NCBI RefSeq assembly: GCF_004122165.1
Contig: NZ_SBKO01000003.1
Span: 1 to 64,000 of the forward strand
From: Flavobacterium amnicola
GTDB taxonomy: Bacteria > Bacteroidota > Bacteroidia > Flavobacteriales > Flavobacteriaceae
Direction: 5' to 3'
DNA length: 64,000 nucleotides
The notes under the pieces are model-generated. The model worked only from the letters and a program-made list of their open reading frames with translations, did not search any database and was not told where the DNA came from. The first letter of the stretch is position 1, and every line of letters starts with the position of its first letter. Positions 1-64,000 of this stretch are shown here, in pieces. A program made the position numbers and the translations under genes.

Positions 1-83
1 TATTCATTCATTAATCCAGGATCGCATGAAGTAAATGCGAATGAAAAAAGTGTTAGAAATATAAGCACATAAATTTTATTCAT
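1..83 (-). CDS. Start of a lipoprotein gene, cut by the left edge (cassette 0)
   Basis: An ATG at 83-81 opens a minus-strand frame that stays open for 27 codons to the window edge. The peptide begins MNKIYVLIFLTLFSFAF and then TSCDPGLMNE, which is a positively charged start, a hydrophobic stretch and a cysteine, as in a lipoprotein signal peptide. It lies 38 bases from repeat 1, the same spacing seen for other cassette genes, so it is the first gene of the next cassette. The mature protein is outside the window, so its function cannot be judged. Confidence 0.6.
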   Translation of the reverse strand, partial: MNKIYVLIFLTLFSFAFTSCDPGLMNE

Positions 84-120
84 AGTGAGTTATAGATTTT
101 GTTAAGGTAAAATAGCGCAC

Positions 121-245
121 AACGTCCCGTGGCTTGGCTTGCAGTAGCGATGCCTGCGAACGTTTTATTTTCGGTTAAAGATAAACATTTTCGTAAAGAA
201 AATCATGAAGGAAAAATAAATTAGCTATTGCGCCAAACCACTGTT
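121..245 (-). repeat. attC-like repeat 1
   Basis: 125 bp from AAC (121) to GTT (245). The inner stem pairs GTGGCTTGGC with GCCAAACCAC. Compared with the common GCGGCTTGGC/GCCAAACCGC form, both sides have changed together (C to T, G to A), so pairing is kept. The core arms are unequal (GTCCC insert next to AAC on one side). The central part carries a weak TTTTCG/AAGAAAA hairpin. Confidence 0.85.
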
Positions 246-259
246 AGCAGAAGTAATAA

Positions 260-1066
260 CTACCAATTAAATAAATATTTCAAATAATTTTTATCATTCT
301 GAAAATCTTCAAAATTCTTTATGTTATCCATTGCATTATGTATTTGCTCAATATTATTTCCAAATTTATCATTCAAATATATTATTGGATAAATCTGAGA
401 ATCATATTTAATAAGTGAGTTATTCTGGGCGGAAATTCTTGCGAAAAAATGCATGAGATGATATAGTTGTGGCAACTGTCCATTTGCTGTTTCAACATCC
501 TGAATGAAGTTTTGGGTTGCGACAGGTAGGCTTAAATAACGTTCATTTTTTTCAAGTTCAGTTTGAATTCGATAGATTCCAGTTTTCTTTGCATTAAATT
601 CTGTCCATAAATAAAAATCAAAGTAGTAATTTTCATGTTTTGTATTACGACTCATTAAAACTGGATTGCCATAATGTGATATATAATCATTAAAATCTAC
701 AACATGAGTTAATTCATGAAAAATTGTACTAAAATATTGATATTCGTCAAAAGTTGATTTATTGATAATAATTCTAAACTCAATAGATTTTGAATCTAAA
801 GGAATACAAAAATGACCCATTGATTCTGATAAACCGTTAGCATCATAATGAGCTTTTTCTTCGTTGCAAGAATGTTTATATACAGCATTTTTATAATCAA
901 TAGGAATAATGATTTCAACTTTCTTGCCTCGAAGTTTATTTCTAACCTCAATGGTGAAAAATTCTTCTAGTAATGGGTTTATATATTGTTCGACATTCAA
1001 ATTAGTTTCATCACTTATTTTGATTTGAACTGATGGTATAAAAAGATTTTTGATTCTTTGAAACAT
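260..1066 (-). CDS. HExxH putative metallopeptidase-like protein (cassette 1)
   Basis: 268 residues with no signal peptide. The stretch HELTHVVDF places a zinc-type HExxH motif at residues 117-121. A Glu in WTEFNA near residue 156 is a reasonable third ligand, as in gluzincin folds. I do not recognise a named family, and both substrate and catalysis are unproven. It is the only gene between repeats 1 and 2. Its ATG (1066) lies 24 bases inside the cassette boundary, and this short leader has no recognisable TAnnTTTG promoter. Its stop lies 14 bases from the other boundary, so the cassette is almost all coding. A second HExxH protein occurs in cassette 10, but the two share only the motif. Confidence 0.75.
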   Translation of the reverse strand: MFQRIKNLFIPSVQIKISDETNLNVEQYINPLLEEFFTIEVRNKLRGKKVEIIIPIDYKNAVYKHSCNEEKAHYDANGLSESMGHFCIPLDSKSIEFRIIINKSTFDEYQYFSTIFHELTHVVDFNDYISHYGNPVLMSRNTKHENYYFDFYLWTEFNAKKTGIYRIQTELEKNERYLSLPVATQNFIQDVETANGQLPQLYHLMHFFARISAQNNSLIKYDSQIYPIIYLNDKFGNNIEQIHNAMDNIKNFEDFQNDKNYLKYLFNW

Positions 1067-1089
1067 CCTGATGATAAATTATTTCTGCT

Positions 1090-1215
1090 AACGTCCGGCG
1101 GCTTGGCGCAGTAGCGACTTCGTGGAACGATTATTTCTTGCTAAGATAAGATTTTCCAGCGGAAAATCGAACGTTGTTGTTTATTGATTTGTAGCTATTG
1201 TGCCAAACCGTTGTT
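1090..1215 (-). repeat. attC-like repeat 2
   Basis: 126 bp from AAC (1090) to GTT (1215). The inner stem is GCGGCTTGGC against GCCAAACCGT. The central hairpin is GATTTTCC-agc-GGAAAATC. The left flank (TTCTGCT) and right flank (ATAGGCA) do not pair with each other; each pairs with the far end of its own cassette. Confidence 0.88.
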
Positions 1216-1762
1216 ATAGGCAGTTTTTATTTTTGTCACGCATTGGTATCATATTCTTTTCATCAAGTGTAAAGCTATCATTTTCGAGATACAATTTTTG
1301 AAATGCTGACAAATCATCCGGATTTTCTTCAAGCATTTGATACATTTTTCTAAAAAAGTCTTCTCTACCAAATCCTGGATTGAAAATCATTTTCATTTTC
1401 ACAATTCCATCCGAATTATTGTTATAGCCGTGAACAGATAATCTTGGTATATGAATTACTGTTCCTGCTTCTGCCTGTACTTCTCCATTACCTGTTAGAA
1501 CCGTCAAGGTTCCTTCCTCGATTATAAATGTTTCGTCCATTTGTTTATGATAATGCAATTTCGGACCTCTCGCATTAGCTTCCATTTCAATTTCATATAG
1601 TCCAAATTGATTGTTCGTTAAAGTAGTAGGAATAATTATTTTGAGTTTATTTCCGTAGCATTGAAATTGCTCATTATTATGCAATGGAACGATGAAAGCG
1701 TCATCGTTCCATTCTTTTAAATTTAAATCTTTCATCGTGTTAATTTTGTGGAATTTCTTCAA
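1214..1762 (-). CDS. Cupin-domain protein (cassette 2, third gene)
   Basis: 182 residues with a single cupin barrel: GPKLHYHKQMDETF-type metal-binding motif 1 near residues 68-80 and a second conserved block with an H in HIPRLSVHGY near residue 106. Small cupins of this kind bind a metal and often isomerise or oxidise small molecules; the substrate is unknown. The ATG at 1762 overlaps the end of the DUF1398 gene by 23 bases. An ATG at 1735 (residue 10) would remove the overlap and is an equally good start. The stop codon TAA (1216-1214) is formed by the GTTA core of repeat 2, so the cassette boundary supplies the stop. It is the last gene of a three-gene cassette behind an AraC regulator. Confidence 0.8.
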   Translation of the reverse strand: MKKFHKINTMKDLNLKEWNDDAFIVPLHNNEQFQCYGNKLKIIIPTTLTNNQFGLYEIEMEANARGPKLHYHKQMDETFIIEEGTLTVLTGNGEVQAEAGTVIHIPRLSVHGYNNNSDGIVKMKMIFNPGFGREDFFRKMYQMLEENPDDLSAFQKLYLENDSFTLDEKNMIPMRDKNKNCL

Positions 1763-2639
1763 CTAAAATTTCGTTCCCTTCTTTATCGTAATAAGTACAA
1801 GTCATTTTATCCATACAAACATCCCATTTCTCAATACCAGTTTCAGCACACATTTTAATGAAAGTTAAAAAGTCCGTTTTGCCGTGTTGATGAGCCAATA
1901 ATTCAGCCTTAAATACTTCCATATTTGAATTCTCAGCAATTGTCATAGTTTCATATTTTGCAGGAACTTTTGCAACATAATTATTTTCTCCGTAATAATT
2001 AATATGACCATCATTTACATAGGTTTCATAATGAGTTACACCCATTGCTTTAATTTCTTTGATGTAAGATGGAAAGTCTGCACCTGATTTCACTTTACTG
2101 TGAGTTGCCATTAATTGTTCTGCTGTAAAAGTTGGTGTTTGAATGGAAGAATCGGGAATTTGTTCAATCCAAACTTTATTCCCTTCTTTATCAAAGTAAG
2201 TACAAGTCATAGTTATTAAACTTACCACCCATTTTTCAATTCCGTTGTCAGCACATTTACGGCTAATTTCAAAATAATTGGACTTACCTTGTTGATGGTT
2301 AGTAATATCCACTTTCAGTTGTTCCAAATTTACTATGTCGGCAACTGTCATTGGCTCATAGTTTGGTCCTGTCAAAAGTTCGAAACCATTTTCTCCGTGA
2401 TAAACATTTCGTCCATCTTTCATTTTGGTTTCATAATAAGTTACCCCGATATTTTTGAGGTTTATTGCCAAAAGAGGAAAGTCAGCTCCTGTTTTTACTT
2501 GCATCAATTTTTCTTTGATTTGATCTACTGTAAACATTTTTTCTTGATTTTTAATTGTTAAACAATTTGTTGAATTACATGCAATCATAATGCTCAAATT
2601 TGATAATATGATTGTCGATTTTAGAATTGGTTTTATCAT
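1740..2639 (-). CDS. Tandem DUF1398 protein, possible lipoprotein (cassette 2, second gene)
   Basis: 299 residues made of two similar copies of a DUF1398-type domain. Each begins FT(V/A)EQ with KxGADFP and holds a GVTxYET block, a pairing of C-x-x-x-GIEKW, a TCTY(F/Y)DKEGN block and a final EQIP/EEIP. The copies cover roughly residues 36-165 and 170-299. The first 34 residues (hydrophobic, then IACNST) look like a weak lipoprotein signal. DUF1398 proteins are usually about 130 residues with one domain, so this is a duplication in tandem. The function of the family is not established. It lies between the AraC gene (72 bases upstream) and the cupin gene, all in one cassette. Confidence 0.8.
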   Translation of the reverse strand: MIKPILKSTIILSNLSIMIACNSTNCLTIKNQEKMFTVDQIKEKLMQVKTGADFPLLAINLKNIGVTYYETKMKDGRNVYHGENGFELLTGPNYEPMTVADIVNLEQLKVDITNHQQGKSNYFEISRKCADNGIEKWVVSLITMTCTYFDKEGNKVWIEQIPDSSIQTPTFTAEQLMATHSKVKSGADFPSYIKEIKAMGVTHYETYVNDGHINYYGENNYVAKVPAKYETMTIAENSNMEVFKAELLAHQHGKTDFLTFIKMCAETGIEKWDVCMDKMTCTYYDKEGNEILVEEIPQN

Positions 2640-2711
2640 TTGTCTTTACATTAAGATTACTATGCAAAGATGCGATGATGAAAACCCCTGTAATTGTAAA
2701 AAATCGTTTTT

Positions 2712-3476
2712 CTACAAGAAGCGTTTGAAATTTTCGGGAGTGTCGCCCGTAAACTGTTTGAAGTCTTTAATAAAGTGGGCTTGGTCAAAGAAATTGTTTT
2801 CGTAGCAAATCTCAGTCAGCGTTTTTGTTTTGCTTAGATTGTCAAGAACGGTGTTGAAGCGAACAATGGAAGCAAATTTTTTGGCTGTTGTTCCAACCAC
2901 TTTTCTAAACCGCTTCTCGAATGGGCTTTGGCTAATAAAAAGTTTTTCGTTCAGTTCTTTTATACGGATTGTTCCATTACTTTGGTAAATAAGTTTAACC
3001 GCTTCAATTATTAATTTGTCTGTTTGAATATCTTTTAGCTGGGATACTAAAAACTGCTCTACAATTTTTATCCGAAGTTTGTCTGTTTTGGCAAATGCTA
3101 ATTTTTCTTCAACTTCTATTATGCTGTTTTTTTTAAAAATATCGTCAAGAGAAAGACTTAAATTGAACAATTCATTGGCAGGATGTGAAGCAAAATGAGT
3201 AAATCCAATTTCCGTAAAAAACACCAGAACAGTTCCTATATCGTTTGAATTTTTAAAAATCTTATAGCTGTCAGAAATCCCTGTAATTCCTGCTGATGTC
3301 AGTTTGCTTATTGTATTTTCTTTTACAGTTGCTAGTTGTCCTTTGTATTGAAAACCAATTACTAGTCCAGATGATGGGAAAACTTTATATTCATTTTCCA
3401 TAGCATTCTCTGACACTACAAAATATTTGATATAGGGTTTAAGTTGTTCAGTCGGAAAATATTTGTCAAATTTCAT
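2712..3476 (-). CDS. AraC-family transcriptional regulator (cassette 2, first gene)
   Basis: 254 residues. The C-terminal about 95 residues carry the two helix-turn-helix units of AraC proteins: IRIKELNEKLFISQSPFEKRF is the first region, and the second contains LTEICYENNFFDQAHFIKDF followed by FTGDTPENFKRF, the typical end of the domain. The N-terminal 150 residues resemble the ligand-sensing half found in Bacteroidota AraC regulators (FPSSGLVIGFQYKG). It is the promoter-proximal gene of the three-gene cassette, so it may control the DUF1398 and cupin genes; that is inferred from position only. A regulator carried inside a multi-gene cassette is unusual for integron cassettes. Confidence 0.88.
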   Translation of the reverse strand: MKFDKYFPTEQLKPYIKYFVVSENAMENEYKVFPSSGLVIGFQYKGQLATVKENTISKLTSAGITGISDSYKIFKNSNDIGTVLVFFTEIGFTHFASHPANELFNLSLSLDDIFKKNSIIEVEEKLAFAKTDKLRIKIVEQFLVSQLKDIQTDKLIIEAVKLIYQSNGTIRIKELNEKLFISQSPFEKRFRKVVGTTAKKFASIVRFNTVLDNLSKTKTLTEICYENNFFDQAHFIKDFKQFTGDTPENFKRFL

Positions 3477-3516
3477 CGTCTTGTCTGTTGGTACGGTGTT
3501 CCGTAAAATTGCCTAT

Positions 3517-3641
3517 AACGTCCCGCCGGCTTCACGAAGTGGCGAAGTTCGTGACTGATTTGTTTCTGCTAATATAAGATTTTCCAGCGGAAAATCGGCA
3601 ACCGGATTAAACAGCTCTCGCCATTTCGTGAAACCGCTGTT
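3517..3641 (-). repeat. attC-like repeat 3 (second stem subtype)
   Basis: 125 bp from AAC (3517) to GTT (3641). The inner stem differs from repeats 1 and 2: GGCTTCACGAAGTGGCG pairs with CGCCATTTCGTGAAACC. The central hairpin GATTTTCC/GGAAAATC is the same as in repeat 2. Shared only with repeats 4 and 10. Confidence 0.88.
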
Positions 3642-3669
3642 AGCAGAAGATTTATTCTTCCATTTCGTC

Positions 3670-3727
3670 TTCTTGTGGGAATATTTTTTCTTTTAAATTT
3701 CTTGTGGGAATATTTTTTCTTTTAAAT
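3670..3727 (-). repeat. 29-bp tandem duplication at the 3' end of a cassette gene
   Basis: Bases 3670-3698 and 3699-3727 are identical direct copies of a 29-bp unit. Since 29 is not a multiple of three, the second copy shifts the frame of the membrane-protein gene and gives an early stop (3695-3693). Removing one copy would restore a C-terminus ending PQEDEMEE with stop at 3654-3652. Confidence 0.9.
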
Positions 3728-4718
3728 ATATAATATACGGAAAAGTTAAGATTATAACCCAGATGGCTGTTTGTCTTGGAATTATTTGATATTTAAAATT
3801 TATGAAGTATAATGACGAACTATACAGTAGGCAAAATAAAGAATCAAGTTTCATTACCTGTTTGTCTGAATATCTCTCAATATGCGTTTTGGTCATAGTT
3901 TTAATGTCTTTTAGATGTTCTTTATCATAAAATCTATTTTTACTTGGTAAGTACTCTGCTAACATGAAAAAATTCTGTAAAATGTACATTGAGGATACCC
4001 CCAAAAGAAAGTATTGTAGAGTTATTATCGAACCATTTAAAATGTTAGTTTCTTCAATATTTGGACTGTCAAAAACTCTAAATATATGCTCAACGGCAAA
4101 AATTATCATTATTATTGAACTCCAAATGCTTAGGTAAAGCCTTGCATTTCTACTTAAAGTAATGTAGGTAAATGCGTGAATTAAAGAATATAATGAGATT
4201 AAGAATGATACTGATATTAATATCGATGAAAACAGATTTATGTTTTCAAAAAATTTATAGTCAAAAATCCAATATATTATCGAAATAGATTGTATTAATG
4301 TAATTCCTTCTGTTAGTTTTGGGACAACTTTCTTGTCATGAATTATTACTGAAATTAATACAAAAACTGCTAAAAAATAGAAAGGCCATGCTTCAATATG
4401 ATTTTCAAAATCGTAATTTCTTTCTCTTTTTCCAGGTAAAAACACTAAAAAACTAAAAATAAGTGAACCTAAAACTTTTAGAGCAATAATTTTCCAGTCA
4501 GTTGAAAGCCTTTTGTTTTCATATATTATTCCTAATAGCAATGGAATAAAACTTAAAGTAAATAATTTTCTATCGCTTATTTGAACTCTGTATATAATAT
4601 ATATCAAGAAGATTAAAAGCAAACCACCAATTAGATATAAATAAGTTGACCATTTTTTATAGAAAGGTAATTCTACTTTAATTGATTTCTTTTTGGTAAT
4701 CTTTTTTTTATTGGTCAT
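3693..4718 (-). CDS. Polytopic membrane protein of unknown function (cassette 3)
   Basis: 341 residues with a basic N-terminus (KKKITKKKS) and about nine hydrophobic segments spread along the chain, for example LYLIGGLLLIFLIYIIY and FPLLLG-type stretches, so it should sit in the inner membrane. I do not recognise a family. It is alone between repeats 3 and 4. The C-terminus now reads LKEKIFPQEI because of a 29-bp tandem duplication at 3670-3727. The unduplicated frame would end LKEKIFPQEDEMEE, so the effect is the loss or change of only about five residues and the protein may still work. The ATG lies 35 bases from the cassette boundary. Confidence 0.75.
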   Translation of the reverse strand: MTNKKKITKKKSIKVELPFYKKWSTYLYLIGGLLLIFLIYIIYRVQISDRKLFTLSFIPLLLGIIYENKRLSTDWKIIALKVLGSLIFSFLVFLPGKRERNYDFENHIEAWPFYFLAVFVLISVIIHDKKVVPKLTEGITLIQSISIIYWIFDYKFFENINLFSSILISVSFLISLYSLIHAFTYITLSRNARLYLSIWSSIIMIIFAVEHIFRVFDSPNIEETNILNGSIITLQYFLLGVSSMYILQNFFMLAEYLPSKNRFYDKEHLKDIKTMTKTHIERYSDKQVMKLDSLFCLLYSSSLYFINFKYQIIPRQTAIWVIILTFPYIIYLKEKIFPQEI

Positions 4719-4752
4719 TTTGTATTCGTCTCGTTTTTCAAAATTTTCTGCT

Positions 4753-4877
4753 AACGTCCTGCGGCTTCATGAAGTGGCGGAGTTCGTGATTTTTTTGTTT
4801 TCTGCTAATATAAGATTTTCCAGCGGAAAATCGGCAACCGACTTAAACAGCTACCGCTATTTCATGAAACCGCTGTT
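4753..4877 (-). repeat. attC-like repeat 4 (second stem subtype)
   Basis: 125 bp from AAC (4753) to GTT (4877). The stem GGCTTCATGAAGTGGCG pairs with CGCTATTTCATGAAACC. Compared with repeat 3, CACGAA has become CATGAA while the opposite arm changed from TTCGTG to TTCATG, a paired change that keeps the helix. Central hairpin GATTTTCC/GGAAAATC. Confidence 0.88.
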
Positions 4878-5703
4878 AGTAGCCGTTATTTATTTTGGAC
4901 TTATTATAATTTTCGATTTTGTCATAAATTCTTTTGCTTTTTTCTCTAGGATATTGAACAAGAGCTCTTTTATATTCCCACATGTTATTTTCACTCATAT
5001 ATTTTTCAAACATTTCTAAAAAAGCATCGTCAGGAAAAATTCTGATAGCAATGAAAGAATCTATTTCAAAACTTTTTATAAGATTTATATCTTGCTTTTT
5101 TTTGAATTTACTTAACGATTGAAGTAATTTTTTTGATTTAGTTTTTAATATGCTTTGTCTAATTTTTTGATAATATTCCTCAGAATTAGGTAACCATAAA
5201 TACATTTCATCTACTAAATCTTCATTTAGCTTATCTTGATTAAATATTATTTTAAAAAACTTTAGTTTGTTAATTTCTTTCTGTTCAGTTAGTTTCTTTT
5301 GGTCTGAAAAAATTGTTGAGTCAAAAATGTAAGCTGGTAATGAAATTTTGTCTTTTAAACATTCAGTTCTGAAAATAATACTATCTTTTGCGTTCAAGAG
5401 TTTTTCAAACAAATCAAACGCATAATCGTTGTCTTTATTAATTAGAGCATTTATAGCAACAGCTTTTATATATGGATTTTTATAATTATCAATTAATAAG
5501 TTAAGCTCATTTACAGTAGCTTTATTTTCCAATTCTTTAGTAATTGATTTTGGTAATGTATCTAACACATAAAATGCATTGTAATTTTTTAGTGGATCAA
5601 TAATTTTAATTGTCTTAGGGGAAATTTCATTTCTGCAACTGAATGCCATAAAAGAAATCAAAATTATTAAACATGTATTTATGAATTTTGATGCTAACAT
5701 CAT
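4876..5703 (-). CDS. Lipoprotein of unknown function (cassette 4)
   Basis: 275 residues. The N-terminus has a hydrophobic stretch ending FMAFSC, a lipobox, so a lipoprotein after about residue 22. The rest is Lys/Glu/Leu/Ile-rich and helical (for example LINKDNDYAFDLFEKLL), resembling HEAT-like or TPR-like helical hairpins, but I cannot assign a family. The stop TAA (4878-4876) is made by the core of repeat 4. The ATG lies 29 bases from the other boundary. Single gene in its cassette. Confidence 0.75.
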   Translation of the reverse strand: MMLASKFINTCLIILISFMAFSCRNEISPKTIKIIDPLKNYNAFYVLDTLPKSITKELENKATVNELNLLIDNYKNPYIKAVAINALINKDNDYAFDLFEKLLNAKDSIIFRTECLKDKISLPAYIFDSTIFSDQKKLTEQKEINKLKFFKIIFNQDKLNEDLVDEMYLWLPNSEEYYQKIRQSILKTKSKKLLQSLSKFKKKQDINLIKSFEIDSFIAIRIFPDDAFLEMFEKYMSENNMWEYKRALVQYPREKSKRIYDKIENYNKSKINNGY

Positions 5704-5731
5704 ATTACATTTCGGTTTTATAATGGCTACT

Positions 5732-5857
5732 AACGTCCCGTGGCTTGGCTTGCCGTTGTGGTTTCGTGATTAATTTGTTTTCCGCTAAGATAAGATTTTC
5801 CTGCGGAAAATCAGCACCTGGTTAAACTGCAACCCGCAATGGCGCCAAACCACTGTT
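5732..5857 (-). repeat. attC-like repeat 5
   Basis: 126 bp from AAC (5732) to GTT (5857). The inner stem is GTGGCTTGGC/GCCAAACCAC, the same compensated pair as repeat 1, then TTGCCGTTGTGG faces ACCCGCAATGGCG. The central hairpin is GATTTTCC-tgc-GGAAAATC. Confidence 0.88.
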
Positions 5858-5871
5858 AGCTGTCGTGTATT

Positions 5872-6396
5872 TTAATATTCATTATTGTAACTGTAACAGT
5901 CTAAATTGACAGATGAATGTATTAGTTTCATTTCTTTTGAGATTACAAAAATATGGGTGGATGTGAGACATTTTTCAAAGTAAAGTTTCTCAATTTCTGC
6001 ATATTTTTTTTCGTTAAGAAGTGTGATTCTTTTTTTATAATCGTATAAATCAACTTCGAATTTATTGTAAGATTTTAAAAAATCATCTTTTTCAAAACCA
6101 ATAACTTTTCCGTCAATAATTAAGTATATAGAATAATTATAACCCCAATCATAATTATAACTTTCTATCACATAAAATTCATTACTTTTTGTTTTTTTAA
6201 TATTTTCTAATTGAGAATTTATGATTTTAGTTCTAAGTTTTGAATTTCTTGATTTGAAAATTGATTGTTGATTTTCAGGACATGGAAATACTGTTTTTTC
6301 CAGTGTTTCAATTTCTTTACTTAAGCCCGCAATATATTTTTGTTCTGCACACGAGAACATAAGAATTATAGGAAATATGAAAATGAATTTTTTCAA
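5872..6396 (-). CDS. Small lipoprotein of unknown function (cassette 5)
   Basis: 174 residues. The signal region KKFIFIFPIILMFSC ends in a lipobox cysteine at about residue 16. The start codon at 6396-6394 is TTG. No ATG lies upstream in frame close by, and the signal peptide begins exactly here, so the TTG start looks real. The mature part is rich in Lys, Tyr and Glu with no family I know. Single gene between repeats 5 and 6. Confidence 0.7.
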   Translation of the reverse strand: MKKFIFIFPIILMFSCAEQKYIAGLSKEIETLEKTVFPCPENQQSIFKSRNSKLRTKIINSQLENIKKTKSNEFYVIESYNYDWGYNYSIYLIIDGKVIGFEKDDFLKSYNKFEVDLYDYKKRITLLNEKKYAEIEKLYFEKCLTSTHIFVISKEMKLIHSSVNLDCYSYNNEY

Positions 6397-6437
6397 TTTA
6401 GACTTTACTTTGTTGTTTCGGTTTTTACATGACAGCT

Positions 6438-6562
6438 AACGTCCTGCGGCTTGGCTTGCCGTTGCGGCAATTTACGAAAAATTTTCTTGCGTGAGAAAAG
6501 ATTTGAGGAAACCGTCAGGTTTCCGACGGACGGGTTACTAGCAATGGCGCCAAACCGCTGTT
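6438..6562 (-). repeat. attC-like repeat 6
   Basis: 125 bp from AAC (6438) to GTT (6562). The stem GCGGCTTGGC pairs with GCCAAACCGC and extends through TTGCCGTTGC against GCAATGGC. The central part (GGCAATTTACGAAAAATTTTC and then GGAAACCGTCAGGTTTCC) is nearly the same as in repeat 11 and unlike the others. Confidence 0.88.
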
Positions 6563-6575
6563 AGTGGCAGTACTT

Positions 6576-7160
6576 TTATTCAATTAGCCTTTGAAGAGTT
6601 CTAGATAATTCCCATTTATTTTCTTTGTTGAGCTTATATATGAATATTCCACTTTCATCATTAATTCCACATTCAATAATTGCAGTATTTTTTTTAAGGT
6701 TAAATAGAGGAATATAAAAATATCCAATACAATTATTTTCTAAACTTATTTTTTTCCAATACTTATCTCTTTGCTCTTTTGAATTTACTGTCGAATCAAG
6801 TTCTATAATTTTTTTACTCTTGATGAACTTTTGATTTAAAACGAATCTATTTCCATTTCGAAACTGTTTTAGAATGAATTTTTTATCACTTTCTGTAAAA
6901 AGACTGTCAATTTCTTCTAGTAGTAATTCATCACCATTTTTGATTATAAAAGTCTTTCTATCCATTATAGCTCCACAATCTTTGTAGAGTTTATTTTCTG
7001 AAAGTACTTGGTTAATCAACTCATAAATAAGTTTGTTGTCAATTATTTCCGTGTACTTTTGGTCAGTTATAATTTCTGAATTTTTTTTCTCAGTATTGTT
7101 ATTTTTCTTACAACCAAAAAGAAAAAAAAGTGAAATTATTATAATATGATATTTTTTCAT
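6576..7160 (-). CDS. Lipoprotein of unknown function (cassette 6)
   Basis: 194 residues. The signal peptide KKYHIIIISLFFLFGC gives a lipobox cysteine near residue 17, followed by a Lys/Asn-rich linker (KKNNNTEKKN). The mature domain has mixed strand/helix character, with CGAIMDRKTF, a short block NNCIGYFYIPLFN and a C-terminal ECGINDESGIF block. No family recognised. ATG 24 bases inside the cassette boundary; single gene between repeats 6 and 7. Confidence 0.75.
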   Translation of the reverse strand: MKKYHIIIISLFFLFGCKKNNNTEKKNSEIITDQKYTEIIDNKLIYELINQVLSENKLYKDCGAIMDRKTFIIKNGDELLLEEIDSLFTESDKKFILKQFRNGNRFVLNQKFIKSKKIIELDSTVNSKEQRDKYWKKISLENNCIGYFYIPLFNLKKNTAIIECGINDESGIFIYKLNKENKWELSRTLQRLIE

Positions 7161-7183
7161 CGTGAAGTTTTAGTATTGCCACT

Positions 7184-7308
7184 AACGTCCGGCGGCTTGG
7201 CGTAGTAGCGAAGCCAGCGAACTGATTATTTTCTGTTAAAGATAAAATTTTTTCGTGAAGAAGAACTTGAAGTTAAAATTAATCTAGTTATTACGCCAAA
7301 CCGCTGTT
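7184..7308 (-). repeat. attC-like repeat 7
   Basis: 125 bp from AAC (7184) to GTT (7308). The stem GCGGCTTGGCGTAGTAGCG faces AGTTATTACGCCAAACCGC. GGCGTA/TACGCC pairs here where repeats 2 and 8 have GGCGCA, another paired change. Central region like repeat 1. Confidence 0.86.
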
Positions 7309-7747
7309 ACTGGCTGGCGTTATATTTTTCTTTTTCTTTACTTTTCAATTTTAGGTATTCTTTTCTTAAGTATTCGTTACAGTCTTGAACTAGTACTTTT
7401 CCATTTTTCAAGTAATAATATGCAGTATCTTTTCCTCTTTCTTTATAAACAGAATCGCCAACATTTATTTGATAATAAATACTGTTTGGAATTTGAACTT
7501 CATTGTAGTCATTCAAAATCATAAACCTTGAAGCTCTAGGATAATCTCCATCTTCTTTCTTGTCAGTTATTTTTCCGTTGAATTCTGTTTCTTTGCTTTC
7601 CAAATATTTTTCTCTTTTGTAGTCTAAAGAGTTGTTTTGGTATGTAAATATAATTGCAATGAATAAAGCGATTGGAATAAAAACATAAGCTAAGTTTCTT
7701 CTAATCTCAGATTCTTGTTTTTCTAATTCTTGCTCAGATTTATTCAT
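7307..7747 (-). CDS. Small membrane-anchored protein of unknown function (cassette 7)
   Basis: 146 residues with one membrane span (about residues 20-40, LAYVFIPIALFIAIIF) near the N-terminus, then a soluble domain with YPRASRFMILNDY and QINVGDSVYKERGKD. That last block resembles small exported domains of Bacteroidota, but I cannot name it. The C-terminus is highly charged. The stop TAA (7309-7307) is supplied by the core of repeat 7. Single gene in its cassette. Confidence 0.72.
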   Translation of the reverse strand: MNKSEQELEKQESEIRRNLAYVFIPIALFIAIIFTYQNNSLDYKREKYLESKETEFNGKITDKKEDGDYPRASRFMILNDYNEVQIPNSIYYQINVGDSVYKERGKDTAYYYLKNGKVLVQDCNEYLRKEYLKLKSKEKEKYNASQ

Positions 7748-7784
7748 ACTTTTTATTTTACCGTAAATTTCTACGCTTGCCAGT

Positions 7785-7912
7785 AACGTTCCGCGGCTTG
7801 GCGCAGTAGCGACTGCGTGGAATGATTTATTTTCTTGCTAAGATAAGATTTTCAGCGGAAAATCGAATGTTGCTGTTAAAGCTAAAAGTAGCTATTGAGC
7901 CAAACCGCTGTT
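7785..7912 (-). repeat. attC-like repeat 8
   Basis: 128 bp from AAC (7785) to GTT (7912). The stem is GCGGCTTGGCGCAGTAGCG against GCTATTGAGCCAAACCGC. The centre has GATTTTCAGCGGAAAATC. Confidence 0.86.
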
Positions 7913-7922
7913 ATGGGCTGGT

Positions 7923-8624
7923 TTAATTGTAAACTCGCTCTTTTCCAAGCATATCATTTATATTTTTAGAATGCTGAAGTATAACTTCGTTGTTTTCACC
8001 ATTTTTTACAGCTTGCTCTAATAAATTTACTATTTCTCTTTTATTAGAATAATTTGCCAGAATACTTTCAGAGAGAATTTTTTCTACGACTTCTAATACT
8101 CTTCCAGATTTGACTACGAAAGTATTGTTAGGAACAAAATTAATTTCTTTAAGACTACAGTTTCCATAAAAAACTATAATTGAATAAAAAGGAATATTTT
8201 CGAACTGTTTAAGTTGTTTTTTTAAATCATCAATATGTTTAGCATTTTGTAAAATTGGATTATAAAAATAATATTTATCTCTTCCGTAGTTTAAAATTTG
8301 TGCCCATTGAGGTTTATATCCAGTTCCAAAAATCCAACCACTATAATCTTTTACTTCAAATACTAGAATGCCTACTTTAGTTGGAACAACTAAATCGATT
8401 TGCGAATACTTTCCATAATATTTTTTTAAGTATAAATCATGAAAAATTGTTTGAGATGGAATTCCATATTGTGAAAGTTTTGATACCAAAGCTCTTTCAG
8501 ATACTGTTCCTCTTTTCGGACCTAAATCTGTTTCGAATTGGTTAATTTCGAGATTGTCTTTATCCTTTTTAAATGTGTAATAGAGAATAAATAAGACAAT
8601 TGATATAATAATAACATACAACAT
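7923..8624 (-). CDS. NERD-domain (nuclease-related) membrane-anchored protein (cassette 8)
   Basis: 233 residues. One membrane span (about residues 2-18) precedes a NERD domain at roughly residues 38-150. Visible motifs are an early Glu (SERALVSKL), then D77 in QIDLVV and E90-V-K92 in FEVKDYSGW, the D...ExK pattern of restriction-endonuclease-like folds. NERD proteins are thought to act on nucleic acids, and some take part in DNA handling or defence; the target here is unknown. Single gene between repeats 8 and 9. A membrane-bound nuclease-like protein among cassettes of unknown function fits a cargo role such as defence, which is inference. Confidence 0.82.
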   Translation of the reverse strand: MLYVIIISIVLFILYYTFKKDKDNLEINQFETDLGPKRGTVSERALVSKLSQYGIPSQTIFHDLYLKKYYGKYSQIDLVVPTKVGILVFEVKDYSGWIFGTGYKPQWAQILNYGRDKYYFYNPILQNAKHIDDLKKQLKQFENIPFYSIIVFYGNCSLKEINFVPNNTFVVKSGRVLEVVEKILSESILANYSNKREIVNLLEQAVKNGENNEVILQHSKNINDMLGKERVYN

Positions 8625-8670
8625 AAAGAATAAGGTTCAATTGATTGTGATTTTTCTAAAACTTGCCCAT

Positions 8671-8800
8671 AACGTTCTGCGGCTTGCTCTCAGTGGCGTT
8701 GCACCAACACCAAGCCATTACAAATATAACAAAACATTCCATTCAGCAGCGGATTTTCCGTAGGAAAATCCGGAAGTAGCCATTGAAGCAAACCGCTGTT
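8671..8800 (-). repeat. attC-like repeat 9 (most divergent)
   Basis: 130 bp from AAC (8671) to GTT (8800). The stem GCGGCTTGCTCTCAGTGGCG faces GCCATTGAAGCAAACCGC. TTGC/GCAA replaces TTGGC/GCCAA on both sides. The centre lacks the usual AGATAAG motif and has GGATTTTCCG-taGGAAAATCC. Confidence 0.82.
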
Positions 8801-8811
8801 GTGCGTTCGGT

Positions 8812-9417
8812 TTATTCATTACATCCAATTTTCGGCAAACAGAGTATAGGAGCAAGACCACCAGAAATTAGTATTCCGATTTTTGTTTTTTCAATTTCAA
8901 AAAAGAGAGTGTTATTTTCAATATAGTTTGGTAAATTTTCAGGCATTCCCATGTCATAAACCATGATGTTATTTTTACTGTCAATAAATGCTATTTCACT
9001 TCTTCCTCGAGGTGATAACATTTCGCCAATTCCAATTATCTTGAAATTTGTAATAACTTTATAAGAGTTTTCATTATCAATATCTTTTAATTCGCCCAAA
9101 TATTTTATTTCAGTTTTCGTATGTTTCTCATCAATTATTTGTAGTTGATTAATTTCACTTGATTTAATGAACTTTTTATAGAAATGTAGTTTGTCTTTAC
9201 TTTCATTAATTTTCTTATCTAATGAGTTACCTTTCATAAATTCAGTAAAGACTAAAGTATCGTAAATAATAGATGAATTTTTTTCAGAATCATTTCTCAA
9301 AATTGTTTTAACTTTTTTTTGAATTTTTTTTTCAGAACTGCCATTTTTTGGTTTGTCAATTTTTGAGTTACAGCTAAAAAAGACAATTGAAACAATTAAA
9401 ATATAGAGTCTATTCAT
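8812..9417 (-). CDS. Lipoprotein of unknown function (cassette 9)
   Basis: 201 residues. Signal peptide MNRLYILIVSIVFFSC with lipobox cysteine at residue 16 and a Lys/Ser-rich linker. A beta-rich mature domain contains ISPRGRSEIAF-like and MVYDMGMPENLPNYI stretches and ends CLPKIGCNE. I do not recognise a family. Stop is 12 bases from repeat 9; the ATG is 47 bases from the other boundary. Single gene in its cassette. Confidence 0.75.
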   Translation of the reverse strand: MNRLYILIVSIVFFSCNSKIDKPKNGSSEKKIQKKVKTILRNDSEKNSSIIYDTLVFTEFMKGNSLDKKINESKDKLHFYKKFIKSSEINQLQIIDEKHTKTEIKYLGELKDIDNENSYKVITNFKIIGIGEMLSPRGRSEIAFIDSKNNIMVYDMGMPENLPNYIENNTLFFEIEKTKIGILISGGLAPILCLPKIGCNE

Positions 9418-9463
9418 TTTTTATTTTCTAAGTTTTTTTACACGGTATTCAAAACTGACGCAC

Positions 9464-9588
9464 AACGTCCCGCCGGCTTCACGAAGTGGCGAACCTCGGG
9501 ACGAAATATTTTCCACTAAGATAAAATTTAATAGCGAAATATAAATATGAATTTAGCAATATTCTCGCCATTTCGTGAAACCGCTGTT
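9464..9588 (-). repeat. attC-like repeat 10 (second stem subtype)
   Basis: 125 bp from AAC (9464) to GTT (9588). The inner stem GGCTTCACGAAGTGGCG/CGCCATTTCGTGAAACC is identical to repeat 3, but the centre is different (no GATTTTCC hairpin; AT-rich). So stem and centre vary independently. Confidence 0.87.
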
Positions 9589-9599
9589 AGCAGCCGTAT

Positions 9600-10340
9600 T
9601 TATTCATTATTTGTTTGTAGATATTCGATATTTTGAGTGAAAAATTTAGCCATACCATTATTTAAGTATTTTTCATATTCAGTTGATTCGTTTCTGTGAA
9701 TGCTTAACCAAGCCATTGCATAAGCGATTACTTGTTCAGGTAAATATCCTTGACTACTCATTTGCCATCCTGAATGAGAAATGTTTTGAAATTTGGAATG
9801 TTGAAATCTTGAGTTACCTAGAAATATTCCAAAGCCATATGTTAAAGCTGTTAAATCGGTTAAATATTCATCATTTTCTTCGATTCTGTTTTCCCCAAGC
9901 AAAATGAAGTGTGATAATTCATGAGCAATTGTAGCAATTAGGGAAAAAGTATTTTTTAATTGCCCTTTTTCAATGTAGATAATTTTTTCATTTTCAAGTT
10001 CTTTATAAACACCAGTTGCACTTTGCCATTTCCCATTAATATCAGCTGGACTAGATAGAATTGTTCCATCAGCCATTTCAATAGGTTGATCAGAAAAGTA
10101 TTCAATACGGATGTTAGAATCTTCTATTTGCATTAACTCTTTTGTCCTTTCTAGGACGAATTCAGCATCTTCTTCATTACCTTTAAAAGTCCAATTGTAA
10201 TAATTTTTAGTTGGAGTAATGGTTCTTAAGCTATCGAAGTGTTCATTCCCTAAAATTTCACGAAGGAAAATAAAACTTTCCTCGATCCATTTTTTGTCAT
10301 CTTCTGTAACAGATGGTTTTTTCTTTTTATTCCAAAACAT
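9600..10340 (-). CDS. HExxH domain protein, putative metallopeptidase (cassette 10)
   Basis: 246 residues with no signal peptide. HELSH at residues 140-144 (in IATIAHELSHFILL) is a zinc HExxH motif. An acidic stretch RIEENDEYLTDLTALTYGFG follows about 10 residues later; it could give the third ligand and resembles small cytoplasmic HExxH proteins of Bacteroidota. The first half has a beta-rich segment ending at IIYIEKGQLKN. Catalysis is not proven. The gene is alone between repeats 10 and 11, with the ATG about 37 bases from the boundary. Confidence 0.78.
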   Translation of the reverse strand: MFWNKKKKPSVTEDDKKWIEESFIFLREILGNEHFDSLRTITPTKNYYNWTFKGNEEDAEFVLERTKELMQIEDSNIRIEYFSDQPIEMADGTILSSPADINGKWQSATGVYKELENEKIIYIEKGQLKNTFSLIATIAHELSHFILLGENRIEENDEYLTDLTALTYGFGIFLGNSRFQHSKFQNISHSGWQMSSQGYLPEQVIAYAMAWLSIHRNESTEYEKYLNNGMAKFFTQNIEYLQTNNE

Positions 10341-10374
10341 ATTGAATTCCAGAGGTTTTTTTAATATGGCTGCT

Positions 10375-10497
10375 AACGTCCGGCGGCTTGGCGCCGTTGC
10401 GGCAATTTACGAAAAATTTTCTTCGTGGGGAAGGGTTTGAGGAAACCGTTAGGTTTCCGACGGAAGATTTAACTAGCTATGGCGCCAAACCGCTGTT
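10375..10497 (-). repeat. attC-like repeat 11 (nearest the integrase)
   Basis: 123 bp from AAC (10375) to GTT (10497). The stem GCGGCTTGGCGCCGTTGCGG faces AGCTATGGCGCCAAACCGC. The centre is close to that of repeat 6 (GGAAACCGTTAGGTTTCC). This repeat ends the cassette adjoining the attI-like site, so by integron logic it is the youngest. Confidence 0.88.
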
Positions 10498-10520
10498 AAC
10501 GGCTGGTTTTATAATTTAAT

Positions 10521-11057
10521 TCATCTGCCAATTTCTTTCCATTTGTCTTTTGTAAAGAATACATTTCCAAATTTGGAAGAATGAAACACATAGTAAAATG
10601 TTTTTCCTTTTCTATATAAAGTTGGATTTTCATTTACGATATGATGTTTTGAATTTTCAAAATTTAAAACAATTCGTGGAACTTGATATTGTTCTAAAAA
10701 ATGAATTTTTCCTTTGTAAGTTTTTGTAATTTTAGCTTTCTCGGTTACATGAAATAGAATTTCATCATTTTGGTTAATTTCAAATCGAAAATGTTCATAT
10801 TGCCAATCGGATTGTTTCCCAGAATATTTAGTTCTGTCAATAACATATTCTCCATAAATATCATCTCTATCCAATTCGCTTGAACTTACGAGTAAATTTA
10901 TTATTGATACTAATAAAACTAATCCAATAACTGCAATCCAAATTCCACTAAGAGCTTTACCAAATATTTTTTTCCTTGAAACACCCCAAGAAATTAATAA
11001 TATTATTGATAGAGGAATTAATATAAGTATGAAAAAAAGGTTGAATCCAAATCCCAT
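10521..11057 (-). CDS. Two-span membrane protein of unknown function (cassette 11, first after the integrase)
   Basis: 178 residues. Two hydrophobic spans (about residues 5-24 and 38-57: FFILILIPLSIILLISW and GIWIAVIGLVLLVSIINLL) are followed by a soluble domain of strands with charged turns (DIYGEYVIDRTKY, HFRFEINQNDEILFHV) that would lie on one side of the inner membrane. No family recognised. By integron logic this is the most recently inserted cassette. Its ATG lies 47 bases from the attI-like junction and no clear promoter lies between. Confidence 0.72.
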   Translation of the reverse strand: MGFGFNLFFILILIPLSIILLISWGVSRKKIFGKALSGIWIAVIGLVLLVSIINLLVSSSELDRDDIYGEYVIDRTKYSGKQSDWQYEHFRFEINQNDEILFHVTEKAKITKTYKGKIHFLEQYQVPRIVLNFENSKHHIVNENPTLYRKGKTFYYVFHSSKFGNVFFTKDKWKEIGR

Positions 11058-11093
11058 TCGATTGTTGTTTTATGCGAAATTTTTTTGGCAAAC

Positions 11094-11125
11094 TTGCCGT
11101 TAACTCTTAAATAGCTGTACCTGAA
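11094..11125 (-). other. attI-like recombination site at the head of the array
   Basis: GCCGTTAAC at 11096-11104 is the exact complement of the GTTAACGGC that lies at the far end of the same cassette (10495-10503). No palindromic repeat follows it; beyond it comes unique sequence up to the integrase gene. This is where an integron would have attI: the G side belongs to the platform and TTAACGGC to the first cassette. The extent of the site on the integrase side is a guess. Confidence 0.7.
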
Positions 11126-11170
11126 AATTCCGGCATTTCTATCTAAAGTCTATTTTTAAAGGGTTTATAA

Positions 11171-11212
11171 AAAACAATTCAAAAAAATGTATTGCGTAAT
11201 TCGAATTGTTTT
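11171..11212 (-). terminator. Possible terminator between integrase and first cassette
   Basis: AAAACAATTC (11171-11180) and GAATTGTTTT (11203-11212) form an inverted repeat with T-runs outside both arms and a 22-base loop. The stem is AT-rich, so it may be weak. On the minus strand it would end integrase transcripts before the cassettes. Confidence 0.45.
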
Positions 11213-11248
11213 TTTTCTGAATTCTTGATTTCAAATATAGCGTATTTT

Positions 11249-12319
11249 TCATAAAAAATCTAAGGGACTCACAATTTTGCGCAAGGTTCTATCGGTTACA
11301 TTGGTGTATAATAATGTGGTGCTAATGCTATTGTGACCCAATAATTCTTGAATGAAACGTATATCGGTTCCGTTTTCTAATAAATGGGTGGCATAACTGT
11401 GACGCAAACTGTGGATACCTACTTTTTTTCTTATTTGTGCTTCATGCAATGCATCTTTAAATACTTTTTGTAACGATCGACTAGAGTATTGTCCACCGTA
11501 CTGTCCTTCAAAGAGGTATTCTTTTGGTTTATAAGATAAATAGTATTCCCGCAATTGAAATAAAATACTGTCGGGTAAATTAACATAACGATCTTTTTTT
11601 CCTTTACCACGCTCTACATACACCAACATCGTTCGACTGTCAATATCCGAAATTTTAAGATTTATAATTTCAGACAATCGCAAACCCATTCCGTAACACA
11701 ATTTGAGCATTGTATTGTGTTTTAGGTTTTTTGAAGCCATAAAAATACGTCTCACTTCGTCCGAATTTAATGCTTTGGGCAACTTAAGTTGCTTTTTCGG
11801 TCGCGGAATTTCAACAAAAATTCGAGGCTGAAACAACACTTGTTCATAATAAAATTTGATTCCGCTAATCCTACTGTGTAAAGTGTTTTCTTTTAATTTT
11901 AATTCGGTGATGCAATGCAATAAAAACTCGCGGACTTCCACTTCATTGCAGGTGTTTGATGCTTTGTCTTTGATAAAATATAAAAATTGGGCAAATTCCT
12001 GACTATAACATCGAATGGTACTTGGACTATACCCTTTTAATCGGAGTTGATTTACCAATCGCTCTAATTCCTTCTGATTGTGGGGATTGATTTTGGAAAG
12101 TGTTTTGGTGCCAATAGTATAATCGGTTAAAAGATTAAACTTTTTTCGGTATTCAATAACATCTGGAACATACCAGCACTGATTAGTTTGACTCCAAGAG
12201 GAACCTACTAATTTTTTAACTTCTGAAAGATGAACAGGATTTTTGTCAAATCGAATGAAAATGACTTTCTGATTACGGTGTTCCCCTAATGTAAAGGTGT
12301 ATGGCGTCAAACTAATCAT
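11249..12319 (-). CDS. Tyrosine recombinase of the cassette array (Xer-like, not IntI)
   Basis: 356 residues. Residues 1-65 form an extra N-terminal module; about 80-175 is the SAM-like core-binding domain; about 180-356 is the catalytic domain. Active-site residues visible are R214 (GLRLSEI), K near 239 (RGKGKKDRY), H303 and R306 (HSLRHSYATH), H329 (LLGHNS) and Y338 (LLYTNV). The end SPLDFL resembles the SPLD ends of IntI proteins. R214 to H303 is 89 residues; XerD has 96 and IntI1 131, so the IntI-specific extra helix has no room. It reads toward the cassettes from the attI-like site and is the obvious candidate to move them. A Xer-family origin is inferred; activity is untested. Confidence 0.88.
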   Translation of the reverse strand: MISLTPYTFTLGEHRNQKVIFIRFDKNPVHLSEVKKLVGSSWSQTNQCWYVPDVIEYRKKFNLLTDYTIGTKTLSKINPHNQKELERLVNQLRLKGYSPSTIRCYSQEFAQFLYFIKDKASNTCNEVEVREFLLHCITELKLKENTLHSRISGIKFYYEQVLFQPRIFVEIPRPKKQLKLPKALNSDEVRRIFMASKNLKHNTMLKLCYGMGLRLSEIINLKISDIDSRTMLVYVERGKGKKDRYVNLPDSILFQLREYYLSYKPKEYLFEGQYGGQYSSRSLQKVFKDALHEAQIRKKVGIHSLRHSYATHLLENGTDIRFIQELLGHNSISTTLLYTNVTDRTLRKIVSPLDFL

Positions 12320-12337
12320 AATGGCTTATATATATAA

Positions 12338-12345
12338 CAAATATA
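12338..12345 (-). promoter_or_regulatory. Candidate -7 element of the integrase promoter
   Basis: The minus strand reads TATATTTG here, matching the Bacteroidota TAnnTTTG -7 element about 19 bases before the integrase ATG. I see no good TTTG at the -33 distance, so support is partial. Confidence 0.35.
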
Positions 12346-12407
12346 GCTATAAGTTTTTTATAATTAGATAGGAGTGAATTGAAAAATTGTGAAAATTAGA
12401 CTGAAAC

Positions 12408-13121
12408 CTAATTGTTCTTTTTCTGTTCTTTTAAATAGCTAGTGAATTTTTTTCCGTATTTCGATTGTGCTACTTTTGGACTCATTTTGTTGTGTATCGA
12501 ATCTAAAAAACGAGGCTGCATATCGTAAATATCAGTTAAAGCAATATAAGGGGCTACTTCGTAATTTGCATTTGATAAAGCAAAGTTAGCGGCGTATAAA
12601 TAACGACGTTTTAATAAATCATCTTGTTTTTTACTATTTGCTTCTGCCGAATAATTTTTAGCTCCTTTTTCGCCCATAATTTGCGCGTGTAACAACTCTA
12701 ATTGCTGGTCGTTAAATTTGGAAATAATATCCTTGTATTGTTCGTACAATTCTTGATTTTTTGATCCCGTAATTTTGGAACTCGCTAAAAAAGTGTCCAA
12801 ATTAGTATCAATATTTATTTTTCCTGGCTCGGCGAAAAACAATAAATTATTGTCAATAGAATTTGTTACACCACGATCTACAAACAAATACAACATTTCG
12901 GGTGAGTCTAGTTTTATTTTGCTTTCAAAGGTTGATGATCCATTCAATACAATAGTATCTAAAGCCACTAGAGTAGTGTCTTCAACTCTTTGGATGTATA
13001 ATTTTCCTTTTTTTAATCCTTTAATAGTTCCTGTAATTAATACTTCATTTTCATTCAGTTTGTTATCTGAACATGAACCCAATAAGAAAACAGAAAATAA
13101 AGCAACAATAACTTTGTACAT
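12408..13121 (-). CDS. DUF4369-domain lipoprotein
   Basis: 237 residues from the ATG at 13121. A TTG seven codons earlier is possible but would put residues before the signal peptide. MYKVIVALFSVFLLGSC is a lipoprotein signal. The N-terminal part (VLITGTIKGLKKGKLYIQR) is a DUF4369 domain, commonly found in front of thioredoxin-like modules in Bacteroidota. Here no thioredoxin domain follows, only a helical C-terminal half. Likely a periplasmic or surface lipoprotein of unknown role. It begins the ordinary chromosome beyond the array. Confidence 0.8.
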   Translation of the reverse strand: MYKVIVALFSVFLLGSCSDNKLNENEVLITGTIKGLKKGKLYIQRVEDTTLVALDTIVLNGSSTFESKIKLDSPEMLYLFVDRGVTNSIDNNLLFFAEPGKINIDTNLDTFLASSKITGSKNQELYEQYKDIISKFNDQQLELLHAQIMGEKGAKNYSAEANSKKQDDLLKRRYLYAANFALSNANYEVAPYIALTDIYDMQPRFLDSIHNKMSPKVAQSKYGKKFTSYLKEQKKNN

Positions 13122-13152
13122 AGTTTTATAAATTTGCCGCAAAGTAATAAAA

Positions 13153-13185
13153 AAATCCTCAAATTGAATATCAAAATGAGGATTT
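13153..13185 (-). terminator. Rho-independent terminator
   Basis: AAATCCTCA (13153-13161) pairs with TGAGGATTT (13177-13185). On the minus strand the hairpin is followed by a T-run, placed just after the M61 peptidase gene. Confidence 0.75.
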
Positions 13186-13206
13186 AAACTATTTTTTTGG
13201 ATTAAT

Positions 13207-15057
13207 TTATCCTTTTAACCATGCATCTTTTAATGCTTTTTTAGAATCATCGGTTGCTTTATAACCAACCGCTTGTTCGTAAGGTAATTTTACGTTGCCT
13301 TTTACTTCCAATGCTTTCCCTTCACGTTTTAAAGATACTGTTATCGGATCGTTTTCTTTCCAATTCTGACTTGCTGAAATCATATCATAGATATTGTCCA
13401 AGTTATAATTTTTACCATTTATACCCGTAATAATATCGCCGTTTTTAATTCCTAAAACACCATAAAACTCTGGTAATTCAATTCCAGGCAACACGATGAT
13501 TTCTTTCGTCGCTTGATTTACGGTAATGTTAGGTGTTTGACCTTTTATGAATACATTTCCAGGGATTTTTGTTTCCGACTGTGTAATACCCATTTTTTTG
13601 AAGAATTGTTCATACGGAATTGGGGTTGGACCTTCTACATACGTTTTGAAAAATTCACCCACTTCAGGATAGGTTAAAGAAACAATTTTATCAAATAACT
13701 CTTCATCTTTGAATGGTTTGTTGATTCCGTATTCGTTATTTAATTTTTGCATTAAATCTAAAATACCTCTTTCTCCGTTGCTTTTTTCACGGATAATCAT
13801 ATCCACACACATTCCAATTAAGGCTCCTTTTTGATATACATTTAAATATTGATCTTTGTATGGAGTGGTAAGTACATTGGCACTCATTTGTGTAAATGGC
13901 ATCGTGTCATTCATTCCAGAAGCTTGGTGGATTTTGTCAGCCATTCTTCCATAAAACTCTTCTTCGGTAATTAAGCCTTGGTTTATTTGAAATAAATTGG
14001 CAAAATATTCCGTCACCCCTTCATACATCCATAAGTGCTTCGACATTTTTGGAGCATTAAAATCGAAGTAGTGAATTTCGTTCGCATGGATTCCAAGTGG
14101 CGTCACGATATGAAAAAATTCGTGTGAAACAATGTCTTTTAATTGTTCGTCCATTTGATCTGCTGGCATCATTTCCGGCATTACAACTGTCGTTGAAGTA
14201 GTATGTTCTAACGCACCAAATCCTTTTGCATCCGATTTCATCATGTCTGATAAATACACAAGCACGGCATATTTTTTAGTATTGTTGATTGGACCCAAAA
14301 ATTTCTTTTGCGCATTCATCATTTTTTCCATTGCTGGAGTGATGCTTTTAGCATTAAATTTTCCGGTTGGCGAATACACACTGATCAAAATATCCATATC
14401 ACCAACTTTGAAAGTGGTGTAATCTGGTTTGGTGTACATGATTGGATGGTCTACTAAAGTAGCATATCTCGGCAATTTAAAAGTATCGACAGCATTACTC
14501 GCGTCGGTATCAACAAGAGCTGTAGCACCAAACAGTTGGTCAGAATGATTCACTGTTAAAGTGTAAGGCACTTCTTTTTTATCGGAAAAATAACCTACAA
14601 ATCCGTGTGTATTAATCATAAAACAGTTTGGGTCAATATTGGTTCCCGCTGGAGAGAACACATCTTTACCACCCATACCGCCACTTACTTCGGTGTCATA
14701 AGTGTCATTCACCCAGTAAGTTACTTTTGAAAGTTTTTTAGCACCGCTAATTCGCCAAGTGTTATCATCCATTTTGGCAACAGCAAGAGTATTTCCTTTG
14801 ACATCGTACGCTTTTACATTTTCGATAAAGCGACCATAATTATCAGTAGAGTAGGTCCCCGGAACGGTTTTAGGGATATTGAAAGTGATTACATCTTCAG
14901 TAGAAGCTGTTGGCAACACGGTTACCATTACTTTGTCGTCTTTAATGTTATTCAAGTCAATGTTTACACTAACTTCTGGGGTAACATTTGTGGTTTGTGC
15001 CGATTTACAACTTATCAGTAAAGAAGCAATGGCTAAAGAATAAATTATTTTTTTCAT
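13207..15057 (-). CDS. M61-family metallopeptidase lipoprotein with PDZ domain
   Basis: 616 residues. MKKIIYSLAIASLLISC is a lipoprotein signal. Residues about 30-200 are the M61 N-terminal beta domain. The catalytic domain has H312-E313-x-x-H316 (VSHEFFHIVTPLG) and E346 in YEGVTEYFA as the likely third zinc ligand. A PDZ domain at about 520-595 contains GVLGIKNGDIITGING. M61 enzymes (glycyl aminopeptidase family) cleave N-terminal residues. The protein should face the periplasm or surface. It is followed by a strong terminator and not obviously in an operon. Confidence 0.92.
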   Translation of the reverse strand: MKKIIYSLAIASLLISCKSAQTTNVTPEVSVNIDLNNIKDDKVMVTVLPTASTEDVITFNIPKTVPGTYSTDNYGRFIENVKAYDVKGNTLAVAKMDDNTWRISGAKKLSKVTYWVNDTYDTEVSGGMGGKDVFSPAGTNIDPNCFMINTHGFVGYFSDKKEVPYTLTVNHSDQLFGATALVDTDASNAVDTFKLPRYATLVDHPIMYTKPDYTTFKVGDMDILISVYSPTGKFNAKSITPAMEKMMNAQKKFLGPINNTKKYAVLVYLSDMMKSDAKGFGALEHTTSTTVVMPEMMPADQMDEQLKDIVSHEFFHIVTPLGIHANEIHYFDFNAPKMSKHLWMYEGVTEYFANLFQINQGLITEEEFYGRMADKIHQASGMNDTMPFTQMSANVLTTPYKDQYLNVYQKGALIGMCVDMIIREKSNGERGILDLMQKLNNEYGINKPFKDEELFDKIVSLTYPEVGEFFKTYVEGPTPIPYEQFFKKMGITQSETKIPGNVFIKGQTPNITVNQATKEIIVLPGIELPEFYGVLGIKNGDIITGINGKNYNLDNIYDMISASQNWKENDPITVSLKREGKALEVKGNVKLPYEQAVGYKATDDSKKALKDAWLKG

Positions 15058-15103
15058 TTTTTGATTGTTTTGTCTATAAGTCTGTATTTTAAAAAAAATG
15101 TTA

Positions 15104-15133
15104 CAAAAAAACTCCTGAAATATTTCAGGAGTT
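15104..15133 (-). terminator. Rho-independent terminator
   Basis: AACTCCTGAAA (15110-15120) pairs with TTTCAGGAGTT (15123-15133), followed on the minus strand by seven Ts. It lies immediately after the DUF2805 gene. Confidence 0.85.
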
Positions 15134-15138
15134 GCTAT

Positions 15139-15417
15139 TTAATCAAATTTATTTTTCAAATAATATTTTCCGTCTAAGTCGTCATCAAATTCATCAATAT
15201 TGACTTGCTTCAGTTTGGGTTTAGAAGCCGTAACTTTCTTTTTCCAAAGTTCAAACTGCTCTTTAGATAATCTTTTGCGCAATAATTCGGTCACTTCATT
15301 TTCGCTAATGCCAAATTCTTCTTTGATCACTTCAAAAGGTTTGCGCTCTTCTTGTGCCATGCTGATTAGTCTTTCTAATGTTTCTCTGTCTAAATCAGCT
15401 ATTTTACTTTTTCTCAT
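15139..15417 (-). CDS. DUF2805 / TIGR03643-type small protein
   Basis: 92 residues. It opens with a helix-turn-helix-like region (DRETLERLISMAQEERKPFE and then FGISENEVTELLRKRL), followed by FELWKKKVTASKPK, the pattern of the short DUF2805 proteins. The family is widespread in marine and Bacteroidota bacteria with unknown function. The HTH look suggests nucleic-acid binding, but that is unproven. Single gene with its own terminator. Confidence 0.85.
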   Translation of the reverse strand: MRKSKIADLDRETLERLISMAQEERKPFEVIKEEFGISENEVTELLRKRLSKEQFELWKKKVTASKPKLKQVNIDEFDDDLDGKYYLKNKFD

Positions 15418-15497
15418 TTATAAAATAGTATTTTAATATCAATGTATGCAATTTATATACCAATATTACTAAAAAGTATTTAGTTTTTAAAATTTTT

Positions 15498-16325
15498 TTA
15501 TGAATCTGAATGGCGATATTTTTGAAACGGAATAGCTAATAAATTTTTCAGATTATTATTTTCTTCTGGTGCCATGTGCGTGTCTACTCCGTAGATAATT
15601 TCTTCGCGAGGCATCACCATAAAAGTACCAAATAATCGGTCCCAAACAGAGAAAATATTTCCATAATTACTATCTGTATACGGTAATTGGTAATGATGGT
15701 GAATTTTATGCATATCAGGCGAAACAATAAGATAACTGATCCATTTGTCTAGATTTCGAGGCATTTTCATATTGGCATGATTGAATTGCGATAAGAAAAC
15801 GGAAAACGACTGATACATAAAAAACAGCCAAATTGGAGCACCAACCACTAAAATGGCAAGCATAGTGAAGATAAAACGAATCACACTTTCTCCAGGATGA
15901 TGACGATTGGCCGAAGTAGTATCAATCCAAGTATCAGTATGGTGAATTAAGTGAAAGCGCCACAAAGATTTAGTTTTATGTTGTACGTAATGTGCCGAAT
16001 AGGCTCCGATTAAATCCATAAATAACAATCCGATGATGGCTTGTAGCCAAAGATTGTCTATGTGTAACCAATGTAGGATTCCGAATTTGTTTTCTGCTGT
16101 CCAAACGGAGACAGAAAATAATAGGAAAGCCATCGAAAAATTAATTAAGATGGTAGTAAATGTAAAAAACAGATTAATTCCGGCGTGGCCTACTTTATTG
16201 TATTTAAAATTAAAAAGCGGAAGACCACTTTCGATAATCCAAAAGAGGGCTATTCCTCCAAATAAAATGATACTTCGGTGCGAAGAAGGAATGGTTTCGA
16301 AATAGTGAATAATTTCATTAATCAT
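15498..16325 (-). CDS. Sterol desaturase / fatty-acid hydroxylase family membrane protein
   Basis: 275 residues from the ATG at 16325; a TTG start 12 codons earlier (16361) is possible. Histidine clusters typical of the membrane di-iron hydroxylase family are clear (numbering from the longer start): H124-x-x-x-H128, H137-x-x-H140-H141, H154-H155 and H218-x-x-H221-H222-H223. Several membrane spans surround them. Such enzymes hydroxylate or desaturate lipid acyl chains or carotenoids. The substrate cannot be told from sequence. It follows the AlkB-like gene closely and may be cotranscribed with it. Confidence 0.88.
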   Translation of the reverse strand: MINEIIHYFETIPSSHRSIILFGGIALFWIIESGLPLFNFKYNKVGHAGINLFFTFTTILINFSMAFLLFSVSVWTAENKFGILHWLHIDNLWLQAIIGLLFMDLIGAYSAHYVQHKTKSLWRFHLIHHTDTWIDTTSANRHHPGESVIRFIFTMLAILVVGAPIWLFFMYQSFSVFLSQFNHANMKMPRNLDKWISYLIVSPDMHKIHHHYQLPYTDSNYGNIFSVWDRLFGTFMVMPREEIIYGVDTHMAPEENNNLKNLLAIPFQKYRHSDS

Positions 16326-16366
16326 AGTAGTTGTGTCGATTGGTTTTTCAAATTTAAGCAAAACTT

Positions 16367-16966
16367 TTATTTAATAATTCGGAAGGTCAAATTAATTCGG
16401 CTTCCAATTTCTTTTTTTGTTTTCGGAATTTGATGTTTCCAAAAGTGTTGTGTAGTCCCTTTCATAAGCAACAAACTGCCATGTTGTAATACAATGTTTT
16501 GTTTTGCGGTTTCAATAGTGTTATGCTTCAGTTGAAAAACTCTTTCTTGTCCAAAACTTAAAGAAGCAATAATGGGATTTCGACCCAATTCTTTTTCATT
16601 ATCGGCATGCCAACCGTTGCTGTCTTGTCCGTTTCGGTAGTAATTAAGCAAAACAGTCGTAAAATTTTCTTGACATACCTTTTCCACTTCTTCTTTTAAA
16701 AAAGTCAATAAAGGATTCCAAATATGAGGTTGCATGACAATGTTAGAATAGCCATAAGGTTTCCCTTCATTGCCGAACAAAGCGGTCAGTCGGGGTTGTA
16801 AATGATTTTTACCGTAAACGGTTAGGGTGTCTTGTTGCCACGGAATTTCAGTTTTTAGTTTTTCGAAAAGTATATTGGCTTTCTCCGTCGAAATAAAATT
16901 AGGGAAATATTCAATTTCGGCATCGGGTAAATCAAAGACTATTTTTTCATCTGGGAATAAACTCAT
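16367..16966 (-). CDS. AlkB-like 2-oxoglutarate/Fe(II) dioxygenase
   Basis: 199 residues. Iron ligands H120-x-D122 (NGWHADNEKE) and H178 (FWKHQIP), with 2-oxoglutarate-binding R190 and R196 (SRINLTFR), fit the AlkB fold. The block NYYRNGQDSNGWHADNE is like the ALKBH2/3-type group. Such enzymes reverse alkyl damage on DNA or RNA bases by oxidation. Length is close to the usual about 200. It sits upstream of the fatty-acid hydroxylase gene in the same direction. Confidence 0.92.
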   Translation of the reverse strand: MSLFPDEKIVFDLPDAEIEYFPNFISTEKANILFEKLKTEIPWQQDTLTVYGKNHLQPRLTALFGNEGKPYGYSNIVMQPHIWNPLLTFLKEEVEKVCQENFTTVLLNYYRNGQDSNGWHADNEKELGRNPIIASLSFGQERVFQLKHNTIETAKQNIVLQHGSLLLMKGTTQHFWKHQIPKTKKEIGSRINLTFRIIK

Positions 16967-16979
16967 GCTTCAAAAATAA

Positions 16980-17007
16980 AAAAAGCGATAGAAATTCTAT
17001 CGCTTTT
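16980..17007. terminator. Rho-independent terminator after aqpZ
   Basis: AAAAGCGATAG (16981-16991) pairs with CTATCGCTTTT (16997-17007), with T-runs on either strand. It closes the aquaporin gene on the minus strand. Confidence 0.85.
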
Positions 17008-17025
17008 TCGTTATATAAAATGGGT

Positions 17026-17727
17026 TTAATTTTTCTTTTGAAGAATATAGGTATACATCCAACCACCAATGATAGCCCCAAAAATAGGAGCGACCCAAAA
17101 CACCCAAACTTGTTGCATAGGAATTCCGCCTGCAAAGATTGCTTGTGATAAGGAACGTGCCGGGTTTACCGAAGTATTGGATATCGGAATACTGATTAAA
17201 TGAATTAATGTCAGTCCTAATCCAATGGCAATTCCTGCAAATTTTCCATTCGCTAAGCGGTCGGTAGCACCAAGAATGATGATTAGGAAAAACATAGTGA
17301 GTAAAAATTCGGCTATAAAAACAGATGCCATATTGTATCCGTCGGGAGAGAATGCTCCATAACCATTTGTAGCGAAAACGCTTGCTTTGGTATTGTCCAT
17401 TGTAAAACCTGTTTTTCCCAGTAAAATAGTGTACAAGCAACCCGCAGCGGCAAGTGCCCCAACACATTGCGCTACAATATACGATGGAATGTCTTTTCCT
17501 TGAAATCGTCCGCCAGCCCATAATCCTACAGTCACTGCAGGGTTAAAATGACCACCAGAAATATGTCCAACAGCATAGGCCATTGTTAATACCGTTAATC
17601 CAAAAGCAAGTGCGACGCCTGCAAATCCTATTCCTAATTCAGGGTAGCCGGCAGCAAATAAAGCACTTCCACAACCACCAAATACTAACCAAAAGGTTCC
17701 AAATGATTCTGCTAATAGTTTTTTCAT
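17026..17727 (-). CDS. aqpZ: Aquaporin Z
   Basis: 233 residues, six membrane spans and two half-helices with NPA motifs at residues 62-64 (HFNPAVTVG) and 188-190 (SVNPARS). The selectivity-filter residues F42, H176 and R191 match the water-specific pattern, and [19 protein letters not shown] is close to E. coli AqpZ. It moves water across the inner membrane. A clean terminator follows. The DoxX-like gene lies 19 bases upstream in the same direction, so the two may form an operon. Confidence 0.96.
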
Positions 17728-17746
17728 AGTTTATTAAGTTTAGTTA

Positions 17747-18103
17747 TTACGAAGTATAAATAAATGCCCAATAGATAAGAATTCCTTGTAAGGGCAATCG
17801 AATCAATCGTACCCATTTGGGTAATCTTAATGCGGCTTGTTCATTTTGTAACATGTAGAGATTTGCTGGAAATATGGCCATTAGCAAGGCTATTATTCCC
17901 CAAGCAGATAATTTTGAGGTGAATGGAATACATAATCCAATGGCTAAAATAATTTCTGCAAGACCACTCAAACTATTAATTAATTTGGGATTGGGTAGGT
18001 AAGCCGGAATGATTTTTAGATAAATTCTGGGGTTTCTGAAATGGTTTATACCCGCTACAAAGTAGAGCAAAGCCATTATATATAAATGCCAAGGTAAACT
18101 CAT
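17747..18103 (-). CDS. DoxX-like small membrane protein
   Basis: 118 residues with four membrane spans. GINHFRNPRIYLKIIPAYLP followed by SGLAEIILAIGLCIP is typical of the DoxX/DoxD-type family. Role uncertain; related proteins are linked to thiol or quinone redox. It stands 19 bases upstream of aqpZ in the same direction. Confidence 0.82.
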   Translation of the reverse strand: MSLPWHLYIMALLYFVAGINHFRNPRIYLKIIPAYLPNPKLINSLSGLAEIILAIGLCIPFTSKLSAWGIIALLMAIFPANLYMLQNEQAALRLPKWVRLIRLPLQGILIYWAFIYTS

Positions 18104-18159
18104 AAAGAAGTTATTTCTTACGAATTTACCTAAAAAATATTATAAAAAGGAGTAGAATA

Positions 18160-19080
18160 TTATTTTTTTGAAAATTGAATGTTCATAATGACAATCGCAA
18201 AAATGATTAGAGCAATTCCGATCCATTGCGAAAACACTACGGTTTCATTCAGAATTAAAAATGCCATCGAAACCGAAACAGGCAACTCTAAGGAGGCAAC
18301 AATACTTCCTAAACTAATTCCGGTATGAGGAAATCCAGCATTCATAAGCATTGGAGGAATAACGGTTCCAAAAAGTGCTAAAATGATTCCCCATTTGAAG
18401 AAGATGTCATAGTTGAAGGGCGTATTTTGAGTAAATAGAGTAAAGAAAATAACAATTACAAATCCACCTAAAAGCATATATAAACTTCGTTGCGCTGAGG
18501 AAACGTTAGTGGCCACTTTATTGGCGCTATACATCGTTGTGGTAAACGAAGCAGCAGCCAACAGTCCTAATACAATTCCTCTCCAATCTAATGCTACTTG
18601 GTTTTGAAGAATGTTAGTGGCTAAAACGGTACCCAATAAAACGATACCCACAGCGACTATTTTTATAGTGGAAGGTCTTCTTTTTTCTAAAATAATTTCT
18701 AGTAAAAGCCCCATCCATACGGTTTGCATCAATAATACAATTCCAATAGATACGGGTATGTATTTGACTGCCAAATAATAAAAAATACTGGTTAACCCGG
18801 TAGAAGTTCCGGTAATCATTAGTTGAATAATGTCTTTTTTTGTAGATTGAACTACTTCTGTTCCCTTTTTCGCTTTTTGAAAAGCATTAATCAGTAAAAC
18901 GACTAAAATCCCTAAAATAAATTGTGCACTAATTACTTCAGCTGGAGTAAATGGCAATCCAGTCATCCCTTTATCATTATACGCTAGTCTAACAAAAGTC
19001 GCCAACATTCCATAACTCGCTGCACCTAAACCAACCAAAAAAACTCCTTTTAATACACTATTATTTGCCATATTTTTCAT
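18160..19080 (-). CDS. DMT-superfamily (EamA) transporter
   Basis: 306 residues, ten hydrophobic spans in two EamA-like halves (first half VGLGAASYGMLATFVRLAY, second half LLAAASFTTTMYSANKVA). Members export amino acids, nucleotides or other small molecules; the substrate is not deducible. ATG at 19080, or the in-frame ATG three codons later. It is followed by the DoxX-like and aqpZ genes in the same direction. Confidence 0.9.
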   Translation of the reverse strand: MKNMANNSVLKGVFLVGLGAASYGMLATFVRLAYNDKGMTGLPFTPAEVISAQFILGILVVLLINAFQKAKKGTEVVQSTKKDIIQLMITGTSTGLTSIFYYLAVKYIPVSIGIVLLMQTVWMGLLLEIILEKRRPSTIKIVAVGIVLLGTVLATNILQNQVALDWRGIVLGLLAAASFTTTMYSANKVATNVSSAQRSLYMLLGGFVIVIFFTLFTQNTPFNYDIFFKWGIILALFGTVIPPMLMNAGFPHTGISLGSIVASLELPVSVSMAFLILNETVVFSQWIGIALIIFAIVIMNIQFSKK

Positions 19081-19143
19081 TTTTAAAAAGCCGACAAATA
19101 TAAAAGATAGTTATGAGTTTAGGGCCATGAGTTTCAGGTTTTT

Positions 19144-20310
19144 TTAAAAAATAGTTGTTAATTGTTTGTTCTGTATCCCAATTTTACTAGAATCAAAATT
19201 CAATTTTTGTTGTAAAAGTGTTGCATAAACACTTCTGAAATCGGTTTCGAATTTTAAATCACCATTATCTAAATTGGTTAAATCTGGATTTTTACCGACG
19301 ACTTTTCCTTTATTGTTTCCGCCAATGATGAACATCGGAGCGGCAGTACCATGATCGGTCCCGTTACCATTGTCTTTAACTCTTCTTCCAAATTCTGAAA
19401 AAATGACAATCGTTACATTTTGAAGTAAATTTGCCTTTTTCAAATCAGAATAGAACGAAAAAACAGCATCGTTTAAATCGGTTAACTTATTTTGATGAAT
19501 AGCCAATTGATTGTCGTGCGTATCAAATCCGCCCAAAGAAGTGTAGTATACTTTTGAGTTTAAATTTCCTTTGATCAAACGGGCAATCCATTCCAAATTT
19601 TTAGATAAGCCTGTTTTGGGATAATTTATTTCTTGTGTTGTTTTTGATAAGGCTTTTTGAATTTCTTCAGCGCCTTCGGTTACTGAATTGGCAATTTTTC
19701 GAACAAAATCCAGTTGCGGATTATTGGATAGTTTTACATTTTCATCCGTATCACTTTTTGTTTTAAATCGGTTAGGATCTTTAACCGTTATGCTATTCGG
19801 TTCTTGTCCTTTTAATGCCAAATTATCGATGTTGTCAATATTGATTCCAGCGGTTGGTGTATGTTCTTTACATTGAAAATCAAGATAACGGCCCAACCAA
19901 CCTTCGTTTAGATATTGATTGGATGATGTTGCAGTTTGCCAAATCTCTTGACTGCGAAAATGCGATCGATTCGGTTCCGGATATCCTACATTTTGAAGGA
20001 TTGTTAAATCACCGTTTTGCTGAATTTGGGCCAAACTTTTTAAAGCAGGATGAAAAGCCATGCCGTTATTTTTACCAATCACATCGTCTTTAGATAGCGC
20101 AATTTTTGGTCGGTTGTAGTAATAATTAGGATCATCAAAAGGGACAAATGTGTTTAAGCCATCATTCCCACCATTCAGTTGAATAAACACTAAGCATTGT
20201 TCTCCAATAATCAAGTTGGGTTGTGAACCATAAGCATACAAAAAATCGGGAAGTAGGAGCATTCCTCCTGTAAGTGTTCCTGTGAGCGATAAAAAATTTC
20301 TTCTGTTCAT
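19144..20310 (-). CDS. DUF1501 protein
   Basis: 388 residues. NRRNFLSLTGTLTGGMLLLP is a twin-arginine-like (RR) or Sec signal; NGGNDGLNTFVPFDDP, HRSHF-like and DHGTAAPMFIIGG blocks mark the DUF1501 family, which has a sulfatase-like fold. The function is unknown. It lies 10 bases after a DUF1800 gene in the same direction, a pairing found throughout Bacteroidota and Planctomycetota. Confidence 0.93.
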   Translation of the reverse strand: MNRRNFLSLTGTLTGGMLLLPDFLYAYGSQPNLIIGEQCLVFIQLNGGNDGLNTFVPFDDPNYYYNRPKIALSKDDVIGKNNGMAFHPALKSLAQIQQNGDLTILQNVGYPEPNRSHFRSQEIWQTATSSNQYLNEGWLGRYLDFQCKEHTPTAGINIDNIDNLALKGQEPNSITVKDPNRFKTKSDTDENVKLSNNPQLDFVRKIANSVTEGAEEIQKALSKTTQEINYPKTGLSKNLEWIARLIKGNLNSKVYYTSLGGFDTHDNQLAIHQNKLTDLNDAVFSFYSDLKKANLLQNVTIVIFSEFGRRVKDNGNGTDHGTAAPMFIIGGNNKGKVVGKNPDLTNLDNGDLKFETDFRSVYATLLQQKLNFDSSKIGIQNKQLTTIF

Positions 20311-20320
20311 GATTTCTGAA

Positions 20321-21724
20321 TTAAATTAACTGAAATTCGGGTGTTTTTACGATGGCATTGAATAATCGTATTACCGCTTGTTTGGCATTTTGAGCATCGG
20401 AATCAAAATCATATTTTAAAATAGTTTCGAACTCTTTTTGAGTAGTTTCATCCACACTAAAAAGTAAACGATTGGTTAATTGCTTTATGATTTCTTTATT
20501 GGTTCCTTTTTTCCAATCGAGTTGAACGGCTATATTTTGAGTGCTCCTATTTGCTTCACCTGCATCGGTTTTGAACATTTTCCGATTGATGGTTTTTCCT
20601 GCACAAAATAAATCGACTACATTATTACGTTGCATGTAAATTTGGGAAGTCAACCATGTTTTTCCACCTTCCCACCCTTTTACATTGGGCTGATTAAACA
20701 AATCCATACCTTGTTCTTTTAGAAAGAATACTAAAATCTGGTCATTTGGCAGATCAATATTTAACTCAGAAAATACTTGTAGTATAAACTCTAACGGATT
20801 TTTAATTTTAGATCCGGCGGTATCTTTTTTAGATTCTTCTGTGAAAATTTTGAGTAATAAAGGTTTGATTTCGAAATTGACTTTACGGAAATAATCACCA
20901 TAGTAGGTCACCAATTCTTGTTTGGGATTATCATCGATGAACCATTTCAGAATTTTTTGAGTAATGAAATACGGAATGTTTTTTTGTTCAAAAATGATAT
21001 CGACTAAATCATCGGCTTTAAAAACACCCGTTTGTCCCAAATAGGTTATGGTATCGTTGTCTTCAAATTGTGGACGATACATGGCTTCGTTTTGGCCTAA
21101 TCCCAATCCAGCCAATGCCTTCGCGCCATTTTTTATGTCGGATTCAGTATAATTGCCTATTCCAAGTGTAAATAGTTCTAAAAGTTCTCTACTTAGATTT
21201 TCATTGATTTTATCTTTTCGATTGTCTACATTGTCAAGATAGCGAACCATTGCATTGCTTTTTAGTACTTTTTTGGTGAGTTCTTTAAAGTTTCCAAAGG
21301 CATTTTCGCGTAATAGTTGATTGTGCTGATAAATCCAGTGATTTACTTTCACTTTTTGATAAGTCGCCACAAAATGATTGTGCCAAAAACAAGTCATTTT
21401 TTCTCGAAGTGGATATTTATCACTTGTCATTTTAGCGATCCACCATGATTTCATTTGATTTGAAATTTGGAGTTCTTTAATCAGTAATTGTTTTGCTTCT
21501 TCTGGATTAGCGTCTTTTAAAGTTTTGCGTTTATCACGTAATTCGGCCAAGGTCTTCGGACTATCATCTAAAAAACGCGGTATTTCTTTTTCATAGTTGG
21601 ATTGAAAAGAAAGCTCTAAAAATTTTTCAATTCCGATAGCAGCAATTAGTTCGCTCTGTGAATTGGAAAAACCCAAACGTAGTGACCAAAGAGAATTTGA
21701 ATTCATAACTTTTTGTTTTATCAT
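20321..21724 (-). CDS. DUF1800 protein
   Basis: 467 residues. The DUF1800 blocks are clear: MTCFWHNHFV, RELLELFTLGIGNYTESDIK, GQTGVFKADDLVDII and QIYMQRNN. The family is associated with exported DUF1501 proteins; its biochemical role is unknown. An in-frame ATG six codons in (21706) is an alternative start. Two-gene operon with the DUF1501 gene. Confidence 0.93.
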   Translation of the reverse strand: MIKQKVMNSNSLWSLRLGFSNSQSELIAAIGIEKFLELSFQSNYEKEIPRFLDDSPKTLAELRDKRKTLKDANPEEAKQLLIKELQISNQMKSWWIAKMTSDKYPLREKMTCFWHNHFVATYQKVKVNHWIYQHNQLLRENAFGNFKELTKKVLKSNAMVRYLDNVDNRKDKINENLSRELLELFTLGIGNYTESDIKNGAKALAGLGLGQNEAMYRPQFEDNDTITYLGQTGVFKADDLVDIIFEQKNIPYFITQKILKWFIDDNPKQELVTYYGDYFRKVNFEIKPLLLKIFTEESKKDTAGSKIKNPLEFILQVFSELNIDLPNDQILVFFLKEQGMDLFNQPNVKGWEGGKTWLTSQIYMQRNNVVDLFCAGKTINRKMFKTDAGEANRSTQNIAVQLDWKKGTNKEIIKQLTNRLLFSVDETTQKEFETILKYDFDSDAQNAKQAVIRLFNAIVKTPEFQLI

Positions 21725-21766
21725 TAGACTCCAGAAATACGATTTGGTTTAAGTGTTGAATAAAAA

Positions 21767-21791
21767 AAACGTTCCAGCAATTGGAACGTTT
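21767..21791 (-). terminator. Rho-independent terminator
   Basis: AAACGTTCCA (21767-21776) pairs with TGGAACGTTT (21782-21791), followed by Ts on the minus strand, right after the EF-hand-like protein gene. Confidence 0.85.
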
Positions 21792-21796
21792 TTCGT

Positions 21797-22588
21797 TTAT
21801 CTTCTTCTAGTATGAACTGCTCTCACTTTACCAGCTCTACCTTTGTGTATAACGGTTGTGCCGCGTTTACTTTTGACAACTGTTGTTGAGGTGTGTCTTC
21901 TGGTTTTATACGATTTATGAACCACTACACGTCGAGTTGGTGTACGATGGAAATACACTTTATGCACATGACAACGTCCAATAAAAAGGCTATGACGAAT
22001 GGGTCTCCAAGGTTTCCACCATCTAGGGTATGCAGCCCATCGTATGGGAGATATCCAAACTTGATAGCCAGGAGCGAATACAAAACGAACGCTTGGCCAC
22101 GTCCAAACATTAACGACTATACGATTGGTAATAATTTCAGGCATTGCAGGTCCTTTTTCTGCACCCATTTTTTCATTTGTTTCAAATGGTTCGGCAATGG
22201 TGTTTTCGGCATATAAATCTTCGTCACCAAAAATTTGTAAACGAGCTTCTTCGTTTCCTGTTTTTTCAATGACAATGGTAGCAATGTCTTGCTTTTCGTT
22301 TTCTCCAACTAAAGCAGTTAAGACCAAAACATGACTGTCTTTTTCAATAACATCTTCTACGGTGATATAATCTATGTTCCCGTCGTTATTTAAATCCAGA
22401 TTATTAATATCATTTCTTTCGTCGTTTATTAATTGTTCAAATTCTTCAATGGTACTTGCTTTTTTTAGCATCGTTAATGCTCCTTCAAGGCTAAAGTTTT
22501 CGCCAGCAAATTCGGGAGCATCTTTTTCTTGACCCAATGAAATTGACATTCCAAAAACAATTAATACGGTAGTAAAGTAGTTTCGCAT
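21797..22588 (-). CDS. Secreted basic protein with EF-hand-like motif
   Basis: 263 residues. MRNYFTTVLIVFGMSISLGQ is a Sec signal peptide. A calcium-binding EF-hand-like loop is visible in DLNNDGNIDYITVED near residue 65. The central part is acidic and the C-terminal 90 residues are very Arg/His/Lys/Trp-rich (WAAYPRWWKPWRP, then THTSTTVVKSKRG-like). I do not recognise a family. The single gene has its own terminator. Confidence 0.75.
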   Translation of the reverse strand: MRNYFTTVLIVFGMSISLGQEKDAPEFAGENFSLEGALTMLKKASTIEEFEQLINDERNDINNLDLNNDGNIDYITVEDVIEKDSHVLVLTALVGENEKQDIATIVIEKTGNEEARLQIFGDEDLYAENTIAEPFETNEKMGAEKGPAMPEIITNRIVVNVWTWPSVRFVFAPGYQVWISPIRWAAYPRWWKPWRPIRHSLFIGRCHVHKVYFHRTPTRRVVVHKSYKTRRHTSTTVVKSKRGTTVIHKGRAGKVRAVHTRRR

Positions 22589-22600
22589 AATGAGTGGTTT

Positions 22601-22999
22601 TTAGGGGTTCTTATGATTAGACTTTGTCTTTTTTGAATGGTTTAATGAGGTAGCATTTTTTTCTTTTCGGAAAACAATAATTCTCTGAATTAAATCATGA
22701 GGTAGAGGTTTGTTTAATGGAAACTGAAGGGTTCCTTTTCCTCCTTTGTAATTTTGTAATTCTTCTTTAAAAATTGCATTCTCCCTAGGGGCAGGATAAA
22801 TGCTGACATGTTTTTGATAACCTGCAAAGTAGAGTAAAATTCCATGCAATTTATAGGCGGGTATATTGTAGCTTATAGTTTCTTCTGCTTCAGGCGCATA
22901 TTTTTTTATCAGATTTCGTATCTCAACTAATAATTTTTGAGTTTCTTCTGGAAACCAAGAAATATAATCGTCAACATTTTTTGGAGTGCTTCTTTCCAT
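22601..22999 (-). CDS. DUF1801 (YdhG-like) protein
   Basis: 132 residues. VDDYISWFPEETQKLL, ISYNIPAYKLHG and FAGYQKHVSIYP are the hallmark blocks of the DUF1801 family, of unknown function. It ends 12 bases before the EF-hand-like gene in the same direction. A second DUF1801 protein lies at 55752-56189. Confidence 0.88.
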   Translation of the reverse strand: MERSTPKNVDDYISWFPEETQKLLVEIRNLIKKYAPEAEETISYNIPAYKLHGILLYFAGYQKHVSIYPAPRENAIFKEELQNYKGGKGTLQFPLNKPLPHDLIQRIIVFRKEKNATSLNHSKKTKSNHKNP

Positions 23000-23100
23000 A
23001 TTTTTAAATTGAGGAATACACTCAAATTTACTAACTTTTTTTGCAATTTTAATGTAACAGTTTTAATAAATTCAACACTTATGAGCAATTAAATAAACTA

Positions 23101-25248
23101 ATGAAAAAAATAATTTTAGCTACTTCGCTCATTTTTAGTGGAGTATCCATTTCTAATGCGCAAGAAAGTACTACAACTACCAAAGAAAAATCCAATCAGC
23201 TTAATGAAGTTTCGATTGTAAAGGAAAAAAAAGCGGTCGAACAAAAGTCCGATCGTACCATTTTTGAATTTGCAAGCCAATCCTATTTAAATTCCGGATC
23301 AGTTTTAGAAGGAGTAAAAAAGTTGCCAGGGCTTGTCGCATCTGAAGTAGCGGGGATGATGTATCAAGGAAAGCAGTTGGATGTTTTTTTAGATGGTCGT
23401 CCATTAAACATTTCTTCCAATGAACTTACTACTTTTTTAGAAGGCATGCCTGCCAATTCGGTAGAAAAAATCGAAATTATTACCAATCCTGGAGCCGAAT
23501 TTCCCGCCACTTCTGGAGGTGCCATTTTAAATATCATCACCAATAAAAAAGCAAAGAATTATTTGAGCGCTACCTACACAAACAGTACTAATTTTACTGT
23601 TTATGATCATCTGCGTGTTAGAACCAATAATAGTTTAATGTTGAATGCTAAAAATAAATACTTTGGTTGGCAGTTTAATGTGGGGCAAAATTATGCCGAA
23701 AGAGCGTTATGGTCGAGTGTCATTAAAAAAGAAAACAATTTAACGACTGTTTTGTCTAATACTGAAGCTGACCGAATTAATCGCGGGACTTTCACAAAAT
23801 CAGCATTGACTTTTGATCTTGGAAATGATCGATTATTATTGAATTATGATTTGTTTTATAATAAGAATAATAGTTATACAGATGCTTACGGAACGTTAGG
23901 AGACAATACTATTTTTGAAACTTCCGATAAAGGTGATACAAAGAATGTGCGTCAGGATGCTGTAGTTACTTATCAAAAGCGATTTGCCGATAAGGCTAAA
24001 AAGTTAGATTTCCGATTCAATTACAGTCAAAATGATGTTGATTTTGGTTTGAATTCTTACATTTCGAATACGAATGTTTTAAATAACGCTTCTGGACAAA
24101 AAGTATATAATTTTAAAGCCGATTATTCGCAACCGATTAAAGTTTTAGAAAAAGGGAAGATTAGCTTCGGTACATTATATGAAGAACTTCATTTTGATAC
24201 CAAAAACCAAGGAATTTCCAATTTAGAATATCGAAGAAGAACAGCTTCTACGTATTTGGAATTTCAAACCAAATACAAAAAATTCGATTTTACTGTGGGA
24301 GGTAGAGGAGAAGATTATGACATTACTGGAAAAACAAATACAGGTTCATTAACCCCTTTCCAACAGTATCGCTTTTTCCCTAATGCGAGTTTGCAGTATA
24401 ATTTTATTCCACAAGTTTTTTTTAGTGCGAATTATAATAAAAAAATTACTTTACCGAGTACAAGTGCTTTAAATCCGAATAACACCACTTATGCAAATCC
24501 AAATGTTATTGTAAAAGGAAATCCGCAGTTACAACCTACTATTTTTGATAATTACGAAGTAAAAGTAAGTGCTTTCGATTATATTTTTGTGGGCTATAAT
24601 ATGAGCGTAGGAAATAATCAAGTGGTACAACGTTTGACCGTTGATGGCAATCAAACTACCAACACCAATATAAATGTACGAGAATTGAAAGTCCACAATT
24701 TCAATATAGGAATGCCAATTCCGTATATGCTTTTTACAAAAGGAATGAGTGAGACAGTTAAAGTAATGTCGAACGGAGGTGTAAATCCGGATAAAATTAA
24801 TTTTCTATATGTTTATGCTGGAAGGCAAAAACATGAAATTCCAGATATAAACACGAAGCCCTATTGGATTGTTAACTTGATGTCTCAAGTTGTGTTGCCA
24901 AAAGAGATAAAATGGGTGACAAATTATAGTCATGTTACTGCTAAAGGAAACTTTTATTATTTTGTTACACAAAAACCTTATGGAGAAAGTTTAGATACCA
25001 GTTTTTCAAAGAAATTTTTAGGTGATCAATTAACGGTTTCTGTCAATTTTGATGATATTCTAAATACGAATCGCTCCGTATTTCAATCATTCGAAACACC
25101 AATATATGCAAGTAATAAAAGTGATACGAGACGTTTCGGATTTACAGTCAATTATAAAATCCCGACTAAAAATAAATTAGCCAAAGAAGATCCAAATCTT
25201 TTAAATAAAGAAAAGAAAGAGGACAATGGAAATGTAATTGGGAATTAA
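23101..25248 (+). CDS. TonB-dependent-type outer-membrane barrel protein
   Basis: 715 residues. MKKIILATSLIFSGVSISNA is a signal peptide. A short leader with NQLNEVSIVKEKKAVEQKSD precedes a plug-like domain with PGLVASEVAGMMYQGKQLD, then FLDGRPLNISSN and IEIITNPGAEF. The rest is barrel strands. There is no CarboxypepD_reg domain, unlike the two tandem paralogs at 34677-39780. The ligand is unknown. A bidirectional terminator follows. Confidence 0.88.
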   Translation: MKKIILATSLIFSGVSISNAQESTTTTKEKSNQLNEVSIVKEKKAVEQKSDRTIFEFASQSYLNSGSVLEGVKKLPGLVASEVAGMMYQGKQLDVFLDGRPLNISSNELTTFLEGMPANSVEKIEIITNPGAEFPATSGGAILNIITNKKAKNYLSATYTNSTNFTVYDHLRVRTNNSLMLNAKNKYFGWQFNVGQNYAERALWSSVIKKENNLTTVLSNTEADRINRGTFTKSALTFDLGNDRLLLNYDLFYNKNNSYTDAYGTLGDNTIFETSDKGDTKNVRQDAVVTYQKRFADKAKKLDFRFNYSQNDVDFGLNSYISNTNVLNNASGQKVYNFKADYSQPIKVLEKGKISFGTLYEELHFDTKNQGISNLEYRRRTASTYLEFQTKYKKFDFTVGGRGEDYDITGKTNTGSLTPFQQYRFFPNASLQYNFIPQVFFSANYNKKITLPSTSALNPNNTTYANPNVIVKGNPQLQPTIFDNYEVKVSAFDYIFVGYNMSVGNNQVVQRLTVDGNQTTNTNINVRELKVHNFNIGMPIPYMLFTKGMSETVKVMSNGGVNPDKINFLYVYAGRQKHEIPDINTKPYWIVNLMSQVVLPKEIKWVTNYSHVTAKGNFYYFVTQKPYGESLDTSFSKKFLGDQLTVSVNFDDILNTNRSVFQSFETPIYASNKSDTRRFGFTVNYKIPTKNKLAKEDPNLLNKEKKEDNGNVIGN

Positions 25249-25253
25249 TAAAA

Positions 25254-25287
25254 AAAACCTGTCAGGGAAACTATCTGACAGGTTTTT
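25254..25287. terminator. Bidirectional terminator between barrel gene and htpG
   Basis: AAAAACCTGTCAG (25254-25266) pairs with CTGACAGGTTTTT (25275-25287); A- and T-runs flank both sides. It can end transcription from both converging genes. Confidence 0.9.
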
Positions 25288-25296
25288 TATTTGGTT

Positions 25297-27195
25297 TTAC
25301 TTCAACGTTTCAAAACTGCGTTTTACAAAGGATGTCAATTCTTCTCCTTTTAGCAATCCTTGAGAAAGTTTGGCCAAATCTAGGGCTTGTTTGACCAATT
25401 CCTTTTGAGCATCTTCTGAGCTGTTTAAAATGGTTGATGCCAATTCTGAATTGGTGTTAACCACCAAATTGTACATCTCTGGAAAATGGCTCATTCCGAA
25501 CATTCCGCCCCCACTTGTAGCACTCATTTCTTTCATACGACGCATAAATTCTGGTTGCGTGATCATAAACGGCGCAGAGGTGCTTTCTAAGGCTTCCAGT
25601 TGCACACTATAATTTTCTTTAGGAACAACCGTTTCAATACTTCCTTTTAATTTCTCTTTTTCTTCTTCCGAAAGTTTTGAGATTTGTGTTTCTTCTTTCT
25701 GAATTAATTTGTCAATATGATCGGCATCTACACGAGCAAATACTAAGTTTTCGTTATCTGCTTCTAATTTCTGAATCAAATGCGAAACAATTGGAGAATC
25801 CAATAAAATAACCTGATAGCCTTTGGCTGTAGCAATGTCGATATAACTGTGCTGTGCTTCATTGTTGGAAGCATATAAAACCACCGTTTTTCCGTTTGTG
25901 TCGGTTTGTGTTGGGGCAATAGCTTCTTTTAATTCCGTTAATGTGTAATATTTTCCGTCGGTAGTTGGATACAATACAAAATCACCTGCTTTTTCATAGA
26001 ATTTTGGTTCCGATAACATTCCGTATTCCAATACAATTTTAATATCGTTCCATTTTTTCTCAAAATCTTCACGATTTTCGTTGAATAGCGATTTTAATTT
26101 GTCGGAAACTTTTCGAGTAATATAATTCGAAATCTTTTTCACATTTCCATCGGCTTGTAAGTACGAACGCGATACATTTAATGGAATATCCGGCGAATCA
26201 ACGACTCCTTTTAACATCATTAAGAATTCCGGAACAATGCCTTCCACATTATCAGTTACATAGACCTGATTTTGGAACAATTGAATTTTATCTTTCTGAA
26301 TTTGAATGTTATCACCCAATTTAGGGAAGTATAAAATACCCGTCAAATTGAAAGGATAATCGACATTTAAATGAATGTTGAATAATGGTTCGTCAAATTG
26401 CATTGGGTACAATTCGCGGTAAAAGTTCTTGTAATCCTCATCGTTCAATTCGGTAGGTGCTTTTGTCCACGCTGGATTCGGATTATTGATAATGTTGTCT
26501 ACTTCCACTTCTGTGAAAATATTGTCTTTGTCTTCCGCTTCAACAAATTCTCCTTTTTTCTGTTCGATTTTTTCTTTTCGAGTACCAAACTTAATCGGCA
26601 CAGGCATAAATTTGTTGTATTTGGTCAACAACTGATTTATTTTGTACTCTTCTAAGAATTCTAATGAATCGTCAGCAATATGAAGGACGATTTCAGTGCC
26701 TCGATCTGTTTTAGTGTGAGGCTCTAACGTAAATTCTGGACTTCCATCACAGGTCCAATGTGCTGCTGGTTCGTCTTTAAAGGATTTAGTGATGATTTCA
26801 ACTTTTTCAGCTACCATAAATGCCGAATAAAATCCTAATCCGAAATGACCAATAATTCCAGAATCTTTAGCGGAGTCTTTGTATTTTTCCAAGAACTCTT
26901 CCGCCCCTGAAAAAGCGACTTGATTGATGTATTTTTCCACTTCCTCAGCAGTCATACCCAAACCTTGGTCGATAATGTGTAGTTTTTTCCCTTCTTTATC
27001 GATTTTTACTTCGATTTTCGGATTACCATAGTCTACTTTAGCTTCACCAATACTGGTCAAATGCTTTAATTTTAAAGTTGCATCGGTCGCATTAGAAACT
27101 AGCTCACGTAGGAAAATCTCGTGATCGCTATATAAAAATTTCTTGATTAAGGGAAAGATGTTTTCTACCGAAACATTAATTTTTCCTGTTGTCAT
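25297..27195 (-). CDS. htpG: Molecular chaperone HtpG (Hsp90)
   Basis: 632 residues from the ATG at 27195; the longer frame upstream adds residues that are not part of the family. The ATPase domain shows ELVSNATDATLKL, DQGLGMTAEEV and GHFGLGFYSAFM, with the middle and C-terminal dimer domains following. It folds client proteins using ATP in the cytoplasm. Single gene, convergent with the barrel gene upstream. Confidence 0.97.
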   Translation of the reverse strand: MTTGKINVSVENIFPLIKKFLYSDHEIFLRELVSNATDATLKLKHLTSIGEAKVDYGNPKIEVKIDKEGKKLHIIDQGLGMTAEEVEKYINQVAFSGAEEFLEKYKDSAKDSGIIGHFGLGFYSAFMVAEKVEIITKSFKDEPAAHWTCDGSPEFTLEPHTKTDRGTEIVLHIADDSLEFLEEYKINQLLTKYNKFMPVPIKFGTRKEKIEQKKGEFVEAEDKDNIFTEVEVDNIINNPNPAWTKAPTELNDEDYKNFYRELYPMQFDEPLFNIHLNVDYPFNLTGILYFPKLGDNIQIQKDKIQLFQNQVYVTDNVEGIVPEFLMMLKGVVDSPDIPLNVSRSYLQADGNVKKISNYITRKVSDKLKSLFNENREDFEKKWNDIKIVLEYGMLSEPKFYEKAGDFVLYPTTDGKYYTLTELKEAIAPTQTDTNGKTVVLYASNNEAQHSYIDIATAKGYQVILLDSPIVSHLIQKLEADNENLVFARVDADHIDKLIQKEETQISKLSEEEKEKLKGSIETVVPKENYSVQLEALESTSAPFMITQPEFMRRMKEMSATSGGGMFGMSHFPEMYNLVVNTNSELASTILNSSEDAQKELVKQALDLAKLSQGLLKGEELTSFVKRSFETLK

Positions 27196-27350
27196 AGTAT
27201 TTAATTTTAGTTTATGTTTTCTAGATTCAGTCAAAAGAAATACCAAAATGTAAAAAGTGACAAATTGACTTGAAATTGCTTTATTTTCTTGTTAATTTTT
27301 CGTAAATTGGCATGACTATTGTAAACTAGTCAAACATAAAAAATAATAAA

Positions 27351-27836
27351 ATGAAAAAACTAATTTTAGTATTGGGATTACTAGGGGTGATTGTTTCTTG
27401 TAAACCAAAGCAACAGCTTGTTTCTACTACTGTAGACAGAAAATCACAGGTAGCAATGAAAGGAAGTTGGACGTTGACATCCGTTTCATTTCCAGGTTCA
27501 GAGTATTTTAAGGTAACTTCTTTTGAAGTAGCAGATGCCAAATGTTTTGAAGGTAGTACATGGGAATTTGTGTCGAACAACGACACAGGAAAAATGGCAT
27601 TAACAAAATCAGGTTGTCCAGCGTATGCTTCCGATTTTAAATGGTATGTGACCAAAGAGCAACAAGTGGTTCTTAAATTTTTAAATGAGGGTGATAAAGC
27701 AAGAAAAGTAACTTCAGGTTATATTTTAGCTTTAGGCAATCAAACATTAGAGTCATTTCAACTGACAGATGTTGTTCAGGTTGGTAATAACAAAGCAAAA
27801 GTGGTTTATCAATTCAAAAAAAATAATTCTAAGTAA
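27351..27836 (+). CDS. Lipocalin-like lipoprotein
   Basis: 161 residues. MKKLILVLGLLGVIVSC is a lipoprotein signal. The mature part starts GSWTLTSVSFPG and has WEFVSNNDTGKMAL, like lipocalin-like small domains of Bacteroidota. Two bases separate its stop from the next gene, so it is likely in operon with the OmpA-family lipoprotein. Function unknown. Confidence 0.78.
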   Translation: MKKLILVLGLLGVIVSCKPKQQLVSTTVDRKSQVAMKGSWTLTSVSFPGSEYFKVTSFEVADAKCFEGSTWEFVSNNDTGKMALTKSGCPAYASDFKWYVTKEQQVVLKFLNEGDKARKVTSGYILALGNQTLESFQLTDVVQVGNNKAKVVYQFKKNNSK

Positions 27837-27837
27837 G

Positions 27838-28533
27838 ATGAAAAAAACATGTATACACATACTTTCGGTAACTTTTTTGTTAGGAAGTATTCTTTCGAGC
27901 TGTGAAGCAGTAAAAAATTCAAATAATACACAACGTGGTGCTGTTATTGGCGCTGTTGGAGGTGCTGTTTTAGGAGGTGTTTTAGGAAATAACATTGGTA
28001 AAGGTGGAAATGGTGCATTAGGAGCAGTACTTGGTGGTGTCGTTGGTGGTGTTGCTGGTGGTGTTATTGGAAATAAAATGGACCGTCAAGCGCGTAAAAT
28101 TAGCGAGTCCCTTCCTGGAGCAAAAGTAGAACGAGTAGGGGAAGGAATTAAATTGACTTTAGGGGAAAACTCAGTAAATTTCGATTTTAATAAAGCGACG
28201 TTAACCTCAAAAGCGAAAGCCAATTTAGATAAACTGGTGCCTGTATTCAAAGAGTATCCCGATACAGATATTAAAATTTACGGATATACCGATTCTAAAG
28301 GAGCCGATGATTATAATTTAAATTTATCAAATCAAAGAGCTTCGGCAGTAAAAGGATATTTGGATGCTAAAGGATTAAATGGTTCTCGCTTTGTAACACA
28401 AGGTATGGGTGAAGTTGATCCGATTGCTAGTAACGATACCGATGCGGGTCGCGCGGAAAACCGTCGTGTTGAATTTGCTATTACTGCAAATGATAAAATG
28501 ATTCAAGACGCAAAAAAAGAAGCTGGACAATAA
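27838..28533 (+). CDS. OmpA-family lipoprotein with glycine zipper
   Basis: 231 residues from the ATG at 27838 (the longer frame from 27769 overlaps the gene before it). Signal with a lipobox ending SILSSC, then a glycine-rich zipper (VGGAVLGGVLGNNIGKGG, GVVGGVAGGVIGNK) and a C-terminal OmpA domain (GYTDSKGADDYNLNLSNQRA, and GRAENRRVEF). It anchors the envelope to peptidoglycan. Paired with the lipocalin-like lipoprotein; terminator follows. Confidence 0.93.
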   Translation: MKKTCIHILSVTFLLGSILSSCEAVKNSNNTQRGAVIGAVGGAVLGGVLGNNIGKGGNGALGAVLGGVVGGVAGGVIGNKMDRQARKISESLPGAKVERVGEGIKLTLGENSVNFDFNKATLTSKAKANLDKLVPVFKEYPDTDIKIYGYTDSKGADDYNLNLSNQRASAVKGYLDAKGLNGSRFVTQGMGEVDPIASNDTDAGRAENRRVEFAITANDKMIQDAKKEAGQ

Positions 28534-28551
28534 TCCGTTATAAAATTTAAC

Positions 28552-28579
28552 AAAAAGCTGTCCGTTGTGACAGCTTTTT
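28552..28579 (+). terminator. Rho-independent terminator
   Basis: AAAAAGCTGTC (28552-28562) pairs with GACAGCTTTTT (28569-28579) and runs into a T-tract after the OmpA lipoprotein. Confidence 0.88.
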
Positions 28580-28595
28580 TTATGCCTATTCTTCG

Positions 28596-28603
28596 TAATT
28601 TTG
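28596..28603 (+). promoter_or_regulatory. Candidate -7 element for the ABC ATPase gene
   Basis: TAATTTTG at this position matches TAnnTTTG and lies 18 bases before the ATG. The -33 element is not clear. Confidence 0.4.
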
Positions 28604-28621
28604 TACCCCTAATTTAATACA

Positions 28622-29557
28622 ATGCTTCAGGTTGCTAACATCACTTTTGGATATACCGAAAAAACAATTATCAAAAACATTCAATTCGAAATCCTTAAAG
28701 GGCAAAATATTGCTGTTTTAGGCGAAAGTGGCTGTGGAAAAAGTACCCTATTAAAACTAATTTATGGGTTGTACGACCTTGATAAGGGTACCATTTTTTG
28801 GAATGACGAACAAGTACTTGGGCCGAAGTTTCATTTGGTTCCAGGAATGCCTTTTATAAAATATTTGGCACAAGATTTTGATTTGATGCCCTATATCACT
28901 GTGGCGGAAAATGTTGGAAAATTTTTATCGAATTTTTATCCGGAACAAAAACAACAACGTATTGCCGAGTTGTTGGAAGTGGTCGAAATGACCGAATATG
29001 CGGATGTAAAAGCCAAGTATTTAAGTGGCGGACAGCAACAACGGGTGGCGATTGCTCGAGTTTTGGCGGTGGAACCTGAGATTTTACTTTTAGATGAACC
29101 TTTCAGTCATATTGATAATTTTAGGAAAAATGCTTTACGTCGAAACCTTTTTGCCTACTTAAAAGCTAGAGGTATTACAGTGATGGTGGCGACTCATGAC
29201 AGTACCGATGCTTTGTCGTTTGCTGATGAAACAATTGTGTTACACGATGGAGAATTAGTAGTTAAAGCACCATCAATGCAAATTTATAGCAATCCAAAAT
29301 CAAAATATATTGCGTCTTTATTTGGGGAAGTCAACGAATTGGTCATTCAAAAGGAAGGAGAATCCGAAACGGTTTTGTTGTACCCACATCAATTGAAAGT
29401 TTCCGAAAAAGGAACATTAAAAGTTACTGTAAAGCAATGCTATTTTAAAGGAAGTTTTTATTTAATAAAATCGGCTTTCAACGGAAAACCTTTGTTTTTT
29501 GAGCATGCAACCGAATTAGATTTGCACTTAGATGTGAATTTGGAAGTACAAGTATAA
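28622..29557 (+). CDS. ABC transporter ATP-binding protein
   Basis: 311 residues. Walker A GESGCGKST (34-42), signature YLSGGQQQRVAIARV, Walker B ILLLDEPFSHID and a switch His in MVATHDSTDA. The C-terminal third is a TOBE-like regulatory region. The set resembles importer ATPases with a C-terminal regulatory part. No permease lies nearby, so the substrate is unknown. Terminator follows. Confidence 0.92.
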   Translation: MLQVANITFGYTEKTIIKNIQFEILKGQNIAVLGESGCGKSTLLKLIYGLYDLDKGTIFWNDEQVLGPKFHLVPGMPFIKYLAQDFDLMPYITVAENVGKFLSNFYPEQKQQRIAELLEVVEMTEYADVKAKYLSGGQQQRVAIARVLAVEPEILLLDEPFSHIDNFRKNALRRNLFAYLKARGITVMVATHDSTDALSFADETIVLHDGELVVKAPSMQIYSNPKSKYIASLFGEVNELVIQKEGESETVLLYPHQLKVSEKGTLKVTVKQCYFKGSFYLIKSAFNGKPLFFEHATELDLHLDVNLEVQV

Positions 29558-29588
29558 AAAAAGAGGCTCAATTTGAGCCTCTTTTTTT
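29556..29588. terminator. Bidirectional terminator
   Basis: AAAAAAAGAGGCTCAA (29556-29571) pairs with TTGAGCCTCTTTTTTT (29573-29588) between two converging genes. Confidence 0.9.
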
Positions 29589-29589
29589 A

Positions 29590-32004
29590 TTAATTTTTTA
29601 GATACTTTTGAAGGAATTGGTCTTGTTCCCACAGCAAGTGAAATATGTTTTCTTTTGCCGCATATCCGTGTGATTCTTTTGGTAAAATTACCATTCTCAC
29701 TGGGGCGCCCAACCCTTTTAAGGCTTGAAAATAACGCTCCGTTTGTAAGGTAAAAGTACCCGGATTGTTATCTGCTTCACCATGAACTAACAGTAAAGGA
29801 GTTTTCATTTTTTCGGCATTCATAAAAGGAGACATGGTATTGTATACTTCAGTTGCTTCCCAATAATTACGTTGCTCACTTTGAAATCCGAACGGTGTTA
29901 ATGTTCTATTGTAGGCGCCACTTCTAGCGATACCACAAGCAAATAAATTAGAATGCGTTAATAAGTTAGCTGTCATAAATGCACCATAAGAATGACCTCC
30001 AACAGCTACTTTTTTTCGGTTAATATAACCTAAATTATCGATAGCATCGATGGCAGCTTCTCCGTTAGACACTAATTGTGTGATGAATGTGTCATTAGGT
30101 TCTGTTTTTCCTTCTCCAATAATCGGGAAAGAAGCATCATCAAGAACAGCATATCCTTTCGTTACCCAGTATATAAATGAACCGTAGTTAGGAAACGTAA
30201 ACTCGTTTGGATTTTTATTGTTTTGTCCCGCTGAATTTTTGTCTTTAAATTCTGCTGGGTACGCCCAAATCAATAATGGAAGTTTTTCTTTTTTTGTGAC
30301 TCTATCATAACCTGCTGGAAGGTATAAAGTTCCCGATAATTCTACACCATCTTTACGTTTGTATTTAATTACTTCTTTGTAAACGTTTTTAATGCTTTCA
30401 AATGGATTTTTGAAATTGGTAATTGGAGTAAGTTTATCTTTCGATTTTATATTTCTGAAATAATAATTCGGAAATTCAGTTGGCGATTGAATGCTCACCA
30501 AAACGTCTCCTTTTTTGAAATCTTCTATAGAAAAGATGTCCTCTTTTTTGTTTTTAAAGGCACTTTGGTACAAACGTTTCGTTTTTAAAGTAGCCAAACT
30601 AAATTCATCTATAAAAGGGAATTGTCCTTCTTTGGTAAAACCTTCTCCCAATAAATATAAATTGTTGTTCTCAATGGCTAATACATTTCTTCCGTACTGG
30701 TTTCGTTTTGTTTCAAAGGTACCTGGATCAGTATAAATATCTTGTTGATTCCTGTCTGAAATAACCTTAGGCGCTTCTGCAGGATTTGAAGGATTGAATA
30801 AATACGTTTTTATATTACGGGTATCGTACCAATTGTCATAGGCAATCGCTATGGATTGATTTCCCCAAAAAATGCCAGAAAAACGTTGTGGTGTTTTTAA
30901 AATTACAACTGGTTTTTCGCTAAAAGGAGCTTTCCATAACGATATTTCATCTCTGTAATCGACTTTAGTTGCTGGATCACCGCCGTCTAAAGCTTCTACA
31001 TAATACAAAGTAGCTGGTTCGTCATTTCTCCATGAAATATTACGTTTCCCTTTTTTTACAGCCATAAAACCTTTTGGCATAATTTCAGTTAACGGTGATT
31101 CGTTTACTACTTTTACAAGATTTGCATTTAAATCATAGACTTCTGTTGTGATGGGAAATCTACCGTAAGGGACAATATAAGAAAATGGTTTCTTTAAAAC
31201 ATTTATTAGCAGGTAATTGCCGTCAGGAGAAAATGACTCTCCAATATAAGAATCGGCTTTTTTAAATAAAGTTGAAGTGCCATCAAGGTTTACCTTGTAT
31301 AATTCGGAAGTGATTAAGTTTTCAAAATTAATCTCATCGGTTGGATTTTTTAATAAATCCTGAAAAGTTCTGTTGGAAGAGGTTTTTCCTTCACCCATTG
31401 AAACGGTTGGTCCATTGGGTAAATCTTTTTTAGTATCGATTAAAGTCGCTCTATTTTTCAGAAGGGCTTTCACTAAAATACTTTTTCCGTCACGATACCA
31501 TGAAAATGGACTACCAGAATTTGCATTTAAATTATCCTCGGTTAATTTCTTAGCGGTAGCTGTTGGAATGTCTAATACCCATAATTCAACACCTTTTGAA
31601 GTAGTATTAGTAAAAGCTGCTTTTGTTTCATCTGGCGCCCAACTCAAATAAGCAATATTCGGATTTTGAGGTAAGCCACTGACTTGAATTTCATTTTTGT
31701 CTTTTATTTTTCTAACTTTTATGTTGTTGATATACGTTAACGTACTTGAAATATTGGTAACGGGATTAATTCGAAGTCCACCCAATCGCATTTCTTCCTG
31801 GTTTAAATCACTTAGCGTTTTATAAGTACTACGATAGGTTAAAATCATGTACTCTTTTTTTGTATCCATCAATACGGAAGGAGCTCTTTCATAATCGGCA
31901 AGGACCAAAATTTCAGAAGAGGGTTTTTGATACGTTACATTCTCTTGACTAAATCCCATCAAACCTATAAACAGGAACGATGCAGAAATAAATAATTTTT
32001 TCAT
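29590..32004 (-). CDS. S9-family (prolyl oligopeptidase-type) serine peptidase
   Basis: 804 residues with signal peptide MKKLFISASFLFIGLMGFSQ. A beta-propeller region precedes the alpha/beta-hydrolase domain with catalytic S672 (GGHSYGAFMTANLL), D745 (HGEADNNPG) and H779 (KESHGYAAK). It is like the S9 peptidases of Bacteroidota that cleave peptides in the periplasm. Specificity cannot be told. Convergent with the ABC gene; both end on a bidirectional terminator. Confidence 0.93.
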   Translation of the reverse strand: MKKLFISASFLFIGLMGFSQENVTYQKPSSEILVLADYERAPSVLMDTKKEYMILTYRSTYKTLSDLNQEEMRLGGLRINPVTNISSTLTYINNIKVRKIKDKNEIQVSGLPQNPNIAYLSWAPDETKAAFTNTTSKGVELWVLDIPTATAKKLTEDNLNANSGSPFSWYRDGKSILVKALLKNRATLIDTKKDLPNGPTVSMGEGKTSSNRTFQDLLKNPTDEINFENLITSELYKVNLDGTSTLFKKADSYIGESFSPDGNYLLINVLKKPFSYIVPYGRFPITTEVYDLNANLVKVVNESPLTEIMPKGFMAVKKGKRNISWRNDEPATLYYVEALDGGDPATKVDYRDEISLWKAPFSEKPVVILKTPQRFSGIFWGNQSIAIAYDNWYDTRNIKTYLFNPSNPAEAPKVISDRNQQDIYTDPGTFETKRNQYGRNVLAIENNNLYLLGEGFTKEGQFPFIDEFSLATLKTKRLYQSAFKNKKEDIFSIEDFKKGDVLVSIQSPTEFPNYYFRNIKSKDKLTPITNFKNPFESIKNVYKEVIKYKRKDGVELSGTLYLPAGYDRVTKKEKLPLLIWAYPAEFKDKNSAGQNNKNPNEFTFPNYGSFIYWVTKGYAVLDDASFPIIGEGKTEPNDTFITQLVSNGEAAIDAIDNLGYINRKKVAVGGHSYGAFMTANLLTHSNLFACGIARSGAYNRTLTPFGFQSEQRNYWEATEVYNTMSPFMNAEKMKTPLLLVHGEADNNPGTFTLQTERYFQALKGLGAPVRMVILPKESHGYAAKENIFHLLWEQDQFLQKYLKN

Positions 32005-32070
32005 AGTTAAATTAGTTTGTAGTGTAAAAATAACTCAGCGTAAATACTTAAAATAATTTTTAACAAAGAT

Positions 32071-32859
32071 TTATATAATACCCAAAATCAATAAAACGCC
32101 ATACGTTAACAACAACACTGCCACAATGTTTTGCATGACAGAAATTGTTGTTTTTTGAAGTAGTTTAGTGCCAAAATAAACGCCGATAAACGCCGATAAA
32201 GTGGCAAATCCTACTAGTTTGTAATCCAAATGGACTTCGTTGTTCATTATTTTGGGTAAATACACGCTCAATCGGGTGACATCTATCAAACAAGCAATAA
32301 CAACACCCGTGGCGATGAACGTTTCTTTAGAAAGCCCCGCTCGAATTAGAAAGGCACTTCGCAAGGCCCCTTGATGACCTGATAATCCTCCGAAAAAGCC
32401 ACTCAATATGCCACCTATGGAAAGGTATTTTTTGTCAAATTCTAATTTTTTGAATTTCGGAATAAAATCAAACAAGGCAAAAGCAATTAATAAAAAGCCG
32501 ATGATTAGTTTTAAAGGAGTGATCTGGAAGGTTTTGTTTCCGATTTCATATGTTGTAATTGGGTTGCTATCCGTAAGTGTTTGTAGTACATAAGCGCCAG
32601 CAAATGAAAAGAGTATGGCCGGAATTCCGAATTTGAGAATGATGGTTTTATCTGCGTTTTTTCCAAACAGAAAAAATTTGAAAATATTATTCATAAAATG
32701 CACCATGGCTGTCAATACTACCGCTATTTCAATTGGAAAGAACAATCCGAAGACCGGAAGTAACAATGTTCCTAATCCAAATCCTGAAAATAAAGTCAAC
32801 CCAGCGCCAATAAGTGCCACGAGACAAATAATTATATACTCCATTTTTGAGTTTTTCAA
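32071..32859 (-). CDS. TauE/SafE-family membrane permease
   Basis: 262 residues with about eight hydrophobic spans in two halves and the GFFGGLSGHQGALRSAFL stretch typical of the sulfite-exporter TauE/SafE family. It moves sulfur or other organic anions across the inner membrane; the substrate is not known. Single gene. Confidence 0.88.
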   Translation of the reverse strand: MKNSKMEYIIICLVALIGAGLTLFSGFGLGTLLLPVFGLFFPIEIAVVLTAMVHFMNNIFKFFLFGKNADKTIILKFGIPAILFSFAGAYVLQTLTDSNPITTYEIGNKTFQITPLKLIIGFLLIAFALFDFIPKFKKLEFDKKYLSIGGILSGFFGGLSGHQGALRSAFLIRAGLSKETFIATGVVIACLIDVTRLSVYLPKIMNNEVHLDYKLVGFATLSAFIGVYFGTKLLQKTTISVMQNIVAVLLLTYGVLLILGII

Positions 32860-32920
32860 TTCCTATTTCCAAAGATAAGCAATATTGAAATTGTCAATTC
32901 AGAAAAATTGTGTAATTTGT

Positions 32921-32951
32921 ATTGTTAAATTTTGCAGTAAATGTAAATTTG
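32921..32951 (+). promoter_or_regulatory. Candidate promoter of the FabH-like gene
   Basis: ATTG at 32921-32924 and TAAATTTG at 32944-32951 are 19 bases apart, close to the Bacteroidota TTTG / TAnnTTTG layout. The -33 element is one base off. Confidence 0.4.
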
Positions 32952-32980
32952 CACACTCAATTTTAATTTAAAAGTAAAAT

Positions 32981-33988
32981 ATGTACCATTCTAAAATAAC
33001 TGGTTTAGGTTTTTATGTTCCCGATAATATTGTAACGAATGATGATTTATCAAAAAAAATTGATACTACCGATGAATGGATTCAAGAGCGTACCGGTATT
33101 CAAAGAAGAAGACACATTATAAGAGGTGAGGATACTACCACATCTATGGGTGTTAAAGCTGCTGAAATAGCCATTGAACGTTCAGGCTTAGCGAAAGAGG
33201 ATATTGATTTCGTGATTTTTGCTACGTTATCTCCCGATTATTATTTTCCAGGACCAGGTGTATTGGTTCAAAGAGATTTAGGGTTAAAAACGGTTGGAGC
33301 TTTAGATGTAAGAAATCAATGTTCTGGATTTGTGTATGCGGTTTCGATTGCCGATCAATATATTAAAACTGGAATGTATAAAAACATTTTGGTCATTGGT
33401 TCAGAAGTACACTCCACAGGTTTAGATATGACGACTCGCGGACGTGGTGTTTCCGTAATTTTTGGTGATGGTGCAGGAGCAGCTGTTTTGTCTCGTGAGG
33501 AAGATTTGACCAAAGGAATTTTATCAACCCACTTGCATTCTGAAGGACAACATGCGGAAGAATTAATCGTGAAAGCACCGGGAATGGGGCAACGTTGGGT
33601 TACGGATATTATTGCCGATAATAATCCGGAGGATGAAAGTTACTATCCTTACATGAACGGACAGTTTGTGTTTAAAAACGCAGTAGTTCGTTTTAGTGAA
33701 GTGATTAATGAAGGTTTGCAAGCGAATAATTTGCAAGTTTCTGATATCGATATGTTAATTCCGCATCAAGCGAATTTGAGAATTTCACAATTTATTCAGC
33801 AGAAATTTCAATTAAGCGATGACCAAGTCTATAACAATATCATGGATTACGGTAATACGACCGCAGCATCTATTCCAATTGCTTTGACAGAAGCCTGGGA
33901 AAAAGGAAAAATTAAAGAAGGTGACACAGTTGTTTTAGCGGCTTTTGGTTCTGGATTTACTTGGGGAAGTGTGATTATTAAGTGGTAA
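32981..33988 (+). CDS. fabH: 3-oxoacyl-ACP synthase III-like (FabH)
   Basis: 335 residues. Catalytic triad C114 (NQCSGFVYA), H262 (PHQANLRI) and N292 (YGNTTAASIP) are all present, and the length is usual. It condenses acyl-CoA with malonyl-ACP to start fatty-acid synthesis, or a related ketoacyl condensation. No other fab genes lie nearby, so it may be a FabH paralog used for another product. It is followed by a PPIase lipoprotein gene after 3 bases. Confidence 0.88.
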   Translation: MYHSKITGLGFYVPDNIVTNDDLSKKIDTTDEWIQERTGIQRRRHIIRGEDTTTSMGVKAAEIAIERSGLAKEDIDFVIFATLSPDYYFPGPGVLVQRDLGLKTVGALDVRNQCSGFVYAVSIADQYIKTGMYKNILVIGSEVHSTGLDMTTRGRGVSVIFGDGAGAAVLSREEDLTKGILSTHLHSEGQHAEELIVKAPGMGQRWVTDIIADNNPEDESYYPYMNGQFVFKNAVVRFSEVINEGLQANNLQVSDIDMLIPHQANLRISQFIQQKFQLSDDQVYNNIMDYGNTTAASIPIALTEAWEKGKIKEGDTVVLAAFGSGFTWGSVIIKW

Positions 33989-33991
33989 TTG

Positions 33992-34618
33992 ATGAAAAAA
34001 CCAATCGTTTTAGCTTCTCTTTTCCTAATGGGTTGTGGTCAAGCAACTTTCCATGCCGATTGGTTGCAAGAAAAAGCACCGGAAGTGTATCAAACTCGTT
34101 TTGAAACTTCAAAAGGCGATTTTGAATTGGAAATTACTAGAGATTTATCGCCTAATGCTGCAGACCATTTTTATCAACAAGTCAAACATCATTTTTACGA
34201 TAATACCTTGTTTTATAGAGTGGTTCCTAATTTTGTTGTGCAGTTTGGACATATGGATTCGACAAAAACCATCAATACTTGGGACCGATTTAAAGTAAAA
34301 GACGAGATTGTAAAGGCAAGTAATGTAAAAGGAGCGTTAAGTTATGCTAGGGCAGGAGTTGATTCACGCGGAAATCACTTGTTCATTAATTTGAAGGATA
34401 ATAAGCGATTGGATACCATTTATTACAATAAAGTTAGAGGATTCCCGGCTTTTGGGAAAGTGATGAAAGGAATGGAAGTAGTAGAAAAATTGTATTCGGG
34501 TTACAGTAACGAAACCATGAAAATTTATGATTCTTTGGCCGTCAATCGCAAAGAATTTTTGAAAAAATTTCCCAAGTTAGATGCTATTAAAAAAGCTTAC
34601 ATCATAAAACAGAAATAG
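33992..34618 (+). CDS. Cyclophilin-type peptidyl-prolyl isomerase lipoprotein
   Basis: 208 residues from ATG 33992. MKKPIVLASLFLMGC is a lipoprotein signal, then a cyclophilin fold with FYRVVPNFVVQFGHMD, which resembles the substrate-binding block. It catalyses prolyl cis-trans isomerisation of envelope proteins. It likely shares an operon with the FabH-like gene. Terminator follows. Confidence 0.9.
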   Translation: MKKPIVLASLFLMGCGQATFHADWLQEKAPEVYQTRFETSKGDFELEITRDLSPNAADHFYQQVKHHFYDNTLFYRVVPNFVVQFGHMDSTKTINTWDRFKVKDEIVKASNVKGALSYARAGVDSRGNHLFINLKDNKRLDTIYYNKVRGFPAFGKVMKGMEVVEKLYSGYSNETMKIYDSLAVNRKEFLKKFPKLDAIKKAYIIKQK

Positions 34619-34630
34619 ATTTAAAAACAA

Positions 34631-34657
34631 AAAACCTCGAAATCACTTCGAGGTTTT
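34631..34657. terminator. Bidirectional terminator
   Basis: AAAACCTCGA (34631-34640) pairs with TCGAGGTTTT (34648-34657), between the converging PPIase and barrel genes. Confidence 0.88.
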
Positions 34658-34676
34658 TTTGTAGTTATTTATAGAA

Positions 34677-37190
34677 TTAAAACATTCCGCCACCACCTTG
34701 TGTTTCGTTGGCATCACGTTGTTTACGTTGTAAAGCTCTGTTTTTACCACCACCAAAGTTGTAGTTAAAACTCACGTTAAAGGATTGACTTTCCCAGAAA
34801 AAAGCACCATTTTGACGGTAAGGGATTTCGCCATCAAAAGCAAAACGCATATTGTTGAAAATATCATTGTAACGTAAAGTTACTGTTCCTTTTCCTTTTA
34901 AAACACTGTAAGTAGAACCAATATCGGCTTTGTACATTGATTTTCTTTCGCCTTGTAAACTCAAATCACGACCTCTGAACATTCCAAATAATTGAAAACG
35001 TAATTTTTTAGTAGCGGTAAAGGTGTTGTTCATTCTCGCATTGAAAGAATTCACATCAATCTCTTTGTCTTCATAAACGCCTGTAATTCCGTTTTGAACT
35101 GTTCCTCTTACCGTTTTAAAATAGGTATCGGCACTAATATTAGTTCCCCACCATTTTGTCGGTTTTAAGTTAGCAGAAGCCTCAATTCCGTAAGCATTAT
35201 TATTTCTGAAATTATCGTAAGATAAAATTCTACGGTTAATGTCGTTTGGATCATTGAAGGTAACTCTTGAAATTTCGTCGTTAATCATTCGGTAAAATAC
35301 TCCGGTTGTTATAGTACCTAATTTAATAGTACGCGTATAATTCACTTCAAACGAATTGGTAAACTGTGGCTCTAAACTAGGATTCCCTCTTGATTCGATG
35401 GTTGGAGTCGTCCATTCACGAATCGGGTTGATTTGCCCAATACTTGGTCGGTCTACTCTTCGAGAATAATTTAAATTGAAGGAGTTTTTTTCGTTTGGTG
35501 TATAATTAATAAACGCTGAAGGATACACGGTAAAAATTTCATCTTTCACGCTTTTTGCATCATTTTCAGTTGCAATGGAAGAAACCGTTTGGAAATCGGC
35601 CGATAAATTATATACTTCCGCTCTAAAACCTACCTGAGCACTCCATTTTTCCCATTTTTTACTATAGTTCGTGTAAAATGCATGAATGTCTCTTTTAAAA
35701 TCAAAATTATTTAACGCTAAATAATTGAAGCCTGCATTTTTAAAATCACTGGTTGTACTTTGAAAACGTGATTCATACCCTAATTCTAATTTGGTTTTTT
35801 CTGTTAGAGGGTTGGTATAATCTATATTAAATTGAACATAATTGGTTTCGTTTTCAATAATGTTATCTCTATTATTCGTTGATGTAGAAGGATTATAGAT
35901 GATGTTGTTATAATCTGTGTTTTCTTGGTTATTGGTAGTAGAGACATTGGTTTGGAACTCGATATTTTCACCTTTCTTGGTAAAATCGTGTTTGAAAGCC
36001 AAATCATAGGTTTGGTTTTTGTTGTTGTTTTCGTTTCCAGAACCTTGAAAAGTATCGTAATTATTTCTTAGAATATACGTACTAGGATCACCTAAGTCGA
36101 TACCTCCCGGAACATTAGGATTGTCATCGTTATACGTAGTAGTATTGTCAAAATAGTTGACATGAGTTGTACTATTTCCATCCAAATGTGTAACGTTTTG
36201 ATTGGTATATACCGAAAGCGTATTGCTGTCATCGATATAATAATCCATTCCTAATTTGAACAAGTGTGAATTATTTCTGTTTCTAAATCTAAATAATTGT
36301 TCGTTTTCTTTGGTTGGATTTTCTGAATTGACAAAACCACGATTGGCGTTTATCCCGTGATTGTAACCATAATTGGTGTAAAAGTTTACTTTTCCAACTT
36401 TATAATTTAAGTTTAAAGAAGAATTAATTTTTGGTGTTTTGGCAAATGTCACCCCATTGTTAACACTTCCGTTAAAACCAGAGTTCGCATTTTTGTGCAA
36501 AATGATATTGATAATTCCGCTCATTCCTTCTGGGTTGTATTTTGCTGAAGGATTCGTAATTAATTCAACTTGTTTAATCGAAGAAGACGGAATTTGTTGT
36601 AATAATTGTCCAACTTCAACATTAGAAGGTTTTCCATCAATTAACACACGTACATTGCTGTTACCACGTAAACTAATTTCTTTGGTTTGCGCATCGACAC
36701 TTAAGGTCGGAATATTATTTAAAATTTCAGAAGCCGTTGTTCCTGATGCAATTAAATCTTTACCAACATTCACTACTTTTCGGTCAATTTTTTGTTCGAT
36801 TGTCGATCGTTCTTTTACGATAGCAACCTCGCCTAATTGTTGTGCTTCTTCTTCTAAAGCTACTGTTTTTAATGCGTAGTTTTTATTTTCGTTGGAGATG
36901 GTAAATTTACTTTCGTAATTTTTAAATCCCATAAACTGAATTACAACAGTAAGTTCTTTTAATGGTAAATTTGAAACTGTAAAACTTCCATTGTCTTTAG
37001 AAATTCCGCCAGAAATAATTTTGCCGTCTTCTTTTACAGAAATAGTCGCATAAGGAATTGGTTCTCCCGTTTTCTTTTCGATTACTTTTCCTGAAATACT
37101 CCCTAAAAGCGATGCTACTGGGGCAGAGTTTTGTGCTTGTACGCTGGCAAACTGAGCTAGAATACAAATAATTAAGAGTTTTAATTTCAT
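34677..37190 (-). CDS. TonB-dependent-type outer-membrane barrel, paralog A
   Basis: 837 residues. A signal peptide, then a CarboxypepD_reg-like domain at residues about 32-110 (GSISGKVIEKKTGEPIPYAT), a plug domain with AEILNNIPTLSVDAQTKEI-like and VRVLIDGKPSNVEVGQL blocks, and a barrel. It ends with a Gly-rich tail GGGGMF. It is a close paralog of the gene at 37375-39780, which has the same domains and tail, so the two look like a tandem duplication. Ligand unknown. Confidence 0.9.
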   Translation of the reverse strand: MKLKLLIICILAQFASVQAQNSAPVASLLGSISGKVIEKKTGEPIPYATISVKEDGKIISGGISKDNGSFTVSNLPLKELTVVIQFMGFKNYESKFTISNENKNYALKTVALEEEAQQLGEVAIVKERSTIEQKIDRKVVNVGKDLIASGTTASEILNNIPTLSVDAQTKEISLRGNSNVRVLIDGKPSNVEVGQLLQQIPSSSIKQVELITNPSAKYNPEGMSGIINIILHKNANSGFNGSVNNGVTFAKTPKINSSLNLNYKVGKVNFYTNYGYNHGINANRGFVNSENPTKENEQLFRFRNRNNSHLFKLGMDYYIDDSNTLSVYTNQNVTHLDGNSTTHVNYFDNTTTYNDDNPNVPGGIDLGDPSTYILRNNYDTFQGSGNENNNKNQTYDLAFKHDFTKKGENIEFQTNVSTTNNQENTDYNNIIYNPSTSTNNRDNIIENETNYVQFNIDYTNPLTEKTKLELGYESRFQSTTSDFKNAGFNYLALNNFDFKRDIHAFYTNYSKKWEKWSAQVGFRAEVYNLSADFQTVSSIATENDAKSVKDEIFTVYPSAFINYTPNEKNSFNLNYSRRVDRPSIGQINPIREWTTPTIESRGNPSLEPQFTNSFEVNYTRTIKLGTITTGVFYRMINDEISRVTFNDPNDINRRILSYDNFRNNNAYGIEASANLKPTKWWGTNISADTYFKTVRGTVQNGITGVYEDKEIDVNSFNARMNNTFTATKKLRFQLFGMFRGRDLSLQGERKSMYKADIGSTYSVLKGKGTVTLRYNDIFNNMRFAFDGEIPYRQNGAFFWESQSFNVSFNYNFGGGKNRALQRKQRDANETQGGGGMF

Positions 37191-37238
37191 GCTAATTGTT
37201 TATTTGTTTGCGATTGATGATTTTGTGGAAATTCGCCA

Positions 37239-37246
37239 CAAAGGTA
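37239..37246 (-). promoter_or_regulatory. Candidate -7 element for barrel paralog A
   Basis: The minus strand reads TACCTTTG, matching TAnnTTTG, about 49 bases before the ATG. No clear -33 partner seen. Confidence 0.35.
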
Positions 37247-37310
37247 ATAGCTAGTAGACTTTCATTAACGCCTAATGTTACAGTTTTAAGAAATGTTTAA
37301 CAGGCAAAAG

Positions 37311-37342
37311 AAAATCCCCCGAAGGAATGCTCCGAGGGATTT
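37311..37342 (-). terminator. Weak hairpin between the two barrel paralogs
   Basis: AAAATCCC (37311-37318) pairs with GGGATTTT (37335-37342) and TCGG/CCGA adds to the stem. The T-tract is poor, so termination may be partial and paralog A may be partly read through from paralog B. Confidence 0.45.
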
Positions 37343-37374
37343 TGCACAATAAAACGTAACCAAACTCTTTTTTT

Positions 37375-39780
37375 TTAAAACATTCCGCCACCTTGCGAAT
37401 CGTTTTGTTCTCTTTGCTTGCGATCTAACGCTTTGTTTTTTCCACTTCCAAAACGGTAACTGAAGTTGACATTTACGGTTCTGCTTTCCCAACGGAAACT
37501 ACCATTAATTTTTGCTGGATCAGAACTATGAAAAGTTGATTTCATCGTTTTGAAGATATCGTTATAACGAACACTCAACGTTCCTTTACCACTTAAAAGA
37601 TTTATTCTCGCTCCTAAATCGGTTTTCCACATGTCACCGTTCGAAAATTGCAAACTTCTTTCTCCCGCTCTGTACATTGTAAACCAAATCAGTCTCAAAT
37701 CTTTCGTTACTTTGAAAGTGTGATTCATTCTTGTATTGAACAACGTAGCATTAATTTCTTTTTCGACTAAATTTCCATTGCGGTCTTCAATAATCCCTTT
37801 GTTGTTTTTAAAGTAACCGTCTACTCCAAAATTCGTATTCCACCATTTGTTGAAATCTAAATTTCCTGAAACTTCTACACCATATTCCGAATTGTGATCG
37901 AAGTTGGTAAAGGTTAACAATTGTTTATTGGCATCAAATGGGTTTGTAGTTAATACTTGTGAAATATCGTCTTTAATATATCTAAAGAAAGCTCCAGAAG
38001 TAATGCTTCCGATTTTTACTTTTCGAGTATAATTTGCTTCAACAGAATTGGTGAATTGTGGTTTTAAATCTGAATTTCCAATTTGTTCCACCGTAAGACC
38101 TGTCCATTGTCTAATTTCGTTTACTTGCTCCATGTTTGGACGGTCAACTCTTCTAGAATAATTAAAATTGAACGTATTTTTTTCAGAAGGCGAATATGTT
38201 ACGAAAGCTGAAGGATAAAAAGTGAAGATATAATCTTTGAAAGTATCATCATTTTGACCCACTTTTTTGAATGTTCCGTTTACATCATAACTTTCTAAGC
38301 GCAATCCTAATTGATAATTCCATTTTCCAATTTGACTACTGTAATTTCCATAAGCCGATTGAATGTTTCTGTTGAATTCAAAATCAGAATCATAATTACC
38401 GTCCAAATTAAATTTGTTTCTAGTCCCATCAATACGGCTCTCTAAACCTAGCTCAATTTTTGAAGTCTCATTTAAAGGACTGGCAAAATCAATATTGGCA
38501 ATAAAGTTTTCCCCATCTTTACTGATATTGTTTGTTTTGAACAAAATGTTGTTTCCGTCTTTGAATGTACTATTTTCTGGTTCTTCTGTAAGGTTGTAAT
38601 TCAACTCAACATCCAATGTTTTTTCTGGTTTTTCAAATTTGTGCTTGTACGCTAAATTATATGTTTGATTTTTTTCTTTTCCAGTCGCGGTTTGAATTTG
38701 CATATTATCTGGAGTCAATGGATTGTAATAATTAATGCCGTTTTTAAATATTGCTACTGGACTATTAAACGATTGAATCGTATAAAAAGATAAAGTGTTT
38801 TTGTCATTAACATAAAAATCGGTACCTAATTTGGTAAAGTGATTTTTTTGAAACGGATTAATATCAAAACTTAAATCGTAATCCTCTGTACTGTTATATT
38901 TGTCCCAATGTATAAGTCCATTATTAAAACTTTTCCCATGATTCATTGAATATGTAGTGTAAAAGTTGAATTTATTTACTCTGTAATTTAAATCAATAGA
39001 ACCATTAAATTTTGGAGTGATACCAAAATTTACCCCAGAATTTATATTTCCATTAAAACCCAAATTGGAATTTTTATGCAATACAATATTGATAATTCCG
39101 CTCATTCCTTCCGGATTGTATTTGGCAGATGGATTAGTGATCAGTTCAATTTGTTTGATTGACGTAGAAGGAATTTGTTGTAAAGCTTGTGCTGCAGAAA
39201 GATTGGAAGGTTTTCCATCAATAAAGATTCTAACATTTTCATTTCCACGCAAACTTACCGTATTGTTTTGCTGGTCCACACTCACTGAAGGAATATTATT
39301 CATGATATCAGCGGCAGTCGCTCCTGCAGAAATTAAATCTTTCCCAACGGTAATGACTTTGCGGTCAATTTTTTGTTCAATCGTAGATTTTTCCTTAACA
39401 ACACTTATTTCTGCTAATGCTTTGGCTTCTTCTTCGAGTAAAATGTTTTTTAAATTTAAACTTCTAGTATCGGAATTTAAAGTAATAGTAGTTTCATACT
39501 TTTTATATCCCATAAATACGACTTCAATTTGAAGTGTATTTAGAGGTAAGTTGCCTACAGTAAAGTTTCCGTTGTCTTTTGTAATTCCACCAGAAATTAC
39601 TTTTCCATCTTGTTTTACTGTTACCGAAGCGTAGGGTAATGCTTCATTGTTTCTTTTGTCAATTACTTTTCCAGTAATATTTCCCTGATTAAGGACAATT
39701 GCACTCTCGGGTGCTGAAGTTTGTGCTTGCAGTTGAGCAAACGTTGCCCAGATGCAAATTAAAATTGCTTTTAATTTCAT
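37375..39780 (-). CDS. TonB-dependent-type outer-membrane barrel, paralog B
   Basis: 801 residues. Same order as paralog A: signal peptide, CarboxypepD_reg-like domain (GNITGKVIDKRNNEALPYAS), plug with VRIFIDGKPSNLSAAQAL, barrel and an end in GGGMF. The plug block is nearly identical to paralog A while the barrel parts have diverged, so ligands may differ. A dyad overlaps its promoter (39831-39853). Confidence 0.9.
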   Translation of the reverse strand: MKLKAILICIWATFAQLQAQTSAPESAIVLNQGNITGKVIDKRNNEALPYASVTVKQDGKVISGGITKDNGNFTVGNLPLNTLQIEVVFMGYKKYETTITLNSDTRSLNLKNILLEEEAKALAEISVVKEKSTIEQKIDRKVITVGKDLISAGATAADIMNNIPSVSVDQQNNTVSLRGNENVRIFIDGKPSNLSAAQALQQIPSTSIKQIELITNPSAKYNPEGMSGIINIVLHKNSNLGFNGNINSGVNFGITPKFNGSIDLNYRVNKFNFYTTYSMNHGKSFNNGLIHWDKYNSTEDYDLSFDINPFQKNHFTKLGTDFYVNDKNTLSFYTIQSFNSPVAIFKNGINYYNPLTPDNMQIQTATGKEKNQTYNLAYKHKFEKPEKTLDVELNYNLTEEPENSTFKDGNNILFKTNNISKDGENFIANIDFASPLNETSKIELGLESRIDGTRNKFNLDGNYDSDFEFNRNIQSAYGNYSSQIGKWNYQLGLRLESYDVNGTFKKVGQNDDTFKDYIFTFYPSAFVTYSPSEKNTFNFNYSRRVDRPNMEQVNEIRQWTGLTVEQIGNSDLKPQFTNSVEANYTRKVKIGSITSGAFFRYIKDDISQVLTTNPFDANKQLLTFTNFDHNSEYGVEVSGNLDFNKWWNTNFGVDGYFKNNKGIIEDRNGNLVEKEINATLFNTRMNHTFKVTKDLRLIWFTMYRAGERSLQFSNGDMWKTDLGARINLLSGKGTLSVRYNDIFKTMKSTFHSSDPAKINGSFRWESRTVNVNFSYRFGSGKNKALDRKQREQNDSQGGGMF

Positions 39781-39811
39781 TTTGATGATTGATTTATGAT
39801 TGATGATGGGT

Positions 39812-39853
39812 CAAAAGTAACACAATAAATAATACTATGCAATACAAAGTACT
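39812..39853 (-). promoter_or_regulatory. Candidate promoter with overlapping operator-like dyad
   Basis: The minus strand reads TACTTTTG (39819-39812) as a -7 element. At 39831-39853 a 23-base near-palindrome (AATACTATGC, then AATACAAAGTACT) matches its own reverse complement at 16 positions and covers the -33 area. The layout suits a repressor such as a PadR- or TetR-type protein; no regulator gene is nearby, so this is a suggestion. Confidence 0.4.
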
Positions 39854-39942
39854 ATTTTTTATTAAAATTTAACATTTTACTTTTGCTTACTTACTAGACG
39901 ACGGATGAAGAGAAACGTTACAGGAATTGGGAATAAAATTAA

Positions 39943-39977
39943 AAAACCCTCTTGAATTCTATGATTAAAAGGGTTTT
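39943..39977 (-). terminator. Rho-independent terminator
   Basis: AAAACCCT (39943-39950) pairs with AGGGTTTT (39970-39977), then T-rich on the minus strand, after the giant T9SS cargo gene. Confidence 0.65.
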
Positions 39978-39993
39978 AAGTGTGAAAGTTTTG

Positions 39994-42900
39994 TTATCGT
40001 TTTAGACTAAAATGGGCTTTAAAGGTTCTGTTAGATCCTTTGTCATTATAATCGACGGTAAACCAATAATCGGTTGCGGGTAATGGTTGACCGTTATAAG
40101 TTCCGTTCCAACCCGTTGTACTTGGCGTTATTTGTTGGATTAATTTTCCAAATCGATCAAAAATGAAAATTGGAGCGTTTGGATTTGTCGTTTTCAAATC
40201 GGTGATATTCCACGTTTCATGATAATTGTCTCCGTTAGGGGTGAAATATTTTGGATAATTAATGATTGTTGCTTTTTTTGGTTTGGGTGAACAATGACCA
40301 TCTTTATCTCTAACTGATGCCGTATGATCTCCTGGAGTCACATTATAGAATATGTTGCTATCTTGAAATAAGCCTCCATCCAATTGATATTCATAATTTC
40401 CAGAACCTGGACCTAAAACATTTACGGTTATATAAGTTGGGTTGGTAAAAGCATCACTATAATCAATGGTTATGTAAGGTGCATAATCTACAACTTCGAA
40501 TGTTACTGGATTTGAACATCCTGTAGAATTATCTCTCACTGTAACCGTGTAATTCCCTGCGGTATTTGTAGTATAACTTGGTGTTATAGCTAATATTGTG
40601 GATCCTGTTCCTGCAGAGGTCCACTGAAATGAATAATTGGCTGCGGATAATCCAGTATCAATTGTAGTAGGTATAACTTCTGACGGATTTACACTACAAA
40701 CAAAATATTTTTCTTCAAGTTGAGGATTTGGTAGCGGGTTAATTCTTAATTGCACTTCGGTAAAATTAGGACAAGGATTGGTTGAAGTGATATTTGCAAT
40801 ACGAACCCAAATACTTCCAAAATACGGACTCATATTCGTCGGGTTAGTATTTATATAAGCTGAAGGATTGGCAATAGGATTTGTTCCAGCAATTGCATCC
40901 GTACTATTGGTATAATAACTAATTGCAAAATCGGTTGCAGGTGTTTGGCTTCCTAATACTGTTGCTTCTACTTGTGTTAAATCAAATTGATAAATACAAT
41001 CGAAATTGGTTGAACCATTTCCAGTATAGGTATCACAAACTGGAGGAATAATTGCTGGATTTGCAATTGGTCGAGGTACAATGTTTACGATAAAATCACT
41101 TTCATCTGTACATGTTCCAAAGTTGCGATAGATGTAGATAGTTTGTGTAGCAGTAATTGTGGCATTAGCTGCTAATAAACCTACACCACCAGGATTAGAA
41201 TAATAATTTTCACCTGGTTGTAAAGCGCTTGGGTCTAATGTATAGCTTTCACAAGTGAGAGGGACGTCAGGAAGCTCTGTCACATTGTTTAAAGTAATTC
41301 TTATTTGTTCTTCCACAGTACAATTTGGTGTTGTTGCTGTTTCGGCATAAGCATAAATTACCGCTGGTGGTGGATTATTTATATCATAAGTAACCGGTGC
41401 ATTAATTATAGAACCTGTTTTTCCTGGACCTGTATAATAGGTTCCAATAGTTAATGGATCTAATGTATAGGTGTCACAAGCTGTAATACTGTTTTGTACA
41501 GCAGGGGTAAGCACAGGGGTATAGTTAATTACAATATCAAAGGCATTCTCATCAATACAATTTTTACGGTTGTTTGTTTCTGTAAATACATATATTGGTG
41601 AACCTACTGGTGTAGAAGTAGTAAATCTTCTCGGTAGTGTGATTAAATTACCAGTTCCATAAGGACCTCCTGGTGCATCATAATAAAAATTATTCGGAGG
41701 AAGCGTTGGTAAATCGTAAAAATCACAATGCGTTTGAGTTGGTCCTAAATCAACTGCTTCAATTCCGTCTAATGTTATTATAGATGATTCTTCAGTATAG
41801 CAAAAAGGATCATTTGGGCTGACTGCGGTAATATAAATTATTTTTCTTCGGTTTGGAATATCATCTTCAGCATTCAAATCACTAGCGTCGATTACAAAAT
41901 CAGTAATTGGAATTTGCGCACTTGGATTATTTGGATCATACGGATTGTCAAAATAATTACCTACAGTTAAAGGGGTTAAAGTATAAGAATAACATTCAAT
42001 AGGATTTCCTCTCGGGTCGATAATTGGTTTTGGATTAATAGTTATGGTCCACGGAACTTCATTATAACAAACAGGTGTCAATGCCAAAGTAGATTCTTTG
42101 TACACCCAAATGGTTTCAGTAGTTGTAATACTGTCAACTCCAGCGAAAAGTTCAGTCAATCCATTTCCTGGACCATTTTGTCCTCTAAAATAACGTCCTC
42201 CTTCAGGATTTACTGGTAATAAATAACTTTCACAAGCGGTAACAGGTTGTGGCGATGTTAAATTAGGTTGATGAAAAGTTACGTCAAAAAAATCATCATC
42301 TGTACATGAAGCTCCAGGAACAAAAGTGTAAATTCTAGTGGTTTGATTAATATCTCCTGGAGGAATAACATTTCCGCCACCGTTAGGAGCATCACGATAT
42401 TCGCCAAAAGGAGAAGCAGTTAATGTATACGGAGGAGTACATAAATCAACATTAGGAATTCCCAGTGTATTGATATACACCATAAAATCATATACTGTAG
42501 AGCGACAGGTATTGTTTTCTGCAAAAGCATACACATGTGTCGTGGTAGTAATTGGTAAAGTAAGTGGTGTGTACGTATCTGTTGGAAGATCATAAGTATA
42601 ATAATTGCCGGTTCCCACATCGGTTACAATAACTGGTAACGTATTCACTTGTGTACAATCAAAAATTGTAGAAAAAACAGTACTTATAGTTGGAGTTTGA
42701 ATTATAGTTACATCGAAATTATCTACATATGGGGTACAACTTGGATCTGTATACGTAAATTGAATATAAATGGTAGTTGTTCCCAAGGTATTTATAATAT
42801 GACCTGGAAATACTTCTTGTGTTAAGGCAGCGTCTAAAAAATATCTAGTTCCTGGCATGGGATAAGTTGGTAATTCTGCAGCAGCACAAACTGACAAATC

Positions 42901-44805
42901 ATTCGGAGTAATGTCATTCACATCAACAATGGTGATGTCAAAACTGTGTTGCGAAAAACAACTTGGAGTACCTCCTGTTTCGTTGTAAATATAAACCGTG
43001 GTATCAGTGGTAATTACTGTTCCTACTGGTAATAATGGTAGTCCTTGATTAGGTCCAGAATAATAATTTCCGCCATTTACAAGAGTAGGCAATGTGTACT
43101 GTACACAAACATATTGATCTGAAATTAAATCAACTGCCGGTCTTGGTTTAACAATTAAATTGAATGACTGTAAAGTGTTAAAACAGGTTGGTTCCGTACT
43201 ATTCTCAATTCGAATAAAAATAGTGGTGTTTCCAGTAATTAGTGGAGAACTGATATCAATCGGATTGATGTCATTATCAGCGTCCGATTGACTGAAATGA
43301 TAACTTAGGGTATACACACTTGTCGATTGTCCACCCATAATGGTCGCTGATAATGCAGCCAAATCAAAAGCGGCAGAATTCGAGCCAGAGGCTGTTTCAC
43401 AACGTGTAATATCACCTGGGTCTGTTGCAGTAGGAGGTGGTGTTAATCGCAAATTAAAGGATTTCGTCACATAACAACCGTTACTATCTTGAATTCGCAT
43501 CCAAATCATTTTAGGTAATGCTCCAGTAGCCACAATATGAGATACCGCTAAAGGGTTGGTGTTGTTTTGTGCTTCCGTTTGTAAGTTGTGATAACTAATC
43601 GTAAAGGTGTTTGAAGGATCGACAACTACTGTATTGTAAGATAAATCAAAAGTATAGGTAGGTTGACCATTATTACATTTATAAAGATCAACAGGGTCTG
43701 GAGTTGAAATCGATGAATTATATTCAATTATGATATCATTAGTGGCTACTTCACAATTAGTGGTAGCAATGTAATAGGTTAACAAATAAGTACCAGGCGT
43801 ATTAATAGTTAAATTTGGACCTGTTTCACCTGGAATCGGTACACCATTTACGTCTTTCCAAATAAAAGTAAATTGAGAAGGATCTAATCCAGAGGTTATA
43901 GTATAACTTACATTAGTGCCGTCATTTGAACACAATGCTGTACCATTTGCTACCGTTAAATCTGGTCCTAAAACATCTTGGTTGAAAACAAAACTACTTT
44001 CTCCTAAAAATAAAGCAGAATCAAAACGGACGTCATTATTCGTTCCTCCATTATCGGCGATAACTAACTTTATATGATATAATCTGTTTGGAATTAATGT
44101 CGAAGCAGCATTCATTAAAACGGTTTGACCATTAAAATTAGTGGGTGAACCAGCAGCTGCAGAACCTCCATTAAAACTTCCAAAATAACTTGGATTAGCC
44201 GAAGGACAAGAGGAATTGTATAAGGCATCGCGTATGGTCGCTACAGAAATCGGGGTAGTTGTACTCGGAATAACCGCTAAATTGGTTGTGGTACCTGTTA
44301 CAACATCAGTCAATAAAAAAGCAAATGCATCAGGTGATTGACATTGAAAGGTCCCATATTCTTCTGAAGCAAATAAAAATTGAAAGTTGAAATAAGAGGA
44401 AAACGATGTAAAATCGAATTCTAATGTGGTAGCATTTGTTGAATTCATTGAAATACCTGATGCCAACAAGGTGGTTTCTAAATTCGTATCCCCAAGCCAT
44501 GCTGGACTACCATCACTCAAATCGGAAGTATTAGGTCCTGGAGAATTAATGGCACTTCCGGTAGTCAGTACTACACCCGAAGCCAACGGAAAAGCTGGAT
44601 TTGTATTGGTAAAATAACCAATTCCGTTGCTGGAGCCATAAAAAGTCCCCGTTCTTGAAGTGACATTGGCTACATTGGCACAAGGACTGTTAACCAATAC
44701 ATTTCGAACTAAATCATCTGCTGTTCGAGTATCATTAATTGTGATTACTTGCGAAAAACCGAAGCAAGTGAAGAAAATTGTAAGTAGGGATAAAATCTTT
44801 TTCAT
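39994..44805 (-). CDS. Large secreted T9SS type B cargo with choice-of-anchor L domain
   Basis: 1603 residues. Signal peptide MKKILSLLTIFFTCFGFSQ, then a choice-of-anchor-L-type N-terminal domain (about 20-270, with FASEEYGTFQCQSPDAFAF). A long middle follows of roughly 80-residue repeats around ITACDTYTL- and YYTGPG-like blocks. The C-terminal about 90 residues form the T9SS type B sorting domain (FTPNGDNYHETW, FIFDRFGKLI, GWNGTYNGQPLPATDYWF). It should be exported across the outer membrane by the type 9 system and stay at the surface or be released. Function beyond surface adhesion is unknown. Confidence 0.92.
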   Translation of the reverse strand: MKKILSLLTIFFTCFGFSQVITINDTRTADDLVRNVLVNSPCANVANVTSRTGTFYGSSNGIGYFTNTNPAFPLASGVVLTTGSAINSPGPNTSDLSDGSPAWLGDTNLETTLLASGISMNSTNATTLEFDFTSFSSYFNFQFLFASEEYGTFQCQSPDAFAFLLTDVVTGTTTNLAVIPSTTTPISVATIRDALYNSSCPSANPSYFGSFNGGSAAAGSPTNFNGQTVLMNAASTLIPNRLYHIKLVIADNGGTNNDVRFDSALFLGESSFVFNQDVLGPDLTVANGTALCSNDGTNVSYTITSGLDPSQFTFIWKDVNGVPIPGETGPNLTINTPGTYLLTYYIATTNCEVATNDIIIEYNSSISTPDPVDLYKCNNGQPTYTFDLSYNTVVVDPSNTFTISYHNLQTEAQNNTNPLAVSHIVATGALPKMIWMRIQDSNGCYVTKSFNLRLTPPPTATDPGDITRCETASGSNSAAFDLAALSATIMGGQSTSVYTLSYHFSQSDADNDINPIDISSPLITGNTTIFIRIENSTEPTCFNTLQSFNLIVKPRPAVDLISDQYVCVQYTLPTLVNGGNYYSGPNQGLPLLPVGTVITTDTTVYIYNETGGTPSCFSQHSFDITIVDVNDITPNDLSVCAAAELPTYPMPGTRYFLDAALTQEVFPGHIINTLGTTTIYIQFTYTDPSCTPYVDNFDVTIIQTPTISTVFSTIFDCTQVNTLPVIVTDVGTGNYYTYDLPTDTYTPLTLPITTTTHVYAFAENNTCRSTVYDFMVYINTLGIPNVDLCTPPYTLTASPFGEYRDAPNGGGNVIPPGDINQTTRIYTFVPGASCTDDDFFDVTFHQPNLTSPQPVTACESYLLPVNPEGGRYFRGQNGPGNGLTELFAGVDSITTTETIWVYKESTLALTPVCYNEVPWTITINPKPIIDPRGNPIECYSYTLTPLTVGNYFDNPYDPNNPSAQIPITDFVIDASDLNAEDDIPNRRKIIYITAVSPNDPFCYTEESSIITLDGIEAVDLGPTQTHCDFYDLPTLPPNNFYYDAPGGPYGTGNLITLPRRFTTSTPVGSPIYVFTETNNRKNCIDENAFDIVINYTPVLTPAVQNSITACDTYTLDPLTIGTYYTGPGKTGSIINAPVTYDINNPPPAVIYAYAETATTPNCTVEEQIRITLNNVTELPDVPLTCESYTLDPSALQPGENYYSNPGGVGLLAANATITATQTIYIYRNFGTCTDESDFIVNIVPRPIANPAIIPPVCDTYTGNGSTNFDCIYQFDLTQVEATVLGSQTPATDFAISYYTNSTDAIAGTNPIANPSAYINTNPTNMSPYFGSIWVRIANITSTNPCPNFTEVQLRINPLPNPQLEEKYFVCSVNPSEVIPTTIDTGLSAANYSFQWTSAGTGSTILAITPSYTTNTAGNYTVTVRDNSTGCSNPVTFEVVDYAPYITIDYSDAFTNPTYITVNVLGPGSGNYEYQLDGGLFQDSNIFYNVTPGDHTASVRDKDGHCSPKPKKATIINYPKYFTPNGDNYHETWNITDLKTTNPNAPIFIFDRFGKLIQQITPSTTGWNGTYNGQPLPATDYWFTVDYNDKGSNRTFKAHFSLKR

Positions 44806-44945
44806 AGACTATACATAAGGGCCAAATATATATTTTTATCGACAAAAAGTAAAATTTTATCGACGAATTACTTTTTTTTTCAATAATTGATCAAAAATTG
44901 GATGAAATTTTTTAAGGAACACAACAAAGTGTAGTCTTGCATAAA

Positions 44946-44978
44946 TTTACTAAAAATTCTATTAAAATAGTATCTTTG
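44946..44978 (+). promoter_or_regulatory. Candidate promoter of argS
   Basis: TTTA at 44946-44949 and TATCTTTG at 44971-44978, about 21 bases apart, 22 bases before the ATG. The 14-base string TATCTTTGCCACTT is shared exactly with the ffh promoter. Confidence 0.55.
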
Positions 44979-45000
44979 CCACTTTAAAAAATCATTAATT

Positions 45001-46779
45001 ATGTCATTAGTACAAATTCTTACGCCAAAAATTACACAAGCCGTTCAAGACTTGTTTGAAGTTCAACTTGATAAAGTAGAGTTTCAAGCCACACGCAGGG
45101 AATTCGAAGGTGATATTACGATGGTGGTTTTTCCTTTGTTAAAGCTTGTAAAAGGCAATCCAGTTGAAATTGGAACTAAAATTGGAAATTATTTAGTCGA
45201 AAATGTTGCTGAGGTTGTTAAATTCAACGTGGTGCAAGGTTTTTTGAATATTGTCATTTCGGAGGTTTACTATATCCAGTTTTTAAATCAAATCAAAGAC
45301 GATACAACCTTCGGTTTTGTTTCGCCATCGAAAGATAGCAAGGCAATAATGGTCGAATTTGCATCACCTAACACGAATAAACCTTTGCATTTAGGTCACA
45401 TTCGTAATATTTTATTAGGCTATTCGGTAGCGCAAATCATTGAAGCTTCTGGTCAAAAATCCTATAAAACGCAGATCATTAACGATCGTGGTATTCACAT
45501 TTGTAAGTCAATGTTGGCTTGGGAAAAATTCGGAAACGGTCAAACTCCCGAATCTGCAGGATTAAAAGGAGATAAACTAGTAGGGAATTTTTATGTAGAG
45601 TTTGATAAAACCTACAAAGCCGAAATCAAAGATTTAATGGCTCAAGGTAAAACAGAGGAGGAAGCTAAAAAATTAGCTCCGTCAATTCTGGAAGCTCAAG
45701 AAATGCTTCGTAAATGGGAAGCTGGAGATGAAGAAGTGGTTTCACTTTGGAAAAAAATGAATCAATGGGTGTATGATGGATTCGGGGTAACCTACAAAAA
45801 CCTAGGCGTTGATTTCGATTCGTATTATTATGAAAGTGATACCTATTTGTTAGGTAAAGAAGTGGTGCAATTTGGACTAGAAAAAGGGATTTTCGAAAAA
45901 GATCCGGACGGTTCAGTTTGGATTGATTTAACGGAAGACGGTCTCGATCGAAAAATTGTGTTACGTTCCGATGGTACTGCGGTATATATGACCCAAGATA
46001 TAGGTACGGCCATTCAACGTGTAAAGGACAATCCTGATGTGGGTGGAATGGTTTATACGGTTGGAAATGAACAAGATTACCATTTCAAAGTATTGTTCTT
46101 AATTTTGAAAAAACTAGGGTTTGATTGGGCAGCAAGTCTGTATCATTTGTCTTACGGAATGGTAGAATTGCCTTCAGGAAAAATGAAATCGCGAGAAGGA
46201 ACTGTAGTGGATGCGGATGATTTGATGCAAGAAATGGTTGCTACAGCACAGTCTATTTCTTCAGCATTAGGAAAATTGGAAGGATATTCAGCAAGTGAAA
46301 AATCGGAATTGTATAAAACAATCGGAATGGGTGCTTTAAAATATTACATGCTTAAAGTTGATCCAAAGAAAACGATGATGTTTAATCCGGAAGAATCGGT
46401 CGATTTTAACGGAAATACAGGCCCTTTTATTCAATACACGTATGCGCGTATTCAATCGATTTTACGTAAAGCGGATTTCGATTTTTCTATACAAAGTAAG
46501 GTTGAGGTTATGCATGAAAAAGAAAAAGAACTGATCAAACAGGTGAGTTTATTTCCAGAAATAATTCAAAGTGCGGCGACAAACCATAGTCCAGCCTTGG
46601 TCGCAAATTACACCTACGATTTGGTAAAAGAGTTCAACTCTTTCTATCAAAATGTATCTATTTTAGGGGAAGAAGATCATAATAAAAAAGTTTTTAGAGT
46701 ACAACTTGCTAATAAAGTGGGTCAAACGATTAAAAATGCATTTGGTCTTTTAGGAATTAATGTTCCAGAGAGAATGTAA
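45001..46779 (+). CDS. argS: Arginyl-tRNA synthetase
   Basis: 592 residues. HIGH-type motif HLGH at 130-133 (in NTNKPLHLGHIRN), the KMSK-like GKMKSREGT and the DALR-type anticodon-binding end (NFGLLG-like, VPERM). It charges tRNA-Arg in the cytoplasm. Length fits the family. Convergent with the small hypothetical gene downstream; terminator at 46784-46808. Confidence 0.97.
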   Translation: MSLVQILTPKITQAVQDLFEVQLDKVEFQATRREFEGDITMVVFPLLKLVKGNPVEIGTKIGNYLVENVAEVVKFNVVQGFLNIVISEVYYIQFLNQIKDDTTFGFVSPSKDSKAIMVEFASPNTNKPLHLGHIRNILLGYSVAQIIEASGQKSYKTQIINDRGIHICKSMLAWEKFGNGQTPESAGLKGDKLVGNFYVEFDKTYKAEIKDLMAQGKTEEEAKKLAPSILEAQEMLRKWEAGDEEVVSLWKKMNQWVYDGFGVTYKNLGVDFDSYYYESDTYLLGKEVVQFGLEKGIFEKDPDGSVWIDLTEDGLDRKIVLRSDGTAVYMTQDIGTAIQRVKDNPDVGGMVYTVGNEQDYHFKVLFLILKKLGFDWAASLYHLSYGMVELPSGKMKSREGTVVDADDLMQEMVATAQSISSALGKLEGYSASEKSELYKTIGMGALKYYMLKVDPKKTMMFNPEESVDFNGNTGPFIQYTYARIQSILRKADFDFSIQSKVEVMHEKEKELIKQVSLFPEIIQSAATNHSPALVANYTYDLVKEFNSFYQNVSILGEEDHNKKVFRVQLANKVGQTIKNAFGLLGINVPERM

Positions 46780-46783
46780 AAGT

Positions 46784-46808
46784 AAAGGTCCGCTAAAAGC
46801 GGACCTTT
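46784..46808. terminator. Bidirectional terminator after argS
   Basis: AAAGGTCCGCT (46784-46794) pairs with AGCGGACCTTT (46798-46808), a GC-rich stem with T-run, between converging genes. Confidence 0.92.
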
Positions 46809-47159
46809 TTAATTTAGATTGAAATCGCCTTCAAAATCTTTATAATCAATAAAACCATTTTTCTTTTTATTAAAATCCATCAGACTTTGTAATTCAAAAA
46901 GCTCAAACCGATTGATTAAAATCATAAAGTTTTTCTGCAAAGTAGGAATTGGAATTTTCTTGCTATAAATAGAATGTTCGTATTCTTTTTCCCAATAGCT
47001 GATGTCCACTTTTTGTAAATATTCTTTAAAAGTTTGAAGCTCTACAGCGGTCAAACAAAAATGCAAATTGTTAAAACTCAATTGATAATTTTTACAGTTG
47101 GGCATGTATAACAATAAGCCATTTTCTGTTTCTTTAAGTTTTGTAAAATTGCAGCACAT
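46809..47159 (-). CDS. Small conserved hypothetical protein
   Basis: 116 residues starting MCCNFTKLKETENGLLLYMP; NFxLTxxE-type block (FCLTAVELQTFKEYLQKVDI) and an aromatic-rich end. It resembles short cytoplasmic proteins of Bacteroidota of unknown function (DUF6686-like). Two bases separate it from the DUF6607 gene upstream, so it is probably in that operon. Confidence 0.75.
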   Translation of the reverse strand: MCCNFTKLKETENGLLLYMPNCKNYQLSFNNLHFCLTAVELQTFKEYLQKVDISYWEKEYEHSIYSKKIPIPTLQKNFMILINRFELFELQSLMDFNKKKNGFIDYKDFEGDFNLN

Positions 47160-47161
47160 CT

Positions 47162-48064
47162 CTAATTAATTATATAGCTATCAATTATTTTGTTGACTTC
47201 TTCTCTTGAATCATCTGGTTTTAACTCGAATAAACTCATAAAAAGAGGTTGTTTGTCTACGGTTTTATGAAGAGATAAATTTTTGTTTTTTGAGAAAACG
47301 ATTTCCCATTTGTCTCTGACTTTTTTCCAAACCGTATTGTTTTTTGCCCACCAATCTTGTGCTAATTTGCATTTAGAATCGGCCACTTTGGTGTACACAT
47401 CATGTCCTTTTTCTTGTGCCAACAAAACATCTTTTTCGTTGTCTTTTCTAACAATTTTGCTGTTATCTTGGTCGTGAATCCAACCATAATTGGTTATTTC
47501 ATGTACATTAGTTCGTTGTAAAACATTATAGTCATTACGTATTGTATGTTCTCTTCTAGGTAATGGAGCATCTGTTGTGTTTTCCCAATAATGTCTTCCA
47601 TCAGCGTGAATCCAAGTAGCCGTTCCTTCATATCTCGGGCTGTCATCTACTTGATATACTTTTTGTGTCCATTGCCCTTTAACGTCTTTTGAATTCACTT
47701 TCTTAAAATTCCAAGTTGTCTCTTTATTGAAATTATAAAATTCTGTATTTTCAAACAACCAATCTTGACGCCAGTGTTTTACAATAGATTCTTCTGTTTT
47801 TCCTGTAATTAATAAATGTTGCATGACAATTTTATTAGGTTGGTCTTCTAAAAGCTCCACCCATTCTAAAGCGGTGTCATGTTTTACAGGTGATTTTTTA
47901 TACAAACTATCTTTAGAATAGCTAAAAGTTTCGGCAAAATTGAATTGCACTTCATAACATCCACACATCGATTTAATCGCTTTTTGGTCTTCTTCTTTTT
48001 TGTTTTGACCATAACTCGTTGCAATAAAAAGAGTTGTCAAAAGGGAAAAGGCTATTTTTTTCAT
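47162..48064 (-). CDS. DUF6607 family exported protein
   Basis: 300 residues. Signal peptide MKKIAFSLLTTLFIATSYGQ, then GCYEVQFNFAETF and WVELLEDQPNKIVMQHLL, and a Trp-rich centre (HADGRHYWENTTDAPLPRRE), as in DUF6607. Members commonly stand next to HmuY-type iron/heme genes in Flavobacteriia, and it does so here, divergent from a TonB receptor. Role unknown, likely iron-regulated. Confidence 0.85.
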   Translation of the reverse strand: MKKIAFSLLTTLFIATSYGQNKKEEDQKAIKSMCGCYEVQFNFAETFSYSKDSLYKKSPVKHDTALEWVELLEDQPNKIVMQHLLITGKTEESIVKHWRQDWLFENTEFYNFNKETTWNFKKVNSKDVKGQWTQKVYQVDDSPRYEGTATWIHADGRHYWENTTDAPLPRREHTIRNDYNVLQRTNVHEITNYGWIHDQDNSKIVRKDNEKDVLLAQEKGHDVYTKVADSKCKLAQDWWAKNNTVWKKVRDKWEIVFSKNKNLSLHKTVDKQPLFMSLFELKPDDSREEVNKIIDSYIIN

Positions 48065-48110
48065 AACATTTTTTGTTTAAGATTTTTCTGATGCAAATAT
48101 ATTATATTTA

Positions 48111-48127
48111 TTTAGAATAATTAAAAA
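48111..48127. promoter_or_regulatory. Fur-box-like element 1 between divergent iron genes
   Basis: TTTAGAATAATTAAAAA at 48111-48127. TTTAGAATnnTT is shared, in reverse orientation, with element 2 at 48153-48170. The position between divergent genes of an iron/heme locus suits Fur. Confidence 0.5.
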
Positions 48128-48134
48128 TAAGATA

Positions 48135-48142
48135 TATATTTG
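48135..48142 (+). promoter_or_regulatory. Candidate -7 element of the HmuY operon
   Basis: TATATTTG matches TAnnTTTG; the predicted transcription start would be near 48149, just ahead of Fur-box-like element 2. Confidence 0.5.
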
Positions 48143-48152
48143 TCAAAAATTA

Positions 48153-48170
48153 TTAAGAACGATTCTAAAC
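48153..48170. promoter_or_regulatory. Fur-box-like element 2
   Basis: TTAAGAACGATTCTAAAC at 48153-48170. Reversed, it reads GTTTAGAATCGTTCTTAA, matching TTTAGAATnnTT of element 1. It lies between the -7 element and the ATG, where a bound repressor would block transcription. Confidence 0.5.
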
Positions 48171-48171
48171 A

Positions 48172-50286
48172 ATGAAAAATACGCTAGTTATATTTTCCAC
48201 AATTATTATAAGTTTTAAAGGAATAAGTCAAGAGAAAAAGATTGATTCTACGAGTACCAAACAAATAAGTGAAGTAGTGGTGACGGGACAATTTACACCA
48301 CAGTCTATAAAAAAATCTGTTTTTAATGTACGATTGATTACAGCAAAAGACATTCAAAATTTAGCGGCTAATAATTTATCGGATGTATTGAGTCAATATT
48401 TGAATATTACAGTAAGACCAAGCGGTACAGATGGACGATCAACCGTTTCATTATTCGGATTGGATGCGCAATATTTTAAAATTCTAGTAGATAATGTGCC
48501 CTTAGTAAACGAAGCAGGTTTGGGAAATAACACCGATTTATCTCAAATAAATTTAAACGACATTGACCAAATTGAAATTGTGGAAGGTTCAATGGGCGTT
48601 AGCCATGGCGCTAATGCTGTAAGTGGTGTTTTGAATATTGTAACAAAAAAATCTTCATCTGCGAAATGGACTATTTCAGCAACGACACAAGAAGAAACAG
48701 TTAAGGAAGAGTTTGAATTTTTTGACAAAGGACGCCATATTCAATCGCTAAAACTTTCCCATGCTATTGCCGATAACTGGTTTGTGAGTTTGGGGGCAAA
48801 TAGAACTGATTTTCAAGGTTTTTTAGACGATAAAAAAGGGAAAAACTATGACGAGAATGATAAAATGCGCGGATTCAAATGGCTCCCGAAAGAACAATTA
48901 AATACCACTGGGCTAGTATCGTATCGCAAAAATGATTTCAATGTTTTCTACAAATTCGAATATTTAGATGAAAACCTAGATTTTTATAACAGCACGGTGC
49001 AATCGGGTTATAACACACAATTGGGTTCTTATCGCTATGCTGAAGACAAAAGATATAGTGTCAATAGATATTTCCACAATTTGAATAGCATTGGAAAGAT
49101 TTTTTCCAAACTGAATTATAATGTTTCTGTTTCTCATCAAAAACAAGCTAGAAATATTGAAGATTTCAAATATTATTTAAAAACCAGAACGGAAGGAAAT
49201 AATGAAATAGTAAAAGACCAATCGATGGAAGTTTTGTATTCTACAGGGACTTTGAGTAATTTCTTTTCTGATAAAAAAATCGATTTACAATTGGGGTACG
49301 AAATCGTCAACAACAAAGGTTTTGCACTTGTTCAAGAAGCTAATAATTATTTTGTACCCATAGCAAAAACACTTGAAAACTATGATTTCTTTGTTTCTTC
49401 TGAAATAAAAGCAACCGAAAAATTCTCTATTCGTCCCGGAATGCGATTTTCAGCTCAATCCAAATTTAAAAACCAATATGCTTCCTCATTGGGGCTACGA
49501 TATTTGTTTGAGAAAGGAATCGAGCTTCGTACTTCATATGGAAATTCGTTTAGAACGCCCACTTTTGAAGAACTCTACTATAAATTCATTAATGATAGTC
49601 ACTCGTATATTGGAAACGAAAAGCTTATTCCGGAAACCAGTACTTCGTATGAAGTCAGTGTTAAAAAAACAACTTTTTTAGAATCTAATCTTCAAATTTC
49701 AAACACTTTTTCTGGAAGTTTTTTAGATGTGAATGACCGAATTGACATGGCTTTAATTCGCATCAATACAGATGGAATTCGAGAATATCAATTCATCAAT
49801 ATCAGCAAATATCGAATGTGGAATTTTTCCACTATGAACCAATTCAAAAGAGACAATTGGACCGTCAATTTAGGAGCTTCACTGATTGGAATTTCTCAAA
49901 AAATAGAAAATTTAGTTTTTGCTTCCAATGAGAAATATTTGTATTCGTTCAATCTTAATAGTAGTATTTCGTATACCATTCCAAAATTAAAAACGACTTT
50001 ATCAACCTATTATAAACTAAACGGTAAATCACAACAATTCATAGAAGGGAATTCTGAATACATCATTTCTAATATCGATTCAAGTAGTTGGCTAGATGCT
50101 TCTATTCGGAAAACATTTTTCAAAGACAAATTAGAAACAACCCTTGGAGCAAGAAACTTGCTCAATGTAACCAGCATTAATCAAACCAAAACAAATGAAA
50201 GCGCAGGACATGCCACAACTTCCCAAATTATGTTGGCTTATGGTCGCTCTTATTTCTTGAAAGTCACGTATAACCTTAATTTTTAA
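48172..50286 (+). CDS. TonB-dependent outer-membrane receptor (HmuY operon)
   Basis: 704 residues with a signal peptide, TonB-box-like SEVVVTGQFTPQ, a plug domain (LSDVLSQYLNITVRPSGTDG, FGLDAQYFKILVDNVPLV, GSMGVSHGANAVSGVLN) and a barrel with FRTPTFEELYYKF and ending FLKVTYNLNF. It takes up a siderophore or heme through the outer membrane with TonB energy. The HmuY-like gene 12 bases downstream supports heme or iron binding. Fur-like elements precede it. Confidence 0.93.
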   Translation: MKNTLVIFSTIIISFKGISQEKKIDSTSTKQISEVVVTGQFTPQSIKKSVFNVRLITAKDIQNLAANNLSDVLSQYLNITVRPSGTDGRSTVSLFGLDAQYFKILVDNVPLVNEAGLGNNTDLSQINLNDIDQIEIVEGSMGVSHGANAVSGVLNIVTKKSSSAKWTISATTQEETVKEEFEFFDKGRHIQSLKLSHAIADNWFVSLGANRTDFQGFLDDKKGKNYDENDKMRGFKWLPKEQLNTTGLVSYRKNDFNVFYKFEYLDENLDFYNSTVQSGYNTQLGSYRYAEDKRYSVNRYFHNLNSIGKIFSKLNYNVSVSHQKQARNIEDFKYYLKTRTEGNNEIVKDQSMEVLYSTGTLSNFFSDKKIDLQLGYEIVNNKGFALVQEANNYFVPIAKTLENYDFFVSSEIKATEKFSIRPGMRFSAQSKFKNQYASSLGLRYLFEKGIELRTSYGNSFRTPTFEELYYKFINDSHSYIGNEKLIPETSTSYEVSVKKTTFLESNLQISNTFSGSFLDVNDRIDMALIRINTDGIREYQFINISKYRMWNFSTMNQFKRDNWTVNLGASLIGISQKIENLVFASNEKYLYSFNLNSSISYTIPKLKTTLSTYYKLNGKSQQFIEGNSEYIISNIDSSSWLDASIRKTFFKDKLETTLGARNLLNVTSINQTKTNESAGHATTSQIMLAYGRSYFLKVTYNLNF

Positions 50287-50298
50287 TATTTATATATC

Positions 50299-51396
50299 AT
50301 GAAGAAGACAATTTTATTTTTAAGTTTCGCTTTACTAGCACTAATATCTTGCTCAAAAGACGAAGACATTAATCCAATATTACAATCACCAACACCGCCT
50401 TCAAATGGAGATATTTTACAGCCAGCAGTGGGAGGTGCTAATCAACCCAATCAAGTATTTTTAGATTTAAGTACAGAAGTTTCAACACCAATAAATAGAG
50501 CATCTTGGGATTTTGGATTTTCTTCTGGAGCTGATTTTAGAGTTGCCATTAACGGAGCAGTAAAAATGGCGGTAAAGCAATTGGCCACCAACGACATGTC
50601 AATTACGCAAACGGAAGATTCTAATGTGGCTGTTGGTGCTGGTTCTAATCCTTCAAGCAACGGATATTGCGATAATCCAACAGGCGTTTTAGCGGGTGCT
50701 GGTTCAGGTATTGGAACAGCTATTGCAGAAGTTTCAGCAACTGATGCCGATAATAAAGTGTATTTGGTAAACCTAGGGTTTGCAGTCTCTACAACCACTC
50801 CAAGCGCAGGTTCTGTGAGTATTGATGGTGCTTCAAGAGGTTGGAAGAAAGTTCGATTTTTAAGAAATGGAAGTAACGGCTACAAAATTCAGTATGCCGA
50901 TTTAAATTCTGCCACCTATACAGAAAGAACAATTGCAAAAGATGCTGATTTTAATTTCACCTTTTTTAGTATGAACACTGGAAATACGGTTAGTGTTGAA
51001 CCACAAAAAACGAAGTGGGATGTGTGTTTCACCACATTTACCAACTATGTGAATTTTGGAAGTGAAGTAACTTATGGTTATTCCGATTTTATTACTTCCA
51101 ACATGAAAGGTGGTACAAAAGTGTATCAAGTTTTAACTTCTGAGTTTGCCTATGATGCGTTTAAAAAAGGAAATATTGTCGAAGCTAATTTTACAATTTC
51201 GGCTACAGATCAAAGAATCATTGGTTCTAACTGGAGAAACGGTGGAGGGCCATCAACATTACCGAGTGTAAAAACAGATCGTTTTTATGTGATTAAAGAT
51301 GCTGCCAATAATTATTATAAAGTTCAATTTCTTGCCATGACAAATGATGCTGGTGTAAGAGGTAATCCAACTATTCAATACGCAATTTTAAAATAA
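50299..51396 (+). CDS. HmuY-family lipoprotein
   Basis: 365 residues. MKKTILFLSFALLALISC is a lipoprotein signal. The beta-rich mature part carries ASWDFGFSSGADFRVAING, a WDVCFTTFTNYV block and YKVQFLAM, like HmuY proteins that bind heme and pass it to a TonB receptor. Whether this member binds heme is not certain. It lies between the receptor and a DoxX-family gene in one operon. Confidence 0.85.
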   Translation: MKKTILFLSFALLALISCSKDEDINPILQSPTPPSNGDILQPAVGGANQPNQVFLDLSTEVSTPINRASWDFGFSSGADFRVAINGAVKMAVKQLATNDMSITQTEDSNVAVGAGSNPSSNGYCDNPTGVLAGAGSGIGTAIAEVSATDADNKVYLVNLGFAVSTTTPSAGSVSIDGASRGWKKVRFLRNGSNGYKIQYADLNSATYTERTIAKDADFNFTFFSMNTGNTVSVEPQKTKWDVCFTTFTNYVNFGSEVTYGYSDFITSNMKGGTKVYQVLTSEFAYDAFKKGNIVEANFTISATDQRIIGSNWRNGGGPSTLPSVKTDRFYVIKDAANNYYKVQFLAMTNDAGVRGNPTIQYAILK

Positions 51397-51417
51397 TCTT
51401 AAACTAATTTTTAAACG

Positions 51418-51894
51418 ATGAAAACAATCAAAATTTTAATCATTTTATTGAACCTGTTTGTAGGTGGATTCATGATTTATGGCGGAATCGGAAAGTTTAC
51501 AAAACCCATTCCAAAGCCAAATGCGGTTATTGAACAAGTCCAAAAAGGAGAAGAAATAGCCCCAAATGCAGAAGTATTGGTTATCAAAAACTATATCTTC
51601 GGTATGAAACAAACTAATTATTTCTGGCAGTTTCTTGGATTTGCCGAATTATTCGCAGGAGTGTTACTTTTAAGTCAATTCTTTGCAAGAATCGGTGCCA
51701 TCATCGCCTTACCGTTAACGCTTAACATTTTCTTATTTCACTTATTTTTGGAGTTTGAAGAACTGGGTGAATTGGGATTAACTTTCGGCCTTTTTGCTGC
51801 AAATGTAGCTTTAATCGCCTTTACTTATAGAATTTGGAAACCCTTATTGATAGACAAACAGGCGCTAAAATTAGTGTCTGTTACTGATAAGTAA
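51418..51894 (+). CDS. DoxX-family membrane protein (HmuY operon)
   Basis: 158 residues with four membrane spans and YGGIGKFTKPIPKPNAV near the N-terminus, FLGFAELFAGVLLLSQF in the centre. Typical DoxX-like layout. It is 21 bases after HmuY in one operon; role in iron handling is inferred from position. Confidence 0.82.
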   Translation: MKTIKILIILLNLFVGGFMIYGGIGKFTKPIPKPNAVIEQVQKGEEIAPNAEVLVIKNYIFGMKQTNYFWQFLGFAELFAGVLLLSQFFARIGAIIALPLTLNIFLFHLFLEFEELGELGLTFGLFAANVALIAFTYRIWKPLLIDKQALKLVSVTDK

Positions 51895-51922
51895 ATTGTA
51901 TTTGTTTGTATTTGAGTTTAAG

Positions 51923-51946
51923 GGCTACTCATAGTTTTGAGTAGCC
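51923..51946 (+). terminator. Rho-independent terminator of the HmuY operon
   Basis: GGCTACTC (51923-51930) pairs with GAGTAGCC (51939-51946), followed by TTTATTATT. Confidence 0.6.
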
Positions 51947-51991
51947 TTTATTATTCATGCAATTCAAGGTTAAACTTTATAACGTTCTAAC

Positions 51992-52022
51992 TTTGCAACT
52001 TTGTAACTTTAAACTATCTTTG
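51992..52022 (+). promoter_or_regulatory. Promoter of ffh
   Basis: TTTG (51992-51995) and TATCTTTG (52015-52022) are 19 bases apart, a near-perfect match to the Bacteroidota -33/-7 consensus, 22 bases before the ATG. Confidence 0.75.
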
Positions 52023-52044
52023 CCACTTCTAAAAAAGAATAGTT

Positions 52045-53394
52045 ATGTTCAATAATTTATCCGAAAAACTCGATAAAGCTTTCCATATATTAAAAGGACA
52101 CGGTAAAATTACCGAAGTCAATGTTGCCGATACTTTAAAAGAAGTACGTCGTGCTTTACTTGATGCCGATGTTAACTTTAAAATTGCAAAAGATTTTACC
52201 ACTCGCGTAAAAGAAAAAGCATTAGGTCAAGATGTATTAACAACATTACAACCTGGTCAACTTTTAATTAAAATAGTAAAAGATGAGTTAGTTGAATTAA
52301 TGGGAGGTGATGTAGCTGGAGTTAATCTTTCAGGAAATCCATCGATCATTTTAATGTCAGGATTACAAGGTTCTGGTAAAACGACTTTCTCTGGTAAACT
52401 AGCGAACTTCTTAAAAACCAAAAAGAATAAAAAAGTATTATTAGTAGCCTGTGATATTTACCGTCCTGCGGCAATCAATCAGTTGCATGTAGTTGGAGAT
52501 CAAGTTGGGGTAGAAGTATATTCGGAACCAGAAAATAAAAATGCAGTTTCTATCGCTGAAAATGCTATCAAGCATGCAAAAGCCAATGGCTTCAATGTAG
52601 TGATTGTCGATACTGCTGGTCGTTTGGCGGTTGATGAAGAGATGATGATCGAAATTGCCAACGTTCACAAAGCAATCCAACCAAATGAAACACTTTTTGT
52701 AGTGGATTCGATGACGGGACAAGATGCCGTGAATACAGCAAAAGCATTCAACGATAGATTGAATTTCGACGGAGTTGTCCTTACTAAATTAGATGGTGAT
52801 AACCGTGGTGGAGCCGCTATTTCGATTAAATCGGTAGTGAATAAACCAATCAAGTTCATCGGTACGGGTGAAAAAATGGACGCCATTGATGTTTTCTATC
52901 CGGATCGTATGGCCGACCGTATTTTGGGAATGGGAGACGTTGTTTCCCTAGTAGAACGTGCGCAACAGCAGTATGACGAAGAAGAAGCTCGTAAATTGCA
53001 AAAGAAAATTGCCAAAAACGAATTCGGTTTTGATGACTTCTTAAGTCAAATTCAACAAGTGAAAAAAATGGGGAACATGAAAGACTTGGTAGGAATGATA
53101 CCAGGTGCTGGAAAAGCCTTAAAAGATGTAGAAATTGAAGACGATGCTTTCAAACATATTGAAGCGATTATCTACTCGATGACACCTCAAGAAAGAAGCA
53201 AACCAACCATTATAGATGTAAAACGTAAAACTCGTATTGCAAAAGGTTCTGGCCGTAAAGTGGAAGAAGTGAATCAGTTAATGAAACAGTTTGACCAAAT
53301 GAGTAAAATGATGAAGATGATGCAAGGACCAGGAGGGAAGAACCTTATGAAGATGATGGGCGGAATGAAAGGCGGAATGCCGGGAATGAAATAA
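52045..53394 (+). CDS. ffh: Signal recognition particle protein Ffh
   Basis: 449 residues. N domain, then GTPase with P-loop GLQGSGKT (106-113), DTAGRLAVDEEM and TKLDGDNRGG, and a Met-rich M domain ending MMKMMQGPGGKNLMKMM and GGMPGMK that binds 4.5S RNA and signal peptides. It targets membrane proteins to the SecYEG channel. Single gene with its own promoter and terminator. Confidence 0.98.
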   Translation: MFNNLSEKLDKAFHILKGHGKITEVNVADTLKEVRRALLDADVNFKIAKDFTTRVKEKALGQDVLTTLQPGQLLIKIVKDELVELMGGDVAGVNLSGNPSIILMSGLQGSGKTTFSGKLANFLKTKKNKKVLLVACDIYRPAAINQLHVVGDQVGVEVYSEPENKNAVSIAENAIKHAKANGFNVVIVDTAGRLAVDEEMMIEIANVHKAIQPNETLFVVDSMTGQDAVNTAKAFNDRLNFDGVVLTKLDGDNRGGAAISIKSVVNKPIKFIGTGEKMDAIDVFYPDRMADRILGMGDVVSLVERAQQQYDEEEARKLQKKIAKNEFGFDDFLSQIQQVKKMGNMKDLVGMIPGAGKALKDVEIEDDAFKHIEAIIYSMTPQERSKPTIIDVKRKTRIAKGSGRKVEEVNQLMKQFDQMSKMMKMMQGPGGKNLMKMMGGMKGGMPGMK

Positions 53395-53400
53395 AAAATG

Positions 53401-53420
53401 AGGTGCGTTTATTCGCGCCT
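53401..53420 (+). terminator. Rho-independent terminator of ffh
   Basis: AGGTGCG (53401-53407) pairs with CGCGCCT (53414-53420) with one G-T pair, then a T-run. Confidence 0.65.
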
Positions 53421-53470
53421 TTTTTCATGAATAAAACACAAGCAACTAAACAATAAACAACACAACAACA

Positions 53471-54352
53471 ATGCAAATTTTAGACGGAAAAAAAGTTTCA
53501 GAAGACATTAAAAATGAAATTACGGCTGAAGTAAATGAAATGAAAGCCAATAATGAAAAAGTACCTCATTTGGCGGCTATCATTGTGGGTAACGACGGCG
53601 CGAGTTTGACGTATGTGGGAAGCAAAGTAAAAGCATGCGAACGCGTCGGTTTCGAATCGACTTTAGTTAAAATGCCAAGCACGACTTCTGAAACGGAATT
53701 ATTGAAAACGATTCACGAACTCAATAATGACGACAATATCGACGGATTTATTGTCCAACTTCCGTTACCCGATCAAATTGATACTCAAAAAATATTGATG
53801 GCGATCGATCCAAGTAAAGATGTTGATGGTTTCCATCCTGAAAATTTCGGAAAAATGGCGCTTGATATGAGTACGTTTATTCCAGCAACGCCGTTCGGAA
53901 TTTTAGAACTTTTGGAGCGTTACAATGTTGAAACCAAAGGAAAACACACAGTTGTTATTGGTCGTAGTCATATTGTGGGAAGACCAATGAGTATTTTGAT
54001 GGGACGTAAAGGATTTCCTGGAAATTCTACTGTAACTATTACACACAGTCACACTAAAAATATCAATCAAATTACGTCTCAAGCCGACATTATTATTACT
54101 GCCTTAGGAGTGCCAAACTATCTTAAAGCCGAAATGGTGAAAGACGATGTGGTGATTATTGATGTAGGAATTACTCGTGTAGCTGATGATACCAATGAAA
54201 AAGGATATGTGATTACAGGTGATGTTGATTTTGAAAATGTTTCTAAAAAAGCTTCTTATATTACACCGGTTCCAGGTGGAGTAGGTCCAATGACGATTGC
54301 CATGTTGTTGAAAAATACACTGTTGGCTCGTGAACAAAAACGTATGAAATAG
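53471..54352 (+). CDS. folD: Bifunctional methylenetetrahydrofolate dehydrogenase/cyclohydrolase
   Basis: 293 residues. SLTYVGSKVKACERVGF holds the catalytic Lys, GFIVQLPLPDQ and DVDGFHPENFG are the active-site loops, and the NADP-binding part has GRSHIVGRPMSI. TPVPGGVGPMTIAMLL closes the domain. It interconverts methylene-, methenyl- and formyl-tetrahydrofolate. The GNAT gene follows 1 base later in the same direction. Confidence 0.97.
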   Translation: MQILDGKKVSEDIKNEITAEVNEMKANNEKVPHLAAIIVGNDGASLTYVGSKVKACERVGFESTLVKMPSTTSETELLKTIHELNNDDNIDGFIVQLPLPDQIDTQKILMAIDPSKDVDGFHPENFGKMALDMSTFIPATPFGILELLERYNVETKGKHTVVIGRSHIVGRPMSILMGRKGFPGNSTVTITHSHTKNINQITSQADIIITALGVPNYLKAEMVKDDVVIIDVGITRVADDTNEKGYVITGDVDFENVSKKASYITPVPGGVGPMTIAMLLKNTLLAREQKRMK

Positions 54353-54353
54353 T

Positions 54354-54845
54354 ATGACAATTTCGGTTGCAACAAAAGAACAGTTAACAATAGTTAAAGA
54401 ATTAGCATATACGATTTGGCCTGATGCTTATTCCGAAATTCTTTCGGTAGCCCAATTGGAATATATGTTGGAAAATTTTTATGCTATTTCTTCGCTTGAA
54501 GCACAATTTGAGGCTGGGCATGTTTTTCTATTGGCGGAAGAAAAGGGTGACTATTTGGGTTTTGCTGCTTTTGAATTAAATTGTAAAACAACTACTAAAA
54601 CCAAGTTGCATAAGTTGTATGTACTTCCAGCGACACAAGGTACAGGTTTGGGTAAAATGTTTTTAGAAGAAGTTGAAAATAGCGCTCGTCAAGCCAATAA
54701 TACCCATTTGTTTTTGAATGTGAACAAATACAACAAAGCGCAACGTTTTTATGAAAAGCAAAATTTTGAAATCATTTTAGATGAAGTCATTCCTATTGGA
54801 AACGACTATATCATGGATGATTATGTAATGGAGAAAAAACTATAA
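54354..54845 (+). CDS. GNAT-family acetyltransferase
   Basis: 163 residues. LHKLYVLPATQGTGLGKMFL is the acetyl-CoA-binding motif A of GNAT, followed by TTHLFLNVNKYNKAQRFYEK-type motif. Substrate unknown. It begins 1 base after folD, probably one transcript. Convergent with rluF; stop codons are only 5 bases apart. Confidence 0.9.
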   Translation: MTISVATKEQLTIVKELAYTIWPDAYSEILSVAQLEYMLENFYAISSLEAQFEAGHVFLLAEEKGDYLGFAAFELNCKTTTKTKLHKLYVLPATQGTGLGKMFLEEVENSARQANNTHLFLNVNKYNKAQRFYEKQNFEIILDEVIPIGNDYIMDDYVMEKKL

Positions 54846-54850
54846 AAAAT

Positions 54851-55621
54851 TTAATTTCTCTTGTTTGTATTTCGTTGCAATGGTTTTGGAAAACTAGCTT
54901 CTTCTGTTTTACTAGATGGTGCAATCAAAGTATTCAATTCTTCAATTTCAGCATCGGTTAAATCTCGGTAACGTCCTAATGGAACATCTAACGAAATATT
55001 AATAATTCGAGTTCTTTTTAATGCTGTTACTTCATACCCTAAGTATTCGCACATACGTCGAATTTGGCGGTTCAATCCTTGTGTCAATATAATTCGGAAA
55101 ACATATTTACTTACTTGTTCTACCTTACATTTTTTAGTGACAGTTTCTAAAATAGGAACACCATTGCCCATTCTTTCTATAAATCGGTCGGTAATGGGTT
55201 TGTCAACCGTTACAATGTATTCTTTTTCGTGATTGTTTCGAGCACGAAGAATTTTGTTCACGATATCCCCATCATCGGTCATGAAAATCAAGCCTTCGCT
55301 GGCCTTGTCCAATCGTCCAATAGGGAAAATACGTTTCGGATAATTGATATAATCGACAATATTATCGCGAACCGATTGGTTGGTAGTGCATTCAATCCCT
55401 GTTGGTTTGTTAAAAGCCAAATAAATAGGTTTGGAAGTCTTCTCACGGATTAATTTACCATCCACACGAATTTCATCATCTAAAGATACTTTTGTTCCCA
55501 ATTCAGGTACAACGCCGTTAATGGTAATACGACCTTCTTCCAATAATCGATCAGCCTCACGACGGGAGCAATATCCCGTTTCAGATAAAAATTTATTAAT
55601 TCGTGTTTTATTCTCTTCCAT
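54851..55621 (-). CDS. rluF: 23S rRNA pseudouridine synthase RluF
   Basis: 256 residues. N-terminal S4 RNA-binding domain ([20 protein letters not shown]), then the synthase domain with catalytic D105 in [36 protein letters not shown] and [17 protein letters not shown] strongly resemble E. coli RluF. It makes pseudouridine at position 2604 of 23S rRNA. The C-terminal tail (about 40 residues beyond the domain) is low-complexity. Single gene. Confidence 0.9.
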
Positions 55622-55751
55622 TCGGCAAAGATAGTGATTCAGTTTTCAGTTTGCAGTATCCCGACTTCAGAAATTTGACGCGTTAAACACCTTGTGAAAT
55701 ATGTGTATTAAAAAATCAAACTGTAGTTATTTGTTTATTGGAGAGGATAAG

Positions 55752-56189
55752 TTATTTTTCTCTACAAGCACACTCATGATGCTGCTTTAGATATTCAATA
55801 GTTGTTCTGCACATTTTTTCCAATACAGTAATATTGATGTCGGATAGTTTTTTGACATAAATACAGGCTTTGCCCATTTTAAATTTGCCAAAGTCGTCTA
55901 ATAAATGTTTGTTTTCTGGAGTTGGTGAATACACATAAAGTGAAAATTCTGCTTTACGAGGGGAGAACCCAATTAAAGGCATAGTACCTTCATGTCCACT
56001 GGCATATTTGTAATGATAACTTCCGAATCCAATAATGGTGGGTCCCCACATTTTTGGCTCAAATGTTGTCCAATCACTCATCAGTTTAATTAACTGAAAG
56101 CTATCCTCTCTTTTTTTGTCATTTTCAACATATGAATTTATAAAATTAGCGACATCAATTTCCGTTTCCTTTGTTTTTATTCCAGCCAT
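55752..56189 (-). CDS. DUF1801 protein
   Basis: 145 residues with WGPTIIGFGSYHYKYASGHE and DFGKFKMGKACIYVKKL blocks of DUF1801. Function unknown. It is a distant paralog of the DUF1801 protein at 22601-22999 and stands 28 bases after the hydrolase gene in the same direction. Confidence 0.85.
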   Translation of the reverse strand: MAGIKTKETEIDVANFINSYVENDKKREDSFQLIKLMSDWTTFEPKMWGPTIIGFGSYHYKYASGHEGTMPLIGFSPRKAEFSLYVYSPTPENKHLLDDFGKFKMGKACIYVKKLSDINITVLEKMCRTTIEYLKQHHECACREK

Positions 56190-56217
56190 ATCTGTTTCAA
56201 TATTTTAAATGTAAAAC

Positions 56218-57066
56218 CTATTGTTTTAAAAACAGAAAATTATATACTTCTTGATAAAGTTTATCATCGTGCATGCTGTGTCCCAATCCTTTGGTTTCTA
56301 AAAATTGTGCTGTTTCCCAAACCTCTGCAATTTTTTTGCCTTCATTAATCGAAACCACTTCATCATCAATATCATGTGCAATTAAACCGGCTACTTTTAA
56401 TGTGGCGGCAAATTTTCGTCCAGAGAAATCTTCAATTTTTTGTTTGTAATCTTGAATGTATTTGTTCTCTAAATCTTTAGCAATACTAGCGTTTAAACTC
56501 AATAAATTGATGTAATTGTTAAGTAGGATTTTAAAATCACTAGGTGTTCCTAAAATGACCATCTTTTTAATTCCGTCGTTAGGATAGGTGTGTTGGTAAT
56601 ACAAACACGTTTTACCACCAATGGAATGCCCAATTAAATATTGAGGATTGTATTTTTCGACCGTTTTGTGGATGAATTTTGCGTATTGCGGGATGCTAAA
56701 TTCTTTTCCGCTAGACAATCCGTGGGCGGGAGCATCAATGGCAATGATGGTACTTCCTGATTTTTTGAGGTAAGGTAAAAGATTTTCCCATCGAGAAGCA
56801 TTGCTTTCCCAACCATGCACCAACAAAATTTTAGTCTCATTACCTTCCCAAATATACACTTGAGTGTGATGCTCGTTGTCGAAAAAAGTTTCGGTGGTGG
56901 TGTTTTGTAATATTTTGGGAAGCTTTTCTTTCGATAATTTTCCTTCTCGAGGTTCGCTAAAAAGTTGATATGCAAGTTGCGTTGCCTTTTTGGGAAACAA
57001 GAAACTCAGTAGGTTTATATACAAACCAATTGACTTAGTGAAAAGAAAAAATGTGATTTTATTCAT
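56218..57066 (-). CDS. Alpha/beta hydrolase
   Basis: 282 residues, alpha/beta-hydrolase fold. The nucleophile is in LIGHSIGGKTCLYY, with GWESNASRWENLLPYLKKSG near the oxyanion region and a C-terminal His in GLGHSMHDDKLYQ. Substrate unknown. The gene is followed on the same strand by a DUF1801 gene; a terminator precedes it. Confidence 0.9.
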   Translation of the reverse strand: MNKITFFLFTKSIGLYINLLSFLFPKKATQLAYQLFSEPREGKLSKEKLPKILQNTTTETFFDNEHHTQVYIWEGNETKILLVHGWESNASRWENLLPYLKKSGSTIIAIDAPAHGLSSGKEFSIPQYAKFIHKTVEKYNPQYLIGHSIGGKTCLYYQHTYPNDGIKKMVILGTPSDFKILLNNYINLLSLNASIAKDLENKYIQDYKQKIEDFSGRKFAATLKVAGLIAHDIDDEVVSINEGKKIAEVWETAQFLETKGLGHSMHDDKLYQEVYNFLFLKQ

Positions 57067-57070
57067 AAAA

Positions 57071-57094
57071 AAATCCCGAGGTTAATCGGGATTT
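57071..57094 (-). terminator. Rho-independent terminator
   Basis: AAATCCCGA (57071-57079) pairs with TCGGGATTT (57086-57094), T-run on the minus strand, after the coiled-coil protein gene. Confidence 0.85.
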
Positions 57095-57101
57095 AAATTA
57101 C

Positions 57102-57878
57102 TTATATTTTCGCAAATAATTGCTCCATTTTCTCTTTTTCTTCTTCTGCTAAAGCCGTGTCAACTAAAATTCTTCCACTGTGCTCATCCGTAATGATTTT
57201 TTTGCGAGAAGCAATTTCCATTTGAGTTTGTGGCGGAATAGTAAAGAACGAACCTGCAGAAGCACCTCTTTCAATAGAAACGACTGCTAGACCGTTACGA
57301 ACGCTTCCACGGATACGTTTGTAAGCCGATAATAAACGCTCTTCGATTTGTCCTTGGAATTCTTCTGATTTTTGACATAAGAAGTTTTCTTCTTTTTCAG
57401 TTTCAGACATAATAGCGTCTAATTCCGATTTTTTGTGTTTTAAGTGAGAAGATTTTGCTTCTAATCTTTCTTTAGACTCAGCAATCACTTCTTTTTTGTG
57501 CTCAATAGAAGCTTTCATTTCACGAATGTGCTTCTCAGCCAATTGAATTTCCAACTCTTGGAATTCTACTTCTTTTGTTAAAGAGTTAAACTCACGGTTG
57601 TTACGAACTTCTTTTTGTTGTGCAGTATATTTTTTAATCGCTTCTTTGTGCTCCTCAATAGCTACTTTTTTCACTTTGATTTGCTCTTCAATGCTGTCTA
57701 AATCGGTTTTTAATTTTTCTAAGCGAGTGCTTAGTCCAGTCACTTCATCTTCTAAATCTTCCACTTCTAAAGGTAATTCCCCTCTTACGTTTCTTATTTC
57801 GTCGATTCTAGAATCTATTAATTGTAAATCATACAACGCTCTTAACTTTTCTTCAACGTTCAATTCTTTTGTTGCCAT
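57102..57878 (-). CDS. Coiled-coil protein with degenerate zinc ribbon
   Basis: 258 residues. A long coiled coil (about 20-190, EVEDLEDEVTGLSTRLEKLK) is followed by the place of a C4 zinc ribbon (GASAGSFFTIPPQTQMEI then ITDEHSGRILVD). In most family members this region has CxGC and CPNCGRIL; here all four cysteines are gone. It likely no longer binds zinc. It lies 4 bases after the Nif3-like gene, a conserved pairing. Function unknown. Confidence 0.82.
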   Translation of the reverse strand: MATKELNVEEKLRALYDLQLIDSRIDEIRNVRGELPLEVEDLEDEVTGLSTRLEKLKTDLDSIEEQIKVKKVAIEEHKEAIKKYTAQQKEVRNNREFNSLTKEVEFQELEIQLAEKHIREMKASIEHKKEVIAESKERLEAKSSHLKHKKSELDAIMSETEKEENFLCQKSEEFQGQIEERLLSAYKRIRGSVRNGLAVVSIERGASAGSFFTIPPQTQMEIASRKKIITDEHSGRILVDTALAEEEKEKMEQLFAKI

Positions 57879-57882
57879 ATTC

Positions 57883-58995
57883 TTATAAGTACTTAACTGG
57901 ATTTGTATTTATTTGTGATAAATCGACTGCAAAATTAGGAATTTTTTTCGTAAGATAATCAACTATATAATTTTTTGTGTAACGTTCGCTCTCAAAATGT
58001 CCGATATCAGCTAAAAGTATAGTGTTTTCAGCTTCGTAAAAGTTATGGTATTTCAAATCGGCAGTCAAATAAGCATCGGCTCCGGCTTGAATGGCGTTTT
58101 TAATGGCGTAACTTCCGGAACCTCCTAAAACGGCTACTTTTTTTATCTTTTTTCCAGTGAACTCACTATGTCTGATGCCGCCACATTCCATTTTTGCTTT
58201 CACAAATCGCAAGAAGTCCATTTCATTCATTTCATTCGGCAGTTCGCCAACCATTCCTAAACCAATATTTTGGTGGGTGTTTTGTAAGTCATAAATTTCG
58301 TACGCCACCTCTTCATAAACATGATTCGAAAATAAAGCTTTCAAAATTCTGCTTTGTAAATGTTTTTCAAAAACGACTTCAATTTTGATTTCTTCCGCTT
58401 CTACAAACTCAAAACGTTCTCCAATTTCGGGATTGCTATTTTCATTTCCCATGTAGGTGCCAATTCCTTTCGAATTGAAACTACAATCGTCATAATTGCC
58501 AATTTTTCCCGCACCAGCATCAAATATGGCATTGCGCACTTTTTCAACATTTTCGGGGATGGTATACGTGACTAATTTTTGGATAAAATTTTGTTTCGGA
58601 ACTAAAATTTTAGTGTTCATCAATCCCAAAGCATCGCAAAATATTTTATTCACTCCGTTTTGATGATTGTCTAAAGCAGTGTGGACCGCATAGATGGCAA
58701 TATCGTTTTTAATTGCTTTTAGGATTGAGCGTTCTACATAGTTTTTACCGGTTATTTTTTTAATTCCAGAAAATAAAATAGGATGGAAGCAAACGACAAG
58801 GTTGTGTTTTTTTGTTATTGCTTCGTCAATTACGCTTTCTAAGGCATCATGACAGACTAAAACGCCTGTGGCTTCCGAATTTGCATCGCCAACTAATAAT
58901 CCAACATTGTCAAAGTCCTCTGCGTAGGCTAGGGGAGCCATTTCTTCAAGTATAGATAGTATTTCTTTGATTTTCATTTGGACTAATATTTTCAT
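57883..58995 (-). CDS. Nif3-like dinuclear metal centre protein
   Basis: 370 residues (ATG at 58977 is an alternative start, six codons in). MKIKEILSILEEMAPLAYAE, NVGLLVGD, CFHPILFSGIKKI and VHTALDNHQNGVN are the metal-site blocks of the Nif3/YbgI family, and an inserted domain typical of the longer forms lies between the halves. Members form hexameric toroids with two metals each; the substrate is not known. Divergent from lpxK by 29 bases. Confidence 0.92.
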   Translation of the reverse strand: MKILVQMKIKEILSILEEMAPLAYAEDFDNVGLLVGDANSEATGVLVCHDALESVIDEAITKKHNLVVCFHPILFSGIKKITGKNYVERSILKAIKNDIAIYAVHTALDNHQNGVNKIFCDALGLMNTKILVPKQNFIQKLVTYTIPENVEKVRNAIFDAGAGKIGNYDDCSFNSKGIGTYMGNENSNPEIGERFEFVEAEEIKIEVVFEKHLQSRILKALFSNHVYEEVAYEIYDLQNTHQNIGLGMVGELPNEMNEMDFLRFVKAKMECGGIRHSEFTGKKIKKVAVLGGSGSYAIKNAIQAGADAYLTADLKYHNFYEAENTILLADIGHFESERYTKNYIVDYLTKKIPNFAVDLSQINTNPVKYL

Positions 58996-59024
58996 TCAAA
59001 GATAAAATATTATACTTTCGTAGT

Positions 59025-60056
59025 ATGGATATTTTAAGAAAAATACTTTTCCCTTTTTCCTTTTTGTATGGTTGGATAACATCGATCCGAAATTTTCTTT
59101 TTGATAAGGGAATTCTGAAATCTTATCGATTTGATTTACCAATTATTGCTGTAGGTAATTTGAGTGTTGGCGGAACCGGGAAAACACCTCAAATTGAATA
59201 TTTAATTCGACTGTTATCGGACAAATATAAAATTGCTACACTGAGTCGTGGCTACAAACGAAAATCGGAAGGATTTGTATTGGCAAATGAAACTTCCAAT
59301 GCTGAAATATTGGGCGATGAACCTTTTCAGTTTTACCAAAAATTTCCAACAATTCAAGTAGCGGTTGATGCTAACCGTAAAAACGGAATCGAGCAACTCC
59401 TTGCTCAAAAGCAAAAGCCAGAAATCATATTGTTAGATGATGCATTTCAACACCGAAAAGTAACAGCTGGTTTTTATATCATGCTGACGTCTTATGATGA
59501 TTTGTTTTATAAGGATTTTATACTTCCGACAGGTAATTTGCGCGAAAGTAGGAATGGAGCCAATCGAGCGGATATGATAATTGTCACGAAATGTCCCCAG
59601 GATATTTCAGAAATTGCACAAGAAAAAATCAAACAGAAAATTAATGGTTATGTAAAAGAAAATCAACCCGTATTCTTTAGTTATATCGACTATGATGATT
59701 GCTTTTACAGTGAAAATAAAAAAGTATCGGTTGAAGATTTGACAGCTGTTGATAAATTAGTAGTGGCGGGCATTGCAAAACCCGAACCTTTTTTTGCATA
59801 TTTGCAGGCTGAAAAAAAATCAACGATGGTTTTTCCTGATCATCATGATTTTTCTGAAAATGATATTAAATCGATTTTAGAAACAGCAAACGGGAGAAAA
59901 ATAATTACAACCGAAAAAGATTTTGTGCGTTTAAAAGGAAAATTGCCAGCAGCGCAATTGTATTATTTGCCAATAAAATCATCGTTTGTAAAAGATAGTA
60001 ATGAATTTGATAAAAAGATTTTAGCGTATGTGGGAGCAAGTACAAGAAACGGTTGA
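59025..60056 (+). CDS. lpxK: Tetraacyldisaccharide 4'-kinase
   Basis: 343 residues. The P-loop is GNLSVGGTGKTPQ (about 44-56) and the block LLDDAFQHRK is typical of LpxK. It phosphorylates the lipid A disaccharide precursor at the 4' position at the inner membrane. The last 29 bases overlap the purine nucleoside phosphorylase gene in another frame, so the two are translated from one message. Confidence 0.95.
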   Translation: MDILRKILFPFSFLYGWITSIRNFLFDKGILKSYRFDLPIIAVGNLSVGGTGKTPQIEYLIRLLSDKYKIATLSRGYKRKSEGFVLANETSNAEILGDEPFQFYQKFPTIQVAVDANRKNGIEQLLAQKQKPEIILLDDAFQHRKVTAGFYIMLTSYDDLFYKDFILPTGNLRESRNGANRADMIIVTKCPQDISEIAQEKIKQKINGYVKENQPVFFSYIDYDDCFYSENKKVSVEDLTAVDKLVVAGIAKPEPFFAYLQAEKKSTMVFPDHHDFSENDIKSILETANGRKIITTEKDFVRLKGKLPAAQLYYLPIKSSFVKDSNEFDKKILAYVGASTRNG

Positions 60057-60840
60057 TTATATTGTAAGTAAAACCAATTTTAGTCCAGAATACGGAGTGA
60101 TTTTGGGTTCGGGTTTAGGTGGATTTACCAATGATTTGGAAGTGGAATATATTTTACCGTACAGCGAAATTCCAAACTTTCCGGTTTCTACGGTTGAAGG
60201 ACATCAAGGAGCTTTGGTTTTTGGAAATATAAACGGAAAAAAAGTGGTAGCGATGCAAGGTCGTTTCCATTTTTATGAAGGCTACGATATGAAGCAGGTG
60301 ACTTTTCCGGTTCGTGTAATGAAACACTTAGGCGTTGAAAAGTTAATTGTATCAAATGCATCGGGAGGCGTAAACCCAAATTATAAAGTAGGTTCTATTG
60401 TTATTATTAAAGATCATATTAACATGATGCCAGAACATCCACTTCGTGGTAAAAACGACTTGAAGTTTGGTCCGCGTTTCGTTAACATGAGTGAACCTTA
60501 TAGTCGAAAAATGATGGCTAAAGCTAAAGAAATTGCTTCTGATTTAGATATTACAGTTCATGATGGTGTTTATTTGGGCTTGCAAGGTCCAACTTTTGAA
60601 ACCTTATCAGAATACAGAATGGTAAAGTTATTAGGAGCTGACTGTGTGGGAATGTCAACTGTTCCAGAAGTAATTGTAGCACGTCACATGGAATTAGAGA
60701 CTTTCGGAATTTCTGTAATAACGGATATGGGCAATGAAGAAAGTATTGATAGCATTACACACGAAGAAGTGTTAGAAGCCGCAAAAGAAGCAGAACCACA
60801 CGTTCGTCGATTAATAAAAGAACTGATTACGCAATACTAG
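60028..60840 (+). CDS. punA: Purine nucleoside phosphorylase
   Basis: 270 residues, hexameric or trimeric PNP-I fold. GVILGSGLGGF, VSTVEGHQGALVFGN and MSTVPEVIVARHMELE are the phosphate- and base-binding blocks. It splits purine nucleosides with phosphate in salvage. Its ATG is inside lpxK, overlapping by 29 bases. Convergent with the hybrid kinase; the last 14 bases overlap that gene's end. Confidence 0.93.
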   Translation: MWEQVQETVDYIVSKTNFSPEYGVILGSGLGGFTNDLEVEYILPYSEIPNFPVSTVEGHQGALVFGNINGKKVVAMQGRFHFYEGYDMKQVTFPVRVMKHLGVEKLIVSNASGGVNPNYKVGSIVIIKDHINMMPEHPLRGKNDLKFGPRFVNMSEPYSRKMMAKAKEIASDLDITVHDGVYLGLQGPTFETLSEYRMVKLLGADCVGMSTVPEVIVARHMELETFGISVITDMGNEESIDSITHEEVLEAAKEAEPHVRRLIKELITQY

Positions 60841-63028
60841 TTTTAACCTGTAATAAGTTGGTCTCGATGATTTTATAGAAATTTTCGGGATTAAACGGTT
60901 TGGTAATTACATCAGTCATTCCATAGGACATCAGCATTTCTCTATTTTCATTTAAAGAAATTGCCGTTAAAGCAATGATTGGTGTAATTTCATCAAATGT
61001 TCGAATTTCTTGTGTCGCAATGGTTCCGTTAATTCCAGGTAAATGAACGTCCATTAAAACCAAATCGTACTTATTGGCTCGTACTTTTTCGATGGCATCT
61101 TCTCCTGTTTCGCAAATTTCGCAAATCATCTGTTTTTTCTCGACAATTTTTTTGGTAATCATTTGATTGATTTTATTGTCTTCAACCAATAGTACTTTTT
61201 TCTTGATAAAGATTTTGTCGTCAATAATGACATTGGAAGTATTTGGAATTATTTTATCTCCAATTAAAAATTCTAATTCAAAGCTAAATTCAGAACCTTT
61301 TCCAACGGCACTTTTCAATTTTATCTCGCCGTTCATCAGCTTGATAAGTCGTTTTACAATAGTCAGTCCAAGTCCAGTACCTCCGTATTTTCTGTTTATT
61401 TCTACAGAGCCTTGTGAAAAGCTTTCAAAAATTTGATCTTGTTTGTCTTCCGGAATTCCAATTCCTGTATCCACAACCTTAAACAAAATTTTACTCTTTT
61501 TATTTTCGATACTCAACAAATTCGTATACACATTAACGCTACCGTCTTTCGTGAATTTTAAGGCATTATTGATAAGATTGATGAAAATTTGTGAAAGCTT
61601 GGTCGGATCACCAATTACAACTTCTGGAACTTCTGGGTCGATAACTAAGTTGAAGTCATTGTTGTTTTGACTGGCGTGATCTTTTAATGAATTTTGAATA
61701 TTATGCAAAAGCTCCCTAATATTGAAGTTTATGTTTTCGATTTCAATATTATTGGATTCAATTCTGTTGATTTCAAGAATTTCGTTGATATAAGTGAGTA
61801 AGTAATTTCCAGAAAATTTCAAGGATTTTAAATATTCAATCTGACTGGCTTTGGGTTTGTCTTCCAGTAAAATATGAGAAATTCCATTAATCGCATTTAA
61901 AGGTGTTCGAAGTTCGTGACTCACCGTTGAAAGAAATTCGGCTCTGGCTTGAGACGCTTTTTCAATGCGCTCTTTGGCTTCTTCTAACTCGTTATTTTTT
62001 TCTTTTAATAATTCGTTCGATTTATTTCTAATGATATTGTTTTTATATAACGACAAACTCAAAAGCGATAAAATCGTAATTAACGCAATACTCAAAATGT
62101 TAATGAGTTTTGAAAATTTACCCGCTTTCTCTTGTTCTTTTTTATCCTTTTCCATTTTATCCATAGAACGCATAATATCGTCGACTTTTATTTGTTTGGA
62201 AATAAAATGTTGTTGTTCGTTTGAGTTTACGGCGCTAAGGGAATCGGTAAGTTTTAAATGAATTTTTAAAAAAGCTAGCGAATTATTGGTCAAAGCCATT
62301 TTATCATAGACTTCACTTAGTTTTTTAGTGACTTTAATCTGCATTTCAATATCGTCTTCTTTCTTACTTAGTTCATAAGCACTATTAAAATAGTTTAAGG
62401 CTAGATTATTGATATTTTCTTTTGCTTTGATTATTCCTAAATAGTAATATGCTTCACATTGAAATTTCTCAGAATCATCTTTAATAGGTAATTGAGTAAG
62501 GTCTATAAGTATTTTTTCGGCAGTTTTACTTTCGTTTTTTTCAATATACAAAATGGCCTTTTGAAGATTGACCATGTTTTTTGCATTCGATAAATCAATG
62601 TTGTCATAAACAGCATTGGCTTTACTGAAATACGATTCTGCGCTTGAATAATTCCCTTTGTTGATGTAGCAAACACCTAAATTATAATACGTTAAAGCTA
62701 ATTTGGAATTGGGTTCAAGTGTGTTAAAGACCGATACGGCTCGAATAAATTTTTCGGTAGCAATGTCGTATTTTTTTAATTCCAAAAAGATTAAACCCAG
62801 TGTGTAATATCCGTTTGCTAAAGAAGAATTGTTGGAGGTTTTTTGAGCATACAGAATAGACTTGTTGGCGCTTTCTAACGCTTTTTCATATATCTTTTTG
62901 TCTTTGAAATACATTGCCGATTCGGCATAAGCAAAAGAACTATCTATCACTCCATTATTTCCTAAAAAAGGCGGAATAGCAAATGAGTTGACACAAAAAA
63001 GTAATAATAAAAGTAGTTTCTTATACAT
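60827..63028 (-). CDS. TPR-type hybrid sensor histidine kinase/response regulator
   Basis: 733 residues. N-terminal signal, TPR repeats (about 35-260), one membrane span (about 308-328), coiled coil, HisKA with H371 (TVSHELRTPLNA), HATPase with NLINNALKF (484-492), DTGIGIP (520-526) and GGTGLGL (549-555), then a receiver with acidic D616 and phospho-acceptor D660 (LVLMDVHLPG). It senses a periplasmic signal through the TPR and relays phosphate within itself. No cognate output gene is near. Confidence 0.93.
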   Translation of the reverse strand: MYKKLLLLLLFCVNSFAIPPFLGNNGVIDSSFAYAESAMYFKDKKIYEKALESANKSILYAQKTSNNSSLANGYYTLGLIFLELKKYDIATEKFIRAVSVFNTLEPNSKLALTYYNLGVCYINKGNYSSAESYFSKANAVYDNIDLSNAKNMVNLQKAILYIEKNESKTAEKILIDLTQLPIKDDSEKFQCEAYYYLGIIKAKENINNLALNYFNSAYELSKKEDDIEMQIKVTKKLSEVYDKMALTNNSLAFLKIHLKLTDSLSAVNSNEQQHFISKQIKVDDIMRSMDKMEKDKKEQEKAGKFSKLINILSIALITILSLLSLSLYKNNIIRNKSNELLKEKNNELEEAKERIEKASQARAEFLSTVSHELRTPLNAINGISHILLEDKPKASQIEYLKSLKFSGNYLLTYINEILEINRIESNNIEIENINFNIRELLHNIQNSLKDHASQNNNDFNLVIDPEVPEVVIGDPTKLSQIFINLINNALKFTKDGSVNVYTNLLSIENKKSKILFKVVDTGIGIPEDKQDQIFESFSQGSVEINRKYGGTGLGLTIVKRLIKLMNGEIKLKSAVGKGSEFSFELEFLIGDKIIPNTSNVIIDDKIFIKKKVLLVEDNKINQMITKKIVEKKQMICEICETGEDAIEKVRANKYDLVLMDVHLPGINGTIATQEIRTFDEITPIIALTAISLNENREMLMSYGMTDVITKPFNPENFYKIIETNLLQVKTSIA

Positions 63029-63059
63029 ACGGAATAACCCAAAAATAACCTAAATATAG

Positions 63060-64000
63060 TTAATTTTTAACAATATGAGAGATTAAGTCGATAATTCTCG
63101 ACGAATAGCCAATTTCATTATCATACCAGCCCACTACTTTTACCATTTTATCGATAACGGAAGTCAATTGCGAGTCGAAAACACAAGAATTTTGATTTCC
63201 AATGATATCTACAGAAACAATAGGATCTTCTGTATAGGCAAGGATGCCTTTGAGGTTGGTTTCAGCCGCTTTTTTAAAAGCAGTATTGATTTCTTCAATG
63301 GTCACTTCACGTTTTACATTGAAAGTGATATCGGTCAGAGAACCATCTGGAACTGGAACTCGAATACCACAGCCTCCCATTTTACCATCTAATTCGGTAA
63401 AAATTTTAGTCAAAGCTTTAGCAGCACCAGTAGTGGTAGGTACTATAGATTGAGAAGCGCCTCTGGCTCGACGTAAATCTTTGTGAGGTTGGTCGTGTAA
63501 ACTTTGATCGGTGGTGTAGGAATGTACCGTGGTGATATAGGCTTGCTCAATTCCACAAAGCTCCTGAATGACTTTAATCATGGGAGCTGCATTATTGGTG
63601 GTACAACTTGCATTGGAAACAATAATTTCAGAACCGTCTAAAATTGATTCGTTTACTCCTAAAACTACTGTTTTTATAGAATCAACTTCTGCGGGTGCCG
63701 ATAAAATTACTTTTTTTGCTCCCGACAAAATATGTTGGTGAATTTCTTCGTAGGTTTTGTATTTCCCAGTACTTTCAATTACAAAATCAATATCTAACGA
63801 TTTCCAATTCAGGTTTTTGATTTCTTTTTCGTGAAAAAACAACACTGACTTTCCATCAATAGAAATGGAGGTGTCGTTATGTGTAATATCATGCTGTAAA
63901 ACCCCGTGAATGCTGTCGTATTTCAGCAAATGTGCCATCGTTTTATTGTCGGCAATATCATTTATGGCTACAACTTCAATAGAAGGATGATTCAATAGTA
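63060..64000 (-). CDS. gap: Glyceraldehyde-3-phosphate dehydrogenase, N-terminus cut by the right edge
   Basis: 313 residues visible. Catalytic Cys in SNASCTTNNAAPM and its partner His in TVHSYTTDQSLHD are present, and DGSLTDITFNV and NEIGYSSRIIDLI mark the end. The frame goes on past the window edge; LLNHPSIEVVAIND fits the usual start region of GAPDH, so 25-30 residues with the NAD-binding Gly motif are missing. Key enzyme of glycolysis. Confidence 0.95.
   Translation of the reverse strand, partial: LLNHPSIEVVAINDIADNKTMAHLLKYDSIHGVLQHDITHNDTSISIDGKSVLFFHEKEIKNLNWKSLDIDFVIESTGKYKTYEEIHQHILSGAKKVILSAPAEVDSIKTVVLGVNESILDGSEIIVSNASCTTNNAAPMIKVIQELCGIEQAYITTVHSYTTDQSLHDQPHKDLRRARGASQSIVPTTTGAAKALTKIFTELDGKMGGCGIRVPVPDGSLTDITFNVKREVTIEEINTAFKKAAETNLKGILAYTEDPIVSVDIIGNQNSCVFDSQLTSVIDKMVKVVGWYDNEIGYSSRIIDLISHIVKN

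What the first reader, a model, noticed from the sequence alone, without database searches (positions are those of the whole stretch)
1..12319. An integron-like cassette array in a Flavobacterium-type chromosome
Eleven palindromic repeats of 123-130 bp, all in one orientation, separate short cassettes whose 14 genes (one of them cut by the left edge) all read one way. A tyrosine recombinase gene and an attI-like half site stand at the head. This is the architecture of integrons, which I know mainly from Proteobacteria and some spirochaetes and not as typical of Bacteroidota. The recombinase is not IntI-like and the core boxes do not fit the classical consensus, so this may be an independent or deeply diverged cassette-capture system.
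Basis: partly seen in the sequence, partly recalled or inferred. Interest (0 to 1): 0.95.

Follow-up and report, generated by a model that had tools for sequence, protein, structure and literature searches.

The report
A second integron lineage in Bacteroidota
This Flavobacterium chromosome carries a gene-capturing array like the integrons known for spreading resistance genes, but headed by a different, related recombinase that is common across Bacteroidota; the same kind of array carries the tetracycline- and tigecycline-inactivating gene tet(X).

Summary
In detail: 11 sites, 14 genes (one cut) reading one way, a tyrosine recombinase at the head. Each of the 11 cassettes begins with GTT plus a variable stretch that matches the inner arm of its own site (66/66 letters; permutations reach 60 at most), the mark of circular cassettes joined at G|TT. 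31 sites were found in the own genome.

The recombinase lies outside the IntI clade, beside it when rooted on Xer, and lacks the roughly 42-residue IntI domain. Of 80 relatives' loci 42 have such sites; 153 of 155 hits lie on one fixed side and strand per locus. An attI (…GCGTATATTTATGAG|TT) stands at the array head in both gene layouts. In a class sample, 113 of 149 genomes carry sites, 84 the recombinase, 78 both. Three pairs of near-identical loci diverge at G|TT into different cassettes. A 1331-bp cassette, identical in Chryseobacterium and Moheibacter to the base at both ends, is tet(X2).

Verdict: an integron by mechanism, of a deeply diverged, apparently overlooked lineage. Recombination was not tested here; a 2026 Riemerella paper reports homology-independent insertion of a gene whose end folds like attC (PMC13148043).

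The parts
11249..12319 (-). tyrosine recombinase, 356 aa; outside the IntI clade, no IntI additional domain, extra N-terminal stretch of about 80 residues; catalytic residues by position R214, K239, H303, R306, H329, Y338 (invariant or nearly so in 43 relatives; roles inferred)
11232..11239 (-). TATATTTG, a Bacteroidota -7-type box (TAnnTTTG, consensus recalled) just after the recombinase stop; candidate cassette promoter
   Evidence: the motif lies within 45 nt of the stop in 25 of 81 loci against 2% of shuffles
11173..11210 (-). inverted repeat in the leader (AACAATTC...GAATTGTT) holding an ACGCAAT element also seen in leaders of relatives
   Evidence: by eye
11096..11122 (-). attI remnant and junction with cassette 1 (minus strand CAGCTATTTAAGAG|TTAACGGC); degenerate against the family attI motif, not over its threshold
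10374..10498 (-). attC-like site of cassette 1
9463..9589 (-). attC-like site
8670..8801 (-). attC-like site
7784..7913 (-). attC-like site
7183..7309 (-). attC-like site
6437..6563 (-). attC-like site
5731..5858 (-). attC-like site
4752..4878 (-). attC-like site
3516..3642 (-). attC-like site
1089..1216 (-). attC-like site
120..246 (-). attC-like site; the array goes on beyond it on other contigs
10521..11057 (-). cassette gene, 178 aa, no Pfam match
9600..10340 (-). cassette gene, 246 aa, no Pfam match
8812..9417 (-). cassette gene, 201 aa, no Pfam match
7923..8624 (-). cassette gene, 233 aa, NERD nuclease-related domain
7307..7747 (-). cassette gene, 146 aa, no Pfam match over its cut-off
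6576..7160 (-). cassette gene, 194 aa, no Pfam match over its cut-off
5872..6396 (-). cassette gene, 174 aa (TTG start as listed), no Pfam match
4876..5703 (-). cassette gene, 275 aa, no Pfam match
3693..4718 (-). cassette gene, 341 aa, no Pfam match
1214..3476 (-). three-gene cassette: AraC-type regulator (2712-3476), DUF1398 protein (1740-2639, two matched stretches), cupin (1214-1732)
260..1066 (-). cassette gene, 268 aa, no Pfam match
1..83 (-). start of a cassette gene cut by the contig end
   Evidence: by eye; contig overlap with C32

Best explanation
The stretch is the head of a sedentary chromosomal integron of a Bacteroidota lineage. Inferred mechanism: a gene plus its roughly 125-bp site forms a circle; the bottom strand of the site folds into a hairpin; the recombinase (Tyr338) cuts between G and TT and exchanges it with attI, just downstream of its own gene, so that new cassettes enter next to the recombinase; excision between sites frees circles. 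Cassettes are probably read from a promoter at the end of the recombinase gene. Shown by sequence: cassette boundaries at G|TT, within-cassette pairing of the two ends, a conserved attI in relatives, link of sites and recombinase, sharing of cassettes between genera. Inferred: strand use, catalysis by this protein, the promoter.
For: Own-end complementarity in 11 of 11 cassettes here and 6/6 letters in 109 of 127 cassettes over 33 sources (105 of 122 when identical pairs count once). In the 120 cassettes with at least 5/6, paired ends run GTT+7, then a never-paired position 8 (A on the start side in 120; G.T in the bottom strand in 102), then 4 more pairs. Bottom strand folds better than top in 114 of 120 circle-form sites, and the circle form better than the integrated form in 118. 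Site hits lie downstream and codirectional (120 hits, 30 loci) or upstream and divergent (33 hits, 12 loci), never both in a locus; 2 hits lie elsewhere. attI motif over the 99% shuffle threshold in 32 downstream and 13 upstream of 81 loci; 16 of the 32 helped to build the motif, the 13 did not, save L032 whose downstream site did. Co-occurrence: at least 10 sites in 40 of 62 genus genomes with the recombinase against 12 of 59 without; class level 78 both, 6 recombinase only, 35 sites only, 30 neither. Loci L029/L030, L074/L076 and L084/L086 diverge at G|TT after 98-100% identical leaders. A 1331-bp cassette is 100% identical in two genera with no further identical base on either side. Best Foldseek match is integron recombinase 2a3v.
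Against: No recombination was observed here. The window's own attI is degenerate and not over the threshold, so this copy may be weak. Of the 80 loci 38 have no site hit; 14 of these end under 600 bp downstream of the recombinase, 24 do not. 35 of 149 class genomes have sites without a detected recombinase and 6 the reverse; 12 of 59 genus genomes without the recombinase have 10 or more sites. Of 127 cassettes 18 do not match 6/6 (11 are 5/6, 7 worse), and 14 hits without clear AAC/GTT were dropped beforehand. The family as one clade rests on SH-aLRT 81 in a quick tree, and 'sister of IntI' rests on the root being placed on 13 Xer rows. Loci and genomes are related, so the co-occurrence p-values are too small.
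Confidence: 0.87

Rival explanations
1. A CALIN-like passive array: the sites are real integron sites, but another recombinase (a classical IntI elsewhere or in the past, or XerC/D) made them, and the neighbouring recombinase is a bystander.
For: 35 of 149 class genomes have sites without the recombinase; classical IntI is common in other classes of the phylum (107 of 392 genomes over the cut-off).
Against: Sites sit on one defined side of the recombinase in 42 of 80 loci that were chosen by the recombinase alone; attI lies against the recombinase in both layouts; the model of these sites gives 0 hits in 6 genomes with classical IntI and in a Vibrio integron replicon; among the 115 genomes with an IntI match only one marked same class is over the cut-off.
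Confidence: 0.06
2. An independent invention: an Xer-type recombinase that convergently evolved cassette capture, with no common integron ancestor.
For: IntI domain absent; separate clade; site model has no hit in genomes with classical IntI; 15-base paired ends with a fixed odd position; non-integron recombinases that might lie between the two clades were hardly sampled.
Against: Same G|TT crossover and the same own-end pairing in a Vibrio control; same int-attI-attC parts; the Vibrio integron recombinase is the closest solved structure by sequence and by Foldseek; Xer rows are separate from IntI and the family with support 100.
Confidence: 0.1
3. Dispersed palindromic repeats or a miniature transposon amplified between genes, without cassette recombination.
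For: Palindromic, dispersed, with similar copies.
Against: The end signature goes by cassette and not by repeat (control rows); identical cassettes in two genera end at the crossover to the base; near-identical loci change at G|TT.
Confidence: 0.01

Closest known systems
Classical integrons (IntI, attI, attC), sedentary type as in Vibrio
   Same: Parts int, attI, cassettes; G|TT crossover; own-end complementarity of cassettes (4 of 6 pairs in the Vibrio control); long array of mostly unknown genes
   Different: Recombinase outside the IntI clade and without the IntI insert; recombinase gene codirectional with and upstream of the cassettes here, as in 30 of 42 family loci, while 12 have the divergent layout that is usual in classical integrons (the usual layout is recalled); other attI motif; site model has no hit in the Vibrio replicon; paired ends reach 15 bases with a fixed odd position 8, not seen in the 6 Vibrio pairs
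Xer recombinases (XerC, XerD, archaeal XerA)
   Same: Catalytic core, similar spacing without the IntI insert, NF040815 score 214.7 just under its cut-off of 220
   Different: Separate clade; the genome has other XerC/D-like genes; this one stands at a cassette array with an attI junction
'xerD' (TnpF) beside tet(X3) on Acinetobacter plasmids
   Same: 49.6% identical over residues 125-356; tet(X3) follows codirectionally and keeps the cassette start GTTATGTGCC
   Different: A shorter gene (2967-3632 in L111); the site after tet(X3) lacks its last part (match 1-1258 of 1331)

Membership tests
Integron with IntI-type integrase | IntI-specific additional domain near patch III | tested here: not met
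   Box I to HxxRH spacing 91-94 residues in 84 of 85 measured family proteins (the other, L078, has 129); 133-134 in 23 of 23 measured IntI; XerC 94, XerD 98 (10 of 95 family and 9 of 32 IntI rows could not be measured by the pattern). The domain is called defining in PMC9668308 (passages)
Integron with IntI-type integrase | Integrase inside the IntI clade / over the TIGR02249 cut-off | tested here: not met
   199.9 bits against a cut-off of 265; 16 IntI rows form one group (100) without the family
Integron (by function) | attI beside the integrase with crossover G|TT | tested here: met
   32 downstream and 13 upstream of 81 loci over threshold, 2 of the 13 doubtful; the window's own copy is degenerate and under it, though its junction with cassette 1 fits
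Integron (by function) | Cassettes with attC sites whose arm pairs with the cassette's own start | tested here: met
   Vibrio positive control, 4 of 6 pairs
Integron (by function) | Cassettes exchanged at the same platform | tested here: met
   three locus pairs of relatives; identical cassette in two genera; no second strain of the window's own species was examined
Integron (by function) | Bottom strand of attC folds and is preferred | tested here: inconclusive
   predicted energies favour the bottom strand in 114 of 120 circle-form sites and 89 of 120 integrated ones; use not shown
Integron (by function) | Integrase-dependent recombination | not testable with these tools
   needs the bench; PMC13148043 (section 11 read) reports homology-independent insertion of aph(3')-IVb with 27-bp 5' and 140-bp 3' flanks in Riemerella, recombinase not identified
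Integron (by function) | Cassette promoter Pc | tested here: inconclusive
   TAnnTTTG after the recombinase stop in 25 of 81 loci against 2% of shuffles
CALIN (array without integrase) | No integrase at the array | tested here: not met
   recombinase at the array head with the attI junction between
XerC/XerD | Falls in the Xer clade | tested here: not met
   13 Xer rows are split from it with support 100

The most novel reading that the evidence does not exclude
A second integron lineage, perhaps as old as IntI itself, operates across class Bacteroidia with a recombinase that recombines folded attC hairpins without the IntI domain held necessary for it. It is the native platform of tet(X) and probably of other Bacteroidota resistance genes. 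In naturally competent members, imported single strands may serve directly as the folded substrate.
Probability: 0.7. Interest if true: 0.95.

Novelty: new variant of a known kind. Interest (0 to 1): 0.92.

Why it matters
Reviews list Bacteroidota among phyla with integrons (PMC8618304, PMC9668308, passages), but the IntegronFinder 2.0 survey names one complete case, Salinibacter (PMC9024848, passages). Here 113 of 149 sampled Bacteroidia genomes carry sites of this kind, so tools keyed to the IntI domain and classical sites may miss a large gene-sharing platform (inference; such tools were not run). A related clade without the IntI domain bears on how integrons arose. The tet(X) link makes a stated open question testable: papers note 'xerD' beside tet(X), report no integron next to tet(X14), and call the transfer mechanism poorly understood (PMC7473080, PMC7494873, passages).

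Tried and rejected
Rfam: no match in 1-12400 at E up to 1. NF040815 as a discriminating family: it also takes in housekeeping Xer proteins, so it says nothing on integron membership. Model R1 alone missed divergent sites, hence R2; R2 was built from R1 hits in loci chosen by the recombinase, so site counts elsewhere lean on that set, but the side and orientation of sites do not. Defence function of ten of the cassette proteins: only weak PADLOC hits, to the NERD protein. The N-terminal 80 residues were not searched alone, so nothing is said of their fold. Loci L020 and L023 carry close recombinases without site hits or attI; they look like losses (inference). IntegronFinder was not available. 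No bioRxiv preprints are held, so 'not in print' is limited to searches of open-licence papers.
Full report
WHAT IS THERE. The window begins at a contig end (G000:C28). Eleven palindromic sites of 125-132 bp (TAAC..GTTA) lie at 120-10498, all in one orientation, none elsewhere in the window. Between them 13 complete genes and one cut by the edge read on the minus strand, like the 356-aa tyrosine recombinase at 11249-12319. Of the 13 complete cassette proteins 9 have no Pfam match over its cut-off; the others are a NERD protein and the members of a three-gene cassette: an AraC-type regulator, a DUF1398 protein and a cupin.

THE DECISIVE SIGN. Read in the gene direction, each cassette starts with GTT plus variable bases and ends in its own site. 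In all 11 cassettes the first six variable bases equal the reverse complement of the inner arm of that cassette's own site: 66 of 66 letters, against a mean of 37.1 and a maximum of 60 in 100,000 permutations; the two arms of one and the same physical repeat do not match that way. The first cassette makes the match with the attI junction at 11096-11104. That is what recombination of circles at G|TT leaves behind. A classical Vibrio integron used as control shows the same in 4 of the 6 pairs that my crude pattern gave; the other two may skip an undetected site.

THE ARRAY IS LONGER THAN THE WINDOW. A covariance model of the 11 sites (R1) finds 31 sites in the whole genome plus one reverse-strand echo: 11 on C28, 7 on C29, 13 on C32. 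C28's free end equals the last 127 bases of C32, and the first 127 bases of C32 and C29 are equal. The simplest path is recombinase, C28, a stretch X-Y, C32, the same stretch again, C29 (inference; the stretch itself was not seen).

RELATIVES. A scan of genome contigs with the recombinase kept the best 80 of 185 relatives. A second model, R2, built from 111 R1 hits, gives 201 hits at E up to 0.01 in 97 sources searched. Of the 80 loci 42 have at least one site and 29 at least two. 120 hits lie downstream of and codirectional with the recombinase (30 loci), 33 upstream and divergent (12 loci), no locus has both kinds, and 2 hits lie elsewhere. Of the 38 loci without a hit 14 end within 600 bp downstream of the recombinase. 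Some loci are near-copies of each other (for example L029/L030, L090/L092), so they are not 80 independent cases.

CASSETTE ENDS OVER MANY LOCI. 127 cassettes bounded by two detected sites were testable, in 33 sources including the window (14 hits without clear AAC/GTT were dropped first). 109 match 6 of 6, 11 match 5, 7 fewer. In loci with at least 3 such cassettes 574 of 606 letters match; within-locus shuffles give a mean of 337 and a maximum of 384 in 2000. Counting identical pairs once leaves 105 of 122 at 6 of 6. Identity is 0.91-0.96 at positions 1-6, 0.63 at 7, 0.02 at 8, 0.74-0.88 at 9-12 and 0.07 at 13. In the 120 cassettes with at least 5 of 6 matches position 8 is always A on the start side, opposite a base that makes G.T in the bottom strand in 102; positions 2-4 use all four pair types. 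With DNA parameters the circle form is more stable as bottom than top strand in 114 of 120 and more stable than the integrated form in 118; the integrated form favours the bottom strand in 89. This fits a folded bottom strand but does not show its use.

attI. A motif ATTGCGTATATTTATGAG|TT, built from 17 loci, stands over the 99% shuffle threshold downstream of the recombinase in 32 and upstream in 13 of 81 loci. Of the 32, 16 helped to build it; the upstream sites did not. Two upstream calls are doubtful: L032 also has a strong downstream site and its upstream one lacks the G, and L095 lacks GTT. So the same motif serves both gene layouts. The window's own copy keeps only TATTTAAGAG|TT and is not over the threshold. 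A TAnnTTTG box lies within 45 nt of the recombinase stop in 25 of 81 loci against 2% of shuffles.

CASSETTES MOVE. L029/L030 are identical, with up to 3 mismatches, over 2278 bases back from the recombinase stop, and identical over 245 bases from it, then differ right after GAGTTAGC. L074/L076 and L084/L086 do the same at G|TT with 98.1% and 100% identical leaders; four other pairs compared were too diverged in the leader to tell. A 1331-bp block from G|TT to the end of its site is 100% identical in Chryseobacterium lacus (L047) and Moheibacter lacus (L062), with no further identical base on either side; in L062 it lies directly at attI, in L047 inside the array. F. enshiense and Flavobacterium sp. 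SM15 share a 95.9% identical block of 1547 bp whose L021 copy holds a MerTP mercury transport gene. No second strain of the window's own species was examined.

tet(X). The 1331-bp cassette encodes Tet(X) (NF033111, 861.7 bits, cut-off 750). The whole cassette is 100% identical on a Myroides odoratimimus plasmid, annotated tet(X2), and 99.7% on a Bacteroides fragilis plasmid; R2 finds the site in both. 294 plasmid records match in all; in the listed rows tet(X3) of Acinetobacter matches 1-1258 of 1331, keeping the cassette start and losing the end of the site, and tet(X4) matches 35-1207 (for tet(X3)). The 'xerD' next to tet(X3) is a shorter relative of the window recombinase (49.6% over residues 125-356). 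PMC7473080 (passages) reports no integron next to tet(X14) and asks whether XerD moves tet(X); PMC7494873 (passages) calls the transfer mechanism poorly understood. PMC13148043 (section 11 read) reports that Riemerella anatipestifer takes up aph(3')-IVb with 27 bp before and 140 bp after the gene, without homology, and that the 140 bp fold like attC; those sizes fit a cassette of the present kind (tet(X2): 18 bp before the start codon and about 146 bp after the stop). Its authors did not identify the recombinase, and I did not test whether Riemerella has this family.

THE RECOMBINASE. NCBIfam: NF040815 214.7 bits (cut-off 220), TIGR02249 integron integrase 199.9 (cut-off 265) in two stretches; against 2a3v, too, the match splits in two, where 2a3v has extra residues. 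The spacing from box I to HxxRH is 91-94 residues in 84 of 85 measured family proteins (L078 has 129), 133-134 in 23 of 23 measured IntI, 94 in XerC, 98 in XerD. In a quick tree of 95 proteins the 16 IntI rows (100) and the 13 Xer rows (100) are each one group and the family has 81; rooted on Xer, IntI and the family are sisters. That the root lies at Xer is an assumption, and few other recombinases were sampled. Of the 42 rows with a known layout, the tree needs 2 changes between codirectional and divergent. The model (pLDDT 83.6, pTM 0.60) has 2a3v, the Vibrio integron recombinase, as best Foldseek match; VIA-align ranks XerA first at Z 24.0 with rmsd 15.0 and 2a3v second at Z 22.5, rmsd 3.1.

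HOW COMMON. Genus sample: sites in 102 of 121 genomes, recombinase (E up to 1e-50) in 62; at least 10 sites in 40 of 62 with and 12 of 59 without, p 1.2e-6; medians 15.5 and 2 (at most 29 candidates scored a genome). Class sample of 149: sites in 113, recombinase (E up to 1e-45) in 84, both 78, recombinase only 6, sites only 35, neither 30, p 4.7e-8. These tests ignore relatedness. Classical IntI passes its cut-off in 107 of 392 genomes of the phylum; of the 115 with any match only one over the cut-off (G075) is marked same class, and how many of the 392 belong to the class is not told. R2 gives no hit in 6 of those IntI genomes and in the Vibrio replicon; an empty answer proves little by itself, but the same model rings in the genus and class samples.

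VERDICT. It works like an integron by the sequence tests available. It is not a member of the IntI family in the strict sense: two defining features of IntI were tested and not met. I file it as a new variant, a second lineage of integrons. The literature I could search mentions integrons in Bacteroidota in lists and one named complete case in Salinibacter; I saw nothing on this lineage beyond the attC-like fold in Riemerella. Preprints and closed journals were not searchable.

Confidence in the best explanation went from 0.88 to 0.87, because the 'sister of IntI' statement depends on the chosen root and because part of the attI loci trained the motif.

Noticed in passing
L047:2687-4017 (-), L062:8499-9829 (-), L182:9001-10331, L183:6001-7331: tet(X2) is an intact cassette of this integron type, identical in Chryseobacterium, Moheibacter and a Myroides plasmid, 99.7% in a Bacteroides fragilis plasmid.
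   Followed up: yes
L182 (Myroides odoratimimus plasmid) 2039-2164, 5381-5506, 8817-9004: Further attC-like sites lie directly before aadS, near catB and before tet(X2), with tyrosine recombinase genes in the same region.
   Followed up: partly
L110 (Chryseobacterium plasmid) 14411-22129: A plasmid-borne array of this kind with a group II intron reverse transcriptase and an IS110 between sites; group II introns in attC are known from classical integrons (recalled).
   Followed up: no
L021:15188-16733, L026:19407-20950: A block with a MerTP mercury transport gene is shared by two Flavobacterium species (95.9%); parts of it match Moheibacter (84%) and an Ignavibacteria genome (78%).
   Followed up: partly
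L108 (contig C32) and contig ends of C28 and C29: Equal 127-base contig ends at sites show that the arrays break assemblies; one cassette pair occurs twice within C32.
   Followed up: partly
window:11249-12319, residues 1-80: An N-terminal stretch of about 80 residues (WSxxxxxWYVPD motif) shared by many family members; others align only from about residue 85.
   Followed up: no
L078:4797-6056: One family member has a spacing of 129 between the catalytic boxes, so an insert near the place of the IntI domain; no sites were found at its locus.
   Followed up: no
phylum sample, G handles: Classical IntI over the cut-off in 107 of 392 genomes of the phylum as drawn by the tool, all but one of them not marked as of the window's class.
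   Followed up: no
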